The notes under the pieces are model-generated. The model was given only the letters and a program-made list of their open reading frames with translations. It did no database searches and was not told the origin of the DNA. Made by a program: the position numbers and the translations under genes. A DNA stretch of 64,000 bases, from the IMG/VR virus record IMGVR_UViG_3300014720_000017, positions 62,001 to 126,000 of that record; one strand, given 5' to 3'. This DNA comes from a virus. Shown here one piece after another: positions 1 through 64,000 of the stretch (positions within the stretch are counted from its first letter, which is position 1; every line of letters starts with the position of its first letter).

Positions 1-295
1 AACTGCTCCAATAGAATCAGGCACTACCTTATATGCAGATAATATAGATTTTGATGGAGAAAAATATACTAAAATTTTTATGGAAGATGTGTATTCTACA
101 GAAGAAGAAAGAAGTAAATTTGCAAAATATAGACAAGAACAAAGATCGCACTTTACTCCCACAATACAGATCGGAAATGTATACAACAGATGTATTATTT
201 TTGATACCAGAAATTGGCATAGTGCAGACAATTTTTTTGGCAAAGGTAAAGAAGATACTAGATTAACTAATGTATTCTTTTTCAAGGTAAGATAA
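1..295 (+). CDS. 2OG-Fe(II) oxygenase-like protein, C-terminal part (5' end outside window)
   Basis: The reading frame is open from the left edge (codons start at base 2) and ends in TAA at 293-295. Only about 97 residues are visible. The tail NWHSADNFFG followed by DTRLTNVFFF matches the distal iron-binding His and the 2-oxoglutarate-binding Arg of the DUF6445-type putative 2OG-Fe(II) oxygenases. It is clearly related to the next gene, whose equivalent segment is LWHSPANTFG then GRLTVTFF, so the two are tandem paralogs. The stop overlaps the next start (TAATG). Substrate unknown. Confidence 0.7.
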   Translation, partial: TAPIESGTTLYADNIDFDGEKYTKIFMEDVYSTEEERSKFAKYRQEQRSHFTPTIQIGNVYNRCIIFDTRNWHSADNFFGKGKEDTRLTNVFFFKVR

Positions 296-813
296 TGTTA
301 ACTAATATTGCACAACATTTTAAAATTGTTGATAATTTTTTAGAATTGCCTGGTTTATGGAGATCGTTTGCACTAAAACAGGAATACACAAAAGATCAAT
401 CGGGATATCCTGGTAAAAAAAGCAAACCATTGGACGAAATACACGAGAATATTTTCCATTCGTTAGCAGAAAAAATTGTTAAACATGTCAGTGGAAAAAA
501 TAATTTTCAAAGATTGAAAATACAATTTGCATATACAGAGGAGTCTAAATTTTTACAAAATATACATCAAGACGAGTTATTTTATAACGTAGCGGGAATA
601 ATTTATCTAAATGAAAATCCTCCTATAGGTACCGGAACTTTATTTTATAATAAGAATCCTAACGGCGAGTTAATAAAAACCCTAACTGTAGAAAATGTCT
701 TTAATAGAATGATTATTTTTAATCCAACTTTGTGGCATTCTCCTGCGAATACGTTCGGCAATGATCTTGAAACAGGCAGACTTACCGTTACGTTTTTTGG
801 AATAGCAACATGA
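295..813 (+). CDS. DUF6445-type putative 2OG-Fe(II) oxygenase
   Basis: This 172-residue protein has the double-stranded beta-helix signature of small 2OG-dependent oxygenases. The proximal HQD (HxD) triad is near residue 91, the distal His is in LWHSPANTFG near residue 146, and the 2OG-binding Arg is in GRLTVTFF near the C-terminus. Such enzymes use Fe(II), O2 and 2-oxoglutarate, usually to hydroxylate a substrate; the substrate is not predictable. The gene overlaps its neighbours by 1 and 4 bases and belongs to an AT-rich run of five same-strand oxygenase-like genes. It is a paralog of the partial gene upstream. Confidence 0.75.
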   Translation: MLTNIAQHFKIVDNFLELPGLWRSFALKQEYTKDQSGYPGKKSKPLDEIHENIFHSLAEKIVKHVSGKNNFQRLKIQFAYTEESKFLQNIHQDELFYNVAGIIYLNENPPIGTGTLFYNKNPNGELIKTLTVENVFNRMIIFNPTLWHSPANTFGNDLETGRLTVTFFGIAT

Positions 814-1421
814 ATGATAATATATTTGAAATTGAAAACATAATTCCCATTGATTATCAAAATCACATAGAAAAAATTATGTTAGGATCAAATTTCCCGT
901 GGTATTATAATCCTAATCTAGTTAGCCCGGATCAGCCCTTTTTGAAACGAAATGACAATCATCAAGGATTTAATCATCTTTTTTTAGAAGAAGGTAAGCC
1001 ATCAGCATACTTCGAACTGGTGTATCCATTAGCTCTTAGTATTACTAGCCAGCCGTGCATATCTGCAAATAATCTCATACGTATGCGAGCCAACTTAACA
1101 TTAAATGCAGCCGGGTCTTCTCTGCAACATCATCTTCCACATATAGATACATGGCGACCACACTGGGTGGCAATTTATTACGTTAATGACAGCGACGGTG
1201 AAACTGTGATTTTTAACGAGACCAACGATACTTATAACAGCGGACAATTAGATATTGATAGAACCCTAGCCGGAAATTTTACAATCAAGAAAAAAATCAA
1301 ACCAAAAAAGGGTAAAGTGGTAATATTCGAAGGAAAATATTATCACACGTCGTCCTGGCCAATTGAAAATAAATGTAGAAGCGTGATAAACATGAATTTA
1401 GAAAATATAGTGATCCCCTGA
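810..1421 (+). CDS. putative 2OG-Fe(II) oxygenase
   Basis: A 203-residue protein. The motif PHIDTWRPHW near residue 110 supplies HxD, YYVNDSDGETVIF is the typical following strand pair, and YYHTSSWP plus a later Arg (CRSVINMNL) supply the distal His and the 2OG-binding Arg. The GETVIF turn resembles the prolyl-4-hydroxylase-like branch of the superfamily. It overlaps the previous gene by 4 bases and the next by 1, so it is probably co-transcribed and translationally coupled. Fold confident, substrate unknown. Confidence 0.75.
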   Translation: MNDNIFEIENIIPIDYQNHIEKIMLGSNFPWYYNPNLVSPDQPFLKRNDNHQGFNHLFLEEGKPSAYFELVYPLALSITSQPCISANNLIRMRANLTLNAAGSSLQHHLPHIDTWRPHWVAIYYVNDSDGETVIFNETNDTYNSGQLDIDRTLAGNFTIKKKIKPKKGKVVIFEGKYYHTSSWPIENKCRSVINMNLENIVIP

Positions 1422-1978
1422 TGATGAAAGATTATACATTATATCAATCTGAATATATTGAAAAAAATATTAAGGATATTATATTGCACACGCAGCTAGC
1501 CTATCATTCTTTTAAAAAAATGTATCCCGATGCTGATACCACATGGACATATGATCGATATAACATTTTTAGTTTGGCTGGTCCTTCAAGTGTATTCTAT
1601 GGAATATTTAAAGAACTACAGCAATTTATAAAATTACAGTTAGGGGCAGACAATGAAATATGGTTGCAGTCTTGGATGAATTATATGTCTTATCAAGAAT
1701 TAGATCGATTAGATTGGCATAACCATGCATTTGATTATCATGGATACATATCCATTGATCCGAAAAACACGTTTACTGATTTTGAAAATTATGTGATAGA
1801 TAATAAACCTGGTCAAATTTATTTTGGGCCGGGCTATAGAAAACATAAAGTTGTCGCAGAGCGACCCTACGACGGAATGAGAATTACTCTAGGATTTGAC
1901 ATTTTAGTAACCAACAATACCAAAGTTGTTCAACATACTCAGCTGCCATGGGACAACTTATCTTTCATTCCTCTATGA
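1421..1978 (+). CDS. putative 2OG-Fe(II) oxygenase, HxH type
   Basis: A 185-residue protein with LDWHNHAFDYHGYISIDP near residues 98-115 and GQIYFGPGYRKHKV then RITLGFD further on. This is the layout of the 2OG-FeII_Oxy_5/TIGR02466-type proteins, in which the proximal motif reads H-x-H rather than H-x-D/E; the distal His is in RKHKV and the Arg in RITLGF. The start ATG overlaps the preceding stop. The next gene begins inside its 3' end (30-base overlap). Function beyond oxygenase-like is unknown. Confidence 0.6.
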   Translation: MMKDYTLYQSEYIEKNIKDIILHTQLAYHSFKKMYPDADTTWTYDRYNIFSLAGPSSVFYGIFKELQQFIKLQLGADNEIWLQSWMNYMSYQELDRLDWHNHAFDYHGYISIDPKNTFTDFENYVIDNKPGQIYFGPGYRKHKVVAERPYDGMRITLGFDILVTNNTKVVQHTQLPWDNLSFIPL

Positions 1979-2607
1979 TACAGCCTGATTATAAACTGTT
2001 GACAAACGCAGTGCCTACCGAGATATGCAAACTCTGCGCCATACAATATGAAATGCAAGAATCTTGCTGTGCAATAATCTATCCCACTGTGTCTATGGCT
2101 GACATGTCACCTAATTCATTTGCTAGATATGCTCCTTTGTGTTTTGAAGCACTATCTGTATATCTTTTGCCTGTAATAGAAAAGACTGTCGGCGAAGAAT
2201 TATTTCCTGTATACTCTTATGCAAGAATTTATCGCACCGGTAGTAGATTAGATCCTCACTTTGATAGATCCAGTAGTGAAATAAGTGTCAGCGTATGTAT
2301 TGGAAAAGATGATCAAGATTGGCCGTTGTTTATTAAATCAGATCAAGGTGTTACTCACGAAATCCATCTAAATCAAGGAGACCTTGTAATCTATAACGGA
2401 AATGCACAAGAGCACTGGAGAGATGAATTTACAGGTAAAAAACAAATACAATGTTTTTTACAGTATGTACGAGCTAACGGAAATCTTGCATGGTTAAAAT
2501 GGGATACAAGGCCTAGTCTGGGGTTGCCCTACGATTACACCGGCCCCGAAGTAAAGCAAGAAGTTGCGAAAGTTATGGCTGAACACAAACTTTCTGGAAA
2601 AATTTAG
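1948..2607 (+). CDS. putative 2OG-Fe(II) oxygenase
   Basis: A 219-residue protein. PHFDR near residue 101 gives HxD. NQGDLVIYNG then EHWRDEF supplies the strand before the distal His and the distal His itself, and KKQIQCFLQYV follows as the last core strand. It is the last of five rightward oxygenase genes. Its stop overlaps, on the opposite strand, the stop of the 58-residue ORF at 2604-2780, so the two blocks converge. A 7-bp inverted repeat, TTAGTTA/TAACTAA (2604-2624), sits at the junction and could be a weak bidirectional terminator. The start could lie slightly downstream because of the 30-base overlap with the previous gene. Confidence 0.7.
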   Translation: MGQLIFHSSMIQPDYKLLTNAVPTEICKLCAIQYEMQESCCAIIYPTVSMADMSPNSFARYAPLCFEALSVYLLPVIEKTVGEELFPVYSYARIYRTGSRLDPHFDRSSSEISVSVCIGKDDQDWPLFIKSDQGVTHEIHLNQGDLVIYNGNAQEHWRDEFTGKKQIQCFLQYVRANGNLAWLKWDTRPSLGLPYDYTGPEVKQEVAKVMAEHKLSGKI

Positions 2608-2780
2608 TTAGGGTTTTTAACTAAACTTGGTCCTGCAACTGTGCGTCCAACACCAAAAGTTTGTTCAAAATACCTTTGTGCTTCTTTTATACCAACAGCT
2701 TGACACGTTTCTCTCACAATTCTTAAGGAAGTAGTAGACTCTCTTAAAAAAATCTCATATGTTTTCAAATTTTCTGCCAT
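2604..2780 (-). CDS. small hypothetical protein (58 aa)
   Basis: This short ORF starts with ATG at 2780, preceded at 8-9 nt by a good ribosome binding site (AGGAG on the minus strand), and ends in TAA at 2604. The product begins MAENLKTYEIFLRES and is mostly predicted helical, with a short GVGRTVAGPSLV tail and no membrane segment. It lies one base after the stop of the first halogenase, so it is the last gene of the leftward halogenase operon. No family recognised. The strong RBS and tight spacing support a real gene. Confidence 0.55.
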   Translation of the reverse strand: MAENLKTYEIFLRESTTSLRIVRETCQAVGIKEAQRYFEQTFGVGRTVAGPSLVKNPN

Positions 2781-2781
2781 T

Positions 2782-4335
2782 TTAGTTCTCCTTGTTTGTA
2801 GTGCAACTGGGAGTAAGCATCCATTCGTCTAAGGTACAAAATGGATCAACCAATTGTTTATAATATTCTCTACTCTTATTTATAATTTCTAATCCCGAAG
2901 TTTCATGTATTTTTACGAACGGCCGTTGTTGCAGTATTTTTACATCAAAATAATCAAGCCCTTGTAACACCATTAACCATGCAGCTTCGGAATATCCTAG
3001 ACTTTGTGGCTCTACTCCGTCTCGATAATAAAAATCTTCCCATCGCTGAAGTTTCTCTTTCAAAGAATCTGGAATAGTTTGAGGATTTTTTAATTTTTTC
3101 CAATATTCGCTGTCGTTTCGTTTTCCTCGATAATGCAACGCTAGAAAATCTTTGATATCATTATACAAAGTAAACATTCTATCATTAAATTTTTCAGTTT
3201 TATTATGTTGCGCTTTTACTGATTTATCCGGATCCCAGTAGTCTAATAAGGAATACATTGCTTCTATTATTACTGCTACACCATTAGCTTCTAATGGTTC
3301 AAGAAATCCCGAACTTAGCCCAACTGCTATCACATTGTTTTTCCAATGTAATTTAGATATACCGGGGGTATACGTGAAATTAGCGACCGGCTCTATTTTT
3401 TTATTAAATCTTACAGACGCTTCGTCTATGGCTCGATCTAATGTGATACAATCTGGATCAAAAATATATCCATTACCCGATCGATGTTTTAGATTAATAT
3501 TCCATGACCAACCATGCGGCATAGCGAATGCGTTAGTGGTCAACGAAGGAGAAGAATCAGACCACCATGCTACAACACTGTTTGCCGGAAAAGTTTCGCT
3601 GAGATCGATTTGTTCAACTTTTAAAAGTTTATTAATAAGCAATCTAGAAAATCCAGAGCAATCAAAAAACCAATCTCCTTGGATACGTCGGCCATCTTTT
3701 AAAATAATTTGAGTTACATCGCCGTCTATACCGCATTCTGCATCTATGTATTCACCTAATACAACTTCTAAATCACGTTCTAGACCGAGATCCTTGAACC
3801 ATAATGCCGCAGCTCGACTATCGAAATGCCACATAGGATTACAAGGCAAAGGACTATACCGTCCAACCGGAACTTTGTTTTGTCTTATAAGTTCTCCAGA
3901 ATGAAACATGTGATGCAATGGAACATCGTTTGCTAATACTGTCTTTAGATATATACTGCGAATTTTTTCAGAAAAAACTCTATTTAATGCGATGTCGAGA
4001 GTTGGAGCGTTATCTAAAAATCTATCCCAGTTGTCTAGCCATGGTGAGTGATCTGTCTGCATAACGTGAAGGAATTCTGTACCGACCCCGTTCCAATCTA
4101 CAAATCTTCCACCGAGCTTGGGAGTTGCATTAGTTGCTTTGATAAAATCATCTTTGTTTACATTTATTCTATTTAAAAAATCAGTGAACAATGTATTCCC
4201 ACTTTCTCCTGCTATAATTGGTGGACGATTGGGATCCTCGATTACAGTTATAGCGAGATCAGGCCAGTATCTTTTAATATATAGTGCTGTGACCCAGCCG
4301 GCCGTTCCGCCGCCTAATATGACTATTTTTTTCAT
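2782..4335 (-). CDS. flavin-dependent tryptophan halogenase-like protein 1
   Basis: At 517 residues this is full length for the family (PrnA/RebH type, about 500-540). The FAD-binding GGGTAGW is at residues 8-14 and GES follows near residue 43. Lys73, in NATPKLGGRFVDW, corresponds to the catalytic Lys that forms the hypohalous adduct (Lys79 of PrnA). FLEPLEANG near residue 345 holds the conserved Glu. The WxWxIP fingerprint is altered: GWSWNINL instead of GWSWRIP. Family members use FADH2, O2 and chloride or bromide to halogenate indoles or other aromatics. No flavin reductase is seen in the window. It is the most divergent of three tandem copies, 9 bases after copy 2. Confidence 0.85.
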   Translation of the reverse strand: MKKIVILGGGTAGWVTALYIKRYWPDLAITVIEDPNRPPIIAGESGNTLFTDFLNRINVNKDDFIKATNATPKLGGRFVDWNGVGTEFLHVMQTDHSPWLDNWDRFLDNAPTLDIALNRVFSEKIRSIYLKTVLANDVPLHHMFHSGELIRQNKVPVGRYSPLPCNPMWHFDSRAAALWFKDLGLERDLEVVLGEYIDAECGIDGDVTQIILKDGRRIQGDWFFDCSGFSRLLINKLLKVEQIDLSETFPANSVVAWWSDSSPSLTTNAFAMPHGWSWNINLKHRSGNGYIFDPDCITLDRAIDEASVRFNKKIEPVANFTYTPGISKLHWKNNVIAVGLSSGFLEPLEANGVAVIIEAMYSLLDYWDPDKSVKAQHNKTEKFNDRMFTLYNDIKDFLALHYRGKRNDSEYWKKLKNPQTIPDSLKEKLQRWEDFYYRDGVEPQSLGYSEAAWLMVLQGLDYFDVKILQQRPFVKIHETSGLEIINKSREYYKQLVDPFCTLDEWMLTPSCTTNKEN

Positions 4336-4344
4336 ATTTGTTTA

Positions 4345-5841
4345 TTAAAATTTATATTTAATCAAAGGAACTCTGTTTTTAAGTATTTCAAGACACTGAC
4401 GATGCGGAATAGATTCTGTTAAATCTGCATTAAGAATCAGCATCTTTTCAATTTTTTCATCATAATTTTCTCTTAGGTGATCGTTGTAGACTTTTAAAGA
4501 ATGTTTTTGATCAATTAGCCTAAGACCATGCATTACCTGCATGAAGTTTAAGGTCTTAAACAATAACAGAGGTTCTCTAAAAAAATTATTATCAACATTA
4601 TTTTTTTTAAAGTATTCTAAATTTTCTTGATTGAAATCAGTGATCTTAAGTGAATTTTTGCACCAACTCCAAAAATCAGTATCGGATCGTTGAGTAAAAT
4701 AATGTAATTGTATAAAGTCGACAATATTTTCTGCAACTTTTGTTATAAGTTTATTATATTGTCTAGCGGTGCTTTCTTCGCCCTTTGCAAAGTGTGTCAT
4801 TGCAGATACAAGATTCGCACATTGTTGTATAGTGGTACCAATACTGCTAGCCTCTAATGGTTCAACAAATATACTACTCAAACCAATGACTGCGCAATTT
4901 TTAGTCCAGAATTTATCAACATGACCTGCTGCAAATTTAAATTTTTTTCCTACCGTGATATCGTCGATTGATAACTGTGTTTTGTAATGTGCTTTAATTT
5001 CTGACACAGCTTCGTCGTCTTTGATGAAACCGTCACAATAAACATATCCATTACCGAAACGATCCTGTGTAGGTATTCTCCAACTCCAACCGCTACTCAA
5101 TGCTGTTGCTTCTGTATACGACGGAATATTTTCTTGGTATGCAGTTTGAAATGCTATGGCACTATTCATAGGAAGAAATTCGCTTTTATCAACCCATTTC
5201 ATTCCTAAGTGATGACCTATGACTCTTTTAAAACCAGAGCAATCGATGTAAAAATCATAAACGTAGCTTTGATTATTTTCGTCGATAATCTCGCTTACAT
5301 AACCTTGTTGATCTACTTTTACTTCCTTGATTATATTATCAACTATTGTGATATTTCTCTCAATACACTTGCGATGCAGAAAATTATTCAATTTCATAGT
5401 ATCAAAATGAAACTGATTAATATTATCATGTAACGGCTCATAGTGTCTTGATTTTTGACTGCCATCCCCTAGTGTATGTAAAGGATCCCAGTTTTCTCCT
5501 ATCATCCTGAACCATGTGTACGGAATGTCATTTTTCGGATCTATACCACCAAAGTCTTGTAAAAGACTGTGAAAATAATGTGTGTCATCGCCGTGCCAAT
5601 TAGTAAATTTTATTCCAATTTTAAATGTAGCACCTGTGTGTTCAAACAATTCATGAAGAGGAATATCACAATATTCTACAAAAAACCTCCAATGTTCTGT
5701 AGTGCCTTCGCCAACACCGATAATTCCAATCTGCGAGGATTCGATCAATGTAATTTTTAATTTAGGATATGCTGCACGAAACATCAAAGCTGCAATTAAT
5801 CCGCTAGTTCCGCCTCCTAAAATGCCCAATGAGTTAATCAT
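4345..5841 (-). CDS. flavin-dependent tryptophan halogenase-like protein 2
   Basis: A 498-residue member of the tryptophan halogenase family. It has LGGGTSGL at residues 8-15, GVGEGTTEHW near 42-51, the catalytic-type Lys74 in GATFKIGIKFTNW, the canonical GWSWRIP motif, and VEPLEASSIG with the active-site Glu. It starts within an ATGA overlap with copy 3, so translation is probably coupled. The C-terminal region (DTDFWSWC and MQVMHGL) closely matches copy 3, pointing to a tandem duplication. Its substrate may be a free aromatic compound or a residue in a peptide; the sequence does not say which. Confidence 0.88.
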   Translation of the reverse strand: MINSLGILGGGTSGLIAALMFRAAYPKLKITLIESSQIGIIGVGEGTTEHWRFFVEYCDIPLHELFEHTGATFKIGIKFTNWHGDDTHYFHSLLQDFGGIDPKNDIPYTWFRMIGENWDPLHTLGDGSQKSRHYEPLHDNINQFHFDTMKLNNFLHRKCIERNITIVDNIIKEVKVDQQGYVSEIIDENNQSYVYDFYIDCSGFKRVIGHHLGMKWVDKSEFLPMNSAIAFQTAYQENIPSYTEATALSSGWSWRIPTQDRFGNGYVYCDGFIKDDEAVSEIKAHYKTQLSIDDITVGKKFKFAAGHVDKFWTKNCAVIGLSSIFVEPLEASSIGTTIQQCANLVSAMTHFAKGEESTARQYNKLITKVAENIVDFIQLHYFTQRSDTDFWSWCKNSLKITDFNQENLEYFKKNNVDNNFFREPLLLFKTLNFMQVMHGLRLIDQKHSLKVYNDHLRENYDEKIEKMLILNADLTESIPHRQCLEILKNRVPLIKYKF

Positions 5842-7304
5842 TTATATTGTTCTTTGATAAGTTCTATAGTTTTTTCATGAGAGAGAAATTCCCAATTTTT
5901 CTCTGATGGTACTCTACTTAGTTCGTTTTCAGTGACTGCTTGCCAGACTCGAAAATCGGACAAGTATTTTTCTTTAATCTTTGTAATATTAAATAATCCT
6001 AACCCGTGCATGACCTGTATCCAGTCTAACTCATCGAACAATTCGTAATTATTTTCATGAAAAAAATTCCAGCTTACAAAGTTATCCTTGAAATAATCAA
6101 CGGTCTCTCTGTTAAAGTCTGTAAGGATCATGTGGTTTTTGCACCAACGCCAAAATTCTGTGTCTGTTCGTTGCCCAAGATAATGTAGCTGCACAAAGTC
6201 TAGGATATTTTGATAAACACGATCAAAAGTTTTATTATATTTTTTTTCTATAAAGTTATCTTGATCAGACCAACAAATAAGTGAACTAGCTAGACATTTT
6301 ATTTGTTCTATAGTAGCACCTATACTGCTGGCTTCTAGCGGTTCGATAAAACTTCCAGACAGCCCGACTGCTACACAATTTTTTATCCAAAATTTATCTA
6401 TTTTTCCAGGAGTGAAATCGATCACCTTCGCTATTTTAATTTCATCTTTGTATTCGACTTGAAGCTCAGCAATAACCATGTTAATATCAGCAAAATTTTT
6501 ATTAAACACATAGCCGTTTCCGTATCTTCCCTGTACCGGTGCCTGCCAACTCCACCCGTGCTGCCTAGCGGTAGCAGTTGTAAATGTGCTTATTTTGTTA
6601 TCTAGAGGAGAAGGAAATGCTATTGCTGAATTTGTAGGAAGATATTTTTGATAAGATTCCCACTTGCTTCCTAAAGATTTATGAATGACTCTTTCAAATC
6701 CTGTTGTGTCAATATAAAATTCAAATTGATGATTCTGATTTTCACCTATCAATGTTTGAACAAACCCTTGCTCAGATAATTTAACTTCAACAACTGTATC
6801 TAATACAATTTTTATGTTGCGGTCTATACATAATTTTTCTAAAAAAGAATTTAGCTTAAACGTATCAAAATGAAATTGGCCTACCCCTGCTCCCAACGGC
6901 CCGGCGATCTTACCTTGGATAGCAAGATCAAAAACAATTTTTTCTGGGTCTACATTATTTGCTACAAAATTCATTAATGTGAACGGTAAGCCAGTATAAG
7001 AATCTTGAGAAACAAAATGTTCAGGAAGGCTATGATAAAATATATCATTACCATTTTTCCAATTCACAAACTTTATACCGTGCTTGAATGTTGCTCCTGC
7101 ATTCACAATTATATCATTAACTGATATGTTTGTGATTTTTGACAAATCGTCCCAGTGTTCGTTTGACCCTTCGCCCACACCAATTGCACCAATCTTATTA
7201 GATTTAATCACAGTAATTGGTAATTCAGTGAAACATGCTCTAAGCATTAACGCTGATATTAGTCCTGCATTTCCTGCTCCCAATATTCCAAGCGATCGTA
7301 TCAT
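5838..7304 (-). CDS. flavin-dependent tryptophan halogenase-like protein 3
   Basis: A 488-residue paralog of copy 2 with LGAGNAGL at residues 8-15, GVGEGSNEHW near 42-51, Lys74 in GATFKHGIKFVNW and IEPLEASSIG. The WxWxIP motif reads GWSWQAP. The divergence from copy 2 in the first glycine loop and in this motif suggests a related enzyme of different specificity rather than a fresh duplicate. The start codon overlaps the stop of the upstream oxygenase (ATGA), so the oxygenase and halogenases form one operon. Confidence 0.87.
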   Translation of the reverse strand: MIRSLGILGAGNAGLISALMLRACFTELPITVIKSNKIGAIGVGEGSNEHWDDLSKITNISVNDIIVNAGATFKHGIKFVNWKNGNDIFYHSLPEHFVSQDSYTGLPFTLMNFVANNVDPEKIVFDLAIQGKIAGPLGAGVGQFHFDTFKLNSFLEKLCIDRNIKIVLDTVVEVKLSEQGFVQTLIGENQNHQFEFYIDTTGFERVIHKSLGSKWESYQKYLPTNSAIAFPSPLDNKISTFTTATARQHGWSWQAPVQGRYGNGYVFNKNFADINMVIAELQVEYKDEIKIAKVIDFTPGKIDKFWIKNCVAVGLSGSFIEPLEASSIGATIEQIKCLASSLICWSDQDNFIEKKYNKTFDRVYQNILDFVQLHYLGQRTDTEFWRWCKNHMILTDFNRETVDYFKDNFVSWNFFHENNYELFDELDWIQVMHGLGLFNITKIKEKYLSDFRVWQAVTENELSRVPSEKNWEFLSHEKTIELIKEQYK

Positions 7305-7903
7305 GTTAGTCCTAAAATTATAGCTGCGTCTGAGCCTGCACCGGTATTGATTTTACCTGTAGGCAACACATTAAAACTAATAACATGCCTATCAAAATCG
7401 TCCACATGGGGCGGAGAATAATGAAATACATAACTGGGAAAAATAATTAAACTGCCTGGAACTGCCATGGTTTTTTCGACAGGTAAATAATCTTTTCTTA
7501 AAACTTCTAGCTGTGTCATACTTCTTGGTATTACAGGATCTTCGAATATGGTAGGAGCCCCTGCAGACATGTAATAGATTCCACTGAAAAAACTGTTGGT
7601 GTGTTTATGATATGTTTGATGCATGCCTTGATTTTTCAAACTTTGATTATACCAACTGGAGCTGATAGTAAATCTATCGCAATCGTATTTTTGTGAAACT
7701 CTTAGTTGTTCCAAGCATACATGAAACCAATTGAATAGTTCTGAAAGTTTTTCATCTCGATGCAATGAAATTTGAAAACTGAGATTGCTGCTGACCTTTG
7801 GAGAAATGTTTAACGACTGAATGTGGTCAACAATTTCTGAATGTTGAAATTGCTGCGTGGTAAACCTAAAAAATTCAACGGGAAATAGTTTAATGACTTC
7901 CAT
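7301..7903 (-). CDS. putative 2OG-Fe(II) oxygenase (TIGR02466-like, HxH type)
   Basis: A 200-residue protein with the layout of the 2OG-FeII_Oxy_5/TIGR02466 family: HQTYHKHTNSFFSGIYYMS near residues 95-113, FEDP in the next strand, GSLIIFPSYVFHYSPP with the distal His, and RHVISFNVLPTG with the 2OG-binding Arg. The proximal motif is HKH, not HxD. It is encoded directly upstream of halogenase 3 with a 4-base overlap and directly downstream of another oxygenase (TAAATG junction), so it is co-transcribed with the halogenases. Confidence 0.75.
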   Translation of the reverse strand: MEVIKLFPVEFFRFTTQQFQHSEIVDHIQSLNISPKVSSNLSFQISLHRDEKLSELFNWFHVCLEQLRVSQKYDCDRFTISSSWYNQSLKNQGMHQTYHKHTNSFFSGIYYMSAGAPTIFEDPVIPRSMTQLEVLRKDYLPVEKTMAVPGSLIIFPSYVFHYSPPHVDDFDRHVISFNVLPTGKINTGAGSDAAIILGLT

Positions 7904-8473
7904 TTACCATTCAATCCATCCTGTTAATAGATATTTTTCGCCTGACAGTGGAGGATTTCCCCTATGAACATGAGTGTAGGTGGCCGGCCATATGGCTAAT
8001 GTACCAATCGTAGCAGGAATCCGTATGCTTTGATACAAGAATTCAGTTTCTCCTCCCTCGTCTACTGCGTTTAGGTACAAAGACCAGGCCGCCACTCGAG
8101 AACATCTTTCTAAGCCATCCGATTCGAAATGCCAGATGTGATATCCTTCGCCGGGCAATGTTTTTTGTATTTTCATAGAACGCACATGATGTTTTCCAGT
8201 TTCGGCTAATACACTATAATGTCTAAGATATGACTCCCAACAGACCCAAAACTTTTTTAAAAACGGATGTAATACTGTAAGGTCCGGAGTCAAGCGCATG
8301 GAATCGTCTGATAGTACAAATACAGCTCTATCTTGTTTAATGTGTCCAGGCGATTCGAATCGAGGAAACGATAATTGCAATGTTTCTAAAGCATGATATC
8401 TTGCTATAATGTCATTACAGGTGGCTGCATCTACTAAATTATCCCAAGTTGCAATGTCTTTTTGTATTTTCAT
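7904..8473 (-). CDS. putative 2OG-Fe(II) oxygenase (prolyl 4-hydroxylase-like)
   Basis: About 189 residues if it starts at ATG 8473; a GTG at 8482 in the same frame is an alternative. YHIWHFESDG near residue 112 supplies HxE, GGETEFLYQ is the P4H-like strand turn, and GTLAIWPATYTHVHRGNPP holds the distal His, followed by a Lys/Arg-containing GEKYLLTGW. It is the first gene of the leftward halogenase operon, facing the rightward oxygenase gene at 8530 across a short AT-rich divergent region. Confidence 0.75.
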   Translation of the reverse strand: MKIQKDIATWDNLVDAATCNDIIARYHALETLQLSFPRFESPGHIKQDRAVFVLSDDSMRLTPDLTVLHPFLKKFWVCWESYLRHYSVLAETGKHHVRSMKIQKTLPGEGYHIWHFESDGLERCSRVAAWSLYLNAVDEGGETEFLYQSIRIPATIGTLAIWPATYTHVHRGNPPLSGEKYLLTGWIEW

Positions 8474-8529
8474 AAATTCCACTTACGTTGTTCGATAATA
8501 CTATATATCATATTACTTGGTGCCTTAAA

Positions 8530-9120
8530 ATGAATCATGACGAACTAATACCACTCTTTTCAAAACCTATATTGACATCTAAAATAACAAGTGTAGACGT
8601 CGACTTGTCATATGTAAAGTGGGCAAGAAACTATCAAAACTGGATTAGTGAAAGCCAAAATATTTTGAGCACAGCGCCTTTCAACAATATGCTAGACGAG
8701 ATAAGAAATAAAATTGCTGATTATTTTTACGGTGTTATGCAAGTATCTACAGACACTGAAATTTACATTACAGAATCATGGCTAAACAAAACTGAAACAG
8801 GTCAAAGCCATCATAGGCACTGGCACCCAAATTCAATATTATCAGGAGTAGTAACATTATCCGGTGATGCCAGTTCAGGACATTTAAAGTTAATAACCAG
8901 CCAGTATGATACTTTAGAATTTCAGGTAATTGATGCATCAATATATAATGCAAAAAGTTGGACTTTTCAATCAACTGCTGGCAACATTATAATTTTTCCT
9001 TCTAATATAGAACATTTAGTAGAACCCTATTACGGAAGTGAACCTAGAATTACTCTAAGCTTCAATACTTTCGTTAAAGGAAAAATTAACAGTCTGCCAT
9101 TGACACAATTACACATATGA
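8530..9120 (+). CDS. putative 2OG-Fe(II) oxygenase (TIGR02466-like, HxH type)
   Basis: I choose ATG 8530 (MNHDELIPLFSKP), which is the expected family N-terminus, rather than the upstream in-frame ATG at 8488 that would add 14 unrelated residues. SHHRHWHPNSILSGVVTLSG gives the proximal HxH, GNIIIFPSNIEHLVEP the distal His, and PRITLSFNTF the 2OG-binding Arg. It begins a two-gene rightward unit whose second member is a paralog. A weak promoter (TTGTTC 8488, 17 bp, TATTAC 8511) lies upstream. Confidence 0.72.
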   Translation: MNHDELIPLFSKPILTSKITSVDVDLSYVKWARNYQNWISESQNILSTAPFNNMLDEIRNKIADYFYGVMQVSTDTEIYITESWLNKTETGQSHHRHWHPNSILSGVVTLSGDASSGHLKLITSQYDTLEFQVIDASIYNAKSWTFQSTAGNIIIFPSNIEHLVEPYYGSEPRITLSFNTFVKGKINSLPLTQLHI

Positions 9121-9734
9121 GTCTTAAATCAATATCTTCCTTTCCGCCAGTAATTTTTCGAGATCATTTTGATTTTACAGACAGGCATCTTGCAGCCGCT
9201 TACGAAATTCTGCAGACTGCCAACAACTCTGTCACTAACTTAGAGATAGGTGATGCTCAAAGCACAGTATCAAATCAAAATAACGCTCCACATAAACATA
9301 AGGATTTTTTAGATTTTTTTTTATGGTTAGAAGAAAAAAGCAAACTTATAATTTGCGAATGGAAACACGACACTAACAATCAGTTTTATGTTGGCAATAG
9401 TTGGATTAATCGTCACGGTAAAACTGGAGAAACAATACCACATAATCACGGATTCAGTGTGTTAAGTTGTGTAGCTTATATTTCACTGCCGCATGCATCA
9501 GGCTTTACACAATTTCAAGACCCCCACTATAATTTTAAAAATTTACATGAAGTTTCTAATCTCCAAGAATACTATTCAGTTCCGGCACAACAAGGAGATG
9601 TTTTGTTTTTTCCGGGATGGTTGATGCATAAATCCGAAAAAAGTACCAGTACTGAAGATAGAATAATTTTATCTGCAAATTTTGTGAACTTTACACATAC
9701 TCAGCACTTTACCTTTGGAAGTATTCAAAAATAA
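9117..9734 (+). CDS. putative 2OG-Fe(II) oxygenase (TIGR02466-like, HxH type)
   Basis: A 205-residue protein with VGNSWINRHG, TIPHNHGFSVLSCVAYIS (proximal HNH), FQDPHY, GDVLFFPGWLMHKSE (distal His) and DRIILSANF (Arg). It overlaps the preceding paralog by 4 bases. It is the last oxygenase before the structural genes. The substrate is unknown; closeness to the fibre-like gene at 9813 is suggestive but is not evidence of a shared role. Confidence 0.72.
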   Translation: MSLKSISSFPPVIFRDHFDFTDRHLAAAYEILQTANNSVTNLEIGDAQSTVSNQNNAPHKHKDFLDFFLWLEEKSKLIICEWKHDTNNQFYVGNSWINRHGKTGETIPHNHGFSVLSCVAYISLPHASGFTQFQDPHYNFKNLHEVSNLQEYYSVPAQQGDVLFFPGWLMHKSEKSTSTEDRIILSANFVNFTHTQHFTFGSIQK

Positions 9735-9780
9735 TCTACACCACGGTTAAAACTTACTAAATTTATGCAAATAATATTTG

Positions 9781-9788
9781 GATAAATA
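9781..9788 (+). promoter_or_regulatory. T4-type late promoter motif (GATAAATA)
   Basis: GATAAATA matches the T4/cyanophage late consensus (TATAAATA) at 7 of 8 positions and lies 24 nt before the ATG of the fibre-like gene. Unlike many other sites in this window it leaves a normal-length leader, although no good Shine-Dalgarno sequence is visible in it. Confidence 0.5.
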
Positions 9789-9812
9789 ACGTTTAACAAA
9801 CTTGGAATCACA

Positions 9813-11849
9813 ATGGCTAAAATACCTGTTCTCGATAACATTAGAATAATTCCTAAAGAATCCGAATTTCTTAATAGAAAGGTTGGAGCTAGAGGAGAAA
9901 TATTCTATGATAAAGATACTAATACTCTCCGCTTATACAATGGACAATCCCAAGGTGGCATTTCGCTGGCAAAAGGCGATCTCACCAATGTTTCTAACGC
10001 TGCATTTCTTGCCAAAGCTAATTCAGCAGGATTCAGCGGCGGAGTTCAAACAGGAGTGGCTGGCAAAATAGCCTACTATCCTTCAAATGGTTCGCAGGTC
10101 AACGACTTAACTGCTTTGACATGGCTAGATGACAGCACAAATACTTTGGTGTTATCGGGTGTGATAGATATCACAGGCCAAAAAAATCGTATAAGATTCC
10201 ACTGGGATACGCTAGCAGATCTCAACGACGAAGTTTCGCCTGTAGATTATCACGGCATGGTAGCACATGTACACGATACGGGAAAATTGTATTATGCTCA
10301 TGCAGGTGCTTGGGTACCTGTGGCCAGCGAATCTAGTTTGCCTAATTCATTTAGCACTGTGGTTGTTGCAGGACAGAGCTCTGTGATAGCTGATTCAACT
10401 ACAGATACACTAACACTAGCCGCCGGCTCTAATATTACTATTACCACCAATGCTGGCACAGATACCATAACTATTAATTCAACAACCAGCACAGGTAGCA
10501 TCACGTTTGTAGGAACCACAATAGATTCCGCAGACAGTTCCACTATTACATTTACACCTACAGTGGCTTTTGATTCAGATGTTGTGGTAGGTAATGAAAT
10601 TGTGTTCGCAGACGGTACAAGGCAATCGACCACAGCCGTAGGAGTTCCCGGACCACAAGGACCTCAGGGTCCTGCAGGCGCCACAGGAGCAGGTACCGGA
10701 GATGTAGTTAGTTCGGGCGGCGGATACGTTGATAACGCTATCGTACGCTACGATGGCACTACAGGCACCATCATTCAAAATAGTTCTGCCACTATATCAG
10801 ACGCTGGATTATTGACAGCTACTAATTTTAGCGGTGGAGGTGCAGCACTCACTGCCTTAAATGCCACCCAATTAACTTCAGGCACCATACCTGATGCACG
10901 TTTCCCAGCCACACTACCTGCAGTAAGCGGAGCGAATCTCACAGCATTACCTGCAACGCTGCCAGCCGCCAGCGGTGCGAATCTCACTGCATTGAACGCC
11001 ACTGAACTTACCAGCGGCACAGTACCTGTGCTTAGACTAGGGGCGTCTGGCACTAGAGATGCTACCACATTCTTAAGAGGCGACAATACCTGGGCGGTGG
11101 TCGCAGGAGGCGGTGGAGCCTCTGATAGTTTTAGTACTATTGCTGTAGCCGGCCAATCAAGCGTGGTGGCAGATTCCAGCACAGATACATTGACCTTGGT
11201 AGCAGGCACAGGTATTACCATCACCACCAATGCGGGCACGGATACGATAACTATCACCAACAGCGGCAGTGCGTCTGATAGTTTCACTACCATAGCCGTG
11301 ACCGGTCAGAGCAACGTCGTAGCAGATTCCGCTACGGACACCCTGACACTGGCAGCAGGTTCGGGTATTTCTATAACTACGGATGCCGGTACAGACACGG
11401 TTACAATTACCAATACGGTCGCTGCAGGTGCTACCGCGTTCACGGGGCTCAGTGATGCCGCTGGTTTAACCGTAGATCAATTTTATCTGCCCGCTATCAC
11501 GATGTTGAACGTGACAAATAACGGAGCCTCGGCCTATAGATTCGATCAGTATGGTACCACAGACGATCCTACCATATATGCTCTTAACGGTGCTACCATC
11601 GCTTTCAATCTCAATGTCGGAGGTCATCCTTTCTTGATCCAGGACAACACGGGAAATAATTATAACACGGGTCTAGTGCATGTGACCACTGGCGGAACAG
11701 TGACCACGGGAGCTTCTGCACAGGGCAAGACCTCAGGCACATTGTATTGGAAGATTCCTGATTCTATATCAGGTAATTACAGATATCAATGTTCTGCACA
11801 TGTTGCTATGGTGGGAACGATAACTATCAAAAACTTTGGCAGCATCTAA
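9813..11849 (+). CDS. tail fibre-like virion protein with cupredoxin-like C-terminal domain
   Basis: A 678-residue structural protein. The N-terminal ~50 residues (IFYDKDTNTLRLYNG) resemble phage fibre attachment modules. A collagen-like GPQGPQGPAGATGAG occurs near residues 279-293. Three copies of a 40-50-residue repeat (core AGQSSVVADSSTDTLTL then TITTNAGTDTITI) and shorter SGANLTALPATLP repeats make up the shaft. The last ~110 residues contain GGHPFLIQDN and YRYQCSAHVAMVGTITI, which reproduces the His...Cys-x2-His-x3-Met layout of type 1 copper sites in plastocyanin-like folds. It probably binds the host surface. Antisense ORFs here are shadows of the repeats. Confidence 0.75.
   Translation: MAKIPVLDNIRIIPKESEFLNRKVGARGEIFYDKDTNTLRLYNGQSQGGISLAKGDLTNVSNAAFLAKANSAGFSGGVQTGVAGKIAYYPSNGSQVNDLTALTWLDDSTNTLVLSGVIDITGQKNRIRFHWDTLADLNDEVSPVDYHGMVAHVHDTGKLYYAHAGAWVPVASESSLPNSFSTVVVAGQSSVIADSTTDTLTLAAGSNITITTNAGTDTITINSTTSTGSITFVGTTIDSADSSTITFTPTVAFDSDVVVGNEIVFADGTRQSTTAVGVPGPQGPQGPAGATGAGTGDVVSSGGGYVDNAIVRYDGTTGTIIQNSSATISDAGLLTATNFSGGGAALTALNATQLTSGTIPDARFPATLPAVSGANLTALPATLPAASGANLTALNATELTSGTVPVLRLGASGTRDATTFLRGDNTWAVVAGGGGASDSFSTIAVAGQSSVVADSSTDTLTLVAGTGITITTNAGTDTITITNSGSASDSFTTIAVTGQSNVVADSATDTLTLAAGSGISITTDAGTDTVTITNTVAAGATAFTGLSDAAGLTVDQFYLPAITMLNVTNNGASAYRFDQYGTTDDPTIYALNGATIAFNLNVGGHPFLIQDNTGNNYNTGLVHVTTGGTVTTGASAQGKTSGTLYWKIPDSISGNYRYQCSAHVAMVGTITIKNFGSI
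10347..11418 (+). repeat. in-frame fibre repeats
   Basis: Three diverged copies of a segment encoding (S/D)SF(S/T)T(I/V)xVxGQS(S/N)VxADS begin near 10347, 11124 and 11277. The last two are spaced 153 bp (51 codons) apart. Between copies 1 and 2 lie a collagen-like tract (about 10647-10695) and SGANLTAL/ATLPA repeats (about 10925-11000). Such repeats are usual in fibre shafts and are prone to recombination. Confidence 0.7.
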
Positions 11850-11857
11850 TCAGAGAA

Positions 11858-12121
11858 CTACTCTATGCTTTTCAGCTTGCTGTCTAGTTTTTTTCTAAGA
11901 GTCAAGATGTCCTGCTTCATGTCCGCGCCCATCGACGGCATCTGTTTGGTGTAGATCATTTCCATGTGCATGGTATCTAGTTTTCTAACCTCAGCGACCA
12001 ATTTGTTCAGCAGCTCTTTGACTTCTCGTTTGAACTCACCTTCTGGAATCTGTTCGATCTTGGCCAGATACCGTTCGTGATCTTGTTGAAATCTACTAGA
12101 TTTCTGTAGTAGGCTTGACAT
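11858..12121 (-). CDS. small helical hypothetical protein (87 aa)
   Basis: A charged, helix-forming 87-residue protein (QQDHERYLAKIEQIPEGEF; EVKELLNKLVAEVRKLDTM) likely to form a coiled coil. It starts at ATG 12121 with GGAG a few bases upstream and overlaps the upstream Nudix-like gene by 26 bases. It is the last gene of the leftward gp14-gp15 operon and converges with the fibre-like gene. No family recognised; from its place it may be a minor virion or assembly protein. Confidence 0.6.
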   Translation of the reverse strand: MSSLLQKSSRFQQDHERYLAKIEQIPEGEFKREVKELLNKLVAEVRKLDTMHMEMIYTKQMPSMGADMKQDILTLRKKLDSKLKSIE

Positions 12122-12539
12122 TTTCTAACTCCATAATAGTTTCAATTTTGATTCTTATAACTTGATTGTTCAGCGTGGTTTTCAAACCCAGGTGTAGTTG
12201 TTTAGGAAGATCATCTAGATCGGCCCAGCACACAGTTCGCGCAGCAGAGTTCAAAAACTCTTGATCCACCACACACACATAGGTGCCGTATTCAAATCCT
12301 CGATCCTCTGACAGGTACAGTTCAATAGGCAGTATCCTACCTGAGGCATAATCTTTGAGCAGAGGAGCACTGTCTTCCAACAATGGTCCCGACCTCACGA
12401 AAGTGGGCACGGTCCATCGTTGATCCTCAAGGATCAACAGTATTCTACCTGTGGTTTTGGCTAAAAATAGCAGTCCGGCACGCTGTTGCATGTGATACTT
12501 AGCGTCAGACCATCCTGAAGTTCCAACGTCCTGGCGCAT
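12096..12539 (-). CDS. degenerate Nudix-like protein
   Basis: I choose ATG 12539 (MRQDVGTSGWSD), with GAAGGCG upstream, over the ATG at 12710, which would overlap gp15 by about 200 bases. The 147-residue product has RAGLLFLAKTTGRILLILED..WTVPTF at the N-terminus and a C-terminal VCWADLDDLPKQLHLGL, both resembling Nudix hydrolases. The catalytic Nudix box (G-x5-E-x7-REUxEExGU) is not recognisable: the region reads RSGPLLEDSAPLLKDY and then a shortened stretch. If truly Nudix-derived it is probably non-hydrolytic and could have a structural role. It sits between gp15 and the 87-aa gene. Confidence 0.45.
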   Translation of the reverse strand: MRQDVGTSGWSDAKYHMQQRAGLLFLAKTTGRILLILEDQRWTVPTFVRSGPLLEDSAPLLKDYASGRILPIELYLSEDRGFEYGTYVCVVDQEFLNSAARTVCWADLDDLPKQLHLGLKTTLNNQVIRIKIETIMELENVKPTTEI

Positions 12540-14058
12540 ACTCGCCTTCAAAGGCCTTGAGCCATTGCGAGCCGTCCCATTTGTATTTGATACCTGTGCG
12601 GATGTTTTGGATATAGGTCGCTGTGAAATCTTGGCCGGCAACAGCAGCATCTTGTAAAGTATTATCATCGGGATCCCATATTGTAGACCAGGTAGCTCCA
12701 GTCCATTCAATAATCGAATTTGCTTTTATAATAGGATCTGTGCCGTCCTGGTTATCCCATGACGAATCGTCGTTGCTAGGGTCTCTCCAAGCCTGCGGTC
12801 CGCGATAAGGCACATTGGTACTATCTGCAGGATTACTAGGGTATTCGATGAATCCCCCACGATTCGCACTGTTGTTAACATCATCTAACATTAGAAATCT
12901 CAAACCTACAGGAATACCAGCATGATTACCATAAACTTCTAGAGGATTGTACTTGTAGGGATCGATGATAGCATCTACTGTGCCTCTAGTTTCTATAGCA
13001 CTTGCTATGTCTGTGTTAGCAGGATATGTATCCGGATCTAGAGTCACAGCCAACACAGTTCTGTCTAGAGGATTGATCACAAACGTGCCAACGATTTCAC
13101 TGTCATCCTCTTTGAGGAAAAACACATCGCTACCCGGAACGTATCCGCCCTGCACTTCTAGGATTCGATCCCATTCTAAGGGCTCGCCATTTTTATATTC
13201 CTGTTGATCAAGTCCCAATGACAGCACCGCCGAGTCAGGATTTACTAGAGTTAGGTCATATTGATTATCTGTGAGATTACCTGTGTTGGATTTGAACAGC
13301 AGCACACGGTATCTATTAGTGGTTGTAGTAAATGCACCTCTGGCACGATTGTATACCAAACTCTCTAGATCTACTATGTCACCGCTTTCCATAAACACAT
13401 TTGAAATTACACTTTGAACAATACCTAATTTTTTAACTTTTGCAGGAGCAGTGATGTATATTGGAATTTCAAAGTCTAAGGTACAGATATCTATTTCACT
13501 TTCTGCGCCAGCTGGAATAGTTCTTGAGGTAAAATTAGTGCTGGTAAGATACAGTGAACTGAGACTGGTCCAATCTAGATAATTGTCCGTGGTCTGCAGT
13601 TCCAAACTGGGGTTAAACAGCACCAAGATCTGTTCCAGCAGTTGCAGTTTTTGATCGGTATTTGAAGTCCATATGTCCGCTTTCATGGTCATCTTGAAAG
13701 GTGTTGGCGCAAGTCTTTCTACTGTGTAATTGCCGCCCTGCACATTCTGATACTCTCTGGTTCCGCCGGCATCTGTGAATCTGCGTTCTCTCACATGCAC
13801 CTTAGAAACAAACGTAGGATCACTGAGCCTAGAAGTATCCATTTCCAAGGCACTGATATAACAGCTGATCTTGGGCACAGACGGCATTTTATTTTCTGAA
13901 TTTTCTTTTATGATAGCAGCTACCTGGCGAGTCATGTCACCATAGCTCACAGGCACACTGATCTCATCACCATTGCCTGCTTTGTATTTGAAACCTATGA
14001 ACACACGCATGAACTGCGTGACATAGCGCCTTATTTGCCCATCATAGAAAAAATCCAT
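12505..14058 (-). CDS. 15: tail sheath stabilizer and completion protein (gp15-like)
   Basis: The N-terminal ~230 residues fit T4 gp15: MDFFYDGQIRRYVTQFMRVF at the start (T4 YFYNSSFRRYATLMGDLF), then PSVPKISCYISALEMD, PTPFKMTMKADIWTSN, KLQLLEQILVLFNPS and the FEIPIYIT segment. gp15 forms the hexameric ring capping the contractile sheath. At 517 residues it is nearly twice T4 gp15 (272). The extra C-terminal part carries tandem 'dG..W' segments (WTGATWSTIWD; KYKWDGSQWLKAF) like those in gp14 and the sheath. Its start directly follows the gp14 stop. Confidence 0.75.
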   Translation of the reverse strand: MDFFYDGQIRRYVTQFMRVFIGFKYKAGNGDEISVPVSYGDMTRQVAAIIKENSENKMPSVPKISCYISALEMDTSRLSDPTFVSKVHVRERRFTDAGGTREYQNVQGGNYTVERLAPTPFKMTMKADIWTSNTDQKLQLLEQILVLFNPSLELQTTDNYLDWTSLSSLYLTSTNFTSRTIPAGAESEIDICTLDFEIPIYITAPAKVKKLGIVQSVISNVFMESGDIVDLESLVYNRARGAFTTTTNRYRVLLFKSNTGNLTDNQYDLTLVNPDSAVLSLGLDQQEYKNGEPLEWDRILEVQGGYVPGSDVFFLKEDDSEIVGTFVINPLDRTVLAVTLDPDTYPANTDIASAIETRGTVDAIIDPYKYNPLEVYGNHAGIPVGLRFLMLDDVNNSANRGGFIEYPSNPADSTNVPYRGPQAWRDPSNDDSSWDNQDGTDPIIKANSIIEWTGATWSTIWDPDDNTLQDAAVAGQDFTATYIQNIRTGIKYKWDGSQWLKAFEGEYAPGRWNFRMV

Positions 14059-15449
14059 TATTCGTCCGCCTGTGGTCTAAGTGCCTTGGTAAGGCTTTGT
14101 TTTTCTTCAGTCACATGACCATCTATGGTAGTTACTGTGGTGTTGTTTACGAATGTGGCCTTTTGTGTCTGGCGAATATCTTTGCCAGCATAAGTGTCAC
14201 CTGCACCCACATCACTAGCACCGAGATTGTTCATAGTCATACGTACATTGTCCTCAAATTTGCGCCATCTAGATCCGTCGAATCTGAATAGTCTATTAGG
14301 CAAGTAATCTGTTCTGAGTGCAAACTGTCCCACAGTGGGGTTAATAGGAAATGCAATGCCTGCGGTAAACGGAGCACCGTTGGGAGGCACACCATCACGA
14401 GTGAGGTATCCATTATATCCGTCGCCGTCTGCGGGCATCAATACAGAACTAGCAGTTTGTCCTACGTAAACAGGATTGCCGTCTGCATCAAACAACGGTG
14501 TGCCATCTATGTCAGTGGCCTGTGTCTCAGCATCTACGGTCACAGCAGAGGCATCTGTTGATGCTATTTCGGCAGTACCGTCGTCTGTTCTCTGTAAGGT
14601 ATAGAACTTGCTGGTATCATAACCACTCTTAGGAGCGTCTGCTTCTGCTTGATTTAACACAGCCGAAGTGATCTGCATTTCTTTGTTGTAGGTCGAGATG
14701 ATATCTTTCAGCGTGTCTGCTATTGCATAGTAGGTTACATTAGGTGGTGCAGTTCCGGTGACTTCTTGAACGACTTCATACTTCTTACCATCGGCACCAG
14801 TAACAATATCACCGGGATAGTATGTGATATTTGCATTATAGGTTCCCTTGTCTGCATCTGTGTTGGCGATACCATCTAAGATCTGTTTGTATTCTTGGCT
14901 GTCTACCAATGGTTTGCATTTGGCTCGATACAGATGTGGATACCAGGTGACAGAAAATCCTTCGGCAGCTCTAGAAACTTCTTCAATGACATAGAATCTT
15001 TTCAATGCATACTGCAGATCATTCAGAGCATACTCGTCAGTGAGATGCGGCAGTTCTATCACATCCCCTGCTATGATTTTACGACCAATTTTTTCCACAG
15101 TGTCTGTGATATGGAAGGTGATGAAAATAGTGTCATTCTGTAGAAACAGTCCAAATTGGCTGAGATTAAAATCTATGTCTGAAAGATTATATACACCCCT
15201 GAGCAGGTAAATGTCTGGATCATATTTGCGATCACGATTTTCTAAGAACAATAGATCCTGTATGTTGAAAGGGTCGTCTGTGTTGTATGTGGGCGTCGAG
15301 GGAGTATTGCCCTGCACAGCGGTATCGGGCCCAAGATATTTGTGCACCAGCACATCCGTGCCGCCAACCTGGAACATTTCCCAGATGGTTTTATCTATAA
15401 ATCGGTAATCATTGCCCTTTTGGGGCCTGTATAAACTTAGTCTTGGCAT
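14058..15449 (-). CDS. 14: neck protein gp14-like
   Basis: With a start at ATG 15449 (MPRLSLYRPQKG) the product has 463 residues. WEMFQVGGTDVLVHKYLGP, FNLSQFGLFLQNDTIFITFH, then GDVIELPHL and KRFYVIEEV match the T4 gp14 pattern (a GxxV...LF segment, 'GDlIyfP', 'F.I..ve'). gp14 joins gp13 in the neck complex between portal and tail. The C-terminal ~230 residues are an addition and include GQFALRTDYLPNRLFRFDG followed by W. A late motif GGTAAATA lies 7 nt upstream, back to back with that of gp13. An ATG at 15455 is an alternative start. Confidence 0.7.
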   Translation of the reverse strand: MPRLSLYRPQKGNDYRFIDKTIWEMFQVGGTDVLVHKYLGPDTAVQGNTPSTPTYNTDDPFNIQDLLFLENRDRKYDPDIYLLRGVYNLSDIDFNLSQFGLFLQNDTIFITFHITDTVEKIGRKIIAGDVIELPHLTDEYALNDLQYALKRFYVIEEVSRAAEGFSVTWYPHLYRAKCKPLVDSQEYKQILDGIANTDADKGTYNANITYYPGDIVTGADGKKYEVVQEVTGTAPPNVTYYAIADTLKDIISTYNKEMQITSAVLNQAEADAPKSGYDTSKFYTLQRTDDGTAEIASTDASAVTVDAETQATDIDGTPLFDADGNPVYVGQTASSVLMPADGDGYNGYLTRDGVPPNGAPFTAGIAFPINPTVGQFALRTDYLPNRLFRFDGSRWRKFEDNVRMTMNNLGASDVGAGDTYAGKDIRQTQKATFVNNTTVTTIDGHVTEEKQSLTKALRPQADE

Positions 15450-15456
15450 GGTCATA

Positions 15457-15464
15457 TATTTACC
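15457..15464 (-). promoter_or_regulatory. T4-type late promoter motif for gp14 (GGTAAATA)
   Basis: Read on the minus strand the motif is GGTAAATA, ending 7 nt before ATG 15449 or 1 nt before the alternative ATG 15455. It is separated by only 6 bp from the plus-strand motif of gp13, making a compact divergent late promoter pair. Confidence 0.6.
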
Positions 15465-15470
15465 GCTACC

Positions 15471-15478
15471 GATAAATA
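15471..15478 (+). promoter_or_regulatory. T4-type late promoter motif for gp13 (GATAAATACTATC)
   Basis: GATAAATACTATC (15471-15483) matches the extended T4 late consensus TATAAATACTATT at 11 of 13 positions. The last A of the octamer is 5 nt before ATG 15484, so the expected transcription start is at or beside the start codon. No Shine-Dalgarno sequence can fit. Confidence 0.8.
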
Positions 15479-15483
15479 CTATC

Positions 15484-16242
15484 ATGAGCACAACTGATCA
15501 AGCAAAACAACAGGTTTTTGACTACTGCAAGGCCATGCTGGGCGACGGCATGATCGACATAGAACTAGATCCTATACATTACGAAACTGCACTGAATCGC
15601 AGCCTCGCTGTGTTTAGGCAGCGCAGTGATAACGCTGTAGAGGAAAGTTATTGTTTTCTCACACTAACTGAAAGCAACAACGAATACATCCTACCCAAAG
15701 AAATACAACAGGTCAGACAGATATTCCGTCGTTCAGTGGGATCTAGAACGGGCAATGGCACAGGTGGAACGGTGTTTGAACCATTCAATTTAGCCTATTC
15801 CAATACCTATCTGTTAAGCTCGACTAACATGGGCGGTTTATTGACCTATGAACTTTTTGCGCAGTATCAAGAACTAGTGGGTAAAATGTTTGGTAGTTTT
15901 ATTAATTTCACTTATCATCCTCAATCTCATAAGTTAGTCATTCATCAACGTCCTAGAGGTGAAGAGTCGGTGATGTTACAGGTATACAATACCAAACCCG
16001 ATTTCGCGATCGTCGATGATGTTTATTCTGGGCAGTGGATTAAAGATTACAGTCTAGCTAATTGTAAAATGATGCTAGGACAAGCTCGTGAAAAATTCGC
16101 GCAGATCGCAGGACCCCAGGGCGGATCCAGTCTTAACGGTGCTGCTATGAAAACTGAAGCTCAGGCCGAAATGGAAAAACTCACAGACGATTTGATGAAA
16201 TTGGTTCCGGGCGGTTCTGGCTATACCTGGATCACCGGTTGA
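15484..16242 (+). CDS. 13: neck protein gp13-like (head completion/tail joining)
   Basis: The start at ATG 15484 (MSTTDQAKQQVFDYCKAMLG) follows immediately after a late promoter and leaves 252 residues. The conserved gp13 start (helix followed by DIELDPIHYETALNRSL), then YCFLTLTESNNEYILPKEIQQVRQIFRR, GSFINFTYHPQSHKLVIHQRPRGEE and a C-terminal WIKDYSLANCKMMLGQAREKF fit the family. With gp14 it forms the neck to which the tail docks. It is transcribed divergently from gp14, whereas in T4 the two are collinear. Confidence 0.8.
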   Translation: MSTTDQAKQQVFDYCKAMLGDGMIDIELDPIHYETALNRSLAVFRQRSDNAVEESYCFLTLTESNNEYILPKEIQQVRQIFRRSVGSRTGNGTGGTVFEPFNLAYSNTYLLSSTNMGGLLTYELFAQYQELVGKMFGSFINFTYHPQSHKLVIHQRPRGEESVMLQVYNTKPDFAIVDDVYSGQWIKDYSLANCKMMLGQAREKFAQIAGPQGGSSLNGAAMKTEAQAEMEKLTDDLMKLVPGGSGYTWITG

Positions 16243-16268
16243 CCTTATAAAATCTCTTATGCTATAAT
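16239..16268 (+). promoter_or_regulatory. sigma70-like early promoter
   Basis: TTGACC (16239-16244), an 18-bp spacer and TATAAT (16263-16268) precede the dNMP kinase, with an AGGA-containing Shine-Dalgarno site (CGGAGGA) between the predicted start (~16275) and ATG 16289. The -35 box overlaps the gp13 stop. This gives an early gene its own promoter inside a late region. Confidence 0.7.
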
Positions 16269-16288
16269 ATCCTTAATCGGAGGATATT

Positions 16289-16960
16289 ATGATTATAGGT
16301 ATTTGCGGATTCATTGGCAGCGGCAAAGACACAGTCGCTGACTATCTAGTTAACTTCCACGAATTTAGACGCGAGTCTTTCGCCAGCACTCTAAAAGATG
16401 CTGTCAGCGCAGTGTTTGGATGGGACCGGACACTGTTAGAAGGTCGCACAGCACAGGCACGTGAATGGCGCGAACAGGTAGATCCATGGTGGGCAGAAAG
16501 ACTAGACATGCCTACACTGACTCCGCGGTGGGTGCTGCAATACTGGGGTACAGAAGTCTGTCGCAAAGCATTTCATGACGACATATGGATCGCCAGCTTG
16601 GAAAACAAACTGCGCAATTCACAGGATCATGTGGTAATCAGTGACTGTCGTTTCCCTAATGAAATTGCCAGCATACGCAATGCAGGTGGCAGAATCATCT
16701 GGGTAAAACGTGGTAAGTTACCTGAGTGGTATGATACCGCTGTGGCAGCTAATCAAGGCTACAATTGGGCACATCAGGATCTCAAAATGCGTAAGATACA
16801 TGCTTCGGAAACTGCTTGGGTAGGCACAGAATTTGATCATGTTTTGATTAACGATCACAGCATAGACGAGCTCTACGACACGGTGAGATCAATAATCAGC
16901 AACGAGATCTCCCTGTCTCCAAGCAATTCCCTCTTTGCTCAGAACGCCAGCACAGTTTAG
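16289..16960 (+). CDS. 1: deoxynucleoside monophosphate kinase (gp1-like)
   Basis: A 223-residue P-loop kinase. GFIGSGKDT (residues 7-15) is the Walker A loop. ESFASTLKDAVSAVFGW, WVLQYWGTEVCRKAF, VVISDCRFPNE (a DxRFxNE motif) and GGRIIWVKR are all characteristic of the T4 gp1/dNMP kinase family. It phosphorylates dNMPs to dNDPs for phage DNA synthesis. It has its own sigma70-like promoter and RBS, as expected for an early nucleotide metabolism gene. Its 3' end overlaps the convergent HNH gene by 72 bases. Confidence 0.85.
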   Translation: MIIGICGFIGSGKDTVADYLVNFHEFRRESFASTLKDAVSAVFGWDRTLLEGRTAQAREWREQVDPWWAERLDMPTLTPRWVLQYWGTEVCRKAFHDDIWIASLENKLRNSQDHVVISDCRFPNEIASIRNAGGRIIWVKRGKLPEWYDTAVAANQGYNWAHQDLKMRKIHASETAWVGTEFDHVLINDHSIDELYDTVRSIISNEISLSPSNSLFAQNASTV

Positions 16961-17224
16961 GCATATGGTTTTGAGATTCGCAGGACGGCAGTTGTCTAGA
17001 TTACTGTCTATGTGAAATACTCTGAATACTTCTACGTGCGGTGACCTAAAGCCGCATTTCTCACACTGCGATTTCATCTTGTAGCCGCTGCGTAACCATC
17101 TAGGTACTCCTGTGTATACACCGTGTGCCATGCATATTTCACAAAGACTTCTGTAGTAGGTCTTGGAATTTTTCTTGTAGTTCACAGCACATGGCCTTAC
17201 ACCACACTTACACATTGGTCTCAT
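16889..17224 (-). CDS. HNH endonuclease-like zinc-binding protein
   Basis: A 111-residue protein with CKCG and CEIC pairs, a second CEKCGF and CLNC pair, and between them FHIDSNLDNCRPANLKTICLNC, which has the H-x-D-x-N...NL of HNH nucleases. Such proteins are free-standing homing-type or repair nucleases; many T4-like phages carry small versions. It runs antisense to the dNMP kinase tail. A GTTAAATA motif ends 5 nt before its ATG, suggesting late expression. Confidence 0.7.
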   Translation of the reverse strand: MRPMCKCGVRPCAVNYKKNSKTYYRSLCEICMAHGVYTGVPRWLRSGYKMKSQCEKCGFRSPHVEVFRVFHIDSNLDNCRPANLKTICLNCAGVLSKEGIAWRQGDLVADY

Positions 17225-17229
17225 AAAGA

Positions 17230-17237
17230 TATTTAAC
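17230..17237 (-). promoter_or_regulatory. T4-type late promoter motif (GTTAAATA)
   Basis: On the minus strand GTTAAATA ends 5 nt (TCTTT) before ATG 17224 of the HNH-like gene, the same spacing as at the other leaderless late sites. Confidence 0.5.
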
Positions 17238-17337
17238 GTATCTATACCTTTTCCACCCCTTTTATCCTGATATTAACCATCCATTTTTACACTTGGCGGC
17301 TAAATATTATGAGCAACTATTACCAGGAGAAAATGGG

Positions 17338-20300
17338 ATGGCACTACAATCACCAGGCGTAGAAGTTACGGTAATCGACGAGAGTTTTTATACACCAGCA
17401 GAACCTGGTACCACACCTCTTATCGTAGTAGCAACAGCGCAAGATAAAACCAATGGTGCAGGCACAGGCACTGCATTAGGTACCACAGCGGCCAATGCTG
17501 GCAAGGCCTTTAAGATAACCAGCCAGCGAGAACTAACAGAAACATTTGGTGTTCCATTCTTTGAGAAAACAGCCAGTGCTACTCCTGTACATGGTTCAGA
17601 GCGCAACGAATACGGACTGCTTACAGCCTACAGTTTATTAGGTGTAAGCAACGCTGCTTTTATTGTAAGAGCAGATATTGATCTAGATGAACTAGAAGCA
17701 CAGACTGACGCCCCGGGAGCGAATCCCACGAACGGCCAGTGGTGGATTGATACACAGGCCACAACCTGGGGTATTCAAGAATGGAACGGTGCTGCTGCTA
17801 CAGTAGCAGGCGGACAAAAATTCACATACAAAGTTCCACTAGTATTAACAGACGCAGATTTTCCATCGAAGATCGATGGCAATGCGCCGAAAGCAGCGGT
17901 AGGTCAGATAGGTGACTATGCTGTGGTTTTCCGCACAGTAGAAGGTGACACTTCATTTGGTGCAGAAGAAGAATATGCAAGGATCTATTATAAATCAGCA
18001 GGTAACGGTGGAATTGGTGGCGGCGGAACTGGTGTCGATGCAGGCGAATGGGTACTAGTAGGTTCTAACGAATGGTCGGCCAGCTGGCCAGTGGTTAACG
18101 GTACAGCAGTCAGTGGGTCAGTCACTTACAATTTTTATGTCAACAACAGTCTAATCAGCGGTTCAGGAACTACTGCAGCTATAGCCACAGCTATTAATGC
18201 AGCGAATATCCAAGGTGTAAATGCACAGGCTATTAGTGGCAGATTGTATATCTATTCCGATGGTCGTTCAGCAGCTGATGGCACCCCTGGTGATTCATCA
18301 GGCCCAGACGGTCGTGTTCTACTTGAGGACGGAACCACGGCTCTCAGCGCACTAGGTATCACAGCAGGCGTATATCTAAGCCCACGGCTAGCACAGCAGC
18401 CTCATACATCTATACCTAGCTACAAACGTAGTGAAAACACAGATACAGTTGGCGGCGCAGCAACAGGCAGTGTATGGATCAAAACCACAGAACCTAACAA
18501 TGGTGCTCGTTGGAGAGCCAAGCGTTGGAGTTCAGCTACACTATCGTGGGTCAGCTACGAAGCACCAATATATGACGACACCGCAGCAGCCTTATTTTAT
18601 CTAGATCGCAGCGGCGGTGGCGCAGGCATTGCAGAAAATTCATTGTTCACACAGGCCAATGCCAAAGAAACATCAGGATTTGATACGACTCCTACCACAG
18701 TGACATTTAGACTGTGGCGTAGAAACATTGGTGTTGGTGCAGCTACCAGCATCACTAGTAACATTATCAAAGCCGGCACGATTTCAGCAGGTGCTAAAAC
18801 ATTTACTATCAGCGAATCATTAAAGACCACGTTGGCACTAGACACAGCTAAAAACATTTCATTTACCGCTGTAGGTACCAGCGCAGATGCAGATCTTATA
18901 GCGGCAGCTATCAACGCAGCAGGATTCACAAACATTGTGGCTTCAGTAACAGAAGTTAGTGCCACGTCAAATAGAGTTGTTATCAGTCATACACTGGGTG
19001 GTGATTTTAGGCTAGCAGATAGTTCTGGCACAGCAGTTGCTAGTATGTTCACTGCCTACAACATAGATACCTTGGCAGGTACAGAAAACTTCTACGAAGC
19101 ACAATCTGCAGTAGGCGGATACTTAGCATCTGGTTGGAAACCACTGGCAGCCACAGATCCGAGATTCGCTGCTTCTGGTGATGAACCATTAAACGAACCA
19201 CAAGACGGACAGTTATGGTACAATCCTAATTTCTCAGAAGTAGATCTAATGGTACACAACGGCAACACCTGGGTAGGATATCGTCATTCCACAGCACCTT
19301 ACTATGAGGCAGCTACAGCAACACTAAGAGCAGGATACCTGCCTATAGTCGCAGCTTCAAATCCGTACAAGAGCGGCGTCACAGCCAATGGTGATATATG
19401 GATCAGCACAGCAGACCTTGAAAATTATCCAACCATTTACAGATACAACACTAATCTAAGTGACATAGCTGATCTTTCACAGCGTTGGGAACTGGTAGAC
19501 AAAGCAGATCAGACCACAGAAGAAGGTGTGTTGTTTGCAGATGCACGTTGGAATACCGCAGGTACTTCAACAGAGGCCAGCACCATAGAAGATCTAATTA
19601 CCAACAACTTCTTAGATCCAGATGCTCCGGATCCTGCACTATATCCCAAAGGCATATTGTTATGGAATCTACGACGCAGTGGAGGCAATGTCAAACAGTA
19701 TCAAAACAACTACATTGATACCACTGCTGACAATCCAAGAACCAGCGCAGCTACGCTGTCGGGTTCAGCATTCGTCAGCGGCAGCGGACAAAGCATGGAA
19801 ACTTATGCTACAGACCGTTGGACCACAGCTTCAGGTAACAATGAAGATGGTTCAGGCTCGTTTGGTCGCAAAGCACAGCGCAAGGTAGTAACACAGGCCT
19901 TGAAGAGTGTGGTTGACACCAGCCAAGAGATACGTGACGAAGAACGTCGTAACTTCAATATTATAGCTGCTCCTGGTTATCCAGAACTGTTGAGCAATCT
20001 AGTGAACCTAAATATAGATCGCGGTGTTACTGCGTTTGTGGTAGGCGACACTCCGTTGCGTTTGGCTTCAGATGCTACATCATTGACCACATGGGGTACC
20101 AATGCTAATCTAGTCACAGACAACGGTGATGACGGTATTGTTACCTATGATGAGTATTTGGCAGTTTATTATCCAAACGGATTTACCACTGACCTCGCTG
20201 GGGCACCTGCAGTAGTTCCAGCCAGCCATATGATGTTGAAGACTATCACACTCAGCGACAATGTCAGCTTCCCATGGTTTGCTCCGGCAGGAACACGTCG

Positions 20301-20799
20301 AGGTGGAATCACTAATGCCACAGCAGTTGGTTATATTGACGCTGCCACAGGCGAGTTTCAAACAGTTGCGCTAAATGAAGGACAGCGTGATACACTGTAC
20401 GATCTAAAAGTTAATCCTATTCCATTCTTCAACGGAATAGGACTGGTAGCACATGGTCAAAAGACTCGCGCAAGAAATGCTTCAGCGTTGGATCGCATCA
20501 ACGTAGCACGTCTAGTGGTATACCTACGTAGTCAATTGAACAAGTTGGCTCGTCCGTATATCTTTGAACCCAATGACAAAATCACACGTGATGAAATCAA
20601 ACAAGCTGTAGAAAGTCTGTTGTTAGAACTAGTAGGACTAAGAGCACTCTACGACTTTGCGGTTGTCTGTGACGAAAGTAACAACACACCGTCAAGGATA
20701 GATCGCAACGAACTGTATGTTGATATCGCAATTGAACCTGTGAAGGCTATAGAGTTCATTTACATTCCGTTACGTGTCAAGAACACAGGAGAAATTTAA
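17338..20799 (+). CDS. 18: tail sheath protein (gp18)
   Basis: The start is set at ATG 17338 (MALQSPGVEVTVIDES), with CAGGAGA 9-15 nt upstream; the upstream in-frame start at 17293 adds unrelated residues. The N-terminus (SPGVEVTVIDESFYTP...TPLIVVATAQDKTN) and the C-terminal ~300 residues (NFNIIAAPGYPELL; FPWFAPAGTRRGGI; LNKLARPYIFEPND; VDIAIEPVKAIEFIYIPLRV) are classic contractile sheath. At 1153 residues it is much larger than T4 gp18 (659). The middle carries inserted modules of the type 'G..W..T......W' (NGQWWIDTQA; TGSVWIKTTE; DGQLWYNPNF; NGDIWISTAD), probably exposed on the sheath surface. Confidence 0.9.
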   Translation: MALQSPGVEVTVIDESFYTPAEPGTTPLIVVATAQDKTNGAGTGTALGTTAANAGKAFKITSQRELTETFGVPFFEKTASATPVHGSERNEYGLLTAYSLLGVSNAAFIVRADIDLDELEAQTDAPGANPTNGQWWIDTQATTWGIQEWNGAAATVAGGQKFTYKVPLVLTDADFPSKIDGNAPKAAVGQIGDYAVVFRTVEGDTSFGAEEEYARIYYKSAGNGGIGGGGTGVDAGEWVLVGSNEWSASWPVVNGTAVSGSVTYNFYVNNSLISGSGTTAAIATAINAANIQGVNAQAISGRLYIYSDGRSAADGTPGDSSGPDGRVLLEDGTTALSALGITAGVYLSPRLAQQPHTSIPSYKRSENTDTVGGAATGSVWIKTTEPNNGARWRAKRWSSATLSWVSYEAPIYDDTAAALFYLDRSGGGAGIAENSLFTQANAKETSGFDTTPTTVTFRLWRRNIGVGAATSITSNIIKAGTISAGAKTFTISESLKTTLALDTAKNISFTAVGTSADADLIAAAINAAGFTNIVASVTEVSATSNRVVISHTLGGDFRLADSSGTAVASMFTAYNIDTLAGTENFYEAQSAVGGYLASGWKPLAATDPRFAASGDEPLNEPQDGQLWYNPNFSEVDLMVHNGNTWVGYRHSTAPYYEAATATLRAGYLPIVAASNPYKSGVTANGDIWISTADLENYPTIYRYNTNLSDIADLSQRWELVDKADQTTEEGVLFADARWNTAGTSTEASTIEDLITNNFLDPDAPDPALYPKGILLWNLRRSGGNVKQYQNNYIDTTADNPRTSAATLSGSAFVSGSGQSMETYATDRWTTASGNNEDGSGSFGRKAQRKVVTQALKSVVDTSQEIRDEERRNFNIIAAPGYPELLSNLVNLNIDRGVTAFVVGDTPLRLASDATSLTTWGTNANLVTDNGDDGIVTYDEYLAVYYPNGFTTDLAGAPAVVPASHMMLKTITLSDNVSFPWFAPAGTRRGGITNATAVGYIDAATGEFQTVALNEGQRDTLYDLKVNPIPFFNGIGLVAHGQKTRARNASALDRINVARLVVYLRSQLNKLARPYIFEPNDKITRDEIKQAVESLLLELVGLRALYDFAVVCDESNNTPSRIDRNELYVDIAIEPVKAIEFIYIPLRVKNTGEI

Positions 20800-20801
20800 A
20801 A

Positions 20802-21452
20802 ATGGCAATTACATCACTGAATAATTTAGGTATCCCAACCACAAACGCAGCTGGCAGCACCCAGGTGTTGTTGATGCCTAAATTAAAATATCGCTTTAGA
20901 GTAACACTGTTGGGTTTTGGAGTTGCCGCTGCCACAGAACTTACCAAGCAGGTACAGGACGTGACCAGACCCAAAGTGTCATTTGAAGAAATGACGCTGG
21001 ATGTCTATAACTCCAAGGTCAAGTTGGCTGGCAGATACACACTAGAAAACATCACATTGACCTTGCGTGATGACGCCAGTGGTCAAGTACAAAAACTTGT
21101 GGGACAACAGATCCAGAAACAATACGATTTCATGGAACAGGCGTCCGCTCGTTCAGGTATCGACTACAAATTTACCACACGCATAGAAGTCTTAGACGGT
21201 GGTAACGGCACACTAGTTCCAGAAACTCTAGAAACATTTGAACTCTATGGATGTTTTGTGCAGAACGCAGACTACGGCGAAGCCAACTATTCAACCAATG
21301 AACACATGACAGTGGCACTGATTATCGCCTACGACAATCTATCACAGTTTGCAGCAGGTGCAGCAGCTACAAGTGCAATTGGTGGTATCGGTGCAGCAGT
21401 AGGACGTACTTTAGGTGCAGCCGTAACAGGCGCTTCAACCGCACAGGGATAA
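20802..21452 (+). CDS. 19: tail tube protein (gp19)
   Basis: A 216-residue homolog of T4 gp19 (163 aa), which stacks as hexamers to form the inner tube. The features are PKLKYRFRVTLLGFG, KQVQDVTRPKVSFEEMTLDVYNS, ENITLTLRDDASGQVQKLVGQQIQKQYDF and LYGCFVQNADYGEANYST. It starts 2 bases after the sheath stop, with GGAG inside the sheath's last codons. The Ala/Gly-rich C-terminal 40 residues are a low-complexity extension. A strong terminator follows. Confidence 0.88.
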   Translation: MAITSLNNLGIPTTNAAGSTQVLLMPKLKYRFRVTLLGFGVAAATELTKQVQDVTRPKVSFEEMTLDVYNSKVKLAGRYTLENITLTLRDDASGQVQKLVGQQIQKQYDFMEQASARSGIDYKFTTRIEVLDGGNGTLVPETLETFELYGCFVQNADYGEANYSTNEHMTVALIIAYDNLSQFAAGAAATSAIGGIGAAVGRTLGAAVTGASTAQG

Positions 21453-21466
21453 TTAACCCTGTATCA

Positions 21467-21496
21467 AAAAAAGCTCGATTATTTCGAGCTTTTTTT
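21467..21496 (+). terminator. rho-independent terminator after gp19
   Basis: AAAAAAGCTCGA pairs with TCGAGCTTTTTT around a 5-nt loop. The A-tract and T-tract flank the stem symmetrically, so it could act in both directions. It separates the sheath-tube unit from the next gene, which has its own late promoter 5 bases after the stem. Confidence 0.85.
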
Positions 21497-21500
21497 GTGA

Positions 21501-21508
21501 CATAAATA
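21501..21508 (+). promoter_or_regulatory. T4-type late promoter motif (CATAAATA)
   Basis: CATAAATA ends 5 nt (TTTGT) before ATG 21514 and directly follows the gp19 terminator. No Shine-Dalgarno sequence fits between motif and start. Confidence 0.7.
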
Positions 21509-21513
21509 TTTGT

Positions 21514-22617
21514 ATGGCAAACTATTTCACACGATTTCTCACTGGTGTCGGCGAAGGCTTATTGACTCCCAAAGGACAGAGCGCAAACTGGCGTCACGCT
21601 ACCAAGCTGTTCATAGATGGCAACATGCGGCTGGCTCCTCGCACCAAGTTCAACTACTATGTGAGATTTGAGATTGATAAAAGTGTGATGCGAGTTCCAG
21701 CATTTTCTAATAAACATCACGATGAAGTTGGATTACTTGTAAAAACTGCAGAACTGCCCAAATATAATTTTGATAGTGTGGTAAAAAACCAGTACAATAG
21801 AAAAAAAATAATCTATAAAAATTTCAATTACGAACCAGTAAACATCACCATGCATGATGATGCTACCGGAGTTATCAGTGCCATGTGGGCTGTGTACTAT
21901 GGATATTATATTGCCGATAGACAACTTCCAGAATCAGCTTACTCTGAAACCAAATATCGTGCAGCTGATACACCAAAAGATAATTTTCGATATGGTATGG
22001 ACAACAACGTTACCGCTGGTTTTTTTAAATCTGTTAGTATCTATACTATGGCTCGTAGAAGATTTCTGGGCTATACATTGATTAATCCAAAAATTAAAAC
22101 TTGGAGCCATGGCAACATGGATTACTCTGCTAGCGAATTCGCAGAAAGCACAATGACTTTAGAGTATGAATCAGTGAAATATTCAGCAGGTCAGGTAGCC
22201 TATAATAGTCCTAAAGGATTTGCAACACTGCACTATGATTCAGTACCAAGTCCTATATCAGTAGCAGGCGGCGGCGTTGCTACACTTACCGGAGAAGGTG
22301 GGGTATTAGATGGCCTTGAACAGATATTTGGTAATCTAGGATCAGGTGCAGCCTTCAACAGTCCGGGCGGATTTCTCAGCACAGCAATAGCGTCAATCAA
22401 CACCTATAAAAATATCAAGTCATTGTCATCGGCACAATTAAAATCTGAAGCTATTAATATACTCAGCAATCCGGGTAATATTTCCTCAGCTATCAGCACC
22501 GTAGGTGGAGTAGTAGGCGCTGTGTTTCCTAAAAGTGCTAATCGTTCACCTTCTACCTCAGCAACCCAAAGACCCTTGGTAGGAGACTTCCCTTCAGGTC
22601 CAGGAAATCAAGCATAA
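21514..22617 (+). CDS. tail tube-associated/baseplate protein (gp54-like?)
   Basis: A 367-residue protein. The first 240 residues have the tube-initiator style of fold pattern: KFNYYVRFEID, LVKTAELPKYNFDSVVKNQYNRK (compare 'VQMPENRLGYEMDKFHNAPNIK' of T4 gp54), YEPVNITMHDDATG and TMTLEYESVKYS. This suggests the baseplate tube cap/initiator gp54 or another tube-fold protein; I cannot separate gp54 from a second tube paralog. The C-terminal 130 residues are Gly/Ser/Ala-rich. It lies in a late operon with gp4 and terminase genes. Confidence 0.5.
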   Translation: MANYFTRFLTGVGEGLLTPKGQSANWRHATKLFIDGNMRLAPRTKFNYYVRFEIDKSVMRVPAFSNKHHDEVGLLVKTAELPKYNFDSVVKNQYNRKKIIYKNFNYEPVNITMHDDATGVISAMWAVYYGYYIADRQLPESAYSETKYRAADTPKDNFRYGMDNNVTAGFFKSVSIYTMARRRFLGYTLINPKIKTWSHGNMDYSASEFAESTMTLEYESVKYSAGQVAYNSPKGFATLHYDSVPSPISVAGGGVATLTGEGGVLDGLEQIFGNLGSGAAFNSPGGFLSTAIASINTYKNIKSLSSAQLKSEAINILSNPGNISSAISTVGGVVGAVFPKSANRSPSTSATQRPLVGDFPSGPGNQA

Positions 22618-22618
22618 C

Positions 22619-22984
22619 ATGGCCACTAATTTACCCGCATTTGAAATCCAAGACAGTGCCGCAGGCACCAAGCTGTATTTTGATACCTACGGTGAAGCTG
22701 CACTGGAGTTCGCAGCCAACGACGTTACTGCTGCTGTGAGTTTTTTTACCGGTGCAGGCTTTGATTCGGACGCAGCAGGTACCGTGGCTATGACTCTGTT
22801 ACGACAGGCCAAAATCGATGCTACTCCTATCTCACAGATCTTAGACACACTTACAGGAATGAACAAAAACAACCTCAGCCAATTAGTTGGAGAGATACTA
22901 AACAACAATCGAGTACCTACCAGCCTTTTAGGTTTTAGAACGTCAGATATTAAACCTAATCAGACTAGAAACATAGCTGCATAA
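22619..22984 (+). CDS. hypothetical structural-region protein (121 aa)
   Basis: A 121-residue protein (MATNLPAFEIQDSAAGTKLYF...) with no motif I can assign. The Ala-rich N-terminal half is followed by a helical half. It sits 1 base after the tube-like gene and overlaps the gp4 start by 1 base, so it is part of the late head-tail assembly operon and may be a minor virion or assembly factor. Confidence 0.6.
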   Translation: MATNLPAFEIQDSAAGTKLYFDTYGEAALEFAANDVTAAVSFFTGAGFDSDAAGTVAMTLLRQAKIDATPISQILDTLTGMNKNNLSQLVGEILNNNRVPTSLLGFRTSDIKPNQTRNIAA

Positions 22985-23424
22985 TGGGCAAATTTGCACA
23001 GGGTAGATTTGAAATGAAAAATCCTGCCAAGTACGTGGGGTTAAAAACTCCATTGGCTCGCAGCTCGTGGGAGTTTGTGTTCATGCGGATGTTGGATGAA
23101 CATCCAGGTGTACAGAATTGGGCATCAGAAAGCATCAAGATACCCTATAGAGATCCCCTAACTGGTCGCAGCACCATATATGTGCCAGATTTTTTTATCG
23201 TATATCAAGATAAAAAAGGAGCAAAGCATGCAGAAGTCGTGGAGGTAAAACCTTCTAATCACGCCTTTAGAGAAGCTGTGGGTAAGAGTCAATACAATCA
23301 ACAGCAGTATGTGAAAAACATGGCCAAATGGGAAGCTGCTAATGCTTGGTGCAAGCAACAGAACATCAAGTTCCGTGTGATTAACGAAACAGACATTTTC
23401 CATCAGGGCACAAAACGAAGATAA
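22984..23424 (+). CDS. 4: head completion protein (gp4)
   Basis: A 146-residue homolog of T4 gp4 (gp50/65). KYVGLKTPLARSSWEFVFMRMLDEHP, WASESIKIPYRDPLTGRSTIYVPDFFI and AEVVEVKP are the conserved blocks. They carry a PD-(D/E)xK-nuclease-like core: E in SSWE, PDFF and EVKP. In T4 gp4 is needed to finish packaged heads before tail joining. It overlaps the upstream gene by 1 base and is followed by the gp16-like gene after 7 bases. Confidence 0.85.
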   Translation: MGKFAQGRFEMKNPAKYVGLKTPLARSSWEFVFMRMLDEHPGVQNWASESIKIPYRDPLTGRSTIYVPDFFIVYQDKKGAKHAEVVEVKPSNHAFREAVGKSQYNQQQYVKNMAKWEAANAWCKQQNIKFRVINETDIFHQGTKRR

Positions 23425-23431
23425 GTACGAT

Positions 23432-23908
23432 ATGACCAAAAGACTTGAAGAATTATTGAATCTCGAAACCACCGAATCTCTAGCAGAAGCGCCAGTAGAA
23501 CCGCCCACACACGAACAGGTGCAGAGCCTAGATGATAGTTATCGTAGAGTAGCAGAAATCACTAGAGGACTGCCACAGATCAAAGAATTAGATGAGTTAG
23601 ATGATCGAGAACTGGACGAGTTGGCCAAAAAAGCAGAAGCTGCCTATGATGATCTCATGGATCTGGGCATGAACGTAGAAGTTCGTTATGCTGGTCGTAT
23701 CTTCGAAGTAGCTGCAAGCATGATGGGCAATGCGATTACTGCTAAAACCAACAAAATAGATAAAAAACTCAAAAGCGTAGATCTACAACTGAAGAAGCTG
23801 AAAATAGACAATGACGCAGGCAATGAACAGGACGGAGTGATCAACGGTGCAGCATATGTGATCACAGACCGCAATGAGCTGCTGAAAAAATTAAGCGGAA
23901 AAGCATAA
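23432..23908 (+). CDS. 16: terminase small subunit (gp16-like)
   Basis: A 158-residue acidic protein with a central helical coiled region. The order of features (acidic N-terminus, DDSYRRVAEI, a long helix with FEVAASMMGNAITAKTNKID, then a C-terminal AYVITDRNELLKKL) mirrors T4 gp16, which has a long helix and ends with TVFMGSPTELMDEI. The small terminase subunit recognises DNA and stimulates gp17. It lies four genes upstream of gp17 in the same operon region. Assignment rests on pattern only. Confidence 0.6.
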   Translation: MTKRLEELLNLETTESLAEAPVEPPTHEQVQSLDDSYRRVAEITRGLPQIKELDELDDRELDELAKKAEAAYDDLMDLGMNVEVRYAGRIFEVAASMMGNAITAKTNKIDKKLKSVDLQLKKLKIDNDAGNEQDGVINGAAYVITDRNELLKKLSGKA

Positions 23909-23911
23909 ATA
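23904..23911 (+). promoter_or_regulatory. T4-type late promoter motif (CATAAATA)
   Basis: CATAAATACTCAT overlaps the stop codon of the gp16-like gene and ends (at the octamer) 5 nt before ATG 23917. The extension CTCAT resembles the T4 CTATT. Confidence 0.7.
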
Positions 23912-23916
23912 CTCAT

Positions 23917-24483
23917 ATGAAAACTTTTAAAGAATATCTCACTGAAAACAAAAAAGCCTACAGCTTCAAGGTAAAAGTTGCTGGTGAGGTTCCTGAAAAT
24001 TTCCAGGAAAGTCTCAAAACCAAGCTAGAACGCTGCAAGGTCATAACCTTTGAAAAGATGAGCACAACGCCTATACAAAAACTTCCGTTGGATTTCCCAA
24101 ACAAAAGCAACATGGAAGTTACAGTGTTTGAAGTGGTCACCGAATATCCCATAACACCTCCAGAAATCGCAGAGATGATCAAGAATTCCGGCATCACCGA
24201 AGACTGTTTCCGTGTGCGTGGCAGCAGCGAGCCAACAGAAATGGATCAGCTGCTAATGGACAATGAGCCTACAGGAGATGCACTGTTAGATGAACAGGAC
24301 ATGGAAAAGGGCACAGGAAAAATCAAACACAAAGACTATTTTGGTGATGATTTCAACAAGAGTTTCTTAAAAGATTTGAACAAAGCTGCCAAAGATCGCA
24401 AGAAGGATGGTATCAACGTAGAATACAAACTGCCCAAGGGCAAACAAGACAAAGCAGGTGCTCGAAGCGCCTTAGGGAGTTAA
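23917..24483 (+). CDS. hypothetical protein (188 aa)
   Basis: An unrecognised 188-residue protein that starts MKTFKEYLTENKK, a short helical lead reminiscent of N-termini of prohead-targeted proteins in aquatic T4-like phages. It then has an alpha/beta segment (FKVKVAGEVPENFQ..VTVFEVVTEYPITPPEIAEMIK), possibly a small ferredoxin-like domain, and ends in a charged Lys-rich tail. It has its own late promoter and belongs to the packaging/structural block. Confidence 0.55.
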   Translation: MKTFKEYLTENKKAYSFKVKVAGEVPENFQESLKTKLERCKVITFEKMSTTPIQKLPLDFPNKSNMEVTVFEVVTEYPITPPEIAEMIKNSGITEDCFRVRGSSEPTEMDQLLMDNEPTGDALLDEQDMEKGTGKIKHKDYFGDDFNKSFLKDLNKAAKDRKKDGINVEYKLPKGKQDKAGARSALGS

Positions 24484-24486
24484 TAC

Positions 24487-25233
24487 ATGGATTTCAATCA
24501 ATTAATGGCACGCATGCGTGAACTAGATCAACCTACAAATGAAGGAGGTTGCGGCATGGATGCGCCAATGGCACCGCCAATGTCTTCGCCGATGAGCATG
24601 CCCAAACCAGACACACCACCACCTTCAATGAGCATCAATCTAAATGCCCAGGGCATGGACAACATCGAATCATTGATGAAGCTGGTAACTAAGGTTAATC
24701 CTGACATGGACAAACCTAATCTTCCACCATTGCCCAGCATGGGCGCCGAACCCAGCATCATGAGCATCAAGCCTAGCATGCCCACATTAAAAATGTTATC
24801 AGATCTCGACAGCGAAGAAGGTCCAGAGATCAAAGGTCTTGATCAAGATAAAGATGGTGATCATGACATGGATGATCATGACATGGAAAAGAAAGATAAA
24901 GAAGAAGGCAATGCATACGGCATGGCTGTACAAAATACTCCTCCTGGCGAAGAAATTAAAATCAACGGCAAAGGTACCGGAGATATCAAAAAAGGCGATA
25001 AAGAAGAAGCATTTGGTAACAGCGTGGCAGATTCTGAGCCGACCTATAAAACCATCGATGACATCATGAACAAGGGCGACGATCTAAACAGACCAAAGAA
25101 AAGCTTCAGCGGCAAACCATATCGCGGCGACAATCCTATGGCAGCCGGAGCATATGAAAGCAAAGAACAACTACGAGCCGGTATACGTGCAGAACTCATG
25201 CAACGTTTGGCAGAAGCTAAAGGAGCGAAATAA
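24487..25233 (+). CDS. low-complexity Met/Pro/Asp-rich protein (248 aa)
   Basis: The N-terminal half is rich in Met, Pro and Ser (APMAPPMSSPMSMPKPDTPP). The middle is very acidic with DQDKDGDHDMDDHDME, which resembles calcium-binding or scaffold-like acidic tracts. The C-terminus is a short helix (KEQLRAGIRAELMQRLAEAK). No catalytic motif. The composition fits an internal scaffold/core or linker protein; this is inference. It is 3 bases after the previous gene and its stop overlaps the next start. Confidence 0.5.
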   Translation: MDFNQLMARMRELDQPTNEGGCGMDAPMAPPMSSPMSMPKPDTPPPSMSINLNAQGMDNIESLMKLVTKVNPDMDKPNLPPLPSMGAEPSIMSIKPSMPTLKMLSDLDSEEGPEIKGLDQDKDGDHDMDDHDMEKKDKEEGNAYGMAVQNTPPGEEIKINGKGTGDIKKGDKEEAFGNSVADSEPTYKTIDDIMNKGDDLNRPKKSFSGKPYRGDNPMAAGAYESKEQLRAGIRAELMQRLAEAKGAK

Positions 25234-25877
25234 TGTCAGGATTTAAAATTTCAACTGAGTCATTACGTCCAGAGTTTTATCAGGTTGTATTGACATTAAG
25301 TGGGGGCACAGGAACGTATCCTACAGCCGACGGCAACACCAACGGTGCAGTTTATCCACAAGATCATAGTGCATTTGCAACCAAACCAACTACGCTAGCA
25401 ATTGGTCGTCGTGTGGCTAGAGGACAACAAAGATTTTTAGCCATCATCGAAAATTTACAAAAATATGCAGATGCACAGATACAAGATGTGCAGTTCACTA
25501 GTGCGGGTGCTACTGTGGCGGATAATCAACCGCAAACCGTGACATTCACAGTGAGATATGATCGAGCAGGTGCCGCAGCAGCTTCAACCACAGAAGGTGT
25601 GTTAGGTGGCACACGATCAGAGATTGGATCTCCATATCAATTCACTCCTACCACAGGTGGTGCTGTAACTGTAGATACCACTGCCAAAGCACTACGCTAT
25701 CAAATTGGTCAGGCGATTGGCAGAACCAACCACGTTAAGAGCATGCGGGTGTTTGATGGTACACAGGGTGCTGAGATCCAAGAATCATTAACTGTAACTT
25801 TACCAGACTCCATTGCAGATATTTATGATGATGTAGCTGTAACACTAGTTGATGCAGCAGAAACCATAGACAGTTAA
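25233..25877 (+). CDS. hypothetical virion-region protein (214 aa)
   Basis: A beta-rich 214-residue protein (MSGFKISTESLRPEFYQVVLTL...) with Gly/Ala/Thr-rich strands such as PQTVTFTVRYDRAG and ESLTVTLPDSIADIYDDVAVTLVD. It may be a minor capsid or tail protein. No family recognised. It overlaps the stop of the previous gene and is followed by a strong terminator, so it ends this late transcription unit. Confidence 0.55.
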   Translation: MSGFKISTESLRPEFYQVVLTLSGGTGTYPTADGNTNGAVYPQDHSAFATKPTTLAIGRRVARGQQRFLAIIENLQKYADAQIQDVQFTSAGATVADNQPQTVTFTVRYDRAGAAAASTTEGVLGGTRSEIGSPYQFTPTTGGAVTVDTTAKALRYQIGQAIGRTNHVKSMRVFDGTQGAEIQESLTVTLPDSIADIYDDVAVTLVDAAETIDS

Positions 25878-25894
25878 TAAATTCAACACAATCA

Positions 25895-25922
25895 AATAGG
25901 CTCTTAGGAGCCTATTTTTTTC
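25895..25922 (+). terminator. rho-independent terminator upstream of gp17
   Basis: AATAGGCTC pairs with GAGCCTATT around a TTAG tetraloop and is followed by a run of T. It closes the 21514-25877 unit just before the gp17 late promoter. Confidence 0.85.
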
Positions 25923-25930
25923 AGTAAATA
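25923..25930 (+). promoter_or_regulatory. T4-type late promoter motif for gp17 (AGTAAATA)
   Basis: AGTAAATA ends 5 nt (AACAT) before ATG 25936 and follows the terminator without a gap. The first two bases deviate from consensus but the TAAATA core and the spacing are the same as at the other sites. Confidence 0.6.
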
Positions 25931-25935
25931 AACAT

Positions 25936-27522
25936 ATGGGAAAATCACTCGACGGCGTACTGATTAAAAAGGCTCACGCTCAGACCAAATACACAATGGA
26001 TGAGGTCAAGCATCTTGAAGCCTGCTTGGATCCTGTTACAGGACCTTTGTATTTCTGCACCAATTTTTTAAAGATACAGCATCCAACTCGTGGCGCTATT
26101 AATTTCGAACCCTACGAATATCAAGAAAGATTGATAAAAAGCATACACACCAATAGACAGTGTGTAGCCATGCTGCCTCGCCAGATGGGCAAGACCACCT
26201 GTGCCACTGGTTATCTATTATGGTACACAATGTTCATACCAGACTGTCAGGTATTGATAGCTGCACACAAATATGAAGGTGCCAAAGACATCATGGATAG
26301 ATATCGATTTGGCTACGAAAATCTACCAGACTTCGTACGTGCAGGCGTTTATTCCTACAATAGAAACACCATCGAGTATGACAACGGTGCAAGGATACAG
26401 GCCACTACGACTACTGAAAACACAGGTCGTGGGAAATCTCTTTCTCTAATATACTGTGATGAGTTTGCATTTGTGCAGCCACCTGAAAAGGCCAAAGAGT
26501 TCTGGACTGCGTTGAGTCCCACATTGGCCACTGGCGGTAAGTGTATAATCACATCAACTCCAAACTCAGACGAAGATCAGTTTGCGATTATATGGGCCGA
26601 GGCCAACAAACGTTTTGATGAGTTTGGTAACGAAGCTGATGTGGGACAAAACGGATTTGCTTCATATACAGCTCATTGGTCGGAGCATCCAGATCGAGAT
26701 GATGCCTGGGCCAACCAAGAAAGATCTAAAATTGGTGAAGAACGTTTCCGCCGTGAGTTTGAATACGAATTCTTGATCTTTGATGAAACCCTAATCAACT
26801 CTGTGAAACTGGTTGAGCTCGCCGGCTCAGATCCTGTGATGACCATGGGACAGACACGCTGGTACAAGGACGTAGACTACAAGGCCACTTATCTAGTGGC
26901 TCTAGATCCCAGCCTAGGCACTGGTGGAGATTATGCTGCTATACAGGTCTATGAAATGCCTACAATGACCCAAGTAGCAGAATGGCATCACAATCAAACC
27001 CCAGTCCAACAGCAGGTCAAACACATGCGAGAAATACTGAGATACATACACGACCGTGGAGAGGAACAGGGCGGTATACCACAGATCTATTATTCAGTGG
27101 AAAACAACAGCCTCGGTGAAGCTGCGTTGATAGTGATCAACGACATAGGCGAAGAAAACTTCCACGGACTGTTTCTCAGTGAACCCATACGCAAAGGACA
27201 CATACGCAAGTTCCGTAAAGGATTCAACACCACGCACCGTTCAAAGATCACTGCCTGCAGTCAATTAAAAAATCTCATCGAAACTAATAAAATGAGTTTG
27301 AAATCAAAGCCCTTGATTTCAGAACTCAAGAACTTTGTGGCCACAGGGTTGGGTTTTAAGGCCAAAAGCGGTGAACACGACGATCTCGTATCCAGCACAC
27401 TGTTAATCATACGCATGGCCGATGTGTTAGCTGATTGGGATCCACAGATCTACGATAAAATGACTGAAAAAGTCTCCGAAGAAAGCATGCCTATGCCAAT
27501 CTTTGTTAGCATGGGCCTTTGA
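25936..27522 (+). CDS. 17: terminase large subunit (gp17)
   Basis: A 528-residue DNA packaging motor. The Walker A-like PRQMGKTT lies near residues 81-88, Walker B plus catalytic Glu is in LIYCDEFAFV near 171-180, followed by the coupling motif region ATGGKCIITSTP. The C-terminal RNase H-like nuclease has LVALDPSLGTGGDYAA near 322, VENNS and GEHDDLVSSTLLI. The length is slightly short of T4 gp17 (610) because the T4 N- and C-terminal extensions are absent. It has its own late promoter. Confidence 0.93.
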   Translation: MGKSLDGVLIKKAHAQTKYTMDEVKHLEACLDPVTGPLYFCTNFLKIQHPTRGAINFEPYEYQERLIKSIHTNRQCVAMLPRQMGKTTCATGYLLWYTMFIPDCQVLIAAHKYEGAKDIMDRYRFGYENLPDFVRAGVYSYNRNTIEYDNGARIQATTTTENTGRGKSLSLIYCDEFAFVQPPEKAKEFWTALSPTLATGGKCIITSTPNSDEDQFAIIWAEANKRFDEFGNEADVGQNGFASYTAHWSEHPDRDDAWANQERSKIGEERFRREFEYEFLIFDETLINSVKLVELAGSDPVMTMGQTRWYKDVDYKATYLVALDPSLGTGGDYAAIQVYEMPTMTQVAEWHHNQTPVQQQVKHMREILRYIHDRGEEQGGIPQIYYSVENNSLGEAALIVINDIGEENFHGLFLSEPIRKGHIRKFRKGFNTTHRSKITACSQLKNLIETNKMSLKSKPLISELKNFVATGLGFKAKSGEHDDLVSSTLLIIRMADVLADWDPQIYDKMTEKVSEESMPMPIFVSMGL

Positions 27523-27528
27523 TAAATA
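27521..27528 (+). promoter_or_regulatory. T4-type late promoter motif (GATAAATA)
   Basis: GATAAATA overlaps the TGA stop of gp17 and ends 5 nt (TATTT) before ATG 27534. This decides the start of the next gene: the upstream in-frame ATA/ATG at 27519 would lie within the promoter. Confidence 0.7.
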
Positions 27529-27533
27529 TATTT

Positions 27534-29402
27534 ATGGACGCAAGCAACAACATAGCAACAGATTTATTCTACAAGGTACGCAGCCGCTTTTCTGGCCTTA
27601 AACTAGGCGCGGAAACCGGGGAAATTACCATTAATCCTGAAGAAGCTCGATTTTTTGATTTTGACTACATGGAAGGAAAGACCCCCATAGGACATGTCAG
27701 TATCAGTCTTGCAGAGCCCAACTCGATGAAGGTGTATTTCAGCCACGGTATTTCTGAAGGCATGGATGAAAAACAAAAGGTCAATTGGTACGGCTTTCTC
27801 AAAGAGCTGCGCCAGTTCGCTAAACGTAGACTGCTGAGTTTCGATACCAGAGACATCGCCAAAGATAATCTGGATCGCAGGGACTACGAATTCCTGGTGC
27901 AGAACTCACAGCCCAAGCAGACCAAGCAGGACACTATACAAAAACCAGTCGGAGAAAGTATGATGGCAGAAAGCAACATGTATGGCAGCAGAACCATGAG
28001 CTACCAAAAACTAATGGACACTAGATTGATTATCAAACACAACCAAGCGGTCATGGATGAGAATCAGCCAGGTGCAAGAACACGCCACATAGGTGCTTTG
28101 TTCGTGGAAAACCAAGACGGTGAAAGATTCAAATATCCTTTCATCCATCTAGCAGGTGCTAGAGCCATGCAGAGACATGTGGCCAACGGTGGCGTTCCCT
28201 ATGATGATCTAGGCAAAAGCATCATAGGCATGAGCGAAGAAATCGCACAGTTAAAGAGTTTCGGCAACTATGTGGTACGCAACGATCTAATGAACTCGGA
28301 CACTAATTCAGTCGTTGAAAGATCAACCACATATCTAAACCAACTGCGTGAGCAGATCAAGGCACTGAGCAAGCAGAGTCATTATGAAGCATATAAAGAA
28401 AACTTCCAGGCCTATAGCAAAGAAGAAATTCCACAGGACGTGGTAGAAGACTTCAAAGAAAAATTCACTGTAAAATCATTCAAAGAAGATATCGCATCAG
28501 TGTTTCCTGTGTTGTACAGACTGATGAAAGAAGGAAACACCATAGGCTACGACGACATAGTCGCATTGACACAAGAAGAAATAGCCAACGAAGATCTAGA
28601 AGTCAGTGAAGACACCTATGATCCATTTGATCAATTTGAATCATGGGTGATGGCACTGGGTGAAGAATCCGCTATCACCTCAGAAGATCCAGAAGCACAG
28701 GCCACTGCCGTCCAGAGCCTACAAGAACTAGTAGGACAGCATTTCCCCGCAGGCGTAGATGGCACGAATGCCATAGAAAGCCTCAAAGGCATCATAGAAG
28801 ATCCAGAACTATACAAACGCATCAAAGCACAGGCCGCCGAAGACGCAGACTCATGCGTAAGACCATTGGTCAAAGCATGGTTAGAATTAAATGCTCCTGA
28901 AACTCTAGAGCAATTAGATTTTGGTGATATGGTCGATGAGCCGGAAGCAGCCCAAGGAGGTGACCAAACTGCCCCGGAAGAAGAACCAGTGGCAGTTGAT
29001 CCAGCCGCAGCCGAAGTTCCTGTTCAACAACCAGTTCCGCAGGAAGCTATCGATCCTGACAATCCCAGAGATTACGAGAGACCTGCGATTGATAGAAAGA
29101 AATCCGGTCAAACACCATTGACAATGAGAGACGTCAAAGACAAAGATGAAAAATCAGAACGTGATCGTAAAGAACGTGCAGGCATCAAAGTAGAAGAACT
29201 GGCAGAATTTATTCAATCATTCTATGACAGAGATTCAAATACATTCCCCAAAGGCCCAGAAGGCGTAGTGATTATGGTAGGCAAGAAGTTTGGAGAACAG
29301 GCTGAACAGGTTGCTCGAAAGTTTGTAGAGCGCATGGCTCCTCAACAGACCACTGAGCAAAGCACAGAACTAGACAGAATCAAAGAACTGGTTAGATACT
29401 AA
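27534..29402 (+). CDS. large acidic virion-region protein (about 622 aa)
   Basis: The start at ATG 27534 (MDASNNIATDLFYKVRSRFSGL) directly follows a late promoter. Residues 1-130 form an alpha/beta domain (GHVSISLAEPNSMKVYF, WYGFLKELRQFAKRRLLSFDTRDI) seen in other aquatic T4-like phages. The middle is helical. The C-terminal third is acidic and Pro/Ala-rich (EEEPVAVDPAAAEVPVQQ) before a final helical segment (EELAEFIQSFYDRDSNTFPKG). No enzymatic motif. Its place after gp17 and its late promoter indicate a structural or assembly role. A terminator follows. Confidence 0.55.
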   Translation: MDASNNIATDLFYKVRSRFSGLKLGAETGEITINPEEARFFDFDYMEGKTPIGHVSISLAEPNSMKVYFSHGISEGMDEKQKVNWYGFLKELRQFAKRRLLSFDTRDIAKDNLDRRDYEFLVQNSQPKQTKQDTIQKPVGESMMAESNMYGSRTMSYQKLMDTRLIIKHNQAVMDENQPGARTRHIGALFVENQDGERFKYPFIHLAGARAMQRHVANGGVPYDDLGKSIIGMSEEIAQLKSFGNYVVRNDLMNSDTNSVVERSTTYLNQLREQIKALSKQSHYEAYKENFQAYSKEEIPQDVVEDFKEKFTVKSFKEDIASVFPVLYRLMKEGNTIGYDDIVALTQEEIANEDLEVSEDTYDPFDQFESWVMALGEESAITSEDPEAQATAVQSLQELVGQHFPAGVDGTNAIESLKGIIEDPELYKRIKAQAAEDADSCVRPLVKAWLELNAPETLEQLDFGDMVDEPEAAQGGDQTAPEEEPVAVDPAAAEVPVQQPVPQEAIDPDNPRDYERPAIDRKKSGQTPLTMRDVKDKDEKSERDRKERAGIKVEELAEFIQSFYDRDSNTFPKGPEGVVIMVGKKFGEQAEQVARKFVERMAPQQTTEQSTELDRIKELVRY

Positions 29403-29420
29403 TCTTACCAAAATCAACGG

Positions 29421-29445
29421 AAAAAGGCACTTTATTGCCTTTTTT
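29421..29445 (+). terminator. rho-independent terminator
   Basis: AAAAAGGCA pairs with TGCCTTTTT around a CTTTAT loop and a T-run follows. It ends the packaging operon. The rest of 29403-29535 is AT-rich, with a TTATATATATAC stretch and a small ACAGC/GCTGT hairpin (29496-29511) before the next gene. Confidence 0.8.
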
Positions 29446-29535
29446 CTTGCCCACGATGTCAACTAATCGATCTTACAAGCGTTATATATATACGCACAGC
29501 AATATCGCTGTCGTTAATCAAAAAGGAGATTTCAT

Positions 29536-29706
29536 ATGAAATCAGTAATCGCTCTAGTAGCATCACTATTTGCAGTATCCGCTTTTGCACAAGCACCAGC
29601 AGCACCAGCCAAGAAGGAAGAAGCCAAGCCAGCAGCAGCCAAGCCTGCTGACAAAAAGGCTGAGCCTGCCAAAAGCGACAAAAAAGCAGAACCTGCTAAG
29701 AAGTAA
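29536..29706 (+). CDS. secreted Lys/Ala/Pro-rich small protein (56 aa)
   Basis: ATG 29536 is preceded by an excellent ribosome binding site (AAAAGGAGATTTCAT). Residues 1-18 (MKSVIALVASLFAVSAFA) form a typical Sec signal peptide with an AFA cleavage site. The mature part is about 38 residues of repeated AxPAKK/EAKPAA/DKKAEPAK units, strongly basic and disordered. Similar small exported AKP-rich proteins are common in betaproteobacteria, so host capture is likely (inference). It stands alone between two terminators. Function unknown; it could bind envelope polymers or affect the periplasm. Confidence 0.7.
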   Translation: MKSVIALVASLFAVSAFAQAPAAPAKKEEAKPAAAKPADKKAEPAKSDKKAEPAKK

Positions 29707-29902
29707 TACAACTCGCTCAGTTGTTCTAATTGTTGATGATTGTGAAATCGAGTATGTGTTTGAAGATGCAGTACATAGAGGTTACAGTAGACCAAGATTA
29801 GAACTATTAAATGACGGAGACGATCTTCCAGAACACATCAAATGGAGATTGTTTTTATCAAGGCAGTTGGCATTAATGGCAGCAAGAGAAAAGTGGGGTT
29901 AG
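29705..29902 (+). CDS. small conserved-looking ORF without canonical start
   Basis: The frame reads TTRSVVLIVDDCEIEYVFEDAVHRG and later LPEHIKWRLFLSRQLALMAAREKWG, ending TAG 29900-29902, and looks like real protein. Yet no ATG, GTG or TTG lies in frame between the upstream gene's stop and VVLIVDD. The first in-frame ATG (29570) is inside the signal-peptide gene in another frame. It may use a rare start (ATT 29729), arise by +1 frameshifting from the upstream gene, or be a remnant whose 5' end was replaced. The stop lies within the loop of a terminator hairpin. Confidence 0.4.
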   Translation, partial: NTTRSVVLIVDDCEIEYVFEDAVHRGYSRPRLELLNDGDDLPEHIKWRLFLSRQLALMAAREKWG

Positions 29903-29916
29903 CCCACTTTTCTTTT
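29888..29916 (+). terminator. rho-independent terminator upstream of gp32
   Basis: GAAAAGTGGG pairs with CCCACTTTTC around GTTAG, which contains the stop codon of the preceding ORF, and TTTT follows. It insulates gp32 from upstream transcription. Confidence 0.85.
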
Positions 29917-29950
29917 GGCAAAACAAAATCAAAAAACTATCAGATAATTA

Positions 29951-29979
29951 TTGACCTTGATAAATAAAAAGCGCATAAT
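29951..29979 (+). promoter_or_regulatory. sigma70-like promoter for gp32
   Basis: TTGACC (29951-29956), a 17-bp spacer and CATAAT (29974-29979) give a predicted start near 29986. This leaves a ~50-nt leader ending in an AAGGAGG Shine-Dalgarno sequence before ATG 30037. The spacer happens to contain GATAAATA (29959-29966), so early and late signals overlap here. Confidence 0.6.
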
Positions 29980-30036
29980 AAAACATGTGCATAAGGCATA
30001 TAAACATTTTAGGCATAACACAAGGAGGCATTTAAA

Positions 30037-31020
30037 ATGGCAACACTAGCAGAAATCCGTGCGAAACTTCAAGAAGCACAATCCAAGTCCACAGGACAAT
30101 CCACCGGCGGTGGAGACAACGCGATTTACCCCCACTGGAACATGCAAGAAGGCAAAGAAGCGGTTATCCGTTTACTTCCTGATGGCAACGCAAATAACAC
30201 ATTCTTTTGGGTAGAACGTGCGATGATCAAACTACCGTTTGCTGGTATCAAAGGCGAAACTGATTCGCGTCCAGTGCAGGTACAGGTTCCCTGTGTGGAA
30301 ATGTACAATGATGGCACAGCTTGCCCGATCCTCGCAGAAGTACGGGGATGGTTCAAAGACAAGAACCTTGAAGAAATGGGTCGCAAGTATTGGAAGAAGC
30401 GTTCATATATTTTCCAAGGCTTCGTAGTTGAAGACCCTATCAAGGAAGATAAGATTCCAGAAAATCCTATCCGTAGATTTATCATTGGTCCTCAGATCTA
30501 TAACATCATCCGTTCGGCATTGATGGATCCAGAACTAGATGAACTGCCAACAGACTTCTTGAAAGGTCTAGACTTCCGTATCGCTAAAACAAGCAAAGGC
30601 GGATTCGCTGACTACTCTACATCTAAGTGGAGCAGACGAGAACGTGCTTTGAGCGATGTTGAAAAAGCAGCCATTGACACCCACGGATTGTTTGATCTCA
30701 GTGGCTTCCTTCCTAAGAAGCCCACAGATGTTGAACTTAAAGTGATGAAAGAAATGTTTGAAGCGTCAGTGGATGGCGAAGCATATGACATGGATCGCTG
30801 GGGACAGTATTTCAAACCAGCAGGTATGGGCCAGGCCACCGGTGATCCTAACAAGGTCGCTGCTCGTGCAGCCCCAGTTGATGAGGATGCAGATGACGCT
30901 CCTGTGGCCGTGGCAGCTCCGGTGAGTGCTCCAGCGGCACAGGCCCCGGCAGCAGCCGCTGAGGGTGCTAGTCGTGCGCAAGATATCCTTGCAATGATTC
31001 GCAATCGTCAAAAGCAGTAA
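30037..31020 (+). CDS. 32: single-stranded DNA-binding protein (gp32)
   Basis: A 327-residue gp32 homolog. It has a helical/basic N-terminal segment, AIYPHWNMQEGKEAVIRLLPDG at the start of the OB-fold core, WVERAMIKLPFAG, PCVEMYNDGTACPILAEVRGWF and KRSYIFQGFVVEDP. Only two Cys are seen in the zinc region (PC...AC), so the T4 zinc site (three Cys, one His) is incomplete. The acidic Ala-rich C-terminal tail (VDEDADDAPVAVAA) is the usual protein-interaction tail. It acts in replication and recombination with UvsX/UvsY, encoded next. It has a strong RBS. Confidence 0.9.
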   Translation: MATLAEIRAKLQEAQSKSTGQSTGGGDNAIYPHWNMQEGKEAVIRLLPDGNANNTFFWVERAMIKLPFAGIKGETDSRPVQVQVPCVEMYNDGTACPILAEVRGWFKDKNLEEMGRKYWKKRSYIFQGFVVEDPIKEDKIPENPIRRFIIGPQIYNIIRSALMDPELDELPTDFLKGLDFRIAKTSKGGFADYSTSKWSRRERALSDVEKAAIDTHGLFDLSGFLPKKPTDVELKVMKEMFEASVDGEAYDMDRWGQYFKPAGMGQATGDPNKVAARAAPVDEDADDAPVAVAAPVSAPAAQAPAAAAEGASRAQDILAMIRNRQKQ

Positions 31021-31029
31021 TTAACACGG

Positions 31030-31066
31030 CTCGGGCCTCTAAGACGTAGTTCTTACGCCCGAGTTC
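31030..31066 (+). terminator. two-part hairpin between gp32 and uvsX
   Basis: CTCGGGC (31030-31036) pairs with GCCCGAG (31057-31063), and inside it TAAGA (31040-31044) pairs with TCTTA (31051-31055) around CGTAGT. A short pyrimidine run (TTCTTCT) follows. It may terminate partially or act as an mRNA stability/processing element that sets gp32 above uvsX. Confidence 0.6.
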
Positions 31067-31087
31067 TTCTCATCACAGGATAATAAT

Positions 31088-32167
31088 ATGGCAAAAGCAT
31101 TTGATATTTCTAAATTTAGAAAGTCAATTACTAAGAGCATCGAAGGTCTTAGCATTGGCTTCAATGATCCAGTAGATTGGATCTCAACCAACAATTTTGC
31201 ACTGAACTATTTGATCAGTGGAGATTTTTACAAAGGTATTCCCCTAGGCAAGGTCACTGTGTTTGCTGGTGAGTCTGGTGCAGGCAAGAGTTTTATCTGT
31301 GCCGGTAACTTGGTCAAGAACGCACAGGCATCGGGCATATTTCCTATATTGATTGACACAGAAAACGCCTTGGATAAAGATTGGTTGGAAGCCCTGGGCG
31401 TAGACACTTCAGAAGATAAATTAATGAAGTTGAACATGGCCATGATCGATGATGTGGCCAAGACCATCGTGGAGTTTGTAGCAGAATACAAATCCATGGA
31501 CGAAGCCACACGTCCTAAGATCTTGTTCGTGATAGATAGTCTTGGAATGTTACTGACTCCCACGGACGTCAACCAGTTCGAAGCCGGGGATCTCAAAGGC
31601 GACATGGGCCGTAAGCCCAAAGCACTTACAGCATTGGTTCGCAACTGTGTGAACATGTTTGGTAGTCTTAATATTGGGTTGGTGTGTACCAATCACACCT
31701 ACGCCAGCCAAGACATGTTTGATCCAGATGACAAGATCAGCGGTGGTCAGGGTTTTATCTACGCCAGTTCAATCGTAGTGGCCATGCGTAAGCTGAAACT
31801 CAAAGAAGACGAAGACGGTAACAAGATTTCAGAGGTCAAAGGTATCCGTGCTGCCTGCAAGGTTATGAAAACACGATATGCCAAACCTTTTGAATCAGTG
31901 CAGGTGAAGATTCCTTATGAAACAGGTATGAATCCATATAGTGGACTGGTCGACCTGTTCGAAGCCAAAGGCATGCTCAAGAAAGAAGGAAACAGCCTAG
32001 TCTACGTCACTGCCGATGGCGAGATCATTAAACAATTCCGCAAGGCTTGGGAACGCAATGACAATCTCGGTCTTGACAAGGCCATGGCAGATGTATCAAA
32101 ACACGGTGAAAAATCCATTTCTGAGATAACTACTACAGTTGAACCAGACTTGGAGGAAGCCGAATGA
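31088..32167 (+). CDS. uvsX: RecA-like recombinase UvsX
   Basis: A 359-residue recombinase. GESGAGKS (residues 61-68) is Walker A, LFVIDSLGMLLTPTD the Walker B region, and NIGLVCTNHTY and GGQGFIYASSIVVAMRK are conserved RecA/UvsX blocks. It forms filaments on gp32-coated ssDNA for strand exchange and recombination-dependent replication. It follows gp32 and overlaps the next small gene by 4 bases, forming a gp32-uvsX-(75 aa)-uvsY group as in aquatic T4-like phages. Confidence 0.93.
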   Translation: MAKAFDISKFRKSITKSIEGLSIGFNDPVDWISTNNFALNYLISGDFYKGIPLGKVTVFAGESGAGKSFICAGNLVKNAQASGIFPILIDTENALDKDWLEALGVDTSEDKLMKLNMAMIDDVAKTIVEFVAEYKSMDEATRPKILFVIDSLGMLLTPTDVNQFEAGDLKGDMGRKPKALTALVRNCVNMFGSLNIGLVCTNHTYASQDMFDPDDKISGGQGFIYASSIVVAMRKLKLKEDEDGNKISEVKGIRAACKVMKTRYAKPFESVQVKIPYETGMNPYSGLVDLFEAKGMLKKEGNSLVYVTADGEIIKQFRKAWERNDNLGLDKAMADVSKHGEKSISEITTTVEPDLEEAE

Positions 32168-32391
32168 AAGAAGATTTAATCGCCGATATATGGAATGTAG
32201 TGATTGGTCATATTCCAGAAAAACAACGAGCTGATGTTGCCGCTGATTTTGTTAACACACTATTAGACCACGGTATCAAAGACTCTGTGTTAGAGTCACT
32301 GCAAGGAGTAGATCCCTATCTAGACGATGCCATCGAGTATGCTATCGATGGTGAGGAAATCGAAGAAGAATACGAAGACGACGAGGAATAA
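32164..32391 (+). CDS. small acidic protein between uvsX and uvsY (75 aa)
   Basis: An acidic 75-residue protein (IADIWNVVIGHIPEKQRADVAADFVNTLLDHG...) ending in a Glu/Asp run (GEEIEEEYEDDEE). It overlaps uvsX by 4 bases and abuts uvsY, so it is translated with the recombination genes. A similarly placed small acidic ORF is known in T4-like cyanophages (from memory). The role is unknown; the acidic tail could interact with gp32, UvsX or DNA-binding partners. Confidence 0.65.
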   Translation: MKEDLIADIWNVVIGHIPEKQRADVAADFVNTLLDHGIKDSVLESLQGVDPYLDDAIEYAIDGEEIEEEYEDDEE

Positions 32392-32847
32392 ATGAATTGG
32401 TATGATCGAGTTTCCAAAGATATATCAAATATCCCCGATGCTGTGGCCTATTATGAAGCTGAATTAATTTCGGCAAAACAAGATGTCCGTGTAACGGGAA
32501 ACATCGAGAAAGCCTCTGCGCAGATGCCTGGCATCGTAGAAACTCGGTTCAATCAACTCCAAGAGATTGAAGGTATCCTAGAATATCTCAATATCGAACT
32601 TCGAAGACTGCGTAGTCAACACTTTCGTAAATATCTCGAAAACTATCAACGTCAGCTCAGTTCCAGAGACTGTGAAAAGTTTGTGGAAGGTGAAGCTGAT
32701 GTTGTAGATTTTGAAAAGATCATCAATGACTTTGCTCTGCTACGCAACAAATGGCTAGGCATTATCAAAGCCTTAGATATCAAGCAATGGCAGTTGAGTA
32801 ATATCGTCAAACTTAGAACTGCAGGACTAGAAGACGCCACTCTTTAA
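32392..32847 (+). CDS. uvsY: recombination mediator UvsY
   Basis: A 151-residue helical protein with the UvsY profile: DISNIPDAVAYYEAELISAKQDV, LEYLNIELRRLRSQHFRKYLE (T4 'KKVALKARLDYYSG'), then VDFEKIINDFALLRNKWLGIIKALDIKQWQLSNIVKLR. UvsY loads UvsX on gp32-covered ssDNA. It directly follows the 75-aa gene. It is the last core gene before the first glycan island. Confidence 0.8.
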   Translation: MNWYDRVSKDISNIPDAVAYYEAELISAKQDVRVTGNIEKASAQMPGIVETRFNQLQEIEGILEYLNIELRRLRSQHFRKYLENYQRQLSSRDCEKFVEGEADVVDFEKIINDFALLRNKWLGIIKALDIKQWQLSNIVKLRTAGLEDATL

Positions 32848-32862
32848 ATCTGAGATAATATG

Positions 32863-32880
32863 TGCAGATAAATATCTGCA
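32863..32880 (+). promoter_or_regulatory. late promoter inside a perfect palindrome
   Basis: TGCAGATA-AA-TATCTGCA is an 8-bp perfect inverted repeat with a 2-bp centre. It contains the late motif GATAAATA (32867-32874), whose last A is 5 nt before ATG 32880. The palindrome could be an operator or form a hairpin at the very start of the transcript of the first glycan gene. Confidence 0.65.
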
Positions 32881-33644
32881 TGAAAAACTTAGTACTTGTC
32901 ACAGGAGGATTCGATCCTCTACACTCTGGGCACATCGCCTACTTTCGTGCAGCAAAGCAATTAGGAGACACTCTGGTTGTTGGTGTTAATTCTGATGCGT
33001 GGTTGGTTCGTAAAAAAGGCCGAGCATTTATGCCCTGGGATGAACGCATGAATATCGTCAAAAATATCAAAGATGTAGATTTTGTTTTAGAATTTAATGA
33101 CGATGATGGCAGCGCCAAACAGGCTATAAAGTTAGCCAGGCAGACATGGCCGGATTATAAAATTATATTTGCCAACGGCGGCGATCGCACAGATGCTAAT
33201 ATACCAGAGATGGAATTTGAAGATAACCATCTTGAATTTGCATTTGGTGTTGGCGGATTTAACAAGGCCAATTCTAGTTCGTGGATATTAGAAGAATGGA
33301 AGGCTCCTAAGACCGGCAGAGGTTGGGGCTACTATCGAGTATTGCATGAACAAGATCAAGAAGTTAAGGTCAAAGAACTTACAGTACTACCTAAGACCTG
33401 TCTCAGTATGCAACGCCATCAAGATCGAGCAGAACATTGGTTTGTATCTGAAGGCACGGCTACTGTCTATACCGTCGACAAATCTACAGATATGGACCTG
33501 CTAGGCGAGTTTACTCGATTCCAACACATACATATTAACCAACATCAATGGCATAAGTTATGCAATGAAACCGACCAGCCTCTGAAAGTTATAGAAATAC
33601 AATACGGTGATAGATGCATCGAAGAGGATATAGAAAGAAAATGA
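32880..33644 (+). CDS. nucleotidyltransferase-cupin fusion (sugar/polyol activation)
   Basis: ATG 32880 (MKNLVLVTGGFDPLHSGHIAYF) is chosen because it follows the late promoter by 5 nt. Residues 1-130 are a cytidylyltransferase-like (RfaE/TagD type) domain: GGFDPLHSGH is the nucleotide-binding HxGH motif, followed by VVGVNSDAW and MPWDERMNIVKNI. Residues ~150-254 are a mannose-6-phosphate isomerase-like cupin (SMQRHQDRAEHWFVSEGTATV; HINQHQWHKLCNET). The fusion suggests activation plus isomerisation of a sugar or polyol for the following glycosyltransferases. The exact substrate is unknown. Confidence 0.75.
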   Translation: MKNLVLVTGGFDPLHSGHIAYFRAAKQLGDTLVVGVNSDAWLVRKKGRAFMPWDERMNIVKNIKDVDFVLEFNDDDGSAKQAIKLARQTWPDYKIIFANGGDRTDANIPEMEFEDNHLEFAFGVGGFNKANSSSWILEEWKAPKTGRGWGYYRVLHEQDQEVKVKELTVLPKTCLSMQRHQDRAEHWFVSEGTATVYTVDKSTDMDLLGEFTRFQHIHINQHQWHKLCNETDQPLKVIEIQYGDRCIEEDIERK

Positions 33645-34318
33645 TACCAATTTTTATCGGATACGATCCTCGGGAAGCCATAGCATACCATGTATGCACG
33701 AATAGTATCATTAGACATTCAAGTCAGCCTGTATCGATATCACCATTAGCTCTAAACATATTAAAAGATTATAAAGAACAGCACACAGATGGCAGCAATC
33801 ATTTTATCTATAGTCGTTTCCTTGTTCCTCATCTCATGGAATACAAGGGCTGGGCAATATTTATGGATGGAGACATGCTGTTGCGTGATGACATTGAAAA
33901 ACTATGGGCACTACGAGACGAGTCAAAAGCAGTTATGGTTGTCAAACATGATTATAAAACTAAAATGACTGAAAAATATCTCGGTTCTAAAAATGAAAAT
34001 TATCCTTGTAAAAATTGGAGTAGTGTGATACTTTGGAATTGCGGACATCCTGCTAACCGATCTGTAACTACCGATTTTATACAGTCTGCTACCGGTGCTA
34101 TCTTGCACAGATTCACGTGGTTGGATGCTAATCTAGTGGGGCAATTACCCATCGAATGGAATTGGCTACCCGACGAGTACGGTGCCAACCCTGGAGCAAA
34201 ATTACTACATTACACTCTAGGAACTCCTAGCTTCCATGATTTTGCTACTACTCCGATGGGCGACGAATGGCACCGAGAACGCATCTACACTGACTACTGT
34301 TTACAGCACGGACTATGA
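33641..34318 (+). CDS. GT-A glycosyltransferase (GT8-like)
   Basis: The start at ATG 33641 overlaps the previous stop (ATGA). The upstream start at 33614 would add nine residues inside the previous gene. The 225-residue product has IPIFIGYDPREAIAYHVCTNSI at the N-terminus and GWAIFMDGDMLLRDDIEKLW, whose DGD corresponds to the metal- and nucleotide-sugar-binding DxD. AVMVVKHDYK and EWNWLPDEYG complete the GT8-like layout. It is part of a tightly coupled run of glycan genes to 39196. Confidence 0.75.
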   Translation: MIPIFIGYDPREAIAYHVCTNSIIRHSSQPVSISPLALNILKDYKEQHTDGSNHFIYSRFLVPHLMEYKGWAIFMDGDMLLRDDIEKLWALRDESKAVMVVKHDYKTKMTEKYLGSKNENYPCKNWSSVILWNCGHPANRSVTTDFIQSATGAILHRFTWLDANLVGQLPIEWNWLPDEYGANPGAKLLHYTLGTPSFHDFATTPMGDEWHRERIYTDYCLQHGL

Positions 34319-34953
34319 TTACAAATAAATTTAATTTTTCAGAAAATTTTCTAGATAAGTTTGAAATTGCGGTACATCCTCTGGGAGCGGAACGACAAAA
34401 TCACCTATATCAAGTTTTAGATCTGCCAATGATAAATGGATCAATTTTAGAATTTGGTGTATGGAAAGGAAGAAGCCTTAGAATAATATCGAATCATTTT
34501 CCTTCTGAAGTTGTGTGGGGATTTGATAGCTTCGAGGGATTACCTGAAGATTGGTTTACGATTTCTAAAACAGAACCATCCCATCCAAAAGGCCATTTCC
34601 GTATTGACGAGCTGCCTAAATTTGCTAAGAATGTTAAATTAGTAAAAGGATTTTTTAAAGATACATTGCCTCAATGGATACAGAATAATCAATCTGAAAT
34701 AAAATTCATTCATATCGACAGCGATCTTTATTCAAGTGCTAGAGATATTTTAACTCTGTTAAATCCGATTATCGTACCAGGCACAATTATACTTTTCGAC
34801 GAATTATATCCTTGGGGCGGCCACGAACTGTATCTAGAATGGCAACTCGGTGAATTTAAAGCATTAAAAGAATGGGTAATTGAATACGATCGAGAATTCG
34901 TACCCTTGCTGCGAAGTAGACACATGCAATGTTCAATTAGAATTAAAAAATGA
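34315..34953 (+). CDS. TylF-type methyltransferase
   Basis: A 212-residue S-adenosylmethionine-dependent O-methyltransferase of the TylF/macrocin family. ILEFGVWKGRSLRII is the SAM-binding motif, VVWGFDSFEGLPEDW the second strand, FIHIDSDLYSSARDIL the metal-proximal acidic strand, and GTIILFDELYPWGG follows. Such enzymes methylate sugar hydroxyls. It overlaps neighbours by 4 bases at both ends. It is more AT-rich than the replication genes. Confidence 0.8.
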   Translation: MITNKFNFSENFLDKFEIAVHPLGAERQNHLYQVLDLPMINGSILEFGVWKGRSLRIISNHFPSEVVWGFDSFEGLPEDWFTISKTEPSHPKGHFRIDELPKFAKNVKLVKGFFKDTLPQWIQNNQSEIKFIHIDSDLYSSARDILTLLNPIIVPGTIILFDELYPWGGHELYLEWQLGEFKALKEWVIEYDREFVPLLRSRHMQCSIRIKK

Positions 34954-35747
34954 TCTTCCTCAGCAAAGACGGTCAAGACCCATATATCAACATGCTGGCA
35001 CAGGGCTGTGGCAAAAAAGTCACTGATACCAACGACTTTGACTATGACGCTAGTTCCGAACCTATTGTGCTTAGAGGCATTCTCAAGAAAAAAATCATAC
35101 ATCGTTGTTTAGCCGATGGTAGAACATTTTACTACGTAGACACAGGATACTTTGGCAATGAGATAACTGCTAGTAATCCCAATGGTTGGAAGTATTGGCA
35201 TAGGATTGTAAAGAATGATCTACAACACAAATATGTCGTGCCAAGATCTGATGATAGATTTAAAATTTTCAAAAAAAAGATTTCTCTTTGGAAAAAGACA
35301 GGATCTAAAATATTAATCGCAAAGCCAGACGACAAACCGATGAGATTCTATGATTATGACATGGATCTATGGCTGCAGAATACCGTTGATGCCATCCGCA
35401 AGCACACCGATAGGCCTATAGAGATAAGAGATCGTGCTGCTAAACGCATAGATAGAATACAGCACAATACACTGCAAGAAGCATTAGATGACGATGTGTT
35501 CGCACTCGTGACTTTTAACAGTGTGGCCGCTGTGGAATCTGTGTTCCACGGCATTCCTGTGTTTACACTAGCACCGACTAATGCAGCTGAACCAATGGGA
35601 CTGCAGGACCTTTCACTGATAGAAACTCCTCGTTATCCGGACAGTGATGAAATTTATCAATGGGCCTGCCATTTGGCCTACGGTCAATTCCACAACAGCG
35701 AATTGCGCAACGGCAAAGCAATGGAGAAGTTGTTAAATGGAAATTGA
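34950..35747 (+). CDS. KpsC-like glycosyltransferase family paralog A
   Basis: A 265-residue member of a family present six times in this window. The shared blocks are FYYVDTGYFGN (N-terminal strand), GSKILIAKPDD, a 'kyTDRPIEIRd' segment (HTDRPIEIRDRAAK), ALVTFNSVAAVESVFHGIPVFTLA, and the C-terminal HLAYGQFHNSELRNG. The 'NS..a.Es...G.Pv' block resembles the nucleotide-sugar region of capsule (KpsC/KpsS, Capsule_synth) GT-B enzymes. It probably transfers a sugar; donor unknown. It overlaps the neighbours on both sides. Confidence 0.6.
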   Translation: MIFLSKDGQDPYINMLAQGCGKKVTDTNDFDYDASSEPIVLRGILKKKIIHRCLADGRTFYYVDTGYFGNEITASNPNGWKYWHRIVKNDLQHKYVVPRSDDRFKIFKKKISLWKKTGSKILIAKPDDKPMRFYDYDMDLWLQNTVDAIRKHTDRPIEIRDRAAKRIDRIQHNTLQEALDDDVFALVTFNSVAAVESVFHGIPVFTLAPTNAAEPMGLQDLSLIETPRYPDSDEIYQWACHLAYGQFHNSELRNGKAMEKLLNGN

Positions 35748-36492
35748 TGATGCATCATGGGAAGGAATCTTTAGAAAATCTATAACAGGATTATCACCTG
35801 CTATATTTCGAGGAATAATAAAAAGAAAACACATACATAATTGTCTAAATCGAGGTGAAGATTTTTATTATATGGATACCGGATATTTTGGAAATTTTAC
35901 CAGTTCAGGTAATCCCAGCGGAAAAAAAATATATCATAGAATAGTCAAAAATGAATTACAAAAATCTGTAATAGAAAACAAACCTGCAGATAGATGGAAG
36001 GCGTTAGTAAACGGTGACAGAAGATTGCAGTGGCCGGGATGGAAAAAAGACGGCGATAAAATTTTATTGATTGTATCTAATCCCAAGTCCTGTCATTATT
36101 TTGGATATGAGATGCCTCTATGGCTAGATGAAACTGTCGCTACTATAAAAAAATACACAGATATGCAGATCATAATAAGACACAAAGGATCGAGATCTAA
36201 CAGAAACAGTGACAGTATCTATGACGCTTTAGATAAGAAAATTTTTGCTACAGTTGCATTCAACAGTATTGCCGCAATGGAATCTATTGCTTATGGTGTA
36301 CCGGCATTTGTTACAGTACCTTGTGCGGCATCACCACTAGCTCTTACAGACCTTTCAAAAATTGCAACTCCTTGGTATCCAGATCCTAAATTAGTTGCAC
36401 AACATTGCCACTCATTGGCCTATGGTCAATTCACTCACGAAGAAATCGCCAATGGCACAGCATGGAAAATATTAAATGAAACTTCTGCTTAA
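35737..36492 (+). CDS. KpsC-like glycosyltransferase family paralog B
   Basis: A 251-residue paralog of the preceding gene: FYYMDTGYFGNFTSSGNPSG, GDKILLIVSNPK, KYTDMQIIIRHKGSRS, ATVAFNSIAAMESIAYGVPAFV and SLAYGQFTHEEIANGTAW. The two are the most similar pair of the six, suggesting a recent tandem duplication. It overlaps the upstream gene by 11 bases and the downstream gene by 17. A divergent N-terminus lacks the DGQDPYI segment of paralog A. Confidence 0.6.
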   Translation: MEIDDASWEGIFRKSITGLSPAIFRGIIKRKHIHNCLNRGEDFYYMDTGYFGNFTSSGNPSGKKIYHRIVKNELQKSVIENKPADRWKALVNGDRRLQWPGWKKDGDKILLIVSNPKSCHYFGYEMPLWLDETVATIKKYTDMQIIIRHKGSRSNRNSDSIYDALDKKIFATVAFNSIAAMESIAYGVPAFVTVPCAASPLALTDLSKIATPWYPDPKLVAQHCHSLAYGQFTHEEIANGTAWKILNETSA

Positions 36493-37570
36493 TGATAAAG
36501 AGATTGCTAGATTTTTGATTGAATTGGTCAACGTCTCGGATGCCTGCAAACATATTGAATTAGACGAGCGACACACTGCCGGAGCAATAGAATATGTAAT
36601 TGAAACTAAAAATAAACCTAAGTTTGATATAAACAAACACAGAGAAAAATTAAAACAGAAGATCACGCAGGGAGTTCGCAAAGACCTCAAAGCATGGATG
36701 GATTTGGTAAATCAACAGATCAGCAATCACAAAGAACACTATTACAAAAACATACATCGCCACATCGATGTTCTCATAGATAGACTAGAAGAAGAACAGA
36801 TACTAGAACTCTATAGATCTCATCCCAAACAAAACTTTATTAAAACTGTAGGGCTTCAAATTGACCCAGACGCAGAAATGATGAGACGTAGACATTTTGA
36901 TGCTGTGGAAGAGGATTGTCTTTTACGTAACACCGTAGGCAACGAACAGATACTGGTTGATAAAATAGATCGCAATCTGCCTTTTTGGTTCATTGACAGT
37001 GGATACACGAATTTTATAGAACCTAACAAAAAATGGCACAGACTAGTTAGGAATCATTTACATTTCAATCGAAATTTCGTAGCACCGGTTGATCGATTAG
37101 GTATTTTTTCTAGTTTTCCTGGACCGTGGCGACGTGACGGAACTAAAATTTTAATTATTGAACCTGGAGAATTTGCTGCCGGTATAATGCATGTGGAGGC
37201 CAAGTCTTGGAGTAGGCAAGTTGCTGATGAATTAAAAAAATACACAGATCGTCCTATTGAATTTAGATCGAAAACAAATAAAAAAACCAGAACCAGCCTG
37301 TATCAACAACTATTGAACGGCGATTACTATTGTACTATCAGTATCAATTCCAACAGTGCCATAGAATCTATCTGGGCAGGCGTGCCTGCTATTACTTTGA
37401 ATAAGCATGTTAGTAACCCTGTGACAAAGGGCAATCTAAGTGAGATCAATGATCTATATTATGGACCGCTGGGAGATTGGTTGGCCTGGCTCAGCTATTG
37501 TCAATTTACCTTTGATGAATTAATGGATGGTACTGCCCTAGATATTGTAAGGCGTTATCACGGTGTCTAA
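36476..37570 (+). CDS. KpsC-like paralog C with N-terminal helical extension
   Basis: A 364-residue paralog. Residues ~1-130 are a helical, charged extension (HREKLKQKITQGVRKDLKAW...HRHIDVLIDRLEEEQ) absent from the other five copies. The core follows: FWFIDSGYTNF, GTKILIIEPGEF, KYTDRPIEFRSKTNK, TISINSNSAIESIWAGVPAITL and WLSYCQFTFDELMDGTAL. The extension may be a partner-binding or oligomerisation domain. The gene overlaps its neighbours. Confidence 0.6.
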   Translation: MKLLLNDKEIARFLIELVNVSDACKHIELDERHTAGAIEYVIETKNKPKFDINKHREKLKQKITQGVRKDLKAWMDLVNQQISNHKEHYYKNIHRHIDVLIDRLEEEQILELYRSHPKQNFIKTVGLQIDPDAEMMRRRHFDAVEEDCLLRNTVGNEQILVDKIDRNLPFWFIDSGYTNFIEPNKKWHRLVRNHLHFNRNFVAPVDRLGIFSSFPGPWRRDGTKILIIEPGEFAAGIMHVEAKSWSRQVADELKKYTDRPIEFRSKTNKKTRTSLYQQLLNGDYYCTISINSNSAIESIWAGVPAITLNKHVSNPVTKGNLSEINDLYYGPLGDWLAWLSYCQFTFDELMDGTALDIVRRYHGV

Positions 37571-38489
37571 TCTCACTGCTGTAGCCTACTATGCCGGAAT
37601 TCCGCCCAATAACCGGAACCCAGAGAAGCCTCAGATTTTAGATAATTTCTGTCAAGGAGTTCGTGCGGTCGGTGATATTGCCATACAGCATCAAGGAATG
37701 AATGCTATATCTTGTGATGTTGCATTGATACAGGGATTTGTGCATGAACATGGCAAATCTGCACCTCACCTACAATTGAGACAAGATGCTGTAAATTTAC
37801 AAAAGAAAAACAATCGGCGAAGCCTTATTGTAGACAGCAATCTTTTTCTATATGCAGATCCAAATAATACCAAAACTTATCTAAGATACAGTTTCGACGG
37901 AATTTTTCCAACTACAGGATTTTATTTTGACCGTGATATTGATCCTACTCGCTGGCGGAAAATAAGCCAGGATCTCAATATCAATTTGAAACCTTGGAGA
38001 ACAGAAGGCGATCATATATTGATCTGTCTGCAAAGACACGGAGGGTGGAGCATGGGGGGACTCGGTGTGCAGACATGGTTAGATCAGACCATAGCGCAAA
38101 TTAGGCAACACAGTAGAAAACGACAGATTGTTGTTCGTACACATCCTGGGGATAAAAAAATCAAATCAATTTTAAAAATTTACGGCAAGGGTGTGCATCT
38201 CAGCACTAATGAAAGATTAGTTGATGATTTAAGAAATGCATGGGCCACTGTTGTATATAACAGCAGTCCTAGTGTAGCTAGTATCATAGAAGGAGTTCCG
38301 GCATTTGTTACAGATCCTGTACCGCAACACAGTCAGTCGTTTGGTATCGCAAACACAGATCTAAGTCGATTAGAAAATCTCGAAGTGCCGGATAGACAAG
38401 CATGGATTGAGAAAATATCTATGTGCCATTGGAATTTTCAAGAGTTGCGTTCGGGTGAGGCCTGGAATTTTTTTAAGAGGTATATATGA
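37563..38489 (+). CDS. KpsC-like glycosyltransferase family paralog D
   Basis: A 308-residue paralog starting with GTG at 37563, overlapping the previous stop. The core blocks are SLIVDSNLFLYADPNN, GDHILICLQRHGGWS, KRQIVVRTHPGDKK, ATVVYNSSPSVASIIEGVPAFV and SMCHWNFQELRSGEAW. The 'VRtHP' step is typical of GT-B capsule enzymes. It has a longer N-terminal domain than paralogs A and B. It overlaps the FkbM gene by 4 bases. Confidence 0.6.
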   Translation: MSNLTAVAYYAGIPPNNRNPEKPQILDNFCQGVRAVGDIAIQHQGMNAISCDVALIQGFVHEHGKSAPHLQLRQDAVNLQKKNNRRSLIVDSNLFLYADPNNTKTYLRYSFDGIFPTTGFYFDRDIDPTRWRKISQDLNINLKPWRTEGDHILICLQRHGGWSMGGLGVQTWLDQTIAQIRQHSRKRQIVVRTHPGDKKIKSILKIYGKGVHLSTNERLVDDLRNAWATVVYNSSPSVASIIEGVPAFVTDPVPQHSQSFGIANTDLSRLENLEVPDRQAWIEKISMCHWNFQELRSGEAWNFFKRYI

Positions 38490-39196
38490 GATTAATGCAT
38501 AATGGTTGGTACGTGCCAGATGATGACAAAAAAATAAGTTTCGTTTTAGAGAACGATGTTGACAAGAGTAATCCGTCATACGAAGGAAAATTTCGAAATC
38601 AAATTTTAGAGCATCTTCCTAATAAAAGAACATTCATCGATGTTGGAGCAAATGTTGGTATTTGGAGTTTTCCTTTAATTGGAAAATTTAAAAAAATTGT
38701 TGGATACGAACCATCTAAACAAAATATAGAATGTCTTCAGGCAAATGTCGGCACAGCGATTGAAATAAGGACTAACGCGGTAGCCGACTTCGAAGGTACT
38801 GCTGATTTTCATCAAGCGGGAAAAAATTGTGGCGACGGAAAATTGTGTCGGGAGGGAGTCGGGGCATCATATACTGTTCCGGTTGTTAAGTTAGATAATG
38901 AAAATTTACTAGACGTTGATCTTATCAAAATAGATGTGCAAGGTTGGGAGTTAGAAGTTCTAAAAGGTGCAGAACATCTTATTCGTTCACAGCGGCCTTG
39001 GGTGATTTTTGAAGTTAATCAAGATATTGATACCTGTTGCAAATTTATGGAATCATTAAAATATGAAACCATTTATACTAAAAGTAAGAGAGTTTTCCTT
39101 TGGGCACCAACAGTTGGACACAATGCTCCGGCTGATAACTCTCAATTTGGTCGATACTTAGGTTCCGGCCCGTATGCTGCTAGGTTCGGTGGTTAA
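38486..39196 (+). CDS. FkbM-family methyltransferase
   Basis: A 236-residue SAM-dependent methyltransferase. TFIDVGANVGIWSFPLIG is motif I, VGYEPSKQNIECLQANV motif II, and VPVVKLDNENLLDVDLIKIDVQGWELEVLKGAEHLI is the FkbM signature with the acidic catalytic region. FkbM enzymes O-methylate sugars or polyketides. It is the last gene of the rightward run and converges with paralog E, overlapping by 39 bases. The C-terminal NSQFGRYLGSGPYAARFGG tail extends past the usual domain. Confidence 0.8.
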   Translation: MRLMHNGWYVPDDDKKISFVLENDVDKSNPSYEGKFRNQILEHLPNKRTFIDVGANVGIWSFPLIGKFKKIVGYEPSKQNIECLQANVGTAIEIRTNAVADFEGTADFHQAGKNCGDGKLCREGVGASYTVPVVKLDNENLLDVDLIKIDVQGWELEVLKGAEHLIRSQRPWVIFEVNQDIDTCCKFMESLKYETIYTKSKRVFLWAPTVGHNAPADNSQFGRYLGSGPYAARFGG

Positions 39197-39949
39197 AAAT
39201 TCCCAAGCGATTCCGTTCTCTAATTCGCTATGAGAAAATTGTCTATAAGAAAGATGCTTTAACCAAGAGTATCTTTTTCCTTGATCTATATTGGGAATAT
39301 TTTCTAAATCTGAAATTTCGTAATTCATTAAACTTGTTGTGGCAGAATGGCCCAATGCAATAACTGGAATTCCGGATAAAACTGCTTCAACTAGTGCGTT
39401 CGATGAGTAGCCAACAACCACATGTGTGTCATTTCTAATAAAATCGGTAAAAGTATCAGACAATAATCTGGTATTTCTCGAGTCTGGTCTGTTTCTTATC
39501 TTGATAGGACGATCGGAATATTTTTTTATTTCTTCTTGAGTCTTTTCAACCCAATTATCTGGTAATTTAAAACTTTTTAAAATTTTTTCATCGGGTGGTA
39601 CTATTACTATCGTTGCTCCCCTAACGAAATCTTGAATTTCGAGAGATAATGATTTCAGTCTATCGTCGGGTCTATCAATTATCGGACTCTGGTCTTGAAA
39701 ATTGTTTATAGATATCCTAATTATTTCTTTTCTTTTGATATTATCAAAATATCCGGTATCTAAATTATAAAATTTTCTATTATTCTCTATACAGTGCTGA
39801 TATAATACTTCTTTGTGCGATCCTGCCCAGCAGAGCAGTAACGATAAATCAGATAATGCTTCATCAACCGTAACAATTTTTCCATTACTGCCGTTTGAGA
39901 ATAGTTCACACCCGTATTTTGCACCACCAACACAAAAAAAATTATGCAT
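39158..39949 (-). CDS. KpsC-like glycosyltransferase family paralog E
   Basis: A 263-residue paralog on the minus strand. It has FYNLDTGYFDNIKRKE, GATIVIVPPDEK, KYSDRPIKIRNRPDSRN, HVVVGYSSNALVEAVLSGIPVIALG and HLSYRQFSHSELENGIAWEF. Its N-terminus (FFCVGGAKYGCELFSNG) resembles the 'fa.G....g...' opening of paralogs A and F. It is followed upstream by two further leftward genes and begins 4 bases after the GT-A gene. Confidence 0.6.
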   Translation of the reverse strand: MHNFFCVGGAKYGCELFSNGSNGKIVTVDEALSDLSLLLCWAGSHKEVLYQHCIENNRKFYNLDTGYFDNIKRKEIIRISINNFQDQSPIIDRPDDRLKSLSLEIQDFVRGATIVIVPPDEKILKSFKLPDNWVEKTQEEIKKYSDRPIKIRNRPDSRNTRLLSDTFTDFIRNDTHVVVGYSSNALVEAVLSGIPVIALGHSATTSLMNYEISDLENIPNIDQGKRYSWLKHLSYRQFSHSELENGIAWEFLTTEPSSIRAGT

Positions 39950-39953
39950 GAAA

Positions 39954-40787
39954 TTATCGCCAATACGTCTCTGTCCTTTGGATCTTTAAATCTTCTAGTT
40001 TACTGCGACCAAGATTCTTTCTTGAACCTTTTAGATGATCCAACCATGCACCCCACTCACTGTTAATCAGCGGATGTCCTTCCCCGGAGCTCATACCAGG
40101 AGCTGGTCGCAGATCGTGTAGGTGTTTTGCCCAGTCTAACTGTCGCATCTGCGGGAATTTTACACGTACAGCATCAAATACAAAACTGTCATGCCATTCT
40201 TCTAGAAGAAAAATTCCACGTTCTGCATCATCGTACATGCGTTGGAATTCTTTTAGAAAATTTTGTATGTTCGGCGATCTAAGATTCATGGCATATAACC
40301 CACATTCTGAATATTTGCCTTTTCTACCTAGATAACACAGTTCAGAGTCTGCGGGAATCATCCTGTGCAGGTCCTGCGTGGTGATAGGACTATGACATAT
40401 GGTATCGGCATCCATCCATATCAATATATCTGCATCAGTTTCTCGAGCACAGTGGAATATCGCATAGACCTTGTGTGCAAATCTCACAGCATGCCATTTA
40501 AATCCCTTGCCTGAGTCTTTTCTTCGAGATCTTACAGGGTCTGCCGAAACATCACCGTTGGCCTTGGGAACATTCCGCCAACGTTCTTTGAATGCCATTA
40601 GTTCTGAAATTTCTTCTAATCTTTTCAGCGTAACGTGATCGTGATCACTGATAGCAGGATTGCACGATTCGGGATAGATGTGTAATTTGACCTCGGCAGG
40701 CCAGTTTTGGCAGAATGTGTTGATCATTCTTTGACCATATTTTTTAAGACCCTCCTCGTGGAAGGTTGTTACCACTGCTATTTTCAT
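39954..40787 (-). CDS. GT-A glycosyltransferase-like protein
   Basis: The start at ATG 40787 (MKIAVVTTFHEEGLKKYGQRM) overlaps the upstream stop by the ATGA rule; the longer frame from 40838 lies inside the upstream gene. The product has 277 residues. ADILIWMDADTICHSPIT carries a DAD (DxD) motif, and ECGLYAMNLRSPNIQNFLKEF and EEWHDSFVFDAVR resemble viral nucleotide-sugar transferases. It probably adds a hexose; acceptor unknown. Confidence 0.65.
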   Translation of the reverse strand: MKIAVVTTFHEEGLKKYGQRMINTFCQNWPAEVKLHIYPESCNPAISDHDHVTLKRLEEISELMAFKERWRNVPKANGDVSADPVRSRRKDSGKGFKWHAVRFAHKVYAIFHCARETDADILIWMDADTICHSPITTQDLHRMIPADSELCYLGRKGKYSECGLYAMNLRSPNIQNFLKEFQRMYDDAERGIFLLEEWHDSFVFDAVRVKFPQMRQLDWAKHLHDLRPAPGMSSGEGHPLINSEWGAWLDHLKGSRKNLGRSKLEDLKIQRTETYWR

Positions 40788-41182
40788 TTTATCTTTTCCC
40801 ATACGTGATAAATTCCCTGTAAACTGGTGCACTGCCATCCTGTTTTAAACAATGGCTTAGATAGATGTCTAAGTATGCAATCGTTGCCTTCGACAAATAT
40901 AGTTGACTTGTGCCTTTGCCAAAAATCTTCCAGGATATCTAATTTATCAATCTTATCTAGGTCGATAAATATAGCACCGACCTGTGTCAACACATTTAGA
41001 TCATCGAAATTTTCTTTGTAGATGAGGTTTCTTGCCTTAGCTGACGGTAGATCGGCATCCACAACAAAAACATTGGTGTAGATCTCCAACAATTGGTCAA
41101 GATAACCAAATGCCTTGCCTACAACCAAGGCGTTTTCTGTGTAACCAGATAATTTTCTTAATCTTTTTGCGAACTTGGCCAT
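40784..41182 (-). CDS. Rossmann-like hypothetical protein (132 aa)
   Basis: A 132-residue protein: ENALVVGKAFGYLDQLLEIY, VFVVDADLPSAKARNLIYK, GAIFIDLDKIDKLDILEDFW and TIFVEGND suggest alternating beta/alpha units as in a truncated SAM-binding fold, but a clear GxGxG is missing (GKAFGYL). It is translationally coupled to the downstream GT-A gene. A late-type AATAAATA lies 20 nt upstream of the ATG. Function unknown. Confidence 0.55.
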   Translation of the reverse strand: MAKFAKRLRKLSGYTENALVVGKAFGYLDQLLEIYTNVFVVDADLPSAKARNLIYKENFDDLNVLTQVGAIFIDLDKIDKLDILEDFWQRHKSTIFVEGNDCILRHLSKPLFKTGWQCTSLQGIYHVWEKIK

Positions 41183-41202
41183 AATATCATTAAATACACA
41201 GT

Positions 41203-41210
41203 TATTTATT
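41203..41210 (-). promoter_or_regulatory. late promoter-like motif (AATAAATA)
   Basis: AATAAATA on the minus strand lies 20 nt before ATG 41182 in the 35-bp divergent gap between 41182 and 41218. It would drive the leftward GT-A/paralog E unit. No second signal is evident for the rightward gene at 41218. Confidence 0.45.
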
Positions 41211-41217
41211 ACTCAAC

Positions 41218-42051
41218 ATGCGCTTCAAATTATATCGGCAATACGGTGCACTAAACAGCCAACCAATCTTTGATGCGTTTGCACAGGGAGCACAGTCTCT
41301 TGGCCACAGCATAGTCGATGATCATGAAGATGTTGCAGTGATTTGGTCAGTGCTATGGTCTGGCAGGATGAGTCGTAATCGTGAAGTCTACTATCAGTGT
41401 AGAAATATCAACAAACCAGTGATCATCATCGAAGTAGGAAATCTACGTAGAAATCACACGTGGCGAATTTCGCTGAATCATATCAATAATCTTGGAGAAT
41501 TTGCCAACGACAGAGATCTCGACTCAGCTCGACCAAAAAAATTAGGTGCGGATCTGAGAGATAGGAGATCCGACCAACGACCAGACATACTTATAGCGTG
41601 TCAACACAGTCACAGTCTTCAATGGGAAGGTATGCCGTCGATGAAAACCTGGGTTGAAAACACTGTGAAACAGATACGAGCTAAATCTCAACGAAAAATC
41701 ATAGTGAGACCACATCCTAGATCATTGTTTGGTCTAGATATACCAGATGTGACCCTAGAACGTCCTCGATTGATATCAGGCAGCTATGACGATTTTGATA
41801 TTTTCTACAATTATCACTGTGTTATCAATCACAACAGCGGTCCTGCTGTGCAAGCCGTCATACAAGGAGTACCTGTGTTGTGTGATTCCACCAGTTTGGC
41901 CTCGGATCTGTCTATCACTTGGGATCAAATAGAAACTCCCATGATGCCAGACAGACAGGAATGGTTCTTGCGACTGTGTCACACCGAATGGACCGTGGAG
42001 GAAATCAGCCAAGGCATTCCATTAGCAAGATTAATGCCAAAAATCAGTTGA
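41218..42051 (+). CDS. KpsC-like glycosyltransferase family paralog F
   Basis: A 277-residue paralog: FDAFAQGAQSLGHSIVDDHEDVAVIWSVLW, VIIIEVGNLRRNHTWRISLN, RKIIVRPHPRSLFG, CVINHNSGPAVQAVIQGVPVLC and LCHTEWTVEEISQGIP. The opening 'faqG...lGh....' and 'VRpHP' are clearest here and agree with GT-B capsule-type enzymes. It has the most complete N-terminal domain of the family. It stands alone between two divergent or promoter gaps. Confidence 0.6.
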   Translation: MRFKLYRQYGALNSQPIFDAFAQGAQSLGHSIVDDHEDVAVIWSVLWSGRMSRNREVYYQCRNINKPVIIIEVGNLRRNHTWRISLNHINNLGEFANDRDLDSARPKKLGADLRDRRSDQRPDILIACQHSHSLQWEGMPSMKTWVENTVKQIRAKSQRKIIVRPHPRSLFGLDIPDVTLERPRLISGSYDDFDIFYNYHCVINHNSGPAVQAVIQGVPVLCDSTSLASDLSITWDQIETPMMPDRQEWFLRLCHTEWTVEEISQGIPLARLMPKIS

Positions 42052-42076
42052 CTTTCAGATCTTAAACACTTATAAT
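42048..42076 (+). promoter_or_regulatory. sigma70-like early promoter
   Basis: TTGACT (42048-42053), a 17-bp spacer and TATAAT (42071-42076) end 6 nt before ATG 42083, so the predicted start of transcription coincides with the start codon. The -35 box overlaps the stop codon of paralog F. It drives the uvsW unit. Confidence 0.75.
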
Positions 42077-42082
42077 GTATTA

Positions 42083-43273
42083 ATGCTATCATCACATTTT
42101 GCCGAAGACATATTTCTTGAATTCCATGACCTAGTTGAATCTGATAAAATCAAGGTACAACACACGGACCTAAGTCCCATTTCAAGTTTTTACTTGCGAA
42201 TCATCAACGGAGATGCGTTGACCAAAAGTCAGGCTGATTTTGTGGTGAAAATTCTTGAAAAATACCGACACCTAGCTCTGATGGCAGGATTCGACTATGT
42301 AGATCCGTTGAGAAATCTCGCATGGAAGCAGCCGTTCCGCGTATTAGACCTTACTAAACGGATCTATGTGGAACGCACAGGTCAGGGGAATTTAGAGGTA
42401 TGTGTGAAATTTCCTTATCAGCTGAAAAAAGAGTTCGATGACCAGATAAATTCGTATCAACTCTCAAGCACCAGATTCAATAACTGGGACGCAAATCAAA
42501 AACTGCGAAGGCTAAACCTTTATGATTTCAATCTCATTGCACTGTACGAATTCGCCAATCGAAATAATTTTGAAATAGACGATAGTTTTACAAATGTGTT
42601 GGCAGATGTGGAAGAAATCTGGCAAAATCAGGAAGAAATTTCACCTGTGTCGGATATCGTCGATGATAGAGTTCACCTGTTCAATGCCACTGCCGACGCT
42701 GAACAATGGTTCGATCTCCACTTTGTGGGCGAAACTGATAAAGATCTGCTTACTGCCAAGCACATGGGATACTCATACCGCGGACAACCTAAAAATAACA
42801 ATGAAAAAATAGCTGCTCACACAGAAAACAGCTTTTGGATCAAATCCAACGAGACGTTTTTTGACCTATATAAAAATATCACCGGTAAAGCCGCGGTGAT
42901 GTTAGATCGCACCGGAGACACACTGTCTTGGCTGCAGAAGTTTGTGGCAGATGCTGATGCACAGGGTGTCAATAGGAATGAAATCAAGGTGTGTTTTAGA
43001 GACAGCAGGGATCAAGACACAGGTATCAATGAGTGGATTAGGTTGGCGGGCGTTGGCGGTAAAGTAGAGTCCGGCAGATTATTGATATTTGAATCGAGGC
43101 CGGCTAAATGGTTGTTTAAAGATACAAGTGATGTTACACTGTTAGTAACGAACAATGTATTTCCTCCTACGAATGTCATAACTAGAGATTGGTTCAACAG
43201 CCATCCTTGTGTGATATATCTTGGAGATATCAAACCATCAGAGACCAAAGGACAAAAAATTGTCGAGCTGTAA
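42083..43273 (+). CDS. conserved-looking protein upstream of uvsW (396 aa)
   Basis: A 396-residue protein I cannot assign. The N-terminal half is helical (LTKSQADFVVKILEKYRHLALMAG; KRIYVERTGQGNLEVCVKFPYQ). The C-terminal half has alpha/beta segments typical of an NTPase-like domain without a P-loop (KAAVMLDRTGDTLSWLQKFV; NEIKVCFRDSRDQ; DVTLLVTNNVFPPTNVITRDW). It shares an early, apparently leaderless promoter with uvsW and its 3' end overlaps the uvsW start. A replication or recombination partner of UvsW is likely (inference). Confidence 0.6.
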   Translation: MLSSHFAEDIFLEFHDLVESDKIKVQHTDLSPISSFYLRIINGDALTKSQADFVVKILEKYRHLALMAGFDYVDPLRNLAWKQPFRVLDLTKRIYVERTGQGNLEVCVKFPYQLKKEFDDQINSYQLSSTRFNNWDANQKLRRLNLYDFNLIALYEFANRNNFEIDDSFTNVLADVEEIWQNQEEISPVSDIVDDRVHLFNATADAEQWFDLHFVGETDKDLLTAKHMGYSYRGQPKNNNEKIAAHTENSFWIKSNETFFDLYKNITGKAAVMLDRTGDTLSWLQKFVADADAQGVNRNEIKVCFRDSRDQDTGINEWIRLAGVGGKVESGRLLIFESRPAKWLFKDTSDVTLLVTNNVFPPTNVITRDWFNSHPCVIYLGDIKPSETKGQKIVEL

Positions 43274-44714
43274 ACTGATCATCCGAGACGAAGTCAACGT
43301 AAAATTTGAAGGCCTCAGCGTGGAGACTCGTCGCAAGATAGTGAATAAATTAAAATACGATCTGCCCTATGCAAGACATATGCCTGCATATAAGCTAGGC
43401 CGCTGGGATGGAACCAAGACCTATTTTGGCATTGGCGGCACAGGATATCTCGCACATCTAGATGTGATCTTGCCTATCATCGAAGATTCAGGCTACGAGT
43501 TAGATATCGAAGATCTAAGATCGCCACATAAATTTTCATTCCTACCTGTATCAGAAACCTATTGGGCAGATCAGGGCAAGACTTGGCCCCAAGGACACAT
43601 CGAAGCAGGCACACCTATTGTGCTGCGTGATTATCAATATGATGTGATCAATAAGTTTTTGGAAAATCCGCAGGCCTTACAGGAAGTGGCCACAGGAGCA
43701 GGCAAGACTATAACCACAGCCACACTGAGTCATTTATGTGAACCCTATGGTCGTACTATGATCATCGTGCCCAACAAGAGCCTAGTAGTGCAGACTGAGG
43801 AAGATTATCGAAATCTCGGATTAGACGTTGGAGTTTATTTTGGTGATAGAAAAGAACTAGGACGTACCCACACTATCTGTACCTGGCAGAGTCTCAATAT
43901 CTTAGACAAAAAGAGCCACGATGAAGCCACACTAACACTGGCGGAATTCTGCGAAGATGTAGTAGCAGTGATCGTAGACGAAGTGCATCAGGCCAAGGCA
44001 GAAGTGCTGACCAAACTGCTGACACAGAATTTTAAAAACTGTGCCATACGTTGGGGACTTACTGGCACCGTTCCTAAGGAAGCCTGGGAGTATCAGGGCA
44101 TACTGGCCAGTATCGGTCCAGTAATCAACCAAGTGAGTGCGCATGACTTACAGAACAAAGGAGTGCTGGCGCAATTGAACATTAATGTGTTACAGACCAC
44201 AGATGTCGAAGTGTTTACATCCTTTCAAGATGAATACACGTTCTTGGTCACAGATGATAGAAGGTTAGAGTGGATCGCTGATAAGATTATCAGCATATCT
44301 GATGCCGGCAACACTCTAGTGTTGATCAATAGAATTGACACGGGAAATAAATTAATCGCCTTGATTCCGGACGCTGTGTTTGTCAGTGGCGGTATGAAAC
44401 TTGATGACCGCAAGGAAGAGTATGATGAAATTAAAACAAGTGACAACAAGATTATTGTGGCGACTTACGGTGTGGCCGCTGTGGGTATTAATATTCCAAG
44501 GATTTTTAATCTGGTTCTTATTGAGCCCGGAAAGAGCTTTGTCCGCGTTATACAAAGCATTGGGCGAGGCATTAGAAAAGCAGAAGACAAAGATCACGTA
44601 GAAATTTGGGACATAACCAGTACCTGCAAGTATGCTAAAAGGCATCTTACAGAACGAAAGAAATATTATAAGGATGCCCGATATCCTTTTACGATAACCA
44701 AGGTAATCATATGA
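43260..44714 (+). CDS. uvsW: recombination helicase UvsW
   Basis: I prefer the TTG start at 43260 (AAGGACAAAAAA upstream), giving SSCKLIIRDEVNVKFEG, which aligns with the T4 start MDIKVHFHDFSHVRID; the ATG at 43221 would overlap the previous gene by 53 bases. The ~484-residue SF2 helicase has the N-terminal DNA-binding domain (YKLGRWDGTKTYF), ATGAGKT (about residues 144-150), VDEVHQAKA, WGLTGTVPK, NTLVLINRIDTGNKL and the motif VI region VIQSIGRGIRKAEDK. It resolves replication and recombination intermediates. Confidence 0.9.
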   Translation: MSSCKLIIRDEVNVKFEGLSVETRRKIVNKLKYDLPYARHMPAYKLGRWDGTKTYFGIGGTGYLAHLDVILPIIEDSGYELDIEDLRSPHKFSFLPVSETYWADQGKTWPQGHIEAGTPIVLRDYQYDVINKFLENPQALQEVATGAGKTITTATLSHLCEPYGRTMIIVPNKSLVVQTEEDYRNLGLDVGVYFGDRKELGRTHTICTWQSLNILDKKSHDEATLTLAEFCEDVVAVIVDEVHQAKAEVLTKLLTQNFKNCAIRWGLTGTVPKEAWEYQGILASIGPVINQVSAHDLQNKGVLAQLNINVLQTTDVEVFTSFQDEYTFLVTDDRRLEWIADKIISISDAGNTLVLINRIDTGNKLIALIPDAVFVSGGMKLDDRKEEYDEIKTSDNKIIVATYGVAAVGINIPRIFNLVLIEPGKSFVRVIQSIGRGIRKAEDKDHVEIWDITSTCKYAKRHLTERKKYYKDARYPFTITKVII

Positions 44715-45217
44715 GAATTTTAACACTTAACAACACGGCATTTGATCTTAACGAACTACCCGACGAAGTAGATGAGGATACTAGATTTTCAGTTCTTGAT
44801 AACAGCAATCCTCAAGAGCCAGATTTCTTTTTCATGCCGTTAATTTTTCTCGAATCGTTTAACAGTCCTGCGATATTGCTGAAAGTCGGCGGGCACGAGA
44901 TACAGATGCCATTAGATTGGTGTATGGTGGTAGGCGACAAAGAATGCGGGCTAGATCCCGAAGTTCTTCCTTTAACCAGCATCAATGAACGAGGATTCGA
45001 TGCGCTGGTGTTTAATCCTATCAAAGGCTTCAAAGCCGAATTTATGCCTATAGAAATCGTCAATATCTTCCAGGATGTCAGATGGTATTTTCCCAAGATG
45101 AAAAATGGACAATTACTAACTGTGCCGTTGCATGACGACCCAAATCCCCCCTGTGTGTTTTTTGTCAAGGAAGTCAGCAGGCAAAGTGAAGTTGTGCAGC
45201 TACACAAATTAGTTTGA
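44711..45217 (+). CDS. hypothetical protein coupled to uvsW (168 aa)
   Basis: A 168-residue acidic protein (NNTAFDLNELPDEVDEDTRF; SPAILLKVGGHEIQMPLDWCMVVGDKECG; FDALVFNPIKGFKAEFMPIEI) starting in an ATGA overlap with uvsW. The pattern VGGHEIQMPLDWCMVVGD looks like a small beta-barrel. The C-terminus YFPKMKNGQLLTVPL...PPCVFFVKEV adds two strands. No recognised family. Coupling to uvsW suggests a DNA metabolism or transcription accessory role, but nothing in the sequence proves it. Confidence 0.55.
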   Translation: MRILTLNNTAFDLNELPDEVDEDTRFSVLDNSNPQEPDFFFMPLIFLESFNSPAILLKVGGHEIQMPLDWCMVVGDKECGLDPEVLPLTSINERGFDALVFNPIKGFKAEFMPIEIVNIFQDVRWYFPKMKNGQLLTVPLHDDPNPPCVFFVKEVSRQSEVVQLHKLV

Positions 45218-45225
45218 AATAAATA
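45218..45225 (+). promoter_or_regulatory. late promoter-like motif (AATAAATACTC)
   Basis: AATAAATACTCAG lies 28 nt before ATG 45254, whose leader contains AAAAGG as a Shine-Dalgarno site. It opens the second glycan island with a late signal. Confidence 0.55.
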
Positions 45226-45253
45226 CTCAGTTAATTAATTAAAAAGGTGCAAT

Positions 45254-45598
45254 ATGAAAGCAGGTAAAGTATGGGGTCAAACAGAACTCCTCGAAGCCAA
45301 CGGTGTATTAGAGTTTCACCGTATTGAAGCCACAGCAGGTGGTGTGTGTTCCAAGCACAAGCATCAATTTAAGTGGAACGGCTTTTTCGTCGAATCGGGT
45401 AAACTTGTTATCCGTGTATGGAAAAACAATTATGACCTAGTAGACGAAACTGTGTTAACAGCAGGTCAATATACAAAGGTCGCTCCTGGAGAATATCATC
45501 AATTCGAAGCTGTAGAAGATACCGTAGCGTTTGAACTTTACTGGGCAGAGTTTGATCACGACGATATAGAACGAGAGAGTGTAGGGTTTTCAAAATGA
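45254..45598 (+). CDS. cupin-fold protein (sugar isomerase-like)
   Basis: A 114-residue single cupin domain. GGVCSKHKHQFKWNGFFVESGKLVIRVW is cupin motif 1 (His residues as metal ligands) and GQYTKVAPGEYHQFEAVEDTVAFELYW is motif 2. Small cupins of this kind act as sugar-nucleotide isomerases or epimerases, or as metal-dependent sensors in surface polysaccharide clusters. It begins the second glycan island and overlaps the fucosyltransferase-like gene by 4 bases. Confidence 0.7.
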   Translation: MKAGKVWGQTELLEANGVLEFHRIEATAGGVCSKHKHQFKWNGFFVESGKLVIRVWKNNYDLVDETVLTAGQYTKVAPGEYHQFEAVEDTVAFELYWAEFDHDDIERESVGFSK

Positions 45599-46440
45599 AA
45601 CAAATGATTATCTTCTCCGATGGGGGATTAGGTAATAGGTTGAATAGTTTAATTGGCGGATTGGTAGCAGCAGAAGTTACACAATCAATTCCAATAATAT
45701 GTTGGCCTATTAATAATTGGTGTAGGTGTACTTTTCAAGATCTATATGAAAGTCAAATATTAACGATGGATGATGATATACACTCTGTATTTTTAGAAGA
45801 TGATCGACATTACATCATCCATCAAAATCAAACAAATAAAACTTTAAAAAAAGTAAGCGAACATTCTTTAAAAAAATTGCTGTCAATGGCAGATGTAGAT
45901 GAAGATATAGTTTATTATAATAACAAATTACCAAGTTATTTTACATCAAAACAGATAATTTCTAATCTTAAAAAATTTAAAATTCAAAAAAACATTTTAT
46001 CTGTAGTTCAAAACTTTTGTAAATCAAAAGGTATAGATAAGAATATCAAAGGTGTTCATTTAAGGAAAACAGATCACGGTAAACAATTAGACAGCAACGT
46101 AATTTTTTATCAAATTGAAAACGATCTAAAATCAAAATATTTTGTTTGTTCAGATGACGAAGCAACAGAAAAAGAATTTAGTAGATTAAAAAACGTCATT
46201 GTATTTCCTAAGACAAACTATGTTGAAAAATTAACTGACGGAGATTGGACTACTAAAATTTCCGATACTGAGGGTAGAATATTTCCCTATAATGTTAATC
46301 GATCAGCGCAATCGGTAATACAAGCACTGGCTGACCTTTTGATTTTATCAAGAACAAATATTGTGGTTAGAAATAAAAGCTCTTTCTTAGGATGGGCTAA
46401 GATCTATGGGCAGATAGCCGATCTCAACGAATTTTCATAA
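45595..46440 (+). CDS. fucosyltransferase-like protein (NodZ/GT23-type)
   Basis: A 281-residue protein. MIIFSDGGLGNRLNSLIGGL at the N-terminus is the typical 'GGLGNqlnsl' loop of fucosyltransferase-like GT-B enzymes. GVHLRKTDHGKQ near residue 152 is the HxRxxD motif used by NodZ/POFUT families to bind the GDP-sugar phosphate. ALADLLILSRTNIVVRNKSSFLGWA matches the C-terminal 'D...LS....v....SsF...A'. It would use a GDP-sugar, consistent with the GDP-mannose epimerase encoded next. It is strongly AT-rich. Confidence 0.7.
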   Translation: MKQMIIFSDGGLGNRLNSLIGGLVAAEVTQSIPIICWPINNWCRCTFQDLYESQILTMDDDIHSVFLEDDRHYIIHQNQTNKTLKKVSEHSLKKLLSMADVDEDIVYYNNKLPSYFTSKQIISNLKKFKIQKNILSVVQNFCKSKGIDKNIKGVHLRKTDHGKQLDSNVIFYQIENDLKSKYFVCSDDEATEKEFSRLKNVIVFPKTNYVEKLTDGDWTTKISDTEGRIFPYNVNRSAQSVIQALADLLILSRTNIVVRNKSSFLGWAKIYGQIADLNEFS

Positions 46441-46446
46441 TAAATA
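46439..46446 (+). promoter_or_regulatory. late promoter-like motif (AATAAATA)
   Basis: AATAAATATATAC overlaps the stop codon of the fucosyltransferase-like gene and lies 22 nt before ATG 46469, with AAAGGA as Shine-Dalgarno site in the leader. It probably drives the long run of overlapping genes to 53554 and beyond. Confidence 0.55.
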
Positions 46447-46468
46447 TATACTTAATAAAGGATTTATT

Positions 46469-47440
46469 ATGAAAAAAATACTTGTCTGCGGTGCCGGTGG
46501 CTTTATAGGAACGCATTTAGTTACAAGTCTAAAAGAAAAAGGTTTTTATGTAATCGGAGCAGACCTAAAGTACCCGGAATATAGTATGACCGATGCAGAC
46601 GAATTCCATATTTGTGATTTGAGATCTCAGGCGAATATTGAAAAACTCATAACAAACGATCTTTATGAGATTTATCAGCTGGCCGCCGATATGGGCGGCG
46701 CTGGCTATATCTTTACCGGTGAGAATGATGCTGACATCATGCACAATTCAGCCATGATCAATCTCAACATTGCTCATGAAATGGTTAAAAAAGATTTAAA
46801 GAGAATTTTTTACAGTTCAAGCGCCTGCATGTATCCGGCTTACAATCAAAAAGATCCTAGCAACCCGTTGCTGAGTGAAGAAAGCGCATATCCTGCGGCA
46901 CCGGACAGTGAATATGGTTGGGAAAAATTATTCAGTGAACGTGTGTTTATCGCATTCGCTAAAAACTATGATATTAGAACAAGAATCGCTCGTTTCCATA
47001 ATATTTTTGGGCCGTTGGGTGCATGGAATAACGGAAAGGAAAAATCTCCTGCCGCTCTATGTCGAAAAGTAGCAATGAGTACCGGTGAAGTTGAAGTATG
47101 GGGGCCTGGGACGCAGACAAGAAGCTTTCTTTTCATTAAAGAATGTATTGAAGGTATCCATAAAATAATGGAAAGTGATTGTAATTTTCCGATTAATCTC
47201 GGCAGTGAAAGAATGATAGCAATTAACGATCTGGCTTTGTTAATTGCCGATAGAGCAGGCAAAAAAATTACCATTAAAAATATTCCAGGTCCTCTTGGAG
47301 TAATGGGGCGGAACAGCCACAATAAACTAATCATGGACAGTATCGGGTGGCGACCCGGTGAAGATCTAGAATACGGAATCGATCAGACTTATGCTTGGAT
47401 CAAACATCAAATAGATAACGGAATAGAAGACACTAAATGA
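46469..47440 (+). CDS. GDP-mannose 3,5-epimerase
   Basis: A 323-residue SDR-type epimerase very close in pattern to plant GDP-mannose 3,5-epimerase. GAGGFIGTHLV is the NAD loop, then QLAADMGGAGYI, and SSSACMYP (the family's catalytic Cys145). YGWEK is the YxxxK pair. RIARFHNIFGPLGAWNNGKEKSPAALCRK contains the family's catalytic Lys217 equivalent. GTQTRSFLFIKECIEGI and IPGPLGVMGRNSHN complete the match. It converts GDP-D-mannose to GDP-L-galactose or GDP-L-gulose, a donor for the neighbouring fucosyltransferase-like enzyme. GDP-mannose must come from the host or from genes outside the window. Confidence 0.85.
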   Translation: MKKILVCGAGGFIGTHLVTSLKEKGFYVIGADLKYPEYSMTDADEFHICDLRSQANIEKLITNDLYEIYQLAADMGGAGYIFTGENDADIMHNSAMINLNIAHEMVKKDLKRIFYSSSACMYPAYNQKDPSNPLLSEESAYPAAPDSEYGWEKLFSERVFIAFAKNYDIRTRIARFHNIFGPLGAWNNGKEKSPAALCRKVAMSTGEVEVWGPGTQTRSFLFIKECIEGIHKIMESDCNFPINLGSERMIAINDLALLIADRAGKKITIKNIPGPLGVMGRNSHNKLIMDSIGWRPGEDLEYGIDQTYAWIKHQIDNGIEDTK

Positions 47441-48204
47441 AAGTAGGAATAGTTGGTTACGGCTGGATTGGAAAAGCAACTCATAAGTTATTTCCTCAAG
47501 CACAAATATATGACAAATATCAAACAAATTTTTCTAAACCATTAGATGATTGTGATATCGCGTTTCTAGCAGTACCAACGCCCTGGACAGGAGGTCCGGA
47601 ATTAGATTGTTCTGCCGTTGAGGATGCTATAGAAAATTGTGGGTGTAATTTTATAGTGATTAGATCAGCAACACAGCCAGGATTTGCAGATCGCATGACA
47701 AAAAGGTTTCCAAATAAAAGAATAGTGGTACAACCTGAATATCTAGGAGAAACTCCTAACCATCCATTCTTGCAGATGGAATCTAGAAAATTTATAGTGA
47801 TCGGAGGCGATCCAGAAGATCGCAGAAAGGTCATTGAATGTTATCAGCAGGCCTACAATGCCAATGTGTCAATAAGACAAGTATCTAGACTAGAAGCAGA
47901 AGTAATTAAGTTCAGCGAAAATCGAGCGATCTTTTATAAAGTTATGCAATGTCAAGAATTATATGATGCTTGTGAAGCGGCTGGGATAGATTATTATACT
48001 ATTAGAGATGCGGTCTATGGAGACGATCCAAGAATGAATCTGTGGTGGACATTTGTTTATCCTAAAAGTAGAGGAGCCAACAGCAAGTGTATTCCTAAAG
48101 ATGTATATGCCTGGTGTGCCTGGGCTGAGAGTGTTGGAATTGATCCAGAAGCAACTAGGTCGCTCTTAAAATACAACGAGAAATTAATAAAGAAAAATGC
48201 TTAA
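47437..48204 (+). CDS. short UDP-glucose/GDP-mannose dehydrogenase-like protein
   Basis: A 255-residue protein with KVGIVGYGWIGKATHKLF (Rossmann), AFLAVPTPWTGGPELDCSAVEDAI, VIRSATQPGFADRM, VQPEYLGETPNHPF and ANSKCIPKDVYAW, whose Cys corresponds to the catalytic Cys of UDP-glucose dehydrogenase (G-G-S-C-x-P-K-D). The C-terminal UDP-binding domain of the ~400-residue enzymes is missing, so it is a shortened type. It may oxidise a nucleotide sugar to a uronic acid, or may have lost the full four-electron reaction. It overlaps neighbours on both sides. Confidence 0.75.
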   Translation: MKVGIVGYGWIGKATHKLFPQAQIYDKYQTNFSKPLDDCDIAFLAVPTPWTGGPELDCSAVEDAIENCGCNFIVIRSATQPGFADRMTKRFPNKRIVVQPEYLGETPNHPFLQMESRKFIVIGGDPEDRRKVIECYQQAYNANVSIRQVSRLEAEVIKFSENRAIFYKVMQCQELYDACEAAGIDYYTIRDAVYGDDPRMNLWWTFVYPKSRGANSKCIPKDVYAWCAWAESVGIDPEATRSLLKYNEKLIKKNA

Positions 48205-48910
48205 TCAGTTTGAAAAAAAAATAGTTTCTCAAAATGGCGAAGACGGTATTATTGAGGAACTTATTAAAAGACTAAATTTGCAAAATCTATGGTGCTGCGA
48301 GTTTGGAGCATGGGATGGGATGTATCTTAGCAATACATTTCATTTAATACGCACAACAAAAGCAAAGGTTGTAATGATAGAAGGAGATTCATCTAAATTT
48401 CCTAAATTGTTATGGACTCAATCAAAATATCCTGATCAAATCATAGCTTTAAATTTTTATGTAGATCATACACCTAATGCTAAAAATTCTTTAGATAAAA
48501 TTTTATCAAACACATCTATACCTAAAGATTTTGATATTTTAAGCATTGATATAGATTCACACGATTTAGATGTTTGGGAATCATTACAAGAATATCAGCC
48601 TAAAATCGTAGTGATAGAAATTAACAATGAAATTCCCCCTGGAATAAAACAGCGACACTCTACAGAAAATTGGTTAAACAGTTTTACAAGTACTGTGGAA
48701 GTAGGAATAATCAAAGGTTATACGTTGGTTTGTCATAGTTTTAATTTATTTTTTGTTAGAAATGATTTAGTTCATAAATTAAATTTAGATCAAACTATTT
48801 TGAACGATCCTGATAAATTGTTCAATTGGAGATGGGTTGAACGTGCTAAAAAAGCTGTTTACAAACAACAACGTAGACAATGGAAACAAGAAAAACAATC
48901 TCTAGGCTGA
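48197..48910 (+). CDS. FkbM-like methyltransferase-fold protein
   Basis: A 237-residue protein: EKKIVSQNGEDGIIEELIKRL (the common 'SQxGEDgii' opening), WCCEFGAWDGMYLSNTF as SAM motif I, AKVVMIEGDSSKFPKLLW, FDILSIDIDSHDLDVWESL and PKIVVIEINNEIP. It belongs to the FkbM-related methyltransferases found in surface polysaccharide clusters. Strongly AT-rich. It overlaps the dehydrogenase by 8 bases. Confidence 0.7.
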   Translation: MLNQFEKKIVSQNGEDGIIEELIKRLNLQNLWCCEFGAWDGMYLSNTFHLIRTTKAKVVMIEGDSSKFPKLLWTQSKYPDQIIALNFYVDHTPNAKNSLDKILSNTSIPKDFDILSIDIDSHDLDVWESLQEYQPKIVVIEINNEIPPGIKQRHSTENWLNSFTSTVEVGIIKGYTLVCHSFNLFFVRNDLVHKLNLDQTILNDPDKLFNWRWVERAKKAVYKQQRRQWKQEKQSLG

Positions 48911-48911
48911 T

Positions 48912-49583
48912 ATGGGAATAATTAACTTACACATTGTTAAAATTAATCAGTTACTAGATTCTCATTTCCAGCGAGACAAAGAAAAAAATGTGGCAGTGAT
49001 TGGTTTTCCAGATCTGTATCAAAATATGCCTTTGCTTGAGGAATTGTTTGGTCGCACAATTATTAAACGATCAAAATTAAATGATGTAATACAACTAATT
49101 GAATTATTAAAAATTAAATTTAACTGTCAATCTACTATTTTTGATGTAACCCAGCATAGAGGATTAGAAGTTTATTTAGATTTAAATAAACCGTTGCCGG
49201 CAGAATATAAAAACAAATTTGATTTTGTAATAGATAGCAGTTGTCTTGAACATTGTTTTAACATTGCACAGGCATTTAATAACTTATGTGATCTAGTGAA
49301 AGTAGGAGGAATAGTTACAACGGTAGCCCCTGTTTATGATTTTAATCATGGATATTTTAATGTCAACCCTTTGTTTCACGAAGATGGTTTTAAATACAAC
49401 GGTTTTGATATTTTATCACAAAATATTATAAATGAATGGGGAGATATTATACCGGAGTTTGGTCCCAAAAGCCGACCACATAAGTCTTACATATTATCCG
49501 CTGCCATTAAAAAAATAGATCAGGACTTTGTCTATCCTATTCAAAGAAGTAAACCAAAAAGTAAAAGATACGACGAGAAATAA
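48912..49583 (+). CDS. methyltransferase-like protein (223 aa)
   Basis: A 223-residue protein with a weak class I methyltransferase pattern: VAVIGFPDLYQNMPLLEELFG, STIFDVTQHRGLEVYLDLNK, FDFVIDSSCLEHCFNIAQAFNNLCDLVKVGGIVTTVAP (the 'D.....vleH......al.n...llkpGG' block) and FNVNPLFHEDGF. The first glycine-rich motif is degenerate, so activity is uncertain. It starts 1 base after the previous stop. AT-rich. Confidence 0.6.
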   Translation: MGIINLHIVKINQLLDSHFQRDKEKNVAVIGFPDLYQNMPLLEELFGRTIIKRSKLNDVIQLIELLKIKFNCQSTIFDVTQHRGLEVYLDLNKPLPAEYKNKFDFVIDSSCLEHCFNIAQAFNNLCDLVKVGGIVTTVAPVYDFNHGYFNVNPLFHEDGFKYNGFDILSQNIINEWGDIIPEFGPKSRPHKSYILSAAIKKIDQDFVYPIQRSKPKSKRYDEK

Positions 49584-49586
49584 TTT

Positions 49587-50165
49587 ATGAACCCGTGGGA
49601 AAAAACAGAAAATTTTGAAGGTAAGGTGAAAGTTTATTATGAAAATTTACTAAAACATTTTTCACGTTTTAAGAATAATATTTTCATAGAATCGGGCACT
49701 TTTTTAGGCAACGGTTTAAATTGTGCCTTGCAAGCAGGCTTTCAAGAATGTTACAGTGTTGAAATACATGAACATTTATATCTTAAGGCCAAAGATAGAT
49801 TTGGTAAAGAAATTAAACGACAACGAGTAAAATTGTATCACGGTGATTCAGGAATTATTTTACGTCCAATAATTGAATCGTTAACAGCCCCGGCTACGTT
49901 TTGGTTAGATGCCCATATAAGTTCTAACTATGGAGAAAAACTTGCAAAAAATTGTCCTGTGATAGAGGAATTAGAATTTATAAAAAACAGTCGTATAAAA
50001 AATCATACAATATTGATAGATGATTTAAATTGTTTTGGCAAGGAAGCGCATGACTATATAACTATAGATCAAGTTAAAGAATATATAAAGTCTATAAATT
50101 TAGAATACAAGTTTGAATTTTTAGATGCAGCAGTATCAAAAAATATTTTAGCAGCTTATATATAA
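49587..50165 (+). CDS. methyltransferase-like protein (192 aa)
   Basis: A 192-residue protein: NNIFIESGTFLGNGLNCALQAGFQECYSVEIHEHLYLKAKDRF has the motif I/motif II layout of SAM-binding proteins, then VKLYHGDSGIILRPIIES, TFWLDAHISSNYGEK and HTILIDDLNCFG. Similar proteins occur next to sugar methyltransferases and glycosyltransferases in phages. Activity is inferred only. It starts 3 bases after the previous gene. Confidence 0.6.
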   Translation: MNPWEKTENFEGKVKVYYENLLKHFSRFKNNIFIESGTFLGNGLNCALQAGFQECYSVEIHEHLYLKAKDRFGKEIKRQRVKLYHGDSGIILRPIIESLTAPATFWLDAHISSNYGEKLAKNCPVIEELEFIKNSRIKNHTILIDDLNCFGKEAHDYITIDQVKEYIKSINLEYKFEFLDAAVSKNILAAYI

Positions 50166-50174
50166 GGAAATAAA

Positions 50175-50747
50175 ATGGGAAAACACGTCGAAGCTCACGA
50201 TCCAAATAATCCACATCTAGGTGGAAACTATATAGATATGAACGAGCACACTCACAGCCCTAGAGCGTGGAGCTATGTTATCAGCAAATATGGAATAAAG
50301 TCTGTTTTAGATATCGGGTCAGGTCGAGGACACGCTGCTAAATGGTTTAATGATCAAGGTTTAATATCTTTGGCCATTGAAGGTATGCAAGAAAACTGCA
50401 GGCTCGCTGTGCATCCTACAGAATGTGTAGATTTAACGGAAAAAACTTTCACTGCAGACGTAGATATGGTTAATTGTGTAGAAGTAGTAGAACATGTAGA
50501 AGAAAAATATTTAGATAATCTACTCACAGCTTTATGTTGCGGAAAATACATTTTTATGACGCATGGTAGACCAAAACAGCGAGGCCACCACCACGTAAAC
50601 AATCAACCCACCAGTTATTGGATAAATCATTTACAGGCTAGAGGTTTTAAATTATTAGAGGACGACTCTATGGAGATAAAACGGTTGGCTAACGAAGATG
50701 GTGCCACCCATATTAACGACACCGGCATGCTTTTCGTAAAGGTATAA
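50175..50747 (+). CDS. class I SAM-dependent methyltransferase
   Basis: A 190-residue methyltransferase. KSVLDIGSGRGHAAKWFNDQG is a clear motif I, SLAIEGMQENCRLA motif II, VDMVNCVEVVEHVEEKYLDNLLTAL and KYIFMTHGRPKQRGHHH complete the fold. The His-rich GHHHVNNQPTSYW segment resembles phage methyltransferases acting on sugars. It has a fair RBS (AAGGAAAT) and leads directly into the amidotransferase gene (1 base gap). Confidence 0.75.
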   Translation: MGKHVEAHDPNNPHLGGNYIDMNEHTHSPRAWSYVISKYGIKSVLDIGSGRGHAAKWFNDQGLISLAIEGMQENCRLAVHPTECVDLTEKTFTADVDMVNCVEVVEHVEEKYLDNLLTALCCGKYIFMTHGRPKQRGHHHVNNQPTSYWINHLQARGFKLLEDDSMEIKRLANEDGATHINDTGMLFVKV

Positions 50748-50748
50748 A

Positions 50749-52083
50749 ATGTGTGGATTCGCTGTATCAAATGTAGGAAACCTTCTGGGTTCAAATCAAT
50801 TTTGTTCTAAAAGAGGTCCAGATTCTACGGATAGACAAGAAATCAATGGTGTTGAATTTCTGCACAATCATCTGCATATAACAGGATCAATATTAAAGCA
50901 ACCGTTTGTTAAAGATGACATCGTTTGTGTATTCAACGGTGAAATTTATAACTACAAAGAATTTGGTACTTATCGAAGCGACGGCGAATGTATCATCGAT
51001 GTTTATAAAAATTACGGTGATAAATTTGCTGAAAAACTCGACGGTGAATTCGCAATTTGTATTGTAGATTTTGTTCAACAAAAATTAATAACTGTAACTG
51101 ATGCATTTTCTTGCAAACCTCTTTGGTATGAAATTAAAGATAGAAAATTTTGTGTAGCATCGTATAACAGTCAATTGTATGGGCTAGGTTTCATAGATGG
51201 AATAAAACAAAAATCCAACACCACAAGAGTTTATAATTTACGAAAAATATCTCTTAATTTGTTAGCCGAGCATGAAAATGTTATTTTTGATCTTCGGCAA
51301 CATAAAACTACTTTCGACGATTGGATTCATGCGTTCCAACAGAGTATTTCAAAAAGGATCGCCAACACAGAATACGGAATGTTCTGCGGAATGAGTTCCG
51401 GATACGACAGCGGTGCGATTGCCTGCGAACTTGAAAAACAACGAGCGAAATTCAAAGCATACACTATCCGTAACAATGAGAATATCGATGTTCTGAATGC
51501 TAGACTTAAGAAAATTTCAAATACAGAAGCTTTTGAATTAAGCGGGGAAGAATTTCAAATTTGGAAGACCGAACTGAGAACCAACTGCGAAAATTTTAGC
51601 TACAACGATCACTTAATGAGCTATGATATTAAGAAGGATCAGGCATCGATGGGATTGGCTGCAATTTGTAGTAGAGCAAGAAAAGAAAAAAGAAGAATAT
51701 ATTTCAGTGGTCAAGGTGCCGACGAAATAATTAGCGACTATGGATTTGGTGGAACTAAAATTTACAAACATAGTTCTTTTGGTGGCAAGTTTCCTCAAGA
51801 CTTAACAGGATTCTTTCCCTGGCACAGCTTTTGGGATGGTACTCAAATACAATATCTTAATAAAGAAGAATATATAGCAGGACATTTTGGAATCGAAACA
51901 AGATATCCGTTTCTAGATAAAAATCTTGTTCAAGAATTTCTTTGGTTAACTGCAGACTTGAAAAATAGTAAGTACAAGAGTTGTTTAGACGAATATTTAA
52001 AAATTAATAACTTCCCCTATCAGCCTGCTGAAAAACGAGGATTTCATGTTATAGATAAAGGTAACAAGGTGAGAACTGTATGA
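50749..52083 (+). CDS. asparagine synthetase-like glutamine amidotransferase
   Basis: A 444-residue protein with an Ntn amidotransferase domain (MCGFAV with catalytic Cys2; KRGPDSTDR; VCVFNGEIYNYKEF) and an ATP-pyrophosphatase domain (GMSSGYDSGAIACEL near residue 220; the consensus PP-loop SGGxDS here reads SSGYDS). YFSGQGADEIISDY and FGIETRYPFLDK are further conserved motifs. It is about 100 residues shorter than AsnB. In surface glycan clusters such enzymes (WbpS-like) amidate sugar carboxyl groups, fitting the nearby uronate-forming dehydrogenase. Confidence 0.82.
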   Translation: MCGFAVSNVGNLLGSNQFCSKRGPDSTDRQEINGVEFLHNHLHITGSILKQPFVKDDIVCVFNGEIYNYKEFGTYRSDGECIIDVYKNYGDKFAEKLDGEFAICIVDFVQQKLITVTDAFSCKPLWYEIKDRKFCVASYNSQLYGLGFIDGIKQKSNTTRVYNLRKISLNLLAEHENVIFDLRQHKTTFDDWIHAFQQSISKRIANTEYGMFCGMSSGYDSGAIACELEKQRAKFKAYTIRNNENIDVLNARLKKISNTEAFELSGEEFQIWKTELRTNCENFSYNDHLMSYDIKKDQASMGLAAICSRARKEKRRIYFSGQGADEIISDYGFGGTKIYKHSSFGGKFPQDLTGFFPWHSFWDGTQIQYLNKEEYIAGHFGIETRYPFLDKNLVQEFLWLTADLKNSKYKSCLDEYLKINNFPYQPAEKRGFHVIDKGNKVRTV

Positions 52084-52730
52084 GTAATATTGTTGTAATA
52101 TTAGCCGGTGACAAAAATTTTAAATCATATGTTGAACAGGGAAAACGCAAGACTGAATCGTTAGGTTATCCTGTTGATGCATATGATTTGGGAGGGTTAG
52201 GATTTGGAACCCCCTTCGTTGGGAAGGTCAGTGATGAACCAAATGCTAAGATACCCTGTAAACCTAGAATCATTCTCGAGGCATTGAAAAAAGTAAACGA
52301 CGGGGACTATGTAGTTTGGCTTGATGCCGATGCTCTCATCCAACAACGAATAGATGAAATCAAGGAAGATTATGATATCGCAGTGACGGTTAGGGCGCCA
52401 AAAGCAGTGGAACATTCTTTACCTATCAATGCAGGAATAGTTTTCGTTAGAAAGACAAAATCTGCGATTAAATTTGTAAATGATTGGATGACTCTATCAG
52501 AACAAGGCGTAAGTGATCAGCCTCCTTTAAACAAGCTGTGTGCTGTCAGCAGCAAAGATAGAGACACCACGGTTAACCGAAACGGTACCAAGATTAAAGT
52601 TTACAGATGTGAAGTTTATAATAATTTTTATAAACAAGGTAAAATAATCAACGGGGTCAATCCGGCGAACGTAAAGATTGTTCATTATAAAACGAAGCTA
52701 AGACATCTGTATCCTTTGGAGAAATCATGA
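52080..52730 (+). CDS. GT-A glycosyltransferase-like protein
   Basis: A 216-residue protein. ILEALKKVNDGDYVVWLDADALIQQRIDEI contains the DAD (DxD) metal site. DIAVTVRAPKAVEHSLPINAGIVFVRKTKSAIKFVNDWM and QPPLNKL are typical of small nucleotide-sugar transferases. It overlaps the amidotransferase and the next epimerase by 4 bases each. Confidence 0.68.
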   Translation: MSNIVVILAGDKNFKSYVEQGKRKTESLGYPVDAYDLGGLGFGTPFVGKVSDEPNAKIPCKPRIILEALKKVNDGDYVVWLDADALIQQRIDEIKEDYDIAVTVRAPKAVEHSLPINAGIVFVRKTKSAIKFVNDWMTLSEQGVSDQPPLNKLCAVSSKDRDTTVNRNGTKIKVYRCEVYNNFYKQGKIINGVNPANVKIVHYKTKLRHLYPLEKS

Positions 52731-53554
52731 AAATCTTAATCACAGGTAATTCAGGTTACATAGGATCTCATCTTTCTGCCATGCTTGGCAAAATAGGCAA
52801 ATATGATGTACACGGGTTAGACAAGAAAAAACCTCAAGTGCCTCTAAGTAAACATTACTATCAAGATATCAGGGATCAAGAATGGCAGATGTCTGATTCG
52901 TATGATTGTGTTATACATCTGGCTGCCGAAGTCGCTGTAGGTAGGAGTGTTAAAAATCCAATACTATATTATACCACTAACACACAAGGCACACTAAATG
53001 TTTTAAGAAACATATCTACCAAACGATTTGTCCATGGGAGTACAGGTTCTGCCGGTCCTATGAATAATCCGTATGGTATCAGCAAAAGAGGTGCCGAAGA
53101 TGTAGTAAGACAATTTTGCACTGTTAATAATATCCCATATACAACATTTAGATTTTACAATGTTACGGGCACGGGCGGGTATGAGCCTACGAATCCAGAT
53201 GGTCTGATGTGGAATCTAATCAACGCAGAAAAGACTGGGGGGTTTAATTTGTTCGGTGACGACTACGATACTGAGGATGGGTCTGCGGTAAGGGACTATA
53301 CACATGTCAACGAAATATGCACTGCTCTGGTTTCAGCCTTAGAAGAAAGTACCAATCAAATAGAAAACCTCGGACATGGGATTGGAACCACAGTGAAACA
53401 GATGATATCTCTTTATAAAGCCGTTAATAATTGCGATTTCGAAGTTAGGATCTGTCCTCGCAGAGACGGTGATCTAGAAAGAAGTGTGTTAGACAATCCG
53501 TCGAAATTCATGCAGAAACTATATTCTATGGAAGATTTACTAAAGGTAAAATGA
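52727..53554 (+). CDS. NAD-dependent sugar epimerase (GalE-like)
   Basis: A 275-residue SDR epimerase. ITGNSGYIGSHLSAML is the NAD-binding loop (GxxGxxG), VIHLAAEVAVGRSVKNP, VHGSTGSAG, NPYGISKRGAED (YxxxK) and EDGSAVRDYTHVNEIC (a typical GalE block) follow, then NLGHGIGTTVKQMI. The reaction is probably a C4 epimerisation of a UDP-hexose or amino sugar. It is shorter than GalE (338). It is the last glycan gene before replication genes. Confidence 0.8.
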   Translation: MKILITGNSGYIGSHLSAMLGKIGKYDVHGLDKKKPQVPLSKHYYQDIRDQEWQMSDSYDCVIHLAAEVAVGRSVKNPILYYTTNTQGTLNVLRNISTKRFVHGSTGSAGPMNNPYGISKRGAEDVVRQFCTVNNIPYTTFRFYNVTGTGGYEPTNPDGLMWNLINAEKTGGFNLFGDDYDTEDGSAVRDYTHVNEICTALVSALEESTNQIENLGHGIGTTVKQMISLYKAVNNCDFEVRICPRRDGDLERSVLDNPSKFMQKLYSMEDLLKVK

Positions 53555-53814
53555 TGGGTACTCTCAAACCCGATGCCAAAATAATCTACGAAAGTCCCGA
53601 CAACGGCGACACGGTTTATGCCCGATATGCCGGAGAATCTGAAAGATGGATGGTTGGACAGAGCACCAAAGCTAAAGATCGAATTGATTTAATCAAAGAA
53701 AATAAACTTTGGGGAGAAATTCGTCGAGCAGCTCGATCAAATCAGGTCTTGCAAGATGCTCTAGATCGTGTTAAAATACTATACGAACTGAGCAGAGGCG
53801 ATGGGAAAAAATAA
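53551..53814 (+). CDS. hypothetical protein (87 aa)
   Basis: An 87-residue basic protein: AKIIYESPDNGDTVYARYAGESERWMVGQS then a helical LIKENKLWGEIRRAARSNQVLQDALDRVKILYEL. It starts with ATGATG at 53551 or 53554, overlapping the epimerase stop, and overlaps the next gene by 14 bases. No family recognised. Confidence 0.6.
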   Translation: MMGTLKPDAKIIYESPDNGDTVYARYAGESERWMVGQSTKAKDRIDLIKENKLWGEIRRAARSNQVLQDALDRVKILYELSRGDGKK

Positions 53815-54280
53815 ACACGTAGATCTATTCAAAGATATGATTCCTGCAGTAGACATGGGGATCAAAGAACTTTGGGACGCTGCCACCGAAGAAGGTCGCC
53901 AAGAAATCAAAGGTGATTTTTGGAATCTCAATCGCTATATCAGTTCAGTTAAATCCTCCAATTCAGAACTGCAGGAACACTATGTACTCACCGTCAATGA
54001 ATACTACAACAAGCATTGGGCTGATATACAACAGCATCCGCAATTGGTATGGCAGACTCTATGCCTCTGCAGCCACGAATCGAAAAAAACACACTTCCAC
54101 GAATGGATTCCTCTGAAAACACGCAAGAACAAAAAAGAAGAATTCATCGCAGAACAGTTTCCTAACATGAAGCGAGCAGACATTGAAACACTGGCAGAAC
54201 TCACCACAGATCAAGAAATCAAACAGTACTGTGAGAACCTTGGTTGGGACAAAAAGCAGATCCATGGACTTAAACTTTAA
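53801..54280 (+). CDS. clamp loader small subunit-like protein (gp62-like)
   Basis: A 159-residue protein with the outline of cyanophage-type gp62: VDLFKDMIPAVDMGIKELWDAATEEG, WNLNRYISSVKSSNSELQEHYVLTVNEYYNKHWADIQQHPQLVWQTLCLCS, HEWIPLKTRKNKKEEFIAEQFPNMKRADIETLAELT and LGWDKKQI. gp62 works with gp44 to load the gp45 clamp, but gp44 and gp45 are not in this window, so the assignment is tentative. It overlaps both neighbours. Confidence 0.5.
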   Translation: MGKNKHVDLFKDMIPAVDMGIKELWDAATEEGRQEIKGDFWNLNRYISSVKSSNSELQEHYVLTVNEYYNKHWADIQQHPQLVWQTLCLCSHESKKTHFHEWIPLKTRKNKKEEFIAEQFPNMKRADIETLAELTTDQEIKQYCENLGWDKKQIHGLKL

Positions 54281-54947
54281 GTGCGAATACTGCGGTAAAG
54301 CATTTGCTAAGGAAAAGACTCTGTTTGTGCATGTCTGTGAACAAAAACGTCGTTATCTCAGTCGAGATGAACGACATGTACAGATGGGACTGATCACCTT
54401 CCAACGATTTTACGATCTCACACAAAAATCCAAATCAGTTAAAACCTTTGACGAATTTGATGCCAGTCCGTACTATACTGCATTTGTGAAGTTTGGCAGT
54501 TTCATGATCAATACTGCCCCTATCTATCCTGAACGATTCATTGACTTTGTGATCAAGAGCGGAGTCAAGTTAGATCACTGGTGTCGCGATGAGTTATATG
54601 ATTCATACATCAGTGAATTGATCAAGTTAGAACCCGCAGACGGAGCCATACAAAGAACCATACAGAACATGATGGCCTGGAGTGAAAAGAATCACAGTGC
54701 TTGGGAACACTATTTTGCCTATGTGAATCTCAATCGTGCCACACATGATATCAAAGAAGGATTGATCTCTCCTTGGATCCTGTTAAATACTCGAGAAGGC
54801 AAGGCCATGCTGCAGAAGATGAATGATGAACAGCTGGCCATAGTTGGTCCAGTGATCGATCCGCAGTTTTGGCTGCGTAGATTTAAAGAATTGCCTGAAG
54901 ATCTAGAACTGGTACGAGATGTCATCAAGGAAGCTAAGATACTGTGA
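54264..54947 (+). CDS. C2H2 zinc-finger-bearing protein (227 aa)
   Basis: I start at ATG 54264 (MDLNFKCEYCGKAFAKEKTL); the longer frame from 54183 lies inside the preceding gene. CEYCGKAFAKEKTLFVHVC is a zinc-finger-like motif (Cys-x2-Cys...His-x-Cys) at residues 7-25. The rest is helical with conserved-looking LITFQRFYDLTQ, YYTAFVKFG, RFIDFVIKSGVKLDHWCRDELYDSYI and WILLNTREGK. Related proteins occur in other aquatic T4-like phages (from memory). Probably DNA- or RNA-associated; function unproved. Confidence 0.6.
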   Translation: MDLNFKCEYCGKAFAKEKTLFVHVCEQKRRYLSRDERHVQMGLITFQRFYDLTQKSKSVKTFDEFDASPYYTAFVKFGSFMINTAPIYPERFIDFVIKSGVKLDHWCRDELYDSYISELIKLEPADGAIQRTIQNMMAWSEKNHSAWEHYFAYVNLNRATHDIKEGLISPWILLNTREGKAMLQKMNDEQLAIVGPVIDPQFWLRRFKELPEDLELVRDVIKEAKIL

Positions 54948-55174
54948 TGCCGAAAAAACCCAAGGTGGAAGAAGTGGTAGAAGAGTTGGCAGAAAATGAA
55001 ACTTTTATTTCAGACGAAGACATCGAGATAGAAGTGATGTATACTAGTGATGAAGAGCCTGCTGTTTACGTGAAGTTTACTAACTTTGCAGATGTAGAAG
55101 ATGCAGAAGCTTACGCAGAATTTCTTGCAGAAACATTGCCATTACTGTTGTTTGAAACCACAAGGATACATTGA
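54947..55174 (+). CDS. small acidic protein (75 aa)
   Basis: An acidic ~75-residue protein (MPKKPKVEEVVEELAENETF...IEVMYTSDEEPAVYVKFTNFADVEDAEAYAEFLAETLPLLLF). ATG 54947 overlaps the previous stop by one base; a GTG at 54944 is an alternative. The end looks like a beta-strand plus helix unit. No family recognised; small acidic proteins in this position could be transcription or clamp cofactors. Confidence 0.5.
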   Translation: MPKKPKVEEVVEELAENETFISDEDIEIEVMYTSDEEPAVYVKFTNFADVEDAEAYAEFLAETLPLLLFETTRIH

Positions 55175-55371
55175 TGACTAGAACTTTAAAAAACGGAGAA
55201 TCTGTCGAAGAGCTGGAAATTCCAGTGATACTCACCATTAAAACCAAGTGCCCACAAAAATACATGCTGATTGATCAAGAGACCGGCGAGGTATATACAC
55301 CGCACACAACTCCAGGTTCTAGTCAATGGCGTAAGATCGCACAGGGTGATCTAGAATTTATTTGGAACTAA
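55174..55371 (+). CDS. small hypothetical protein (65 aa)
   Basis: A 65-residue protein: TRTLKNGESVEELEIPVILTIKTKCPQKYMLIDQETGEVYTPH...WRKI. It starts at ATG 55174, overlapping the previous stop by one base. The VLTIKTKCPQKYMLIDQETGEVY segment suggests a small beta sandwich. No recognised family. It is in a tightly packed operon with the DnaE-like gene, which starts 1 base after its stop. Confidence 0.5.
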   Translation: MTRTLKNGESVEELEIPVILTIKTKCPQKYMLIDQETGEVYTPHTTPGSSQWRKIAQGDLEFIWN

Positions 55372-55372
55372 A

Positions 55373-55951
55373 ATGCCTGACATCGACATAGACTTCGTTG
55401 ATAGAGATTCTGCACTTGATCTGTTTAAGCACATCAAGGCCAGTCGTGTAGATAGCGGTCAATTGGTCAAACACAATACCGGTGTTTATTTTCACGCAGT
55501 TCCAGTAAATGCTGAGGCCAATGTCTGTGCTGTGCCCTATGATCAAGCAGAAACGCAAGGATATTTCAAGATAGATTTTTTAAATGTTGGTATCTACAAA
55601 GGTGTTCGCGATGAAGCGCATCAAGTGGAATTAATGAATCAGGAGCCTCTATGGGATCTACTTCAACAACAAGAGTTCGTCGATCTGTTATTTCATTTGA
55701 ATGGCCATGGTGCAATTCTGAAACAGTGTTGCCCTACTTCCGTGGAACAATTAGCTGCGGTCCTTGCCATGATACGGCCAGCCAAGAGGCATTTGATTGG
55801 GAAGTCTTGGACGGAGATAATGAAAGAAGTTTGGATCAAACCAGAGACTGACGAATACTACTTTAAGAAAAGCCACGCTACGGCCTATGCTGTGGCTATC
55901 GTGGTGCAGATGAACTTAATATGTGAAAGTATCAGCTACGGATTCACGTAG
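55373..55951 (+). CDS. miniature DnaE-like protein (DNA polymerase III alpha-related)
   Basis: A 192-residue protein whose blocks follow DnaE: MPDIDIDFVDRD (compare 'DFDIDF' of the palm), GYFKIDFLNVGIYKGV ('KxDFLGL..L'), PLWDLLQQQ, CPTSVEQLAAVLAMIRPAKRHLIGKSW ('.t.f.DLiav.al.RPgp') and YYFKKSHATAYAVAIVVQMNLI ('FnkSHAaaYa'). It is six times shorter than DnaE, lacks the PHP and beta-binding domains, and has much of the palm and fingers collapsed. A catalytic polymerase is unlikely; a decoy or regulator of host polymerase is possible (inference). Confidence 0.6.
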   Translation: MPDIDIDFVDRDSALDLFKHIKASRVDSGQLVKHNTGVYFHAVPVNAEANVCAVPYDQAETQGYFKIDFLNVGIYKGVRDEAHQVELMNQEPLWDLLQQQEFVDLLFHLNGHGAILKQCCPTSVEQLAAVLAMIRPAKRHLIGKSWTEIMKEVWIKPETDEYYFKKSHATAYAVAIVVQMNLICESISYGFT

Positions 55952-56318
55952 ATATTTTTCTAACCAGTGTGATCGATTTGCGTTTCACACGTTTGACTAT
56001 GATATCATTGAGACTGGTACAGGGGCCAAATAGTACCTTGACATCTTTGGTAGAAAAGGTCTTGACCACATACCGGAAAATAGCCAGTTCTTTTGCTAGA
56101 AAGATATTGATAGGAATCTGTCTATTTGATTCCCACCACCATGTTTCGCCTAGTTCTATAAACTGTTGTTTTTCGAGATCTGTACGAATACTGCTGTAAT
56201 CGTAGATACTGGTAACCTGAGCATCTTGGTTGATAATTATACCAACATATTCGTGATTTACGTGGTTGATAACGCTGATGAACGGAAAATTTTCTTGTAG
56301 GTTAGTTGATATTCTCAT
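55944..56318 (-). CDS. hypothetical protein (124 aa)
   Basis: A 124-residue alpha/beta protein on the minus strand: FPFISVINHVNHEYVGIIINQDAQVTSIYDYSSI, then QQFIELGETWWWESNRQIPINIFL and a basic C-terminus VKRVKRKSITLVRK. It overlaps the DnaE-like gene end by 8 bases (convergent). No family recognised. Its divergent partner is the structural gene at 56350. Confidence 0.6.
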   Translation of the reverse strand: MRISTNLQENFPFISVINHVNHEYVGIIINQDAQVTSIYDYSSIRTDLEKQQFIELGETWWWESNRQIPINIFLAKELAIFRYVVKTFSTKDVKVLFGPCTSLNDIIVKRVKRKSITLVRKIST

Positions 56319-56320
56319 TC

Positions 56321-56328
56321 GATAAATA
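56321..56328 (+). promoter_or_regulatory. T4-type late promoter motif (GATAAATA)
   Basis: GATAAATAATG lies 21 nt before ATG 56350, with AAAGG in the leader as a ribosome binding site. It is in the 31-bp divergent gap with the minus-strand gene. Confidence 0.55.
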
Positions 56329-56349
56329 ATGCTAAAGGTCCGTTAATGT

Positions 56350-57174
56350 ATGCAATTTAATCCAGTTTATTTATACTCAAATAAGTTAGATGTTTTCACC
56401 AGTTCTATGGACACTTGGTCAACAGAGAGGTATCGTAAAGTGTATAATCGCAATCTAAAAATATTTCGTGGTGTTGATAATCGCATAGACATCCAGGTTC
56501 GCAACGCAGATCAAAAGGCCAGTAACATCGTTGGTAGTACTTTGGTATTTAACCTCGTTAGCCGAGACACCAAAGATTTAGTTTTGCAGAAAGATTTCAC
56601 AGCCATGGATCTTGCCACAGGCAAGGTCACAGTGACATTAAATGAAACCGAACTCATGGACCTCGACAATGGGTTCTATAACTACAGCATTATCAAAGAA
56701 ATCCGTGCTACTGTAGATTCCACAGACTACAAGGTCACATCCAAGACTCCTATGTACGTAGATGCACAGTATGATACAGTAGGTACACTAGAGATCAGTG
56801 GTGATGTGTATGGTGATGTAGAACCCAGTGTGCTGGTAGATACGTTTAATTATACCAACCCATTCACCCAGGGAGATGACACACCCAAGTTTTTTGTCAG
56901 CCAAATCATAGATGCAAGGCCTACGCTGAACACTGCTAATTCCACACACACATTCCAATTTTACACCACAACCTACCAAGGTACAGTGACCATCGAAGGC
57001 AGTCTAGACACACAAGGTGCTACCCCAAGAGAATCTAAATGGGCCACTGTAGCCACTGTAGATTTAACCACTGCCAAATACAAAAATGTCGTGGGCAAGT
57101 ACAATTGGTTTAGGATTAAGCACGTTCCAACCACCGCAAACACAGGAACCGTTGACAAGATACTTTACAGATAG
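56350..57174 (+). CDS. putative virion protein (274 aa)
   Basis: A beta-rich 274-residue protein: MQFNPVYLYSNKLDVFTSS, NRIDIQVRNADQKASNIVGSTLVFNLVS, GKVTVTLNETELMDLDNGFYNYSI, then a second domain FQFYTTTYQGTVTIEGSLDTQ...WATVATVDLTTAKYKNVVGKYNWFRIKHVPTT. The tandem Ig-like or jelly-roll strands suggest a baseplate, fibre or capsid decoration protein. The late promoter upstream supports a structural role. Its last 25 bases contain the promoter of gp61. Confidence 0.6.
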   Translation: MQFNPVYLYSNKLDVFTSSMDTWSTERYRKVYNRNLKIFRGVDNRIDIQVRNADQKASNIVGSTLVFNLVSRDTKDLVLQKDFTAMDLATGKVTVTLNETELMDLDNGFYNYSIIKEIRATVDSTDYKVTSKTPMYVDAQYDTVGTLEISGDVYGDVEPSVLVDTFNYTNPFTQGDDTPKFFVSQIIDARPTLNTANSTHTFQFYTTTYQGTVTIEGSLDTQGATPRESKWATVATVDLTTAKYKNVVGKYNWFRIKHVPTTANTGTVDKILYR

Positions 57175-57180
57175 TATACT
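57152..57180 (+). promoter_or_regulatory. sigma70-like early promoter for primase
   Basis: TTGACA (57152-57157, perfect), a 17-bp spacer and TATACT (57175-57180) end 6 nt before ATG 57187. The predicted transcription start falls at the start codon, so the message is likely leaderless. The -35 box lies within the end of the upstream gene. Confidence 0.75.
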
Positions 57181-57186
57181 GTATGT

Positions 57187-58218
57187 ATGACTCTCGTTGT
57201 GGACAAGTTCCGTGCTCTATTACCGCCTCGTGCCAAACACAGTCCTTCCGGTTGGACATCGTTTAATGCACCCTGCTGCCACCATCGAGGACACAAATCG
57301 GACACACGCAAACGAGGCGGTATTCGTTTTGACAGCAACGGTATAGTCTATAACTGTTTCAACTGTAAATTCACAACTGGTTGGCAACCAGGATCCCCGT
57401 TTGGCGAAAAGATGAAAACACTGAGTCGCTGGATGGGTGCTAGTGAAGATACTGTGAAAGAATTAATATTTGAAGCGATAAAAACAGAAGGTGATGAATA
57501 CCGGCCGGCCCCATCTGCAATTCAGGTCGCATTTACAGATAAAGAACTGCCGGAGGGTGCAATGCCCTTGTTAGACTGGGTAAACAGCGAATATTTCAAA
57601 GACGTGTCTATTTTACTCGAACCAGTGATTTCTTATGTTGTAAACCGCGGCTACGACCCCTACAATGGCGATTTTTACTGGAGTCCTAGCCCGGGATATG
57701 AAAATCGTGTTATTTTGCCTTTTAGGTGGCAGGGACGTATAGTTGGCAATACCGCTCGTAAAATCGTTAACGGAAAACCAAAGTATCTATCAGATCAACA
57801 TCCGCATTTTGTATTCAACTTTGATCGTCAGCTGGAAGAACAGAAGTATATACTTGTCTGCGAAGGTCCGTTTGACGCTCTAGCGGTTGGGGGTGTTGCT
57901 CTACTAACTAATGAAATTGCTGAACAGCAGGCAAGGATAATTGATAGTCTAGAAGCAGAAGTTATTGTGATACCGGATCAAGACACAGCTGGACTTATGT
58001 TGTTTGATCGTGCAGCTGAACTAGATTGGAGCATAGCAATGCCTAATTGGGGTCCGGACGTCAAAGATGTAGCAGATGCTGTACAGCGTTACGGTCAATT
58101 ATTTGTGATAGTAGATGCTATTAAAACTGCACAGCGAGGCCAGATAAAAATTAAAATGGCTAAACAACAACAAGAACATAAATTACAGAGGTTAGAATAT
58201 GATAAAGAAAATAGTTGA
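57187..58218 (+). CDS. 61: DNA primase (gp61)
   Basis: A 343-residue DnaG-type primase. An N-terminal zinc-binding region has CCHH (residues 30-33) and CFNC (57-60). A TOPRIM domain follows: YILVCEGPFDALAVGG near residue 217 with the conserved Glu, and VIVIPDQDTAGLMLFDRA near 257 with the DxD. Supporting blocks are ENRVILPFRWQGRIVGNTARK and PKYLSDQHPH. With gp41 it forms the primosome. A lysine/glutamine-rich helix ends the protein. It shares its 3' end with a 38-aa ORF. Confidence 0.9.
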   Translation: MTLVVDKFRALLPPRAKHSPSGWTSFNAPCCHHRGHKSDTRKRGGIRFDSNGIVYNCFNCKFTTGWQPGSPFGEKMKTLSRWMGASEDTVKELIFEAIKTEGDEYRPAPSAIQVAFTDKELPEGAMPLLDWVNSEYFKDVSILLEPVISYVVNRGYDPYNGDFYWSPSPGYENRVILPFRWQGRIVGNTARKIVNGKPKYLSDQHPHFVFNFDRQLEEQKYILVCEGPFDALAVGGVALLTNEIAEQQARIIDSLEAEVIVIPDQDTAGLMLFDRAAELDWSIAMPNWGPDVKDVADAVQRYGQLFVIVDAIKTAQRGQIKIKMAKQQQEHKLQRLEYDKENS

Positions 58219-58315
58219 AACACTGCTGTGGCCTTGGACCAAGTTTCAAGAAAACAGGCGATTTAAGAAAAGACTTGCTGAGCTGAGAAAACGTGATCCG
58301 TTTATCTACAAATGA
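58199..58315 (+). CDS. tiny basic protein (38 aa) between gp61 and carbamoyltransferase
   Basis: ATG 58199 starts 20 bases before the end of gp61 in another frame and the TGA at 58313-58315 overlaps the next start (ATGA). The product (MIKKIVETLLWPWTKF..., then RRFKKRLAELRKRDPFIYK) is basic, with an amphipathic N-terminal helix. Coupling on both sides makes a real gene plausible. The role is unknown; membrane or nucleic acid association would fit. Confidence 0.5.
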   Translation: MIKKIVETLLWPWTKFQENRRFKKRLAELRKRDPFIYK

Positions 58316-59259
58316 TTACTTGGGGAATTAACGCTCTTAATCATGGCAGTAGTCTGGCTGTTTTTTCTGATGGCAGATTATCGATGCTTGAACATTCAGT
58401 TAGTGATCAATTAGATACAAAGATCATTCATAGTGCATTTAACTACGGAGGACCTAGCACAATATTTTGGTATGAACGTCCTTGGTTAAAAAAACTAAGA
58501 CAATTGTCTGCAGGACAATGGGACAGAGTTTTTGATTTTAGTGACATACCGTCAACTTATATCAAAGAAATCAAAACGCAGTACGCCGATCTAAGATATA
58601 CTCCGCATCATGCTAGTCATGCAGCCGCAGGGTATTATACCAGTCCGTTTGATCATTGTGCAATCGTGGTGCTAGATGCCATAGGAGAATTTGAATGCGC
58701 AAGCATCTGGGAAGGCCGGCACGGAGAATTAAAAAAAATCTGGGGACGAGATTATCCTCATAGTCTTGGATTGTTTTATTCTGCATTTACAAAATTAATT
58801 GGTTACCAACCTATACTAGAAGAATATAAACTGCAACAGGCTAGTGTGCTAGGTGATTCCAACAGATACTATAATAAAATTAGATCTTATTTCGATGGTG
58901 TGTTAGTAGTGACCTATAACTTTCATCGAGGGGTAACAAATTGGAGTGAACCAATTTCTAGCGACCAAGACCGATGGGATATCGCTGCTGCGGTGCAGCG
59001 TGTATTCGAAGAACAGATCTCATTGATAATGACTATGGCTAGATCTGCTGTGGGCACAGATACACTGGTATATATGGGCGGGTGTGCCATGAATAGTTTA
59101 GCTAATAAAAAAATAGTTGAACCTATGTTCAAGTATCGATGGACATTATCTAACCCTGGAGATCCCAGCAGCAGTGTAGGTGCAGTATTGTATCATACAA
59201 AACAGCGTGTATGGGATTATAATTTTGGTGTTGTAACACACCTAGAGATCAGTGTATAA
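58312..59259 (+). CDS. NodU/TobZ-type carbamoyltransferase, N-terminal domain only
   Basis: A 315-residue protein with the Kae1-like (ASKHA) fold of carbamoyltransferases: TWGINALNHGSSLAVF, YTPHHASHAAAGYYTSPFDHCAIVVLDAIGEFE (metal- and nucleotide-binding His pair and DG.GE-like block), SLGLFYSAFTKLIGYQPILEEYKL, and LVYMGGCAMNSLANKKI. Full enzymes are ~550-600 residues with a C-terminal YrdC-like domain that makes carbamoyladenylate; this part is absent. It may need a partner, or only use carbamoyladenylate. It fits a sugar-modifying role. Confidence 0.75.
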   Translation: MITWGINALNHGSSLAVFSDGRLSMLEHSVSDQLDTKIIHSAFNYGGPSTIFWYERPWLKKLRQLSAGQWDRVFDFSDIPSTYIKEIKTQYADLRYTPHHASHAAAGYYTSPFDHCAIVVLDAIGEFECASIWEGRHGELKKIWGRDYPHSLGLFYSAFTKLIGYQPILEEYKLQQASVLGDSNRYYNKIRSYFDGVLVVTYNFHRGVTNWSEPISSDQDRWDIAAAVQRVFEEQISLIMTMARSAVGTDTLVYMGGCAMNSLANKKIVEPMFKYRWTLSNPGDPSSSVGAVLYHTKQRVWDYNFGVVTHLEISV

Positions 59260-59260
59260 T
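59231..59260 (+). promoter_or_regulatory. sigma70-like promoter for gp41
   Basis: TTGTAA (59231-59236), an 18-bp spacer and a perfect TATAAT (59255-59260) end 5 nt before ATG 59266. The -35 box is imperfect (4 of 6). Spacing again predicts a start at the ATG. Confidence 0.5.
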
Positions 59261-59265
59261 AAACT

Positions 59266-60702
59266 ATGATAAAAGACTACGGATACGAAGTACAAAAATT
59301 ATATCTTGAATTAATGCTGTCAGACGCAGAAGTGTTCGTGCGCTGTCAAGGTATATTTGACCATACCCTATTTGATCGCAAACTGCAGGATGCTGCAGAG
59401 TTCATCAATGAATATGCTAAACAGTACACAGTGCTGCCAGAATATGACATGGTGAATGCATCGTGTAGACTAGATCTCAAACGACCAGACATAGTCAAAG
59501 ATGGTCATCTAGAATGGCTCATGGATGAGTTTGAATCATTCACACGTCACAAAGCCATCGAACGTGCTATCATTGCGTCAGCGGATCTATTAGAAAAACA
59601 CAACTACGGTGAGGTGGAAACACTGATCAAAGCCGCGGTACAGATAGGACTGGCTAGAGACATGGGCACAGACTATTTTGAAGATCCTCGAGGTAGGCTA
59701 ATGGGGCTCAAAGACAAGAACGGGCAGATCTCTACGGGTTGGCCCTGCATGGATCGTAAACTATTTGGTGGTATGAATCGCGGAGAGCTTAACATATTCG
59801 CGGGCGGGTCAGGTGCGGGTAAAAGTCTGTTCTTGGCTAATCTCGGAGTAAATTGGGCTCTGCAGGGACTTAATGTGGTTTATCTAACACTGGAGCTTTC
59901 AGAAGCACTGGTAAGTATGCGGATCGATTCCATGATCACTGGAGTGCCTACCAGAGAAATCTTCCGTGATCTTGATGATGTGGAAATGAAAGTCAAGATG
60001 ATCGGTAAGAAAGCGGGACAGTTACAGATCAAATACATGCCTTCGGGCAAAACAGTCAACGACATACGAGCCTATGTCAAAGAATACGAAATCAAATGTG
60101 GCAAGCCCATCGACGTGCTGTTGATAGACTATATGGACTTGTTGATGCCCATTGGTAAGAAGATCTCCGCGGAGAATCTCTTCGTCAAAGACAAATATGT
60201 ATCTGAAGAAATACGCAACTTGGCCATGGAAAAACAGGTGCTGTGTGTGACCGCAGCACAGTTGAATCGAGGTGCCGTAGAAGAAGTAGAGTTTGATCAC
60301 AGCCATATCTCGGGAGGATTGAGCAAGATCCAGACCGCAGACAACGTGTTTGGTATCTTTACATCCAGAGCCATGCGTGAGCGTGGCCGCTATCAGCTGC
60401 AATTGATGAAGACCAGATCCAGTTCGGGTGTGGGCCAAAAGATTGATCTAGAGTTCAATCTCGACAGCCTAAGGATATCAGATCTACCAGAAGATGAGCA
60501 AGACACACAGAACAACGCCAGTCGAGGCAGTACCAGTATCATCCAACAGATCAAACGCAAGACTGATCTTCAGAGAACAGATCCCGTCACAGGAGAAATC
60601 GATCCAGCTCAGGGAGCTCCTGTGGCCAAAGTGCGAGCCAATGTCGAAGGTACCAAACTGCGTGAGATCTTAAACAGCATGAACACAGATGAAGACATCT
60701 AA
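59266..60702 (+). CDS. 41: replicative DNA helicase (gp41)
   Basis: A 478-residue DnaB-family helicase. GGSGAGKS (residues 180-187) is the Walker A loop, VVYLTLELSEALVSMRID H1a, VLLIDYMDLLMP Walker B, CVTAAQLNRGA the sensor loop, and DNVFGIFTSRAMRERGRYQLQLMKTRSSSGVG the arginine-finger region. The N-terminal ~150 residues form the helical primase-interaction domain. It unwinds DNA at the fork with gp61. Its C-terminus overlaps the next small ORF by 14 bases. Confidence 0.92.
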   Translation: MIKDYGYEVQKLYLELMLSDAEVFVRCQGIFDHTLFDRKLQDAAEFINEYAKQYTVLPEYDMVNASCRLDLKRPDIVKDGHLEWLMDEFESFTRHKAIERAIIASADLLEKHNYGEVETLIKAAVQIGLARDMGTDYFEDPRGRLMGLKDKNGQISTGWPCMDRKLFGGMNRGELNIFAGGSGAGKSLFLANLGVNWALQGLNVVYLTLELSEALVSMRIDSMITGVPTREIFRDLDDVEMKVKMIGKKAGQLQIKYMPSGKTVNDIRAYVKEYEIKCGKPIDVLLIDYMDLLMPIGKKISAENLFVKDKYVSEEIRNLAMEKQVLCVTAAQLNRGAVEEVEFDHSHISGGLSKIQTADNVFGIFTSRAMRERGRYQLQLMKTRSSSGVGQKIDLEFNLDSLRISDLPEDEQDTQNNASRGSTSIIQQIKRKTDLQRTDPVTGEIDPAQGAPVAKVRANVEGTKLREILNSMNTDEDI

Positions 60703-60925
60703 GATTGAGCTGTTAAAGTGGCTGCCCGCTGAGGGCGAAAACATTGAAATTGATTGGCCCAAGGTGCATAAAACCATAGGTGTAGATCATACCAATTGGC
60801 TCTTGCAACAAGACCGCTCACAGTGTCAACTGATCTTAGAACGCACGGACATGTATTGCCAGTTAGTAGCAGAATTCTATGACACCAAGTTGATGGCTGC
60901 TTACCACTTGATGTGGGCTAAATAA
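60689..60925 (+). CDS. hypothetical protein (78 aa)
   Basis: A 78-residue protein beginning MKTSKIELLKWLPAEGENIEIDWPKVHKTIG and continuing helical (NWLLQQDRSQCQLILERTDMYCQLVAEFYDTKLMAAY). It starts within the gp41 3' end and its stop overlaps an ATG of the next gene. No recognised family. The arrangement implies co-translation with the helicase. Confidence 0.55.
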   Translation: MKTSKIELLKWLPAEGENIEIDWPKVHKTIGVDHTNWLLQQDRSQCQLILERTDMYCQLVAEFYDTKLMAAYHLMWAK

Positions 60926-60928
60926 TGG

Positions 60929-61645
60929 ATGCGTCTAAGAGAACTTGAAGAATCATCATCACAGCTGGTCACTGTAAATCGCCGTCTAAACCCTAAACTG
61001 TGGCACGACGGTAAGCTGGATCTAGAAGTCAGTGCAAAACTACAAGACATAGCAGAAGCCTTTGAAAAATTCATAGGCATAGATCTGCCGGTCACGGACT
61101 ATACCATAACTGGATCGAATGCCAATTATACCTGGACTGAGCACTCAGATCTAGATCTTCATCTAATCGTCAAAGGCACGGTCACTGACGCAGAGCGTGA
61201 ACTCTACAACGCCAAAAAGGCACTGTGGGCAGAACAGCACACCATCACAGTCAAGGGATTACCTGTAGAATGTTATGTACAGGGAGAGGAAGAAGAACAC
61301 CACAGCACTGGTGTGTTTAGCATAGCTAAAGATCGATGGCTGGTTGAACCTAAGAAAATCAAACCAGAAGTAGATGACAGTGCTGTAGAACGGAAAAAGG
61401 ATAGTATGATCCACGACATAGAAACTGCTCTGCTCAGCCGAGATCTTGAACGCATGCGTCGAGTCAAAGAACGTATCACAGAAATGCGCAAGGCCGGACT
61501 GGCTCGTGCCGGGGAGTGGTCAGTGGAAAATCTAGTGTTCAAAATCCTGCGCAATCTAGGGTTAATTGACCAAATCACAGAAAAAATAAGAGAGCTGGAA
61601 GACGCCGAGCTCTCTCTAGAACAGCAGACTAATGTTTTAGATTAG
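60929..61645 (+). CDS. nucleotidyltransferase-fold protein (238 aa)
   Basis: A 238-residue protein. YTITGSNANYTWTEHSDLDLHLIVKG near residues 51-76 has the polymerase-beta-type nucleotidyltransferase signature: a GS loop followed after ~10 residues by DLD. PVECYVQGEEEEH adds the third acidic strand. A C-terminal helical region (ERKKDSMIHDIETALLSRDLERMRRVKERI) follows. Similar proteins occur in other T4-like phages near replication genes (from memory). It could nucleotidylate protein, RNA or a small molecule. It converges with the BI-1 gene. Confidence 0.65.
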   Translation: MRLRELEESSSQLVTVNRRLNPKLWHDGKLDLEVSAKLQDIAEAFEKFIGIDLPVTDYTITGSNANYTWTEHSDLDLHLIVKGTVTDAERELYNAKKALWAEQHTITVKGLPVECYVQGEEEEHHSTGVFSIAKDRWLVEPKKIKPEVDDSAVERKKDSMIHDIETALLSRDLERMRRVKERITEMRKAGLARAGEWSVENLVFKILRNLGLIDQITEKIRELEDAELSLEQQTNVLD

Positions 61646-62316
61646 TCGTTTCTATTTCCAAACAACTGTAGCAAGCTGAGGAAAATGTTGATGAAGTTTA
61701 GATACAGACTCAGTGCGCCCATGACTTCCATCTTACCATCATTTTCATAGGTAACCAGTTCACGGATACGTTGGGTATCGTAGGCAGTAAGCCCTAAGAA
61801 CACCAGTATAGCGATCGCTGACACTGTCATGGCCAGTGCAGAGCTACCAATAAAGATATTAACGATACTGGCCAATATCACTGCGATTAGACCCACCAGC
61901 AAGAACCCACCCCATGAGCTCAGATCCTTTTTAGTGAAATAACCATAAAAGCTCAATGTTCCGAACAGTATGGCAGCACCCATGAACGCTGACCCGATAG
62001 ACCCTAGACTGTATACCACGAATATAGTGGCAAAACTCAGACCCATTAACACCGCAAACCCGTACAGCAATAGCTGTAAGGTAGTTTTGGTCATGCGTTC
62101 GTAGGCCAAGCTCATGCCTAAAATAGCGACCAAAGGTGCGAAGATTATGACCCATTTCAGCGCAGTTCCGAACAACACTGCCATCAGTGCTCCGCTAGAG
62201 GCCACGGCCATTGAAGCGACCATGCTGATCAACACCGCTAGCATCATGTGACCATAGACCCGTCCCATTGCTGAATTGATTTCTGCGGCAGAACGAATAG
62301 TATCTGTTGCAAACAT
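61642..62316 (-). CDS. Bax inhibitor-1 family membrane protein
   Basis: A 224-residue protein with about seven transmembrane helices, matching the bacterial BI-1/YbhL-YccA family. It has VYGHMMLAVLISMVASMAVA, GMSLAYERM, FAVLMGLSFATIFVVYSLGSIGSAF, GTLSFYGYFTKKDLSSWG, FLGLTAYDTQRIREL (the family AYDTQ motif) and ALSLYLNFINIFLSLLQLFG. Bacterial members are pH-sensitive calcium leak channels or modulators of the FtsH protease (YccA). It has a strong sigma70-like promoter and AAGGAG RBS, so it is expected early; it may protect the infected cell membrane or host protease balance (inference). Confidence 0.88.
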   Translation of the reverse strand: MFATDTIRSAAEINSAMGRVYGHMMLAVLISMVASMAVASSGALMAVLFGTALKWVIIFAPLVAILGMSLAYERMTKTTLQLLLYGFAVLMGLSFATIFVVYSLGSIGSAFMGAAILFGTLSFYGYFTKKDLSSWGGFLLVGLIAVILASIVNIFIGSSALAMTVSAIAILVFLGLTAYDTQRIRELVTYENDGKMEVMGALSLYLNFINIFLSLLQLFGNRND

Positions 62317-62350
62317 ATATTTGGACTCCTTCTTAGTTGACGATGTATAT

Positions 62351-62379
62351 ATTATACAGTATAATATTTACTCAGTCAA
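62351..62379 (-). promoter_or_regulatory. sigma70-like early promoter for the BI-1 gene
   Basis: On the minus strand TTGACT (62379-62374), a 17-bp spacer and TATAAT (62356-62351) precede the gene, with AAGGAG about 10 nt before ATG 62316. This is among the best early promoters in the window. Confidence 0.8.
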
Positions 62380-62418
62380 TGGTCGTAGATGTCAAAATCA
62401 CGGTTTTTTTGGCTGATC

Positions 62419-62426
62419 GATAAATA
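62419..62426 (+). promoter_or_regulatory. T4-type late promoter motif (GATAAATA)
   Basis: GATAAATACGCAC lies 27 nt before ATG 62454. No clear Shine-Dalgarno sequence occurs in the leader. It opens a short rightward late unit. Confidence 0.5.
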
Positions 62427-62453
62427 CGCACTTAATACCATTGGGCACGAATC

Positions 62454-62888
62454 ATGTTACACATCATACGAGATCTACAAGACAACCTATTAACACTGAT
62501 CAAAGACGATCCAGTGCGTCCGGAACTGCCCTTGGAATTTCGGGTAAATGAAAACAGTCAGATCTACGTGCTCAAAGACGATCTAGATCAGCCCCTGGCT
62601 GTGACCTGCGTGAAATTCCTCAGCGACATACCCCAGACCGTGGACGATCTAGCCGAAGCGGCTGTGAACACCAATACCGCGGTATTCTACACCATATGGT
62701 CATATGCTGAAGGTGCGGGCCGACGTTTGATTAAAGAAGCACAGGCCCGAATACGACAGGATCAGCCTGACGTCACTACCTACGTGACACTGAGCCCGAA
62801 AACGGAAATGGCTCGCAGATTCCACCTTAAGAACGGTGCAGAAGTTTTCCAAGAAAACCCTGACACAGTGAACTATCTGTACAGATAA
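62454..62888 (+). CDS. GNAT-like acetyltransferase (144 aa)
   Basis: A 144-residue protein: SQIYVLKDDLDQPLAVTCVKFL (strands 2-3), VFYTIWSYAEGAGRRLIKEAQARI (the GNAT 'v.......G.G..Li..a' pyrophosphate loop), TYVTLSPKTEMARRFHLKNGAEVF (strand 5 and the family's 'n..a..fy.k.Ga' helix). It probably uses acetyl-CoA; acceptor unknown. The late motif upstream suggests action late in infection. Confidence 0.65.
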   Translation: MLHIIRDLQDNLLTLIKDDPVRPELPLEFRVNENSQIYVLKDDLDQPLAVTCVKFLSDIPQTVDDLAEAAVNTNTAVFYTIWSYAEGAGRRLIKEAQARIRQDQPDVTTYVTLSPKTEMARRFHLKNGAEVFQENPDTVNYLYR

Positions 62889-63095
62889 TTAGGTGCGTTC
62901 GCGGGGAGTGTATTCTCGCACAAAGCCCTGCCAAGTGTCACCTGTGCGAGCTGTCATTTTGGCTGCGCATTGATCGGCTGCGGACTCTGCCAACACACGT
63001 TGTTGCAGCGTGTATCTCAGACCGCTGAGATCCTGTGTCTTCACTGTTTGCCCTGTGCGTAGATTACGGGCCATGGGTAGAATATACTGTTGCAT
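62889..63095 (-). CDS. small hypothetical protein (68 aa)
   Basis: The start is ATG 63095 (MQQYILPMARNLRTGQTVKTQDLSG), fixed by a GGTAAATA motif exactly 5 nt upstream; the longer frame to 63209 overlaps the membrane protein gene. The product is basic and helical, with TLQQRVLAESAADQCAAKMTARTGDTWQGF. The TWQGFVREYTP ending resembles short phage proteins of unknown function. It converges with the GNAT gene. Confidence 0.55.
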   Translation of the reverse strand: MQQYILPMARNLRTGQTVKTQDLSGLRYTLQQRVLAESAADQCAAKMTARTGDTWQGFVREYTPRERT

Positions 63096-63099
63096 GATA

Positions 63100-63453
63100 T
63101 TATTTACCCAAATGCTGCGATAATACCATGCAGCTGATCCAAACCCAGATAGTGTTAAATCCCACCAGTGTGGGCAAGAGTTTTTTGTTTGATGCCCAGA
63201 TAAGTGCAAGACTGGTTCCTAGAGTTAGGAAAAACAACCACCATAGCTGTATGCCAAAGATCAAGCCAGGCACGATGATCACTGCTTTAGCAGCCCAACT
63301 TAGAAATTCCACAGTATTATAGTCTGTCCAATACGCACGAGTAAACCACATACCATAGCAGTCACGGATTTTCCGCCAACTTGAGTGTGTGTAGACTATG
63401 CCGATCAATATGACAAAGGCTATGTTGGCCCATATGATCTGTTCTATATTCAT
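63100..63453 (-). CDS. small membrane protein (117 aa)
   Basis: The start is ATG 63453 (MNIEQIIWANIAFVILIGIVYTH), overlapping the stop of the upstream gene (ATGA). About three to four hydrophobic segments are seen (IIWANIAFVILIGIVY; FLSWAAKAVIIVPGLIFGI; LWWLFFLTLGTSLALIWA; LVGFNTIWVWISCMVL). No family recognised. A small multi-span phage membrane protein could be holin-like or act in exclusion, but there is no lysis gene nearby to support this. Confidence 0.6.
   Translation of the reverse strand: MNIEQIIWANIAFVILIGIVYTHSSWRKIRDCYGMWFTRAYWTDYNTVEFLSWAAKAVIIVPGLIFGIQLWWLFFLTLGTSLALIWASNKKLLPTLVGFNTIWVWISCMVLSQHLGK
63101..63108 (-). promoter_or_regulatory. T4-type late promoter motif (GGTAAATAATATC)
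   Basis: Minus-strand GGTAAATAATATC resembles the extended late consensus and ends (octamer) 5 nt before ATG 63095. It lies inside the 3' end of the membrane protein gene. Confidence 0.65.
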
Positions 63454-63713
63454 TCTGCGTCTCCAAATTTTAACCAGCATTCATAGTAGGCATCATAGCG
63501 CCAGCCTGGAGGTGGTGCCAGTGGGTCAAACAGCTGGGGATGGGTGGCTGGAGTTTGAGGTTGTGATTCTGGATCCCAACGCTGCTGATAGGCCCGTGCG
63601 ATCTCTGTGCGCACACGGTCGTCAGTGTATTGATCAGCATAGACACCTTCAATCAAATGGCTGAAGTCACTGCGGGGAGGAGGAAATATGAAATCTATGA
63701 TCTTTTTAAGCAT
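63450..63713 (-). CDS. small hypothetical protein (87 aa)
   Basis: The start is ATG 63713 (MLKKIIDFIFPPPRSDFSHLIEGV), 4 nt after a CATAAATA late motif; the longer frame to 63803 runs through the palindromic region and is unlikely. The 87-residue product is Pro-rich (ESQPQTPATHPQLFDPLAPPPGW) and ends YDAYYECWLKFGDAE. No family recognised. It is the first gene of a three-gene leftward late unit. Confidence 0.55.
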   Translation of the reverse strand: MLKKIIDFIFPPPRSDFSHLIEGVYADQYTDDRVRTEIARAYQQRWDPESQPQTPATHPQLFDPLAPPPGWRYDAYYECWLKFGDAE

Positions 63714-63717
63714 GAGA

Positions 63718-63725
63718 TATTTATG
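63718..63725 (-). promoter_or_regulatory. T4-type late promoter motif (CATAAATA)
   Basis: Minus-strand CATAAATA ends 4 nt before ATG 63713. A perfect AAGATC-GAGA-GATCTT inverted repeat (63738-63753) lies just upstream and may be an operator. Confidence 0.55.
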
Positions 63726-63737
63726 ATCCCATGTTTG

Positions 63738-63850
63738 AAGATCGAGAGATCTTGAAATACTAGCAGCGGAGCGCGAAATTTTTTTAGCGAAGCGTAAGCG
63801 CAAAAATTACGAAGTAAGCTGCGCAGCAGCGCAGAGCGCAAAAACGGTAG
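63738..63850. repeat. palindrome- and AGCG-rich intergenic stretch
   Basis: After the AAGATC/GATCTT inverted repeat (63738-63753) the segment 63762-63850 is filled with AGCG/GCGC units (AGCGGAGCGCG, AGCGAAGCGTAAGCGC, GCTGCGCAGC, AGCGCAGAGCGC) separated by A/T tracts (ATTTTTTT, CAAAAATT). It can fold into several hairpins. The composition differs from all other intergenic regions here. It may be a terminator for the edge gene, a recombination-prone element or part of an origin; none of these is proved. Confidence 0.5.
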
Positions 63851-63875
63851 CGATTTTCTGTGGCCCCGGAAGTTT

Positions 63876-64000
63876 TCAACTACGGTGCTGAATAGTAGAG
63901 GAAGAAATGTCTTCGTCAAACAGTGTTCTTATGATACGCGATTGTTCAGGATACTTCAAGAGCCATATATCTGCGTACCAGTGATTGGAAAACAGCAGCC
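63876..64000 (-). CDS. C-terminal fragment of an unknown protein (5' end outside window)
   Basis: Read leftward from the right edge, one frame is open for about 41 codons (LLFSNHWYADIWLLKYPEQS..., then LFDEDISSSTIQHRS) and stops near 63876. The composition looks coding (aromatic and charged residues, no low complexity), but too little is visible to name a family. The palindromic stretch follows its stop. The overlapping longer frame to 63695 runs through the palindromes and is less credible. Confidence 0.4.
   Translation of the reverse strand, partial: LLFSNHWYADIWLLKYPEQSRIIRTLFDEDISSSTIQHRS

Follow-up and report, generated by a model that had tools for sequence, protein, structure and literature searches.

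A dense run of oxidative enzyme genes at the start of the window, the 64,000-nucleotide stretch analysed here (bases 62001-126000 of a 129,780-base T4-like virus record), raises the question of what a phage would do with so many halogenases and oxygenases at one locus. Its most likely function, as we infer, is the halogenation and hydroxylation of the tail-fibre tips or of a small partner protein, a reading to which we assign a probability of a little under one half (about 0.47).

Extent and content of the block

The twelve oxidative genes recognized in the sequence-only reading are all present at the start of the window. These comprise three tandem tryptophan-halogenase-type genes on the minus strand (Pfam Trp_halogenase: 282-339 bits; cut-off: 21 bits), surrounded by nine oxygenase-like genes, the one at 2-295 being the cut end of a gene encoding a 233 aa protein, and the overlapping stop and start codons are as that reading described them (Table 1). 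The twelve genes are, however, only part of the block, and the earlier count was too low because the window edge cuts through it. The full block covers 17.5 kb (genome 54,270-71,734) and includes four flavin-dependent halogenase (FDH) genes (HAL1-HAL4), sixteen oxygenase-like genes, one phrog_7084 gene and one gene encoding a 79 aa protein, while a collagen-like repeat virion gene forms its right border. The profile scores, purifying selection and conserved gene order rule out chance or an annotation artefact as the source of the block. A glycan-type gene island is also found in the window, at approximately 33-54 kb.

Table 1. Features at the start of the window (positions in the window unless marked as genome positions).
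Feature	Assignment	Position	Strand	Evidence
oxH	DUF6445/phrog_1644 oxygenase-like	1..295 (2-295 in the sequence-only reading)	+	cut by window edge; PF20043 above cut-off on fragment
oxH, complete gene	233 aa	genome 61594-62295		phrog_1644 6e-40 on full gene; HxD...H...R kept
oxI	DUF6445/phrog_1644 oxygenase-like	295..813	+	PF20043 1.3e-14; phrog_1644 9.8e-26
oxJ	phrog_274-type, PF13640-like oxygenase, HxD...H	810..1421	+	phrog_274 9.6e-42; family HxD 68/73
oxK	phrog_2696 oxygenase-like, HxH...H...R in place of HxD	1421..1978	+	phrog_2696 4.6e-38; HxH 28/28
oxL	phrog_2954 oxygenase-like	1948..2607	+	phrog_2954 8.7e-49; weak PF13532; HxD 38/39
HAL1	flavin-dependent halogenase, one-per-contig ortholog group	2782..4335	-	PF04820 282 bits; tree support 100; dN/dS 0.03-0.08
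HAL2	flavin-dependent halogenase	4345..5841	-	PF04820 339 bits; K74/E330 align with PrnA K79/E346; model pLDDT 93.9
HAL3	flavin-dependent halogenase, HAL2 paralog (44%)	5838..7304	-	PF04820 299 bits; tree support 99
oxM	PF13759 oxygenase-like, HxH...H	7301..7903	-	PF13759 8.6e-13; phrog_81 4.8e-28
oxN	P4H-like oxygenase (PF13640, phrog_61), HxE...H	7904..8482	-	PF13640 6.5e-8; closest solved structures are prolyl 4-hydroxylases
oxO	PF13759 oxygenase-like	8530..9120	+	PF13759 6.1e-19
oxP	PF13759 oxygenase-like	9117..9734	+	PF13759 2.2e-16
Flanking virion gene	collagen-like repeat protein, related to baseplate wedge/tail fibre connector	9813..11849	+	phrog_677 1.5e-45

Halogenases and oxygenase-like proteins

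With HAL4 included, the PF04820 scores of the halogenases range from 282 to 368 bits. A GxGxxG motif is present in all four proteins, and the WxWxIP motif is intact in HAL2 and HAL4 and changed in HAL1 (WSWNIN) and HAL3 (WSWQAP). The sequence-only reading considered a joint system unlikely if the catalytic Lys and Glu were misplaced; the Lys (HAL2 K74) is invariant in 61 FDHs, the Glu (E330) is conserved in at least 90%, and the HAL2 model shows a confident halogenase fold matching PyrH/PrnA-type structures. The alignment of HAL2 with PrnA ends at PrnA residue 429, short of the C-terminal segment that binds free Trp. HAL4 is a full-length ortholog (54% amino acid identity) of VirX1, while HAL1-HAL3 belong to other, more distant clades of the FDH tree. 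The low dN/dS of the FDHs indicates purifying selection. The relatives found in one genome scan share at most 37% identity, some of them perhaps being phage contigs in MAGs, and the FDH clade therefore looks phage-specific; recent acquisition from a bacterium was rejected on the same grounds. A profile search for a flavin reductase (PF01613) gave no match in the record.

The oxygenase assignment is well supported where members match PF13759, PF13640, DUF6445 or related phrog families. Weak by Pfam alone, oxK and oxL show strong phrog family matches and a conserved His..His..Arg or His-x-Asp..His pattern. The 2-His-1-carboxylate motif HxD/E...H is retained in 81/85 DUF6445, 68/73 phrog_274-type, 39/39 phrog_2954, 43/43 phrog_61-type (with D or E) and 22/22 JmjC proteins. 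The PF13759 and phrog_2696 members, which account for seven of the sixteen genes, fail this test and carry HxH...H...R instead (146/148 and 28/28, respectively). Going by these motifs, the seven are classed only as oxygenase-like, and the proposal that all sixteen encode 2OG-Fe(II) dioxygenases was rejected. The JmjC member finds its closest solved relatives among the ribosomal-protein hydroxylases NO66, MINA53 and YcfD. The library name of phrog_2954, 'ferrochelatase', is doubtful.

The phrog_7084 protein matches a dUTPase fold (E 8e-5 at 11% identity) and has a GILDxxY-type sequence reminiscent of a dUTPase motif, while a dUTPase profile search with it gave no match. Weak DUF6065 matches occur in 4/37 phrog_7084 members, and a halovirus homolog adjoins thymidylate synthase. 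The 79 aa protein has a conserved LNPYGITSIDF centre; lacking both Trp and a core-like tail, it is unlikely to be a RiPP precursor.

Recurrence and linkage to the fibre genes

When the recurrence of the block as a unit, proposed earlier as a check, was examined, at least 20 IMG/VR contigs proved to have essentially the same convergent order of about 15-20 genes, with protein identities that are mostly 45-60% and one member of each FDH ortholog group per contig, although some contigs (L031, L034, L082) hold rearranged mixtures. A largely collinear cassette is present in Syn9, Syn10 and S-CREM1. The conserved order is thus shared by many aquatic phages, and the collinear cassette is carried by cyanophages as well as by a phage with a capsid closest to those of proteobacterial phages.

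VirX1-type FDH genes are positioned behind glycine-rich tail-fibre-tip genes, whose products contain Gly/His/Tyr/Ser-rich PF21722 domains, and a small phrog_1787 gene. In Syn9, the glycine-rich genes are gp38 and gp39, and phrog_1787 is represented by gp40. HAL4 has the same kind of neighbours in the block described here, a phrog_1787 gene and fibre genes encoding PF21722 domains. Across 50,697 phage records, phrog_1787 is present in exactly 20, namely those with the closest VirX1-type FDH, where it is adjacent to the FDH gene or separated from it by one gene; it was also found in 17/17 IMG/VR regions fetched. In the classic cassettes its product ends in a conserved W-x-R-Y-P-G-W-type motif, an aromatic tail that is absent in several cyanophages. 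An FDH lies 0.5-3.5 kb from glycine-rich fibre genes in 22/28 records, as well as in the genome studied here. Per record, this proximity is not significant against random placement, most contigs being short, and the link to the fibres rests instead on the exact co-occurrence and the divergence and codon-bias tests. Similarity to Syn9 is greater for module genes than for core genes (mean 42% vs 30%; p=5e-4), and the GC3 of the fibre genes (0.29) and the cassette (0.28) is lower than elsewhere (0.33-0.45). Because of this shared low GC3 and greater similarity, the fibre genes and the cassette appear to move as a unit. The best explanation of the block is that it forms a single mobile unit for oxidative tailoring in T4-like phages.

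Target of the cassette and comparison with known systems

The sequence-only reading proposed one coordinated function, with a peptide, protein, glycan or small molecule as possible targets. Joint function withstood the recurrence and catalytic-residue tests, and the evidence favours, without proving, a protein target, either the tail-fibre tips or a small partner. Among solved structures, the JmjC and oxN proteins are closest to protein hydroxylases, the PrnA alignment stops before the free-Trp segment, and FDH-type enzymes that act on Trp residues within peptides or proteins have been described before (PMC10858898, PMC7876137). In the proposed mechanism, the substrates of the halogenases would be freshly synthesized PF21722-containing fibre-tip proteins and/or the phrog_1787 protein, whose aromatic residues (Trp, Tyr, His) would be halogenated with O2, halide and FADH2 from the host. 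The P4H-like, JmjC and PF13759-type oxygenases would hydroxylate other residues on the same proteins, with each paralog perhaps acting at a different site, while the phrog_7084 and 79 aa proteins might, at a guess, be accessory or substrate-presenting factors. The chemically altered adhesin tips could then differ in receptor binding, stability or protease resistance. A widespread phage system of up to 20 enzymes that halogenates and multiply hydroxylates its own adhesins after translation, and travels with them, is somewhat more tentative again. Several observations count against the fibre-tip reading, including the absence of the phrog_1787 aromatic tail from several cyanophages and the non-significant proximity per record. 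Late virion regions are furthermore common sites of accessory genes, and other FDH types lie away from the fibres, between the sliding clamp and clamp loader, near gp46 in S-B64, and also in Syn1, S-PM2 and S-MbCM6.

Some of these FDHs are located among replication genes which, together with the dUTPase-like fold and GILDxxY-type stretch of the phrog_7084 protein and the thymidylate synthase neighbour of its halovirus homolog, hints at nucleotides and would fit hypermodification of DNA bases or nucleotides by halogenation and hydroxylation. The cassette is, however, surrounded by virion genes, its characterized oxygenase relatives are protein hydroxylases, and searches of this possibly incomplete record for Tet/JBP, thymidylate synthase and canonical dUTPase were empty, making this target rather improbable. 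Unlikely as well is a cassette making or decorating a small molecule or glycan, such as a metabolite, signal or capsule sugar bearing halogen and hydroxyl groups, that helps the infected cell or excludes competitors. Iyer et al. predicted such a role for a different halogenase/2OG/carbamoyltransferase cluster of S-SSM6a (PMC7824862), VirX1 can halogenate a broad range of small aromatics in vitro (PMC8407142), and a glycan-type island lies in the same window. Searches of the record for NRPS/PKS/RiPP backbone or precursor-activating genes were nevertheless empty (AMP-binding, PF00501; carrier protein, PF00550; YcaO, PF02624), the classic cassette includes neither carbamoyltransferase nor methylase, and the strict link to phrog_1787 and the fibre tips would be left unexplained.

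The P4H-like members and the resemblance of the JmjC member to ribosomal-protein hydroxylases would also suit a takeover in which host proteins of the ribosome, the cell surface or regulation are modified. This is quite unlikely, as it does not account for co-transfer with the fibre-tip genes, and a single target would have to be common to the distant hosts of the phages that carry the collinear cassette. Least probable is the absence of any joint function, with a hot spot collecting independent auxiliary genes, such as oxygenases for tuning 2-oxoglutarate levels. Although the literature mostly interprets the individual genes in this way (PMC3037559, PMC9602691) and the rearranged contigs agree with it, it is at odds with the long conserved gene order at 45-60% identity, the one-per-contig FDH ortholog groups and the exact phrog_1787 co-occurrence.

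Tailoring of the fibre tips would offer an alternative to the view that these oxygenase genes are metabolic and serve to tune 2-oxoglutarate. The viral iodinase VirX1 has a solved structure and is of biotechnological interest, and the conserved tail-fibre-linked module now supplies a concrete substrate hypothesis for it, testable in the cultured phages Syn9, Syn10, S-CREM1 and S-RIM44. If true, phages edit their receptor-binding tips chemically after translation, which would add a new level to phage-host recognition and provide a source of halogenases that act on proteins.

Multiple oxygenases and halogenases are already known in cyanophages, which can carry as many as 24 oxygenases of this kind (PMC9602691) and a maximum of two halogenases (PMC3037559); this tempers the earlier description of the gene concentration as remarkable for a phage. 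We found no description of a tail-fibre-linked halogenase/oxygenase module in the literature, although the gene run may have been mentioned there before. VirX1 (PDB 6QGM), the iodinating FDH of cyanophage Syn10, shares the gene neighbourhood of HAL4, but has been studied as an isolated biocatalyst, and a review table gives no biosynthetic context for it (PMC8407142). Like the block described here, Syn9/Syn10 gp41-gp54 and S-CREM1 ORF69-80 encode FDH, phrog_7084 and 79 aa proteins and nine to ten oxygenase-like proteins behind the fibre genes. They differ in having one to two FDHs rather than four and in running in a single direction without the convergent HAL1-HAL3 operon, and have been published only as separate auxiliary genes (PMC9964418). 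Published mass spectrometry of S-CREM1 virions detected 14 proteins. In S-SSM6a/S-SSM7, a different cluster of a halogenase and 2OG/cupin oxygenases is likewise flanked by fibre and neck genes (Iyer et al. 2021; PMC7824862), but it includes carbamoyltransferases, a methylase and sugar genes, its FDH is only ~30% identical to HAL4, and phrog_7084, 79 aa protein and phrog_1787 genes were not detected in it. The RiPP brominase SrpI and the peptidyl-Trp dihydroxylase QhpG are related flavoproteins whose target is Trp within a peptide or protein of ribosomal origin; these are cellular systems with a known precursor, whereas the candidate substrates of this cassette are the neighbouring fibre-tip and phrog_1787 proteins.

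Layout and recurrence of the halogenase-oxygenase block

The window (G000:C1:62001-126000) belongs to an IMG/VR virus record of 129,780 bases, which is T4-like and carries a tail sheath, a UvsX-like recombinase and a DnaB-like helicase. Its major capsid protein is closest in the phage collection to those of Sinorhizobium phage Phosso and PA5oct-like phages (65-71%), while the top match in Syn9 reaches 32%. All twelve oxidative enzyme genes claimed by the sequence-only reading were confirmed in the window, whose edge cuts the block. Further members lie upstream (genome 54270-62295), including a fourth flavin-dependent halogenase (FDH; HAL4), seven extra oxygenase-like genes and the 5′ portion of the gene that the window edge truncates. 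The complete block comprises 22 genes in 17.5 kb and is flanked on both sides by virion genes.

Features of the block and its flanks (genome, full record; window, the stretch)
Feature	Coordinates	Remark
2,512-aa tail fibre	genome 42721-50259 (L007 2721-10259)	left flank
Three glycine-rich tail-fibre-tip paralogues	genome 51092-53681	left flank; PF21722, phrog_863
phrog_1787 gene	genome 53697-54197	left flank
Rightward run	genome 54270-64607	converges on leftward run
HAL4, fourth halogenase	genome 55009-56616	rightward run
phrog_7084 gene	genome 56588-57400 (= L008 4588-5400)	rightward run
79-aa gene	genome 57404-57643	rightward run
Leftward run (oxN, oxM, HAL3, HAL2, HAL1, in that order)	genome 70482 down to 64782	
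Two rightward oxygenase-like genes	genome 70530-71734	after leftward run
Fibre-connector-like protein		right flank; phrog_677
Tail-sheath-stabiliser-like gene and neck-type genes		right flank
HxH-type oxygenase-like genes	window 1421-1978, 7301-7903, 8530-9120, 9117-9734	three more upstream
Doubtfully named families	window 295-813, 810-1421, 1948-2607	and homologues

The 2,512-aa fibre contains five CBM_5_12 carbohydrate-binding (chitin-binding-type) stretches. An island resembling sugar/glycan biosynthesis, with nucleotide-sugar and transferase-like proteins by sequence, occupies window ~32862-53554 and is followed by a Nol-like carbamoyltransferase (window 58312-59259).

Recurrence as a unit had been set beforehand as a test of a joint system, and the same convergent order, with halogenases facing an oxL-oxK-phrog_274 type ... 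JmjC ... arrangement, was found by profile annotation in at least 20 viral contigs, which include near-duplicates and share mostly 45-60% protein identity. Rearranged gene mixtures occur in L031, L034, L048, L061 and L082. The phrog_7084 gene is a constant neighbour of the VirX1-type halogenase; in several relatives it is present twice, the additional copy lying beside a NUDIX gene at the opposite cassette end (L010 5400-6678). HAL1 and HAL3 form tree groups with one member per contig, as does HAL2 with weak support, and the paralogues are therefore older than these phages and have been retained.

Halogenase and oxygenase-like families

In an alignment of 61 halogenases, the flavin-motif glycines and the catalytic Lys (HAL2 K74 = PrnA K79) are invariant, while the catalytic Glu (HAL2 E330 = PrnA E346) is conserved in at least 90%. 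Structural comparison of the HAL2 model (pLDDT 93.9) gives TM-scores of about 0.8-0.88 with PyrH, PrnA and further tryptophan-halogenase structures. The name "tryptophan halogenase" is, however, not supported as a statement on substrate, since the sequence alignment with PrnA stops at residue 429, ahead of the free-Trp binding segment. For most cassette genes, comparison with the close relatives L095 and L092 gives a dN/dS of 0.03-0.11, rising to about 0.27 among the fastest, and these values are rough because dS is saturated for many genes; HAL4 and oxA have no orthologue in the stretches compared.

The seven members of PF13759 and phrog_2696 among the sixteen oxygenase-like proteins carry HxH...H...R in place of HxD/E...H, a pattern found in 146/148 and 28/28 family members, respectively. 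These proteins may be three-His iron enzymes, and the 2OG dioxygenase label is unproven for them. In other families, the PHROG/RefSeq names 'minor coat protein', 'DNA endonuclease V' and 'ferrochelatase' look wrong, because HxD...H oxygenase signatures and PF13640/DUF6445-type matches are present.

Linkage to tail fibres

Homologues of the glycine-rich fibre proteins occur in 22 of the 28 records tested, the other six being short contigs or other cluster types. The nearest FDH lies 0.5-3.5 kb away, a proximity that alone is weak evidence, since random placement in short contigs often equals it. The small phrog_1787 gene is present in 20 of 50,697 phage records, which are exactly the 20 whose VirX1-type halogenase is closest (41-62% identity), and the two genes are never separated by more than one other. 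Because these records stand for about nine distinct phages, the raw hypergeometric figure should not be read literally. A phrog_1787 homologue is likewise encoded in each of the 17 IMG/VR regions retrieved.

Collinear module genes share a mean of 42% identity with Syn9 (phrog_1787, 53%; HAL4, 54%; JmjC, 50%; oxH, 50%; phrog_7084, 45%), against 25-41% (mean 30%) for core genes (one-sided Mann-Whitney p=5e-4). GC3 is 0.29 in the fibre region, 0.28 in the cassette and 0.33-0.45 in the remainder. Since evolution rate varies among proteins, these figures support joint movement without proving it, the simplest explanation being that the enzymes and the fibre tips were inherited or transferred together.

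Halogenases of other types lie directly beside tail-fibre/adhesin-annotated genes in S-SRM01 (L139 11842-13299) and P-SSM2 (L133 11941-13398). Such halogenases can also occur elsewhere: at L055 9299-12433, a stand-alone gene is flanked by the sliding clamp and clamp-loader genes and lacks neighbouring oxygenases, a setting different from that of the cassette. The unannotated S-PM2 halogenase (L138 12001-13300) may be broken or misannotated, as it appears as two adjacent reading frames that each match halogenases.

Candidate targets and comparison with cyanophage cassettes

Proteins are suggested as substrates by the characterised relatives: nearest to the JmjC member are the histidyl hydroxylases NO66/MINA53 together with the YcfD-type L16 arginine hydroxylase, and nearest to oxN are prolyl 4-hydroxylases. 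Flavin halogenases are known to brominate Trp in ribosomal peptides (PMC10858898, PMC10286304), a halogenase-like flavoprotein dihydroxylates Trp within a protein (PMC7876137), and the VirX1 active site is large and accessible (PMC8407142). In composition, the glycine-rich tips exceed the phage-wide level for His (5.4% vs 2.0%) and slightly for Tyr (4.8% vs 3.8%), and in classic cassettes the phrog_1787 protein ends in a conserved W-x-R-Y-P-G-W-type tail. On these grounds, we favour a reading in which halogenation and hydroxylation would tailor the fibre tips, the phrog_1787 protein or both.

For the S-SSM6a cyanophage cluster, which has a halogenase and oxygenases in common with this cassette, the product predicted by Iyer et al. 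was a halogenated metabolite or a decoration of the capsule (PMC7824862). That cluster is, however, of another type and adds carbamoyltransferases, which the classic cassette lacks, and such a product appears unlikely here. For a DNA or nucleotide target, there is some support in the predicted dUTPase-like fold of phrog_7084, which also shows weak DUF6065 similarity, and in a distant homologue adjoining thymidylate synthase in the archaeal Halorubrum virus HRTV-2 (L127 8755-9627). Searches of the perhaps incomplete record for Tet/JBP, thyA and canonical dUTPase yielded none, however, and we regard this target as quite unlikely. Modification of a host protein seems equally improbable. In earlier literature, the genes were viewed individually, as auxiliary metabolic genes (PMC3037559, PMC2984593, PMC9602691, PMC9964418).

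The individual ingredients of the apparently mobile module are already known. No description of one conserved tail-fibre-linked module including VirX1 was found in the searchable literature, outside which the 2007 Syn9 and 2019 VirX1 papers lie, nor any work combining tryptophan halogenase, 2OG-Fe and tail fiber. The second halogenase of Syn10 is the iodinating VirX1 (PDB 6QGM), with which HAL4 shares 54% identity over its full length. In Syn10 and Syn9, two FDH genes (VirX1 being the second), phrog_7084 and the 79-aa protein gene precede ten oxygenase-like genes, the run being located directly behind glycine-rich fibre genes and phrog_1787, and its members are hypothetical or doubtfully named in public records. 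The oxygenase-like gene order is largely collinear with the rightward run of this phage. The same run with one FDH is found in S-CREM1, while shorter versions occur in S-RIM44, P-TIM40, Sf-FR1, S-WAM1 and P-RSM6.

Follow-up and report, generated by a model that had tools for sequence, protein, structure and literature searches.

The gene analysed here lies in a 64,000-nucleotide stretch of viral DNA (the window; positions 62,001 to 126,000 of IMG/VR record IMGVR_UViG_3300014720_000017). On the plus strand at 55373..55951, an open reading frame with an ATG start encodes a protein of 192 aa that begins MPDIDIDF. The ATG lies 1 nt past the stop of a 65-aa gene directly upstream (55174..55371, plus strand), which is not part of the enzyme described below, and the 3' end overlaps, tail to tail, a 124-aa gene on the minus strand (55944..56318, phrog_11637). 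A gp61-type DNA primase (57187..58218, plus strand; phrog_47, E 1.2e-31) and a gp41/DnaB-type replicative helicase (59266..60702, plus strand; phrog_19, E 2e-69) follow, and a UvsW-type helicase is encoded at about 43269-44714. An earlier note, made from the sequence alone, had spoken of a phage with T4-type replication genes, and that description held. Between the UvsW-type helicase and this cluster, 44711-53554 contains sugar-nucleotide, methyltransferase, asparagine-synthase-like and cupin genes, and nothing similar was annotated there in the phage relatives viewed. A 227-aa C2H2-like zinc-finger protein (phrog_11058, E 3.1e-59) is encoded upstream at 54264-54947 on the plus strand.

The 192-aa product matched PHROG_11778, a family labelled 'DNA polymerase', over residues 3-186 (E 5.1e-66). 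It matched phrog_405, a full-length phage polymerase family of 1190 positions, more weakly (E 1.4e-6). We call it the C-half, as it corresponds to the second half of the palm and shortened fingers of a split minimal Pol III alpha. The window C-half by itself gave no match at E<=1 in Pfam or, with phmmer, among PDB sequences, so its link to DnaE needs profiles or structure. A profile of 73 C-half relatives scored E. coli DnaE at 12.3 bits, against 5.3 for the best DnaE shuffle (500 shuffles, a score being reported for 157), and the Pol III finger domain PF17657 was matched by 58 of these 73 relatives (E<=1; best 3.4e-4). The family was also sought in other phages, as the earlier note had proposed. 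Using tblastn, we found a C-half in 63 of 50,697 phage records, with 36-54% identity to that of the window among the 60 matches listed, and the IMG/VR stretches encoding a relative number at least 570. None of the 590 genome_contigs stretches that matched our pattern encodes one by tblastn, a count that diverged cellular or prophage copies could escape. In the seven of 23 pairs with estimable dS, dN/dS between the C-half and its relatives was 0.04-0.12; the other 16 pairs were saturated. ORF 55373-55951 is a real, conserved DnaE-like gene of PHROG_11778.

Conservation was scored in alignments of both this gene and its partner, the N-half introduced below. The C-half alignment A4 (73 rows) took 56 of 80 loci from one listing and 16 of 25 from another, and the N-half alignment A3 (53 rows) took 42 of 80 and 11 of 14. 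The loci omitted were mostly near-copies; L210 and L211, from the C-half listing of 25, were fragments, and L201 was left out because its match began before the ATG and ran across a stop. Alignments A1 (67 rows, C-half) and A2 (54 rows, N-half) also draw on phage and genome records, which contribute 10 rows to A1 and 12 to A2.

All four motifs quoted in the earlier note, DIDIDF, KIDFLN, RPAK and FKKSHATAY, are present in that order. We compared them with E. coli DnaE (reference sequence from NC_000913), in which GRGS occupies residues 361-364, PDFDVDF 400-406, KHAGG 510-514, FDFLGL 554-559, LFRPGP 637-642 and FNKSHSAAY 756-764. DIDIDF (residues 3-8; 55379..55396, plus strand, as for the other motifs) places D3 and D5 at E. 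coli D401 and D403 of PDFDVDF, and KIDFLN (residues 66-71; 55568..55585) places K66 and D68 at K553 and D555. D401, D403, D555 and K553 are catalytic residues of E. coli DnaE, and the window C-half has counterparts of all three aspartates (D3, D5 and D68). HNTG (55472..55483) corresponds to the HAGG of KHAGG, RPAK (residues 135-138; 55775..55786) to LFRPGP in the shortened fingers, and FKKSHATAY (residues 164-172; 55862..55888) to FNKSHSAAY, at the start of a long C-terminal helix (166-190). D3, D5 and D7 were kept in all 73 rows of A4, as were H34, G37, K66, D68, R135, P136, K138 and H168; in A1, the sole departure at D3/D5/D7 was a gap in L054, whose range had been cut short. Spacing differs strongly from that of E. 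coli DnaE. The distance from PDFDVDF to KHAGG is 107 residues in E. coli (403 to 510) and 28 in the window C-half, and that from RPG to FNKSH is 117 (639 to 756) and 29. In E. coli the thumb lies in the first of these stretches, and the two shortened spacings indicate that the C-half has neither the thumb nor the complete fingers. A polymerase that lacks its thumb is out of the ordinary, and this counts against the reading proposed below.

Two annotation matters concern this gene in other records. In Agrobacterium phage Atu_ph07 (NC_042013; locus L082, 9001-9073), the annotated start at 9073 comes after the DIDIDF segment, which tblastn aligns from 9001, so that two of the catalytic aspartates seem to be missing from the RefSeq protein. 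Several records (GAP32_282 and relatives) call the product a 'putative membrane protein' from TM predictions; the long C-terminal helix of the model is the likely cause of this label.

AlphaFold2 models of both halves had a mean pLDDT of 91.8. Compared with known structures by VIA-align, the C-half model had Pol III alpha or PolC chains as its first 15 matches (Z 5.9-9.3), the next unrelated one scoring 3.5. It superposed on E. coli 2hnh 400..781 with Z 8.6 (3.9 A, 184 residues), on Taq 3e0d 461..838 with Z 9.2 and on PolC 3f2c 971..1296 with Z 9.3. Foldseek alone returned no row at E<=0.001 for either half; its top rows were Pol III alpha chains for both. The earlier note had named a structure unrelated to DnaE as what would overturn its reading, and the model is DnaE-like. 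The note was right in describing a T4-type phage that encodes a miniature DnaE palm/finger protein. Its other suggestion, a new nucleic-acid-binding fold, does not fit the Pol III alpha and PolC matches.

The first part of the palm, which bears GRGS, is neither within the ORF nor joined to its upstream end; in related phages it is encoded elsewhere. In seven of ten related records, a separate gene matched Pfam DNA_pol3_alpha above the cut-off at profile positions of about 13-97, and the weak matches of the C-half itself to this profile start at positions 97-99. This second gene, the N-half, belongs to PHROG_11127 (E 9.4e-43) and encodes about 170 aa. Its C-terminus, GVGRGSSVASYVLYLIGVHKIDSLKYNLDWREFLR, corresponds to E. 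coli position 393, and the C-half starts at the equivalent of M399. All 80 N-half frames examined stop exactly 29 residues after GRGS, a loop that grips the dNTP phosphates. GRGS was invariant in 53/53 rows of A3 and 54/54 rows of A2, and it occurred in none of 130 C-half frames; G134, G136, R137, G138 and S139 were kept throughout the 53 A3 rows. Each of these 53 rows also matched DNA_pol3_alpha (E<=1, best 1.4e-13), the first of them at profile positions 12-94. No stop-to-stop frame among the fetched loci contains both halves. In Vibrio phage 2.275.O (locus L185, 2941-3309), the annotation starts the N-half at record position 41616, and tblastn aligns it with that of RaK2 from 41469, 49 codons earlier; the annotated start is probably too far downstream.

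The N-half model superposed on E. coli 2hnh 271..393 with Z 9.8 (3.6 A, 105 residues), the best unrelated row scoring 2.5, and its highest score, Z 12.0, was with 9qrn, an entry titled 'DNA polymerase without DNA or inhibitor'. The ranges covered on E. coli Pol III alpha are complementary and do not overlap: 271-393 for the N-half and 400-781 for the C-half. Modelled in isolation, the N-half has no strand around GRGS, and confidence drops to 76 in residues 131-140, as would be expected if the other subunit completed the sheet. N-half residues 1-60 gave no polymerase match in the structure comparison, only one row of Z 2.0.

The two halves occur together almost without exception. With tblastn (E<=1e-8), an N-half was found in 60 phage records, all among the 63 with a C-half; the lists were compared by eye, and three C-half records that appear in one of two C-half listings were assumed to belong to the other as well. 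Of the three C-half records without an N-half by tblastn, two, the circular 141-kb Alishewanella phages OQ508956 and OQ508957, have a divergent N-half recognized by profile (E 6.4e-19 and 5.3e-19), which in OQ508956 lies about 11 kb from the C-half. In the third, PP728206 (109.5 kb, marked 'UNVERIFIED'), no N-half was found by profile. Both halves are thus present in 62 of the 63 phage records with a C-half. Fourteen large IMG/VR records, chosen from both lists and including that of the window, contained an N-half in eight cases, a C-half in 12 and both in six; most of these records are probably incomplete. Pseudomonas phage Paride (OR805295), which has both halves, is reported to replicate in dormant P. 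aeruginosa (PMC10761892); we claim no causal link between the two.

On the 129,780-base record that contains the window, the C-half begins at 117,373, and neither an N-half nor a family B polymerase was found on this contig. In the six related contigs that carry both genes, the N-half comes first and the C-half follows 159-185 kb further downstream, so the N-half of the window phage is expected beyond the left end of its contig. The closest relative, G001, has a C-half 96% identical to that of the window and a family B polymerase at 260.6 kb; no N-half was found on its 280,019-base contig. The N-half lies 22-26 kb further out than the family B polymerase in five relatives compared by hand, and that of G001 would therefore fall just past the contig end. 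With the expected sites off both contigs, the absence of an N-half from those of the window phage and G001 is uninformative, and by comparison with the relatives the window phage may have both an N-half and a family B polymerase. That neither gene was seen on the window phage's contig, and no N-half on that of G001, still counts among the points against the two-gene reading given below.

We then considered the neighbourhoods of the two genes. All 12 phage relatives viewed have an opposite-strand gene after the C-half, amid a plus-strand replication cluster. GAP32, Paride, Phosso and RaK2 share the order C-half, small opposite-strand gene, one or two genes and then primase, followed by a gp41-type helicase where the view extends that far. 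SCTP-2 has the opposite-strand gene and a helicase near the C-half, and XacN1 and RAS14 have one extra gene between the C-half and the opposite-strand gene, with no primase annotated in the stretch viewed. The N-half lies less than 3 kb from a gp44 clamp loader gene in RaK2, Munch, XacN1 and SCTP-2; none was annotated within the 3 kb viewed in the Vibrio phage, or in the (unannotated) N-half stretch of RAS14. Slicko01 has, between its N-half and C-half, a gene annotated as replication factor C small subunit. A family B polymerase was found in eight of ten and eight of eight related records in two sets; the two without it, G002 (199 kb) and G006 (138 kb), are probably partial contigs. Its motifs A, B and C were intact in all four relatives looked at, and a family A polymerase was found in none of ten. 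No clamp peptide common to the C-half (..ICESISYGFT) and the relatives' family B polymerases (..NTFSKLFDFE or similar) was seen. The family B polymerase beside the C-half in these relatives agrees with one part of the earlier note's judgement that the protein is not needed for synthesis. As a whole that judgement is too strong, because the conserved catalytic residues argue for some synthesis.

Taken together, we consider it quite probable that two genes encode a miniature family C DNA polymerase, accessory to a family B replicase, and that the window protein is its C-terminal subunit. The split enzyme would most likely be an active, thumbless accessory polymerase. The N-half would supply the GRGS loop for the dNTP phosphates within the first part of the palm, and the C-half the second part with three metal-binding aspartates, the active-site lysine and the shortened fingers; the two would bind each other non-covalently to form one Pol-beta-fold active site. 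With PHP, the thumb, part of the fingers and the C-terminal clamp-, DNA- and tau-binding domains gone, the enzyme is likely distributive. It may make short stretches, in primer extension, gap filling or repair, and would work beside the family B replicase with the phage clamp loader, SSB, primase and helicase.

In a more specific version of this proposal, the two proteins, whose genes lie apart, are obligate, non-covalent partners in a thumbless family C polymerase of about 360 residues, which extends primase-made primers on the lagging strand and then passes the DNA to the family B replicase. Such a hand-over would resemble replication by two polymerases in B. subtilis (DnaE to PolC) or in eukaryotes (Pol alpha to Pol delta). 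We put this forward tentatively and think it rather unlikely to hold in full.

The missing thumb and finger segments that make the enzyme look distributive could also be read as a sign that the split core is an active nucleotidyltransferase adding nucleotides, untemplated, to a DNA, RNA or protein end; Pol-beta-fold enzymes include many such transferases. The finger motifs RP.K and F.KSHA..Y, however, are invariant or nearly so, and the neighbourhood is one of replisome genes, which makes an untemplated enzyme distinctly unlikely. We hold it improbable, too, that the DnaE fold survives as a degenerate, non-catalytic replisome subunit serving as a scaffold between the family B polymerase, the clamp loader and the primase/helicase. 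The complete family B polymerase of the relatives and the position of the halves near the gp44 and gp61/gp41 genes would suit such a role, but proteins of this kind usually lose their metal ligands, and here no catalytic residue of either gene varies across phages whose identity to the window protein is 34-96%. The idea raised in the earlier note, that the protein mimics host DnaE, whose fold it shares, to capture the host clamp, tau or primase, is highly improbable, and so is a mimic that poisons the host replicase. The end of the protein corresponds to E. coli residue 781, so that it lacks the segments after about 781 that presumably bind the beta clamp and tau; it lacks the first 270 residues even with its partner, is accompanied by a dedicated partner gene in 62 of the 63 phage records and keeps an invariant catalytic set.

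Activity of the two-gene polymerase would mean that about 360 residues suffice for family C catalysis, with neither a thumb nor a covalently continuous palm. This would bear on the origin of the bacterial replicase, and T4-type giant phages would have a second polymerase. Were the lagging-strand reading true, the pair would possibly be the smallest replicative-type polymerase core known.

The kind of system is already known as a prediction. Iyer et al. 2021 (PMC7824862) predicted a split minimal Pol III alpha in group 2.2 jumbo phages and suggested an ancestral module for the origin of the bacterial replicase. Earlier genome papers contain the N-half as CBB_328 (172 aa, 'truncated'; PMC5259590) and as Atu_ph07 gp316 (PMC6102473), and the relevant passages of PMC5852040 and PMC8504454 name an epsilon subunit only. 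In a literature of mostly open-access coverage, we found no experiments on the split minimal Pol III since the 2021 prediction. Our analysis adds residue and fold tests, the near-perfect co-occurrence, the links to clamp loader and primase/helicase genes and the two 141-kb carriers.

The window phage is an environmental member of the kind described by Iyer et al., and, as in their system, the C-terminal piece with the Mg2+-binding aspartates and the template-binding fingers is a gene of its own. The two 141-kb phages, unlike the jumbo phages of that work, carry the split Pol III below jumbo size. With bacterial DnaE and PolC the split form shares the palm fold, the three catalytic aspartates, GRGS (in the partner gene) and the RP and F.KSH finger motifs. 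It differs from E. coli DnaE, a single protein of 1160 aa, in being divided between proteins of about 170 and 192 aa, and from DnaE and PolC in general in having no PHP domain (neither half reaches E. coli residues before 271, so the absence follows from length and coverage), no thumb, no full fingers and neither a beta-binding nor an OB/tau domain. Sequence relatives of one or both halves exist among the full-length phage DnaE-like polymerases (phrog_405 and phrog_11165, for example in Bacillus phages), which, unlike the split form, are longer single polypeptides. T4 gp43, finally, represents the family B type found in the phages that carry the split Pol III, but its catalytic fold is unrelated, and it is not homologous to the C-half.
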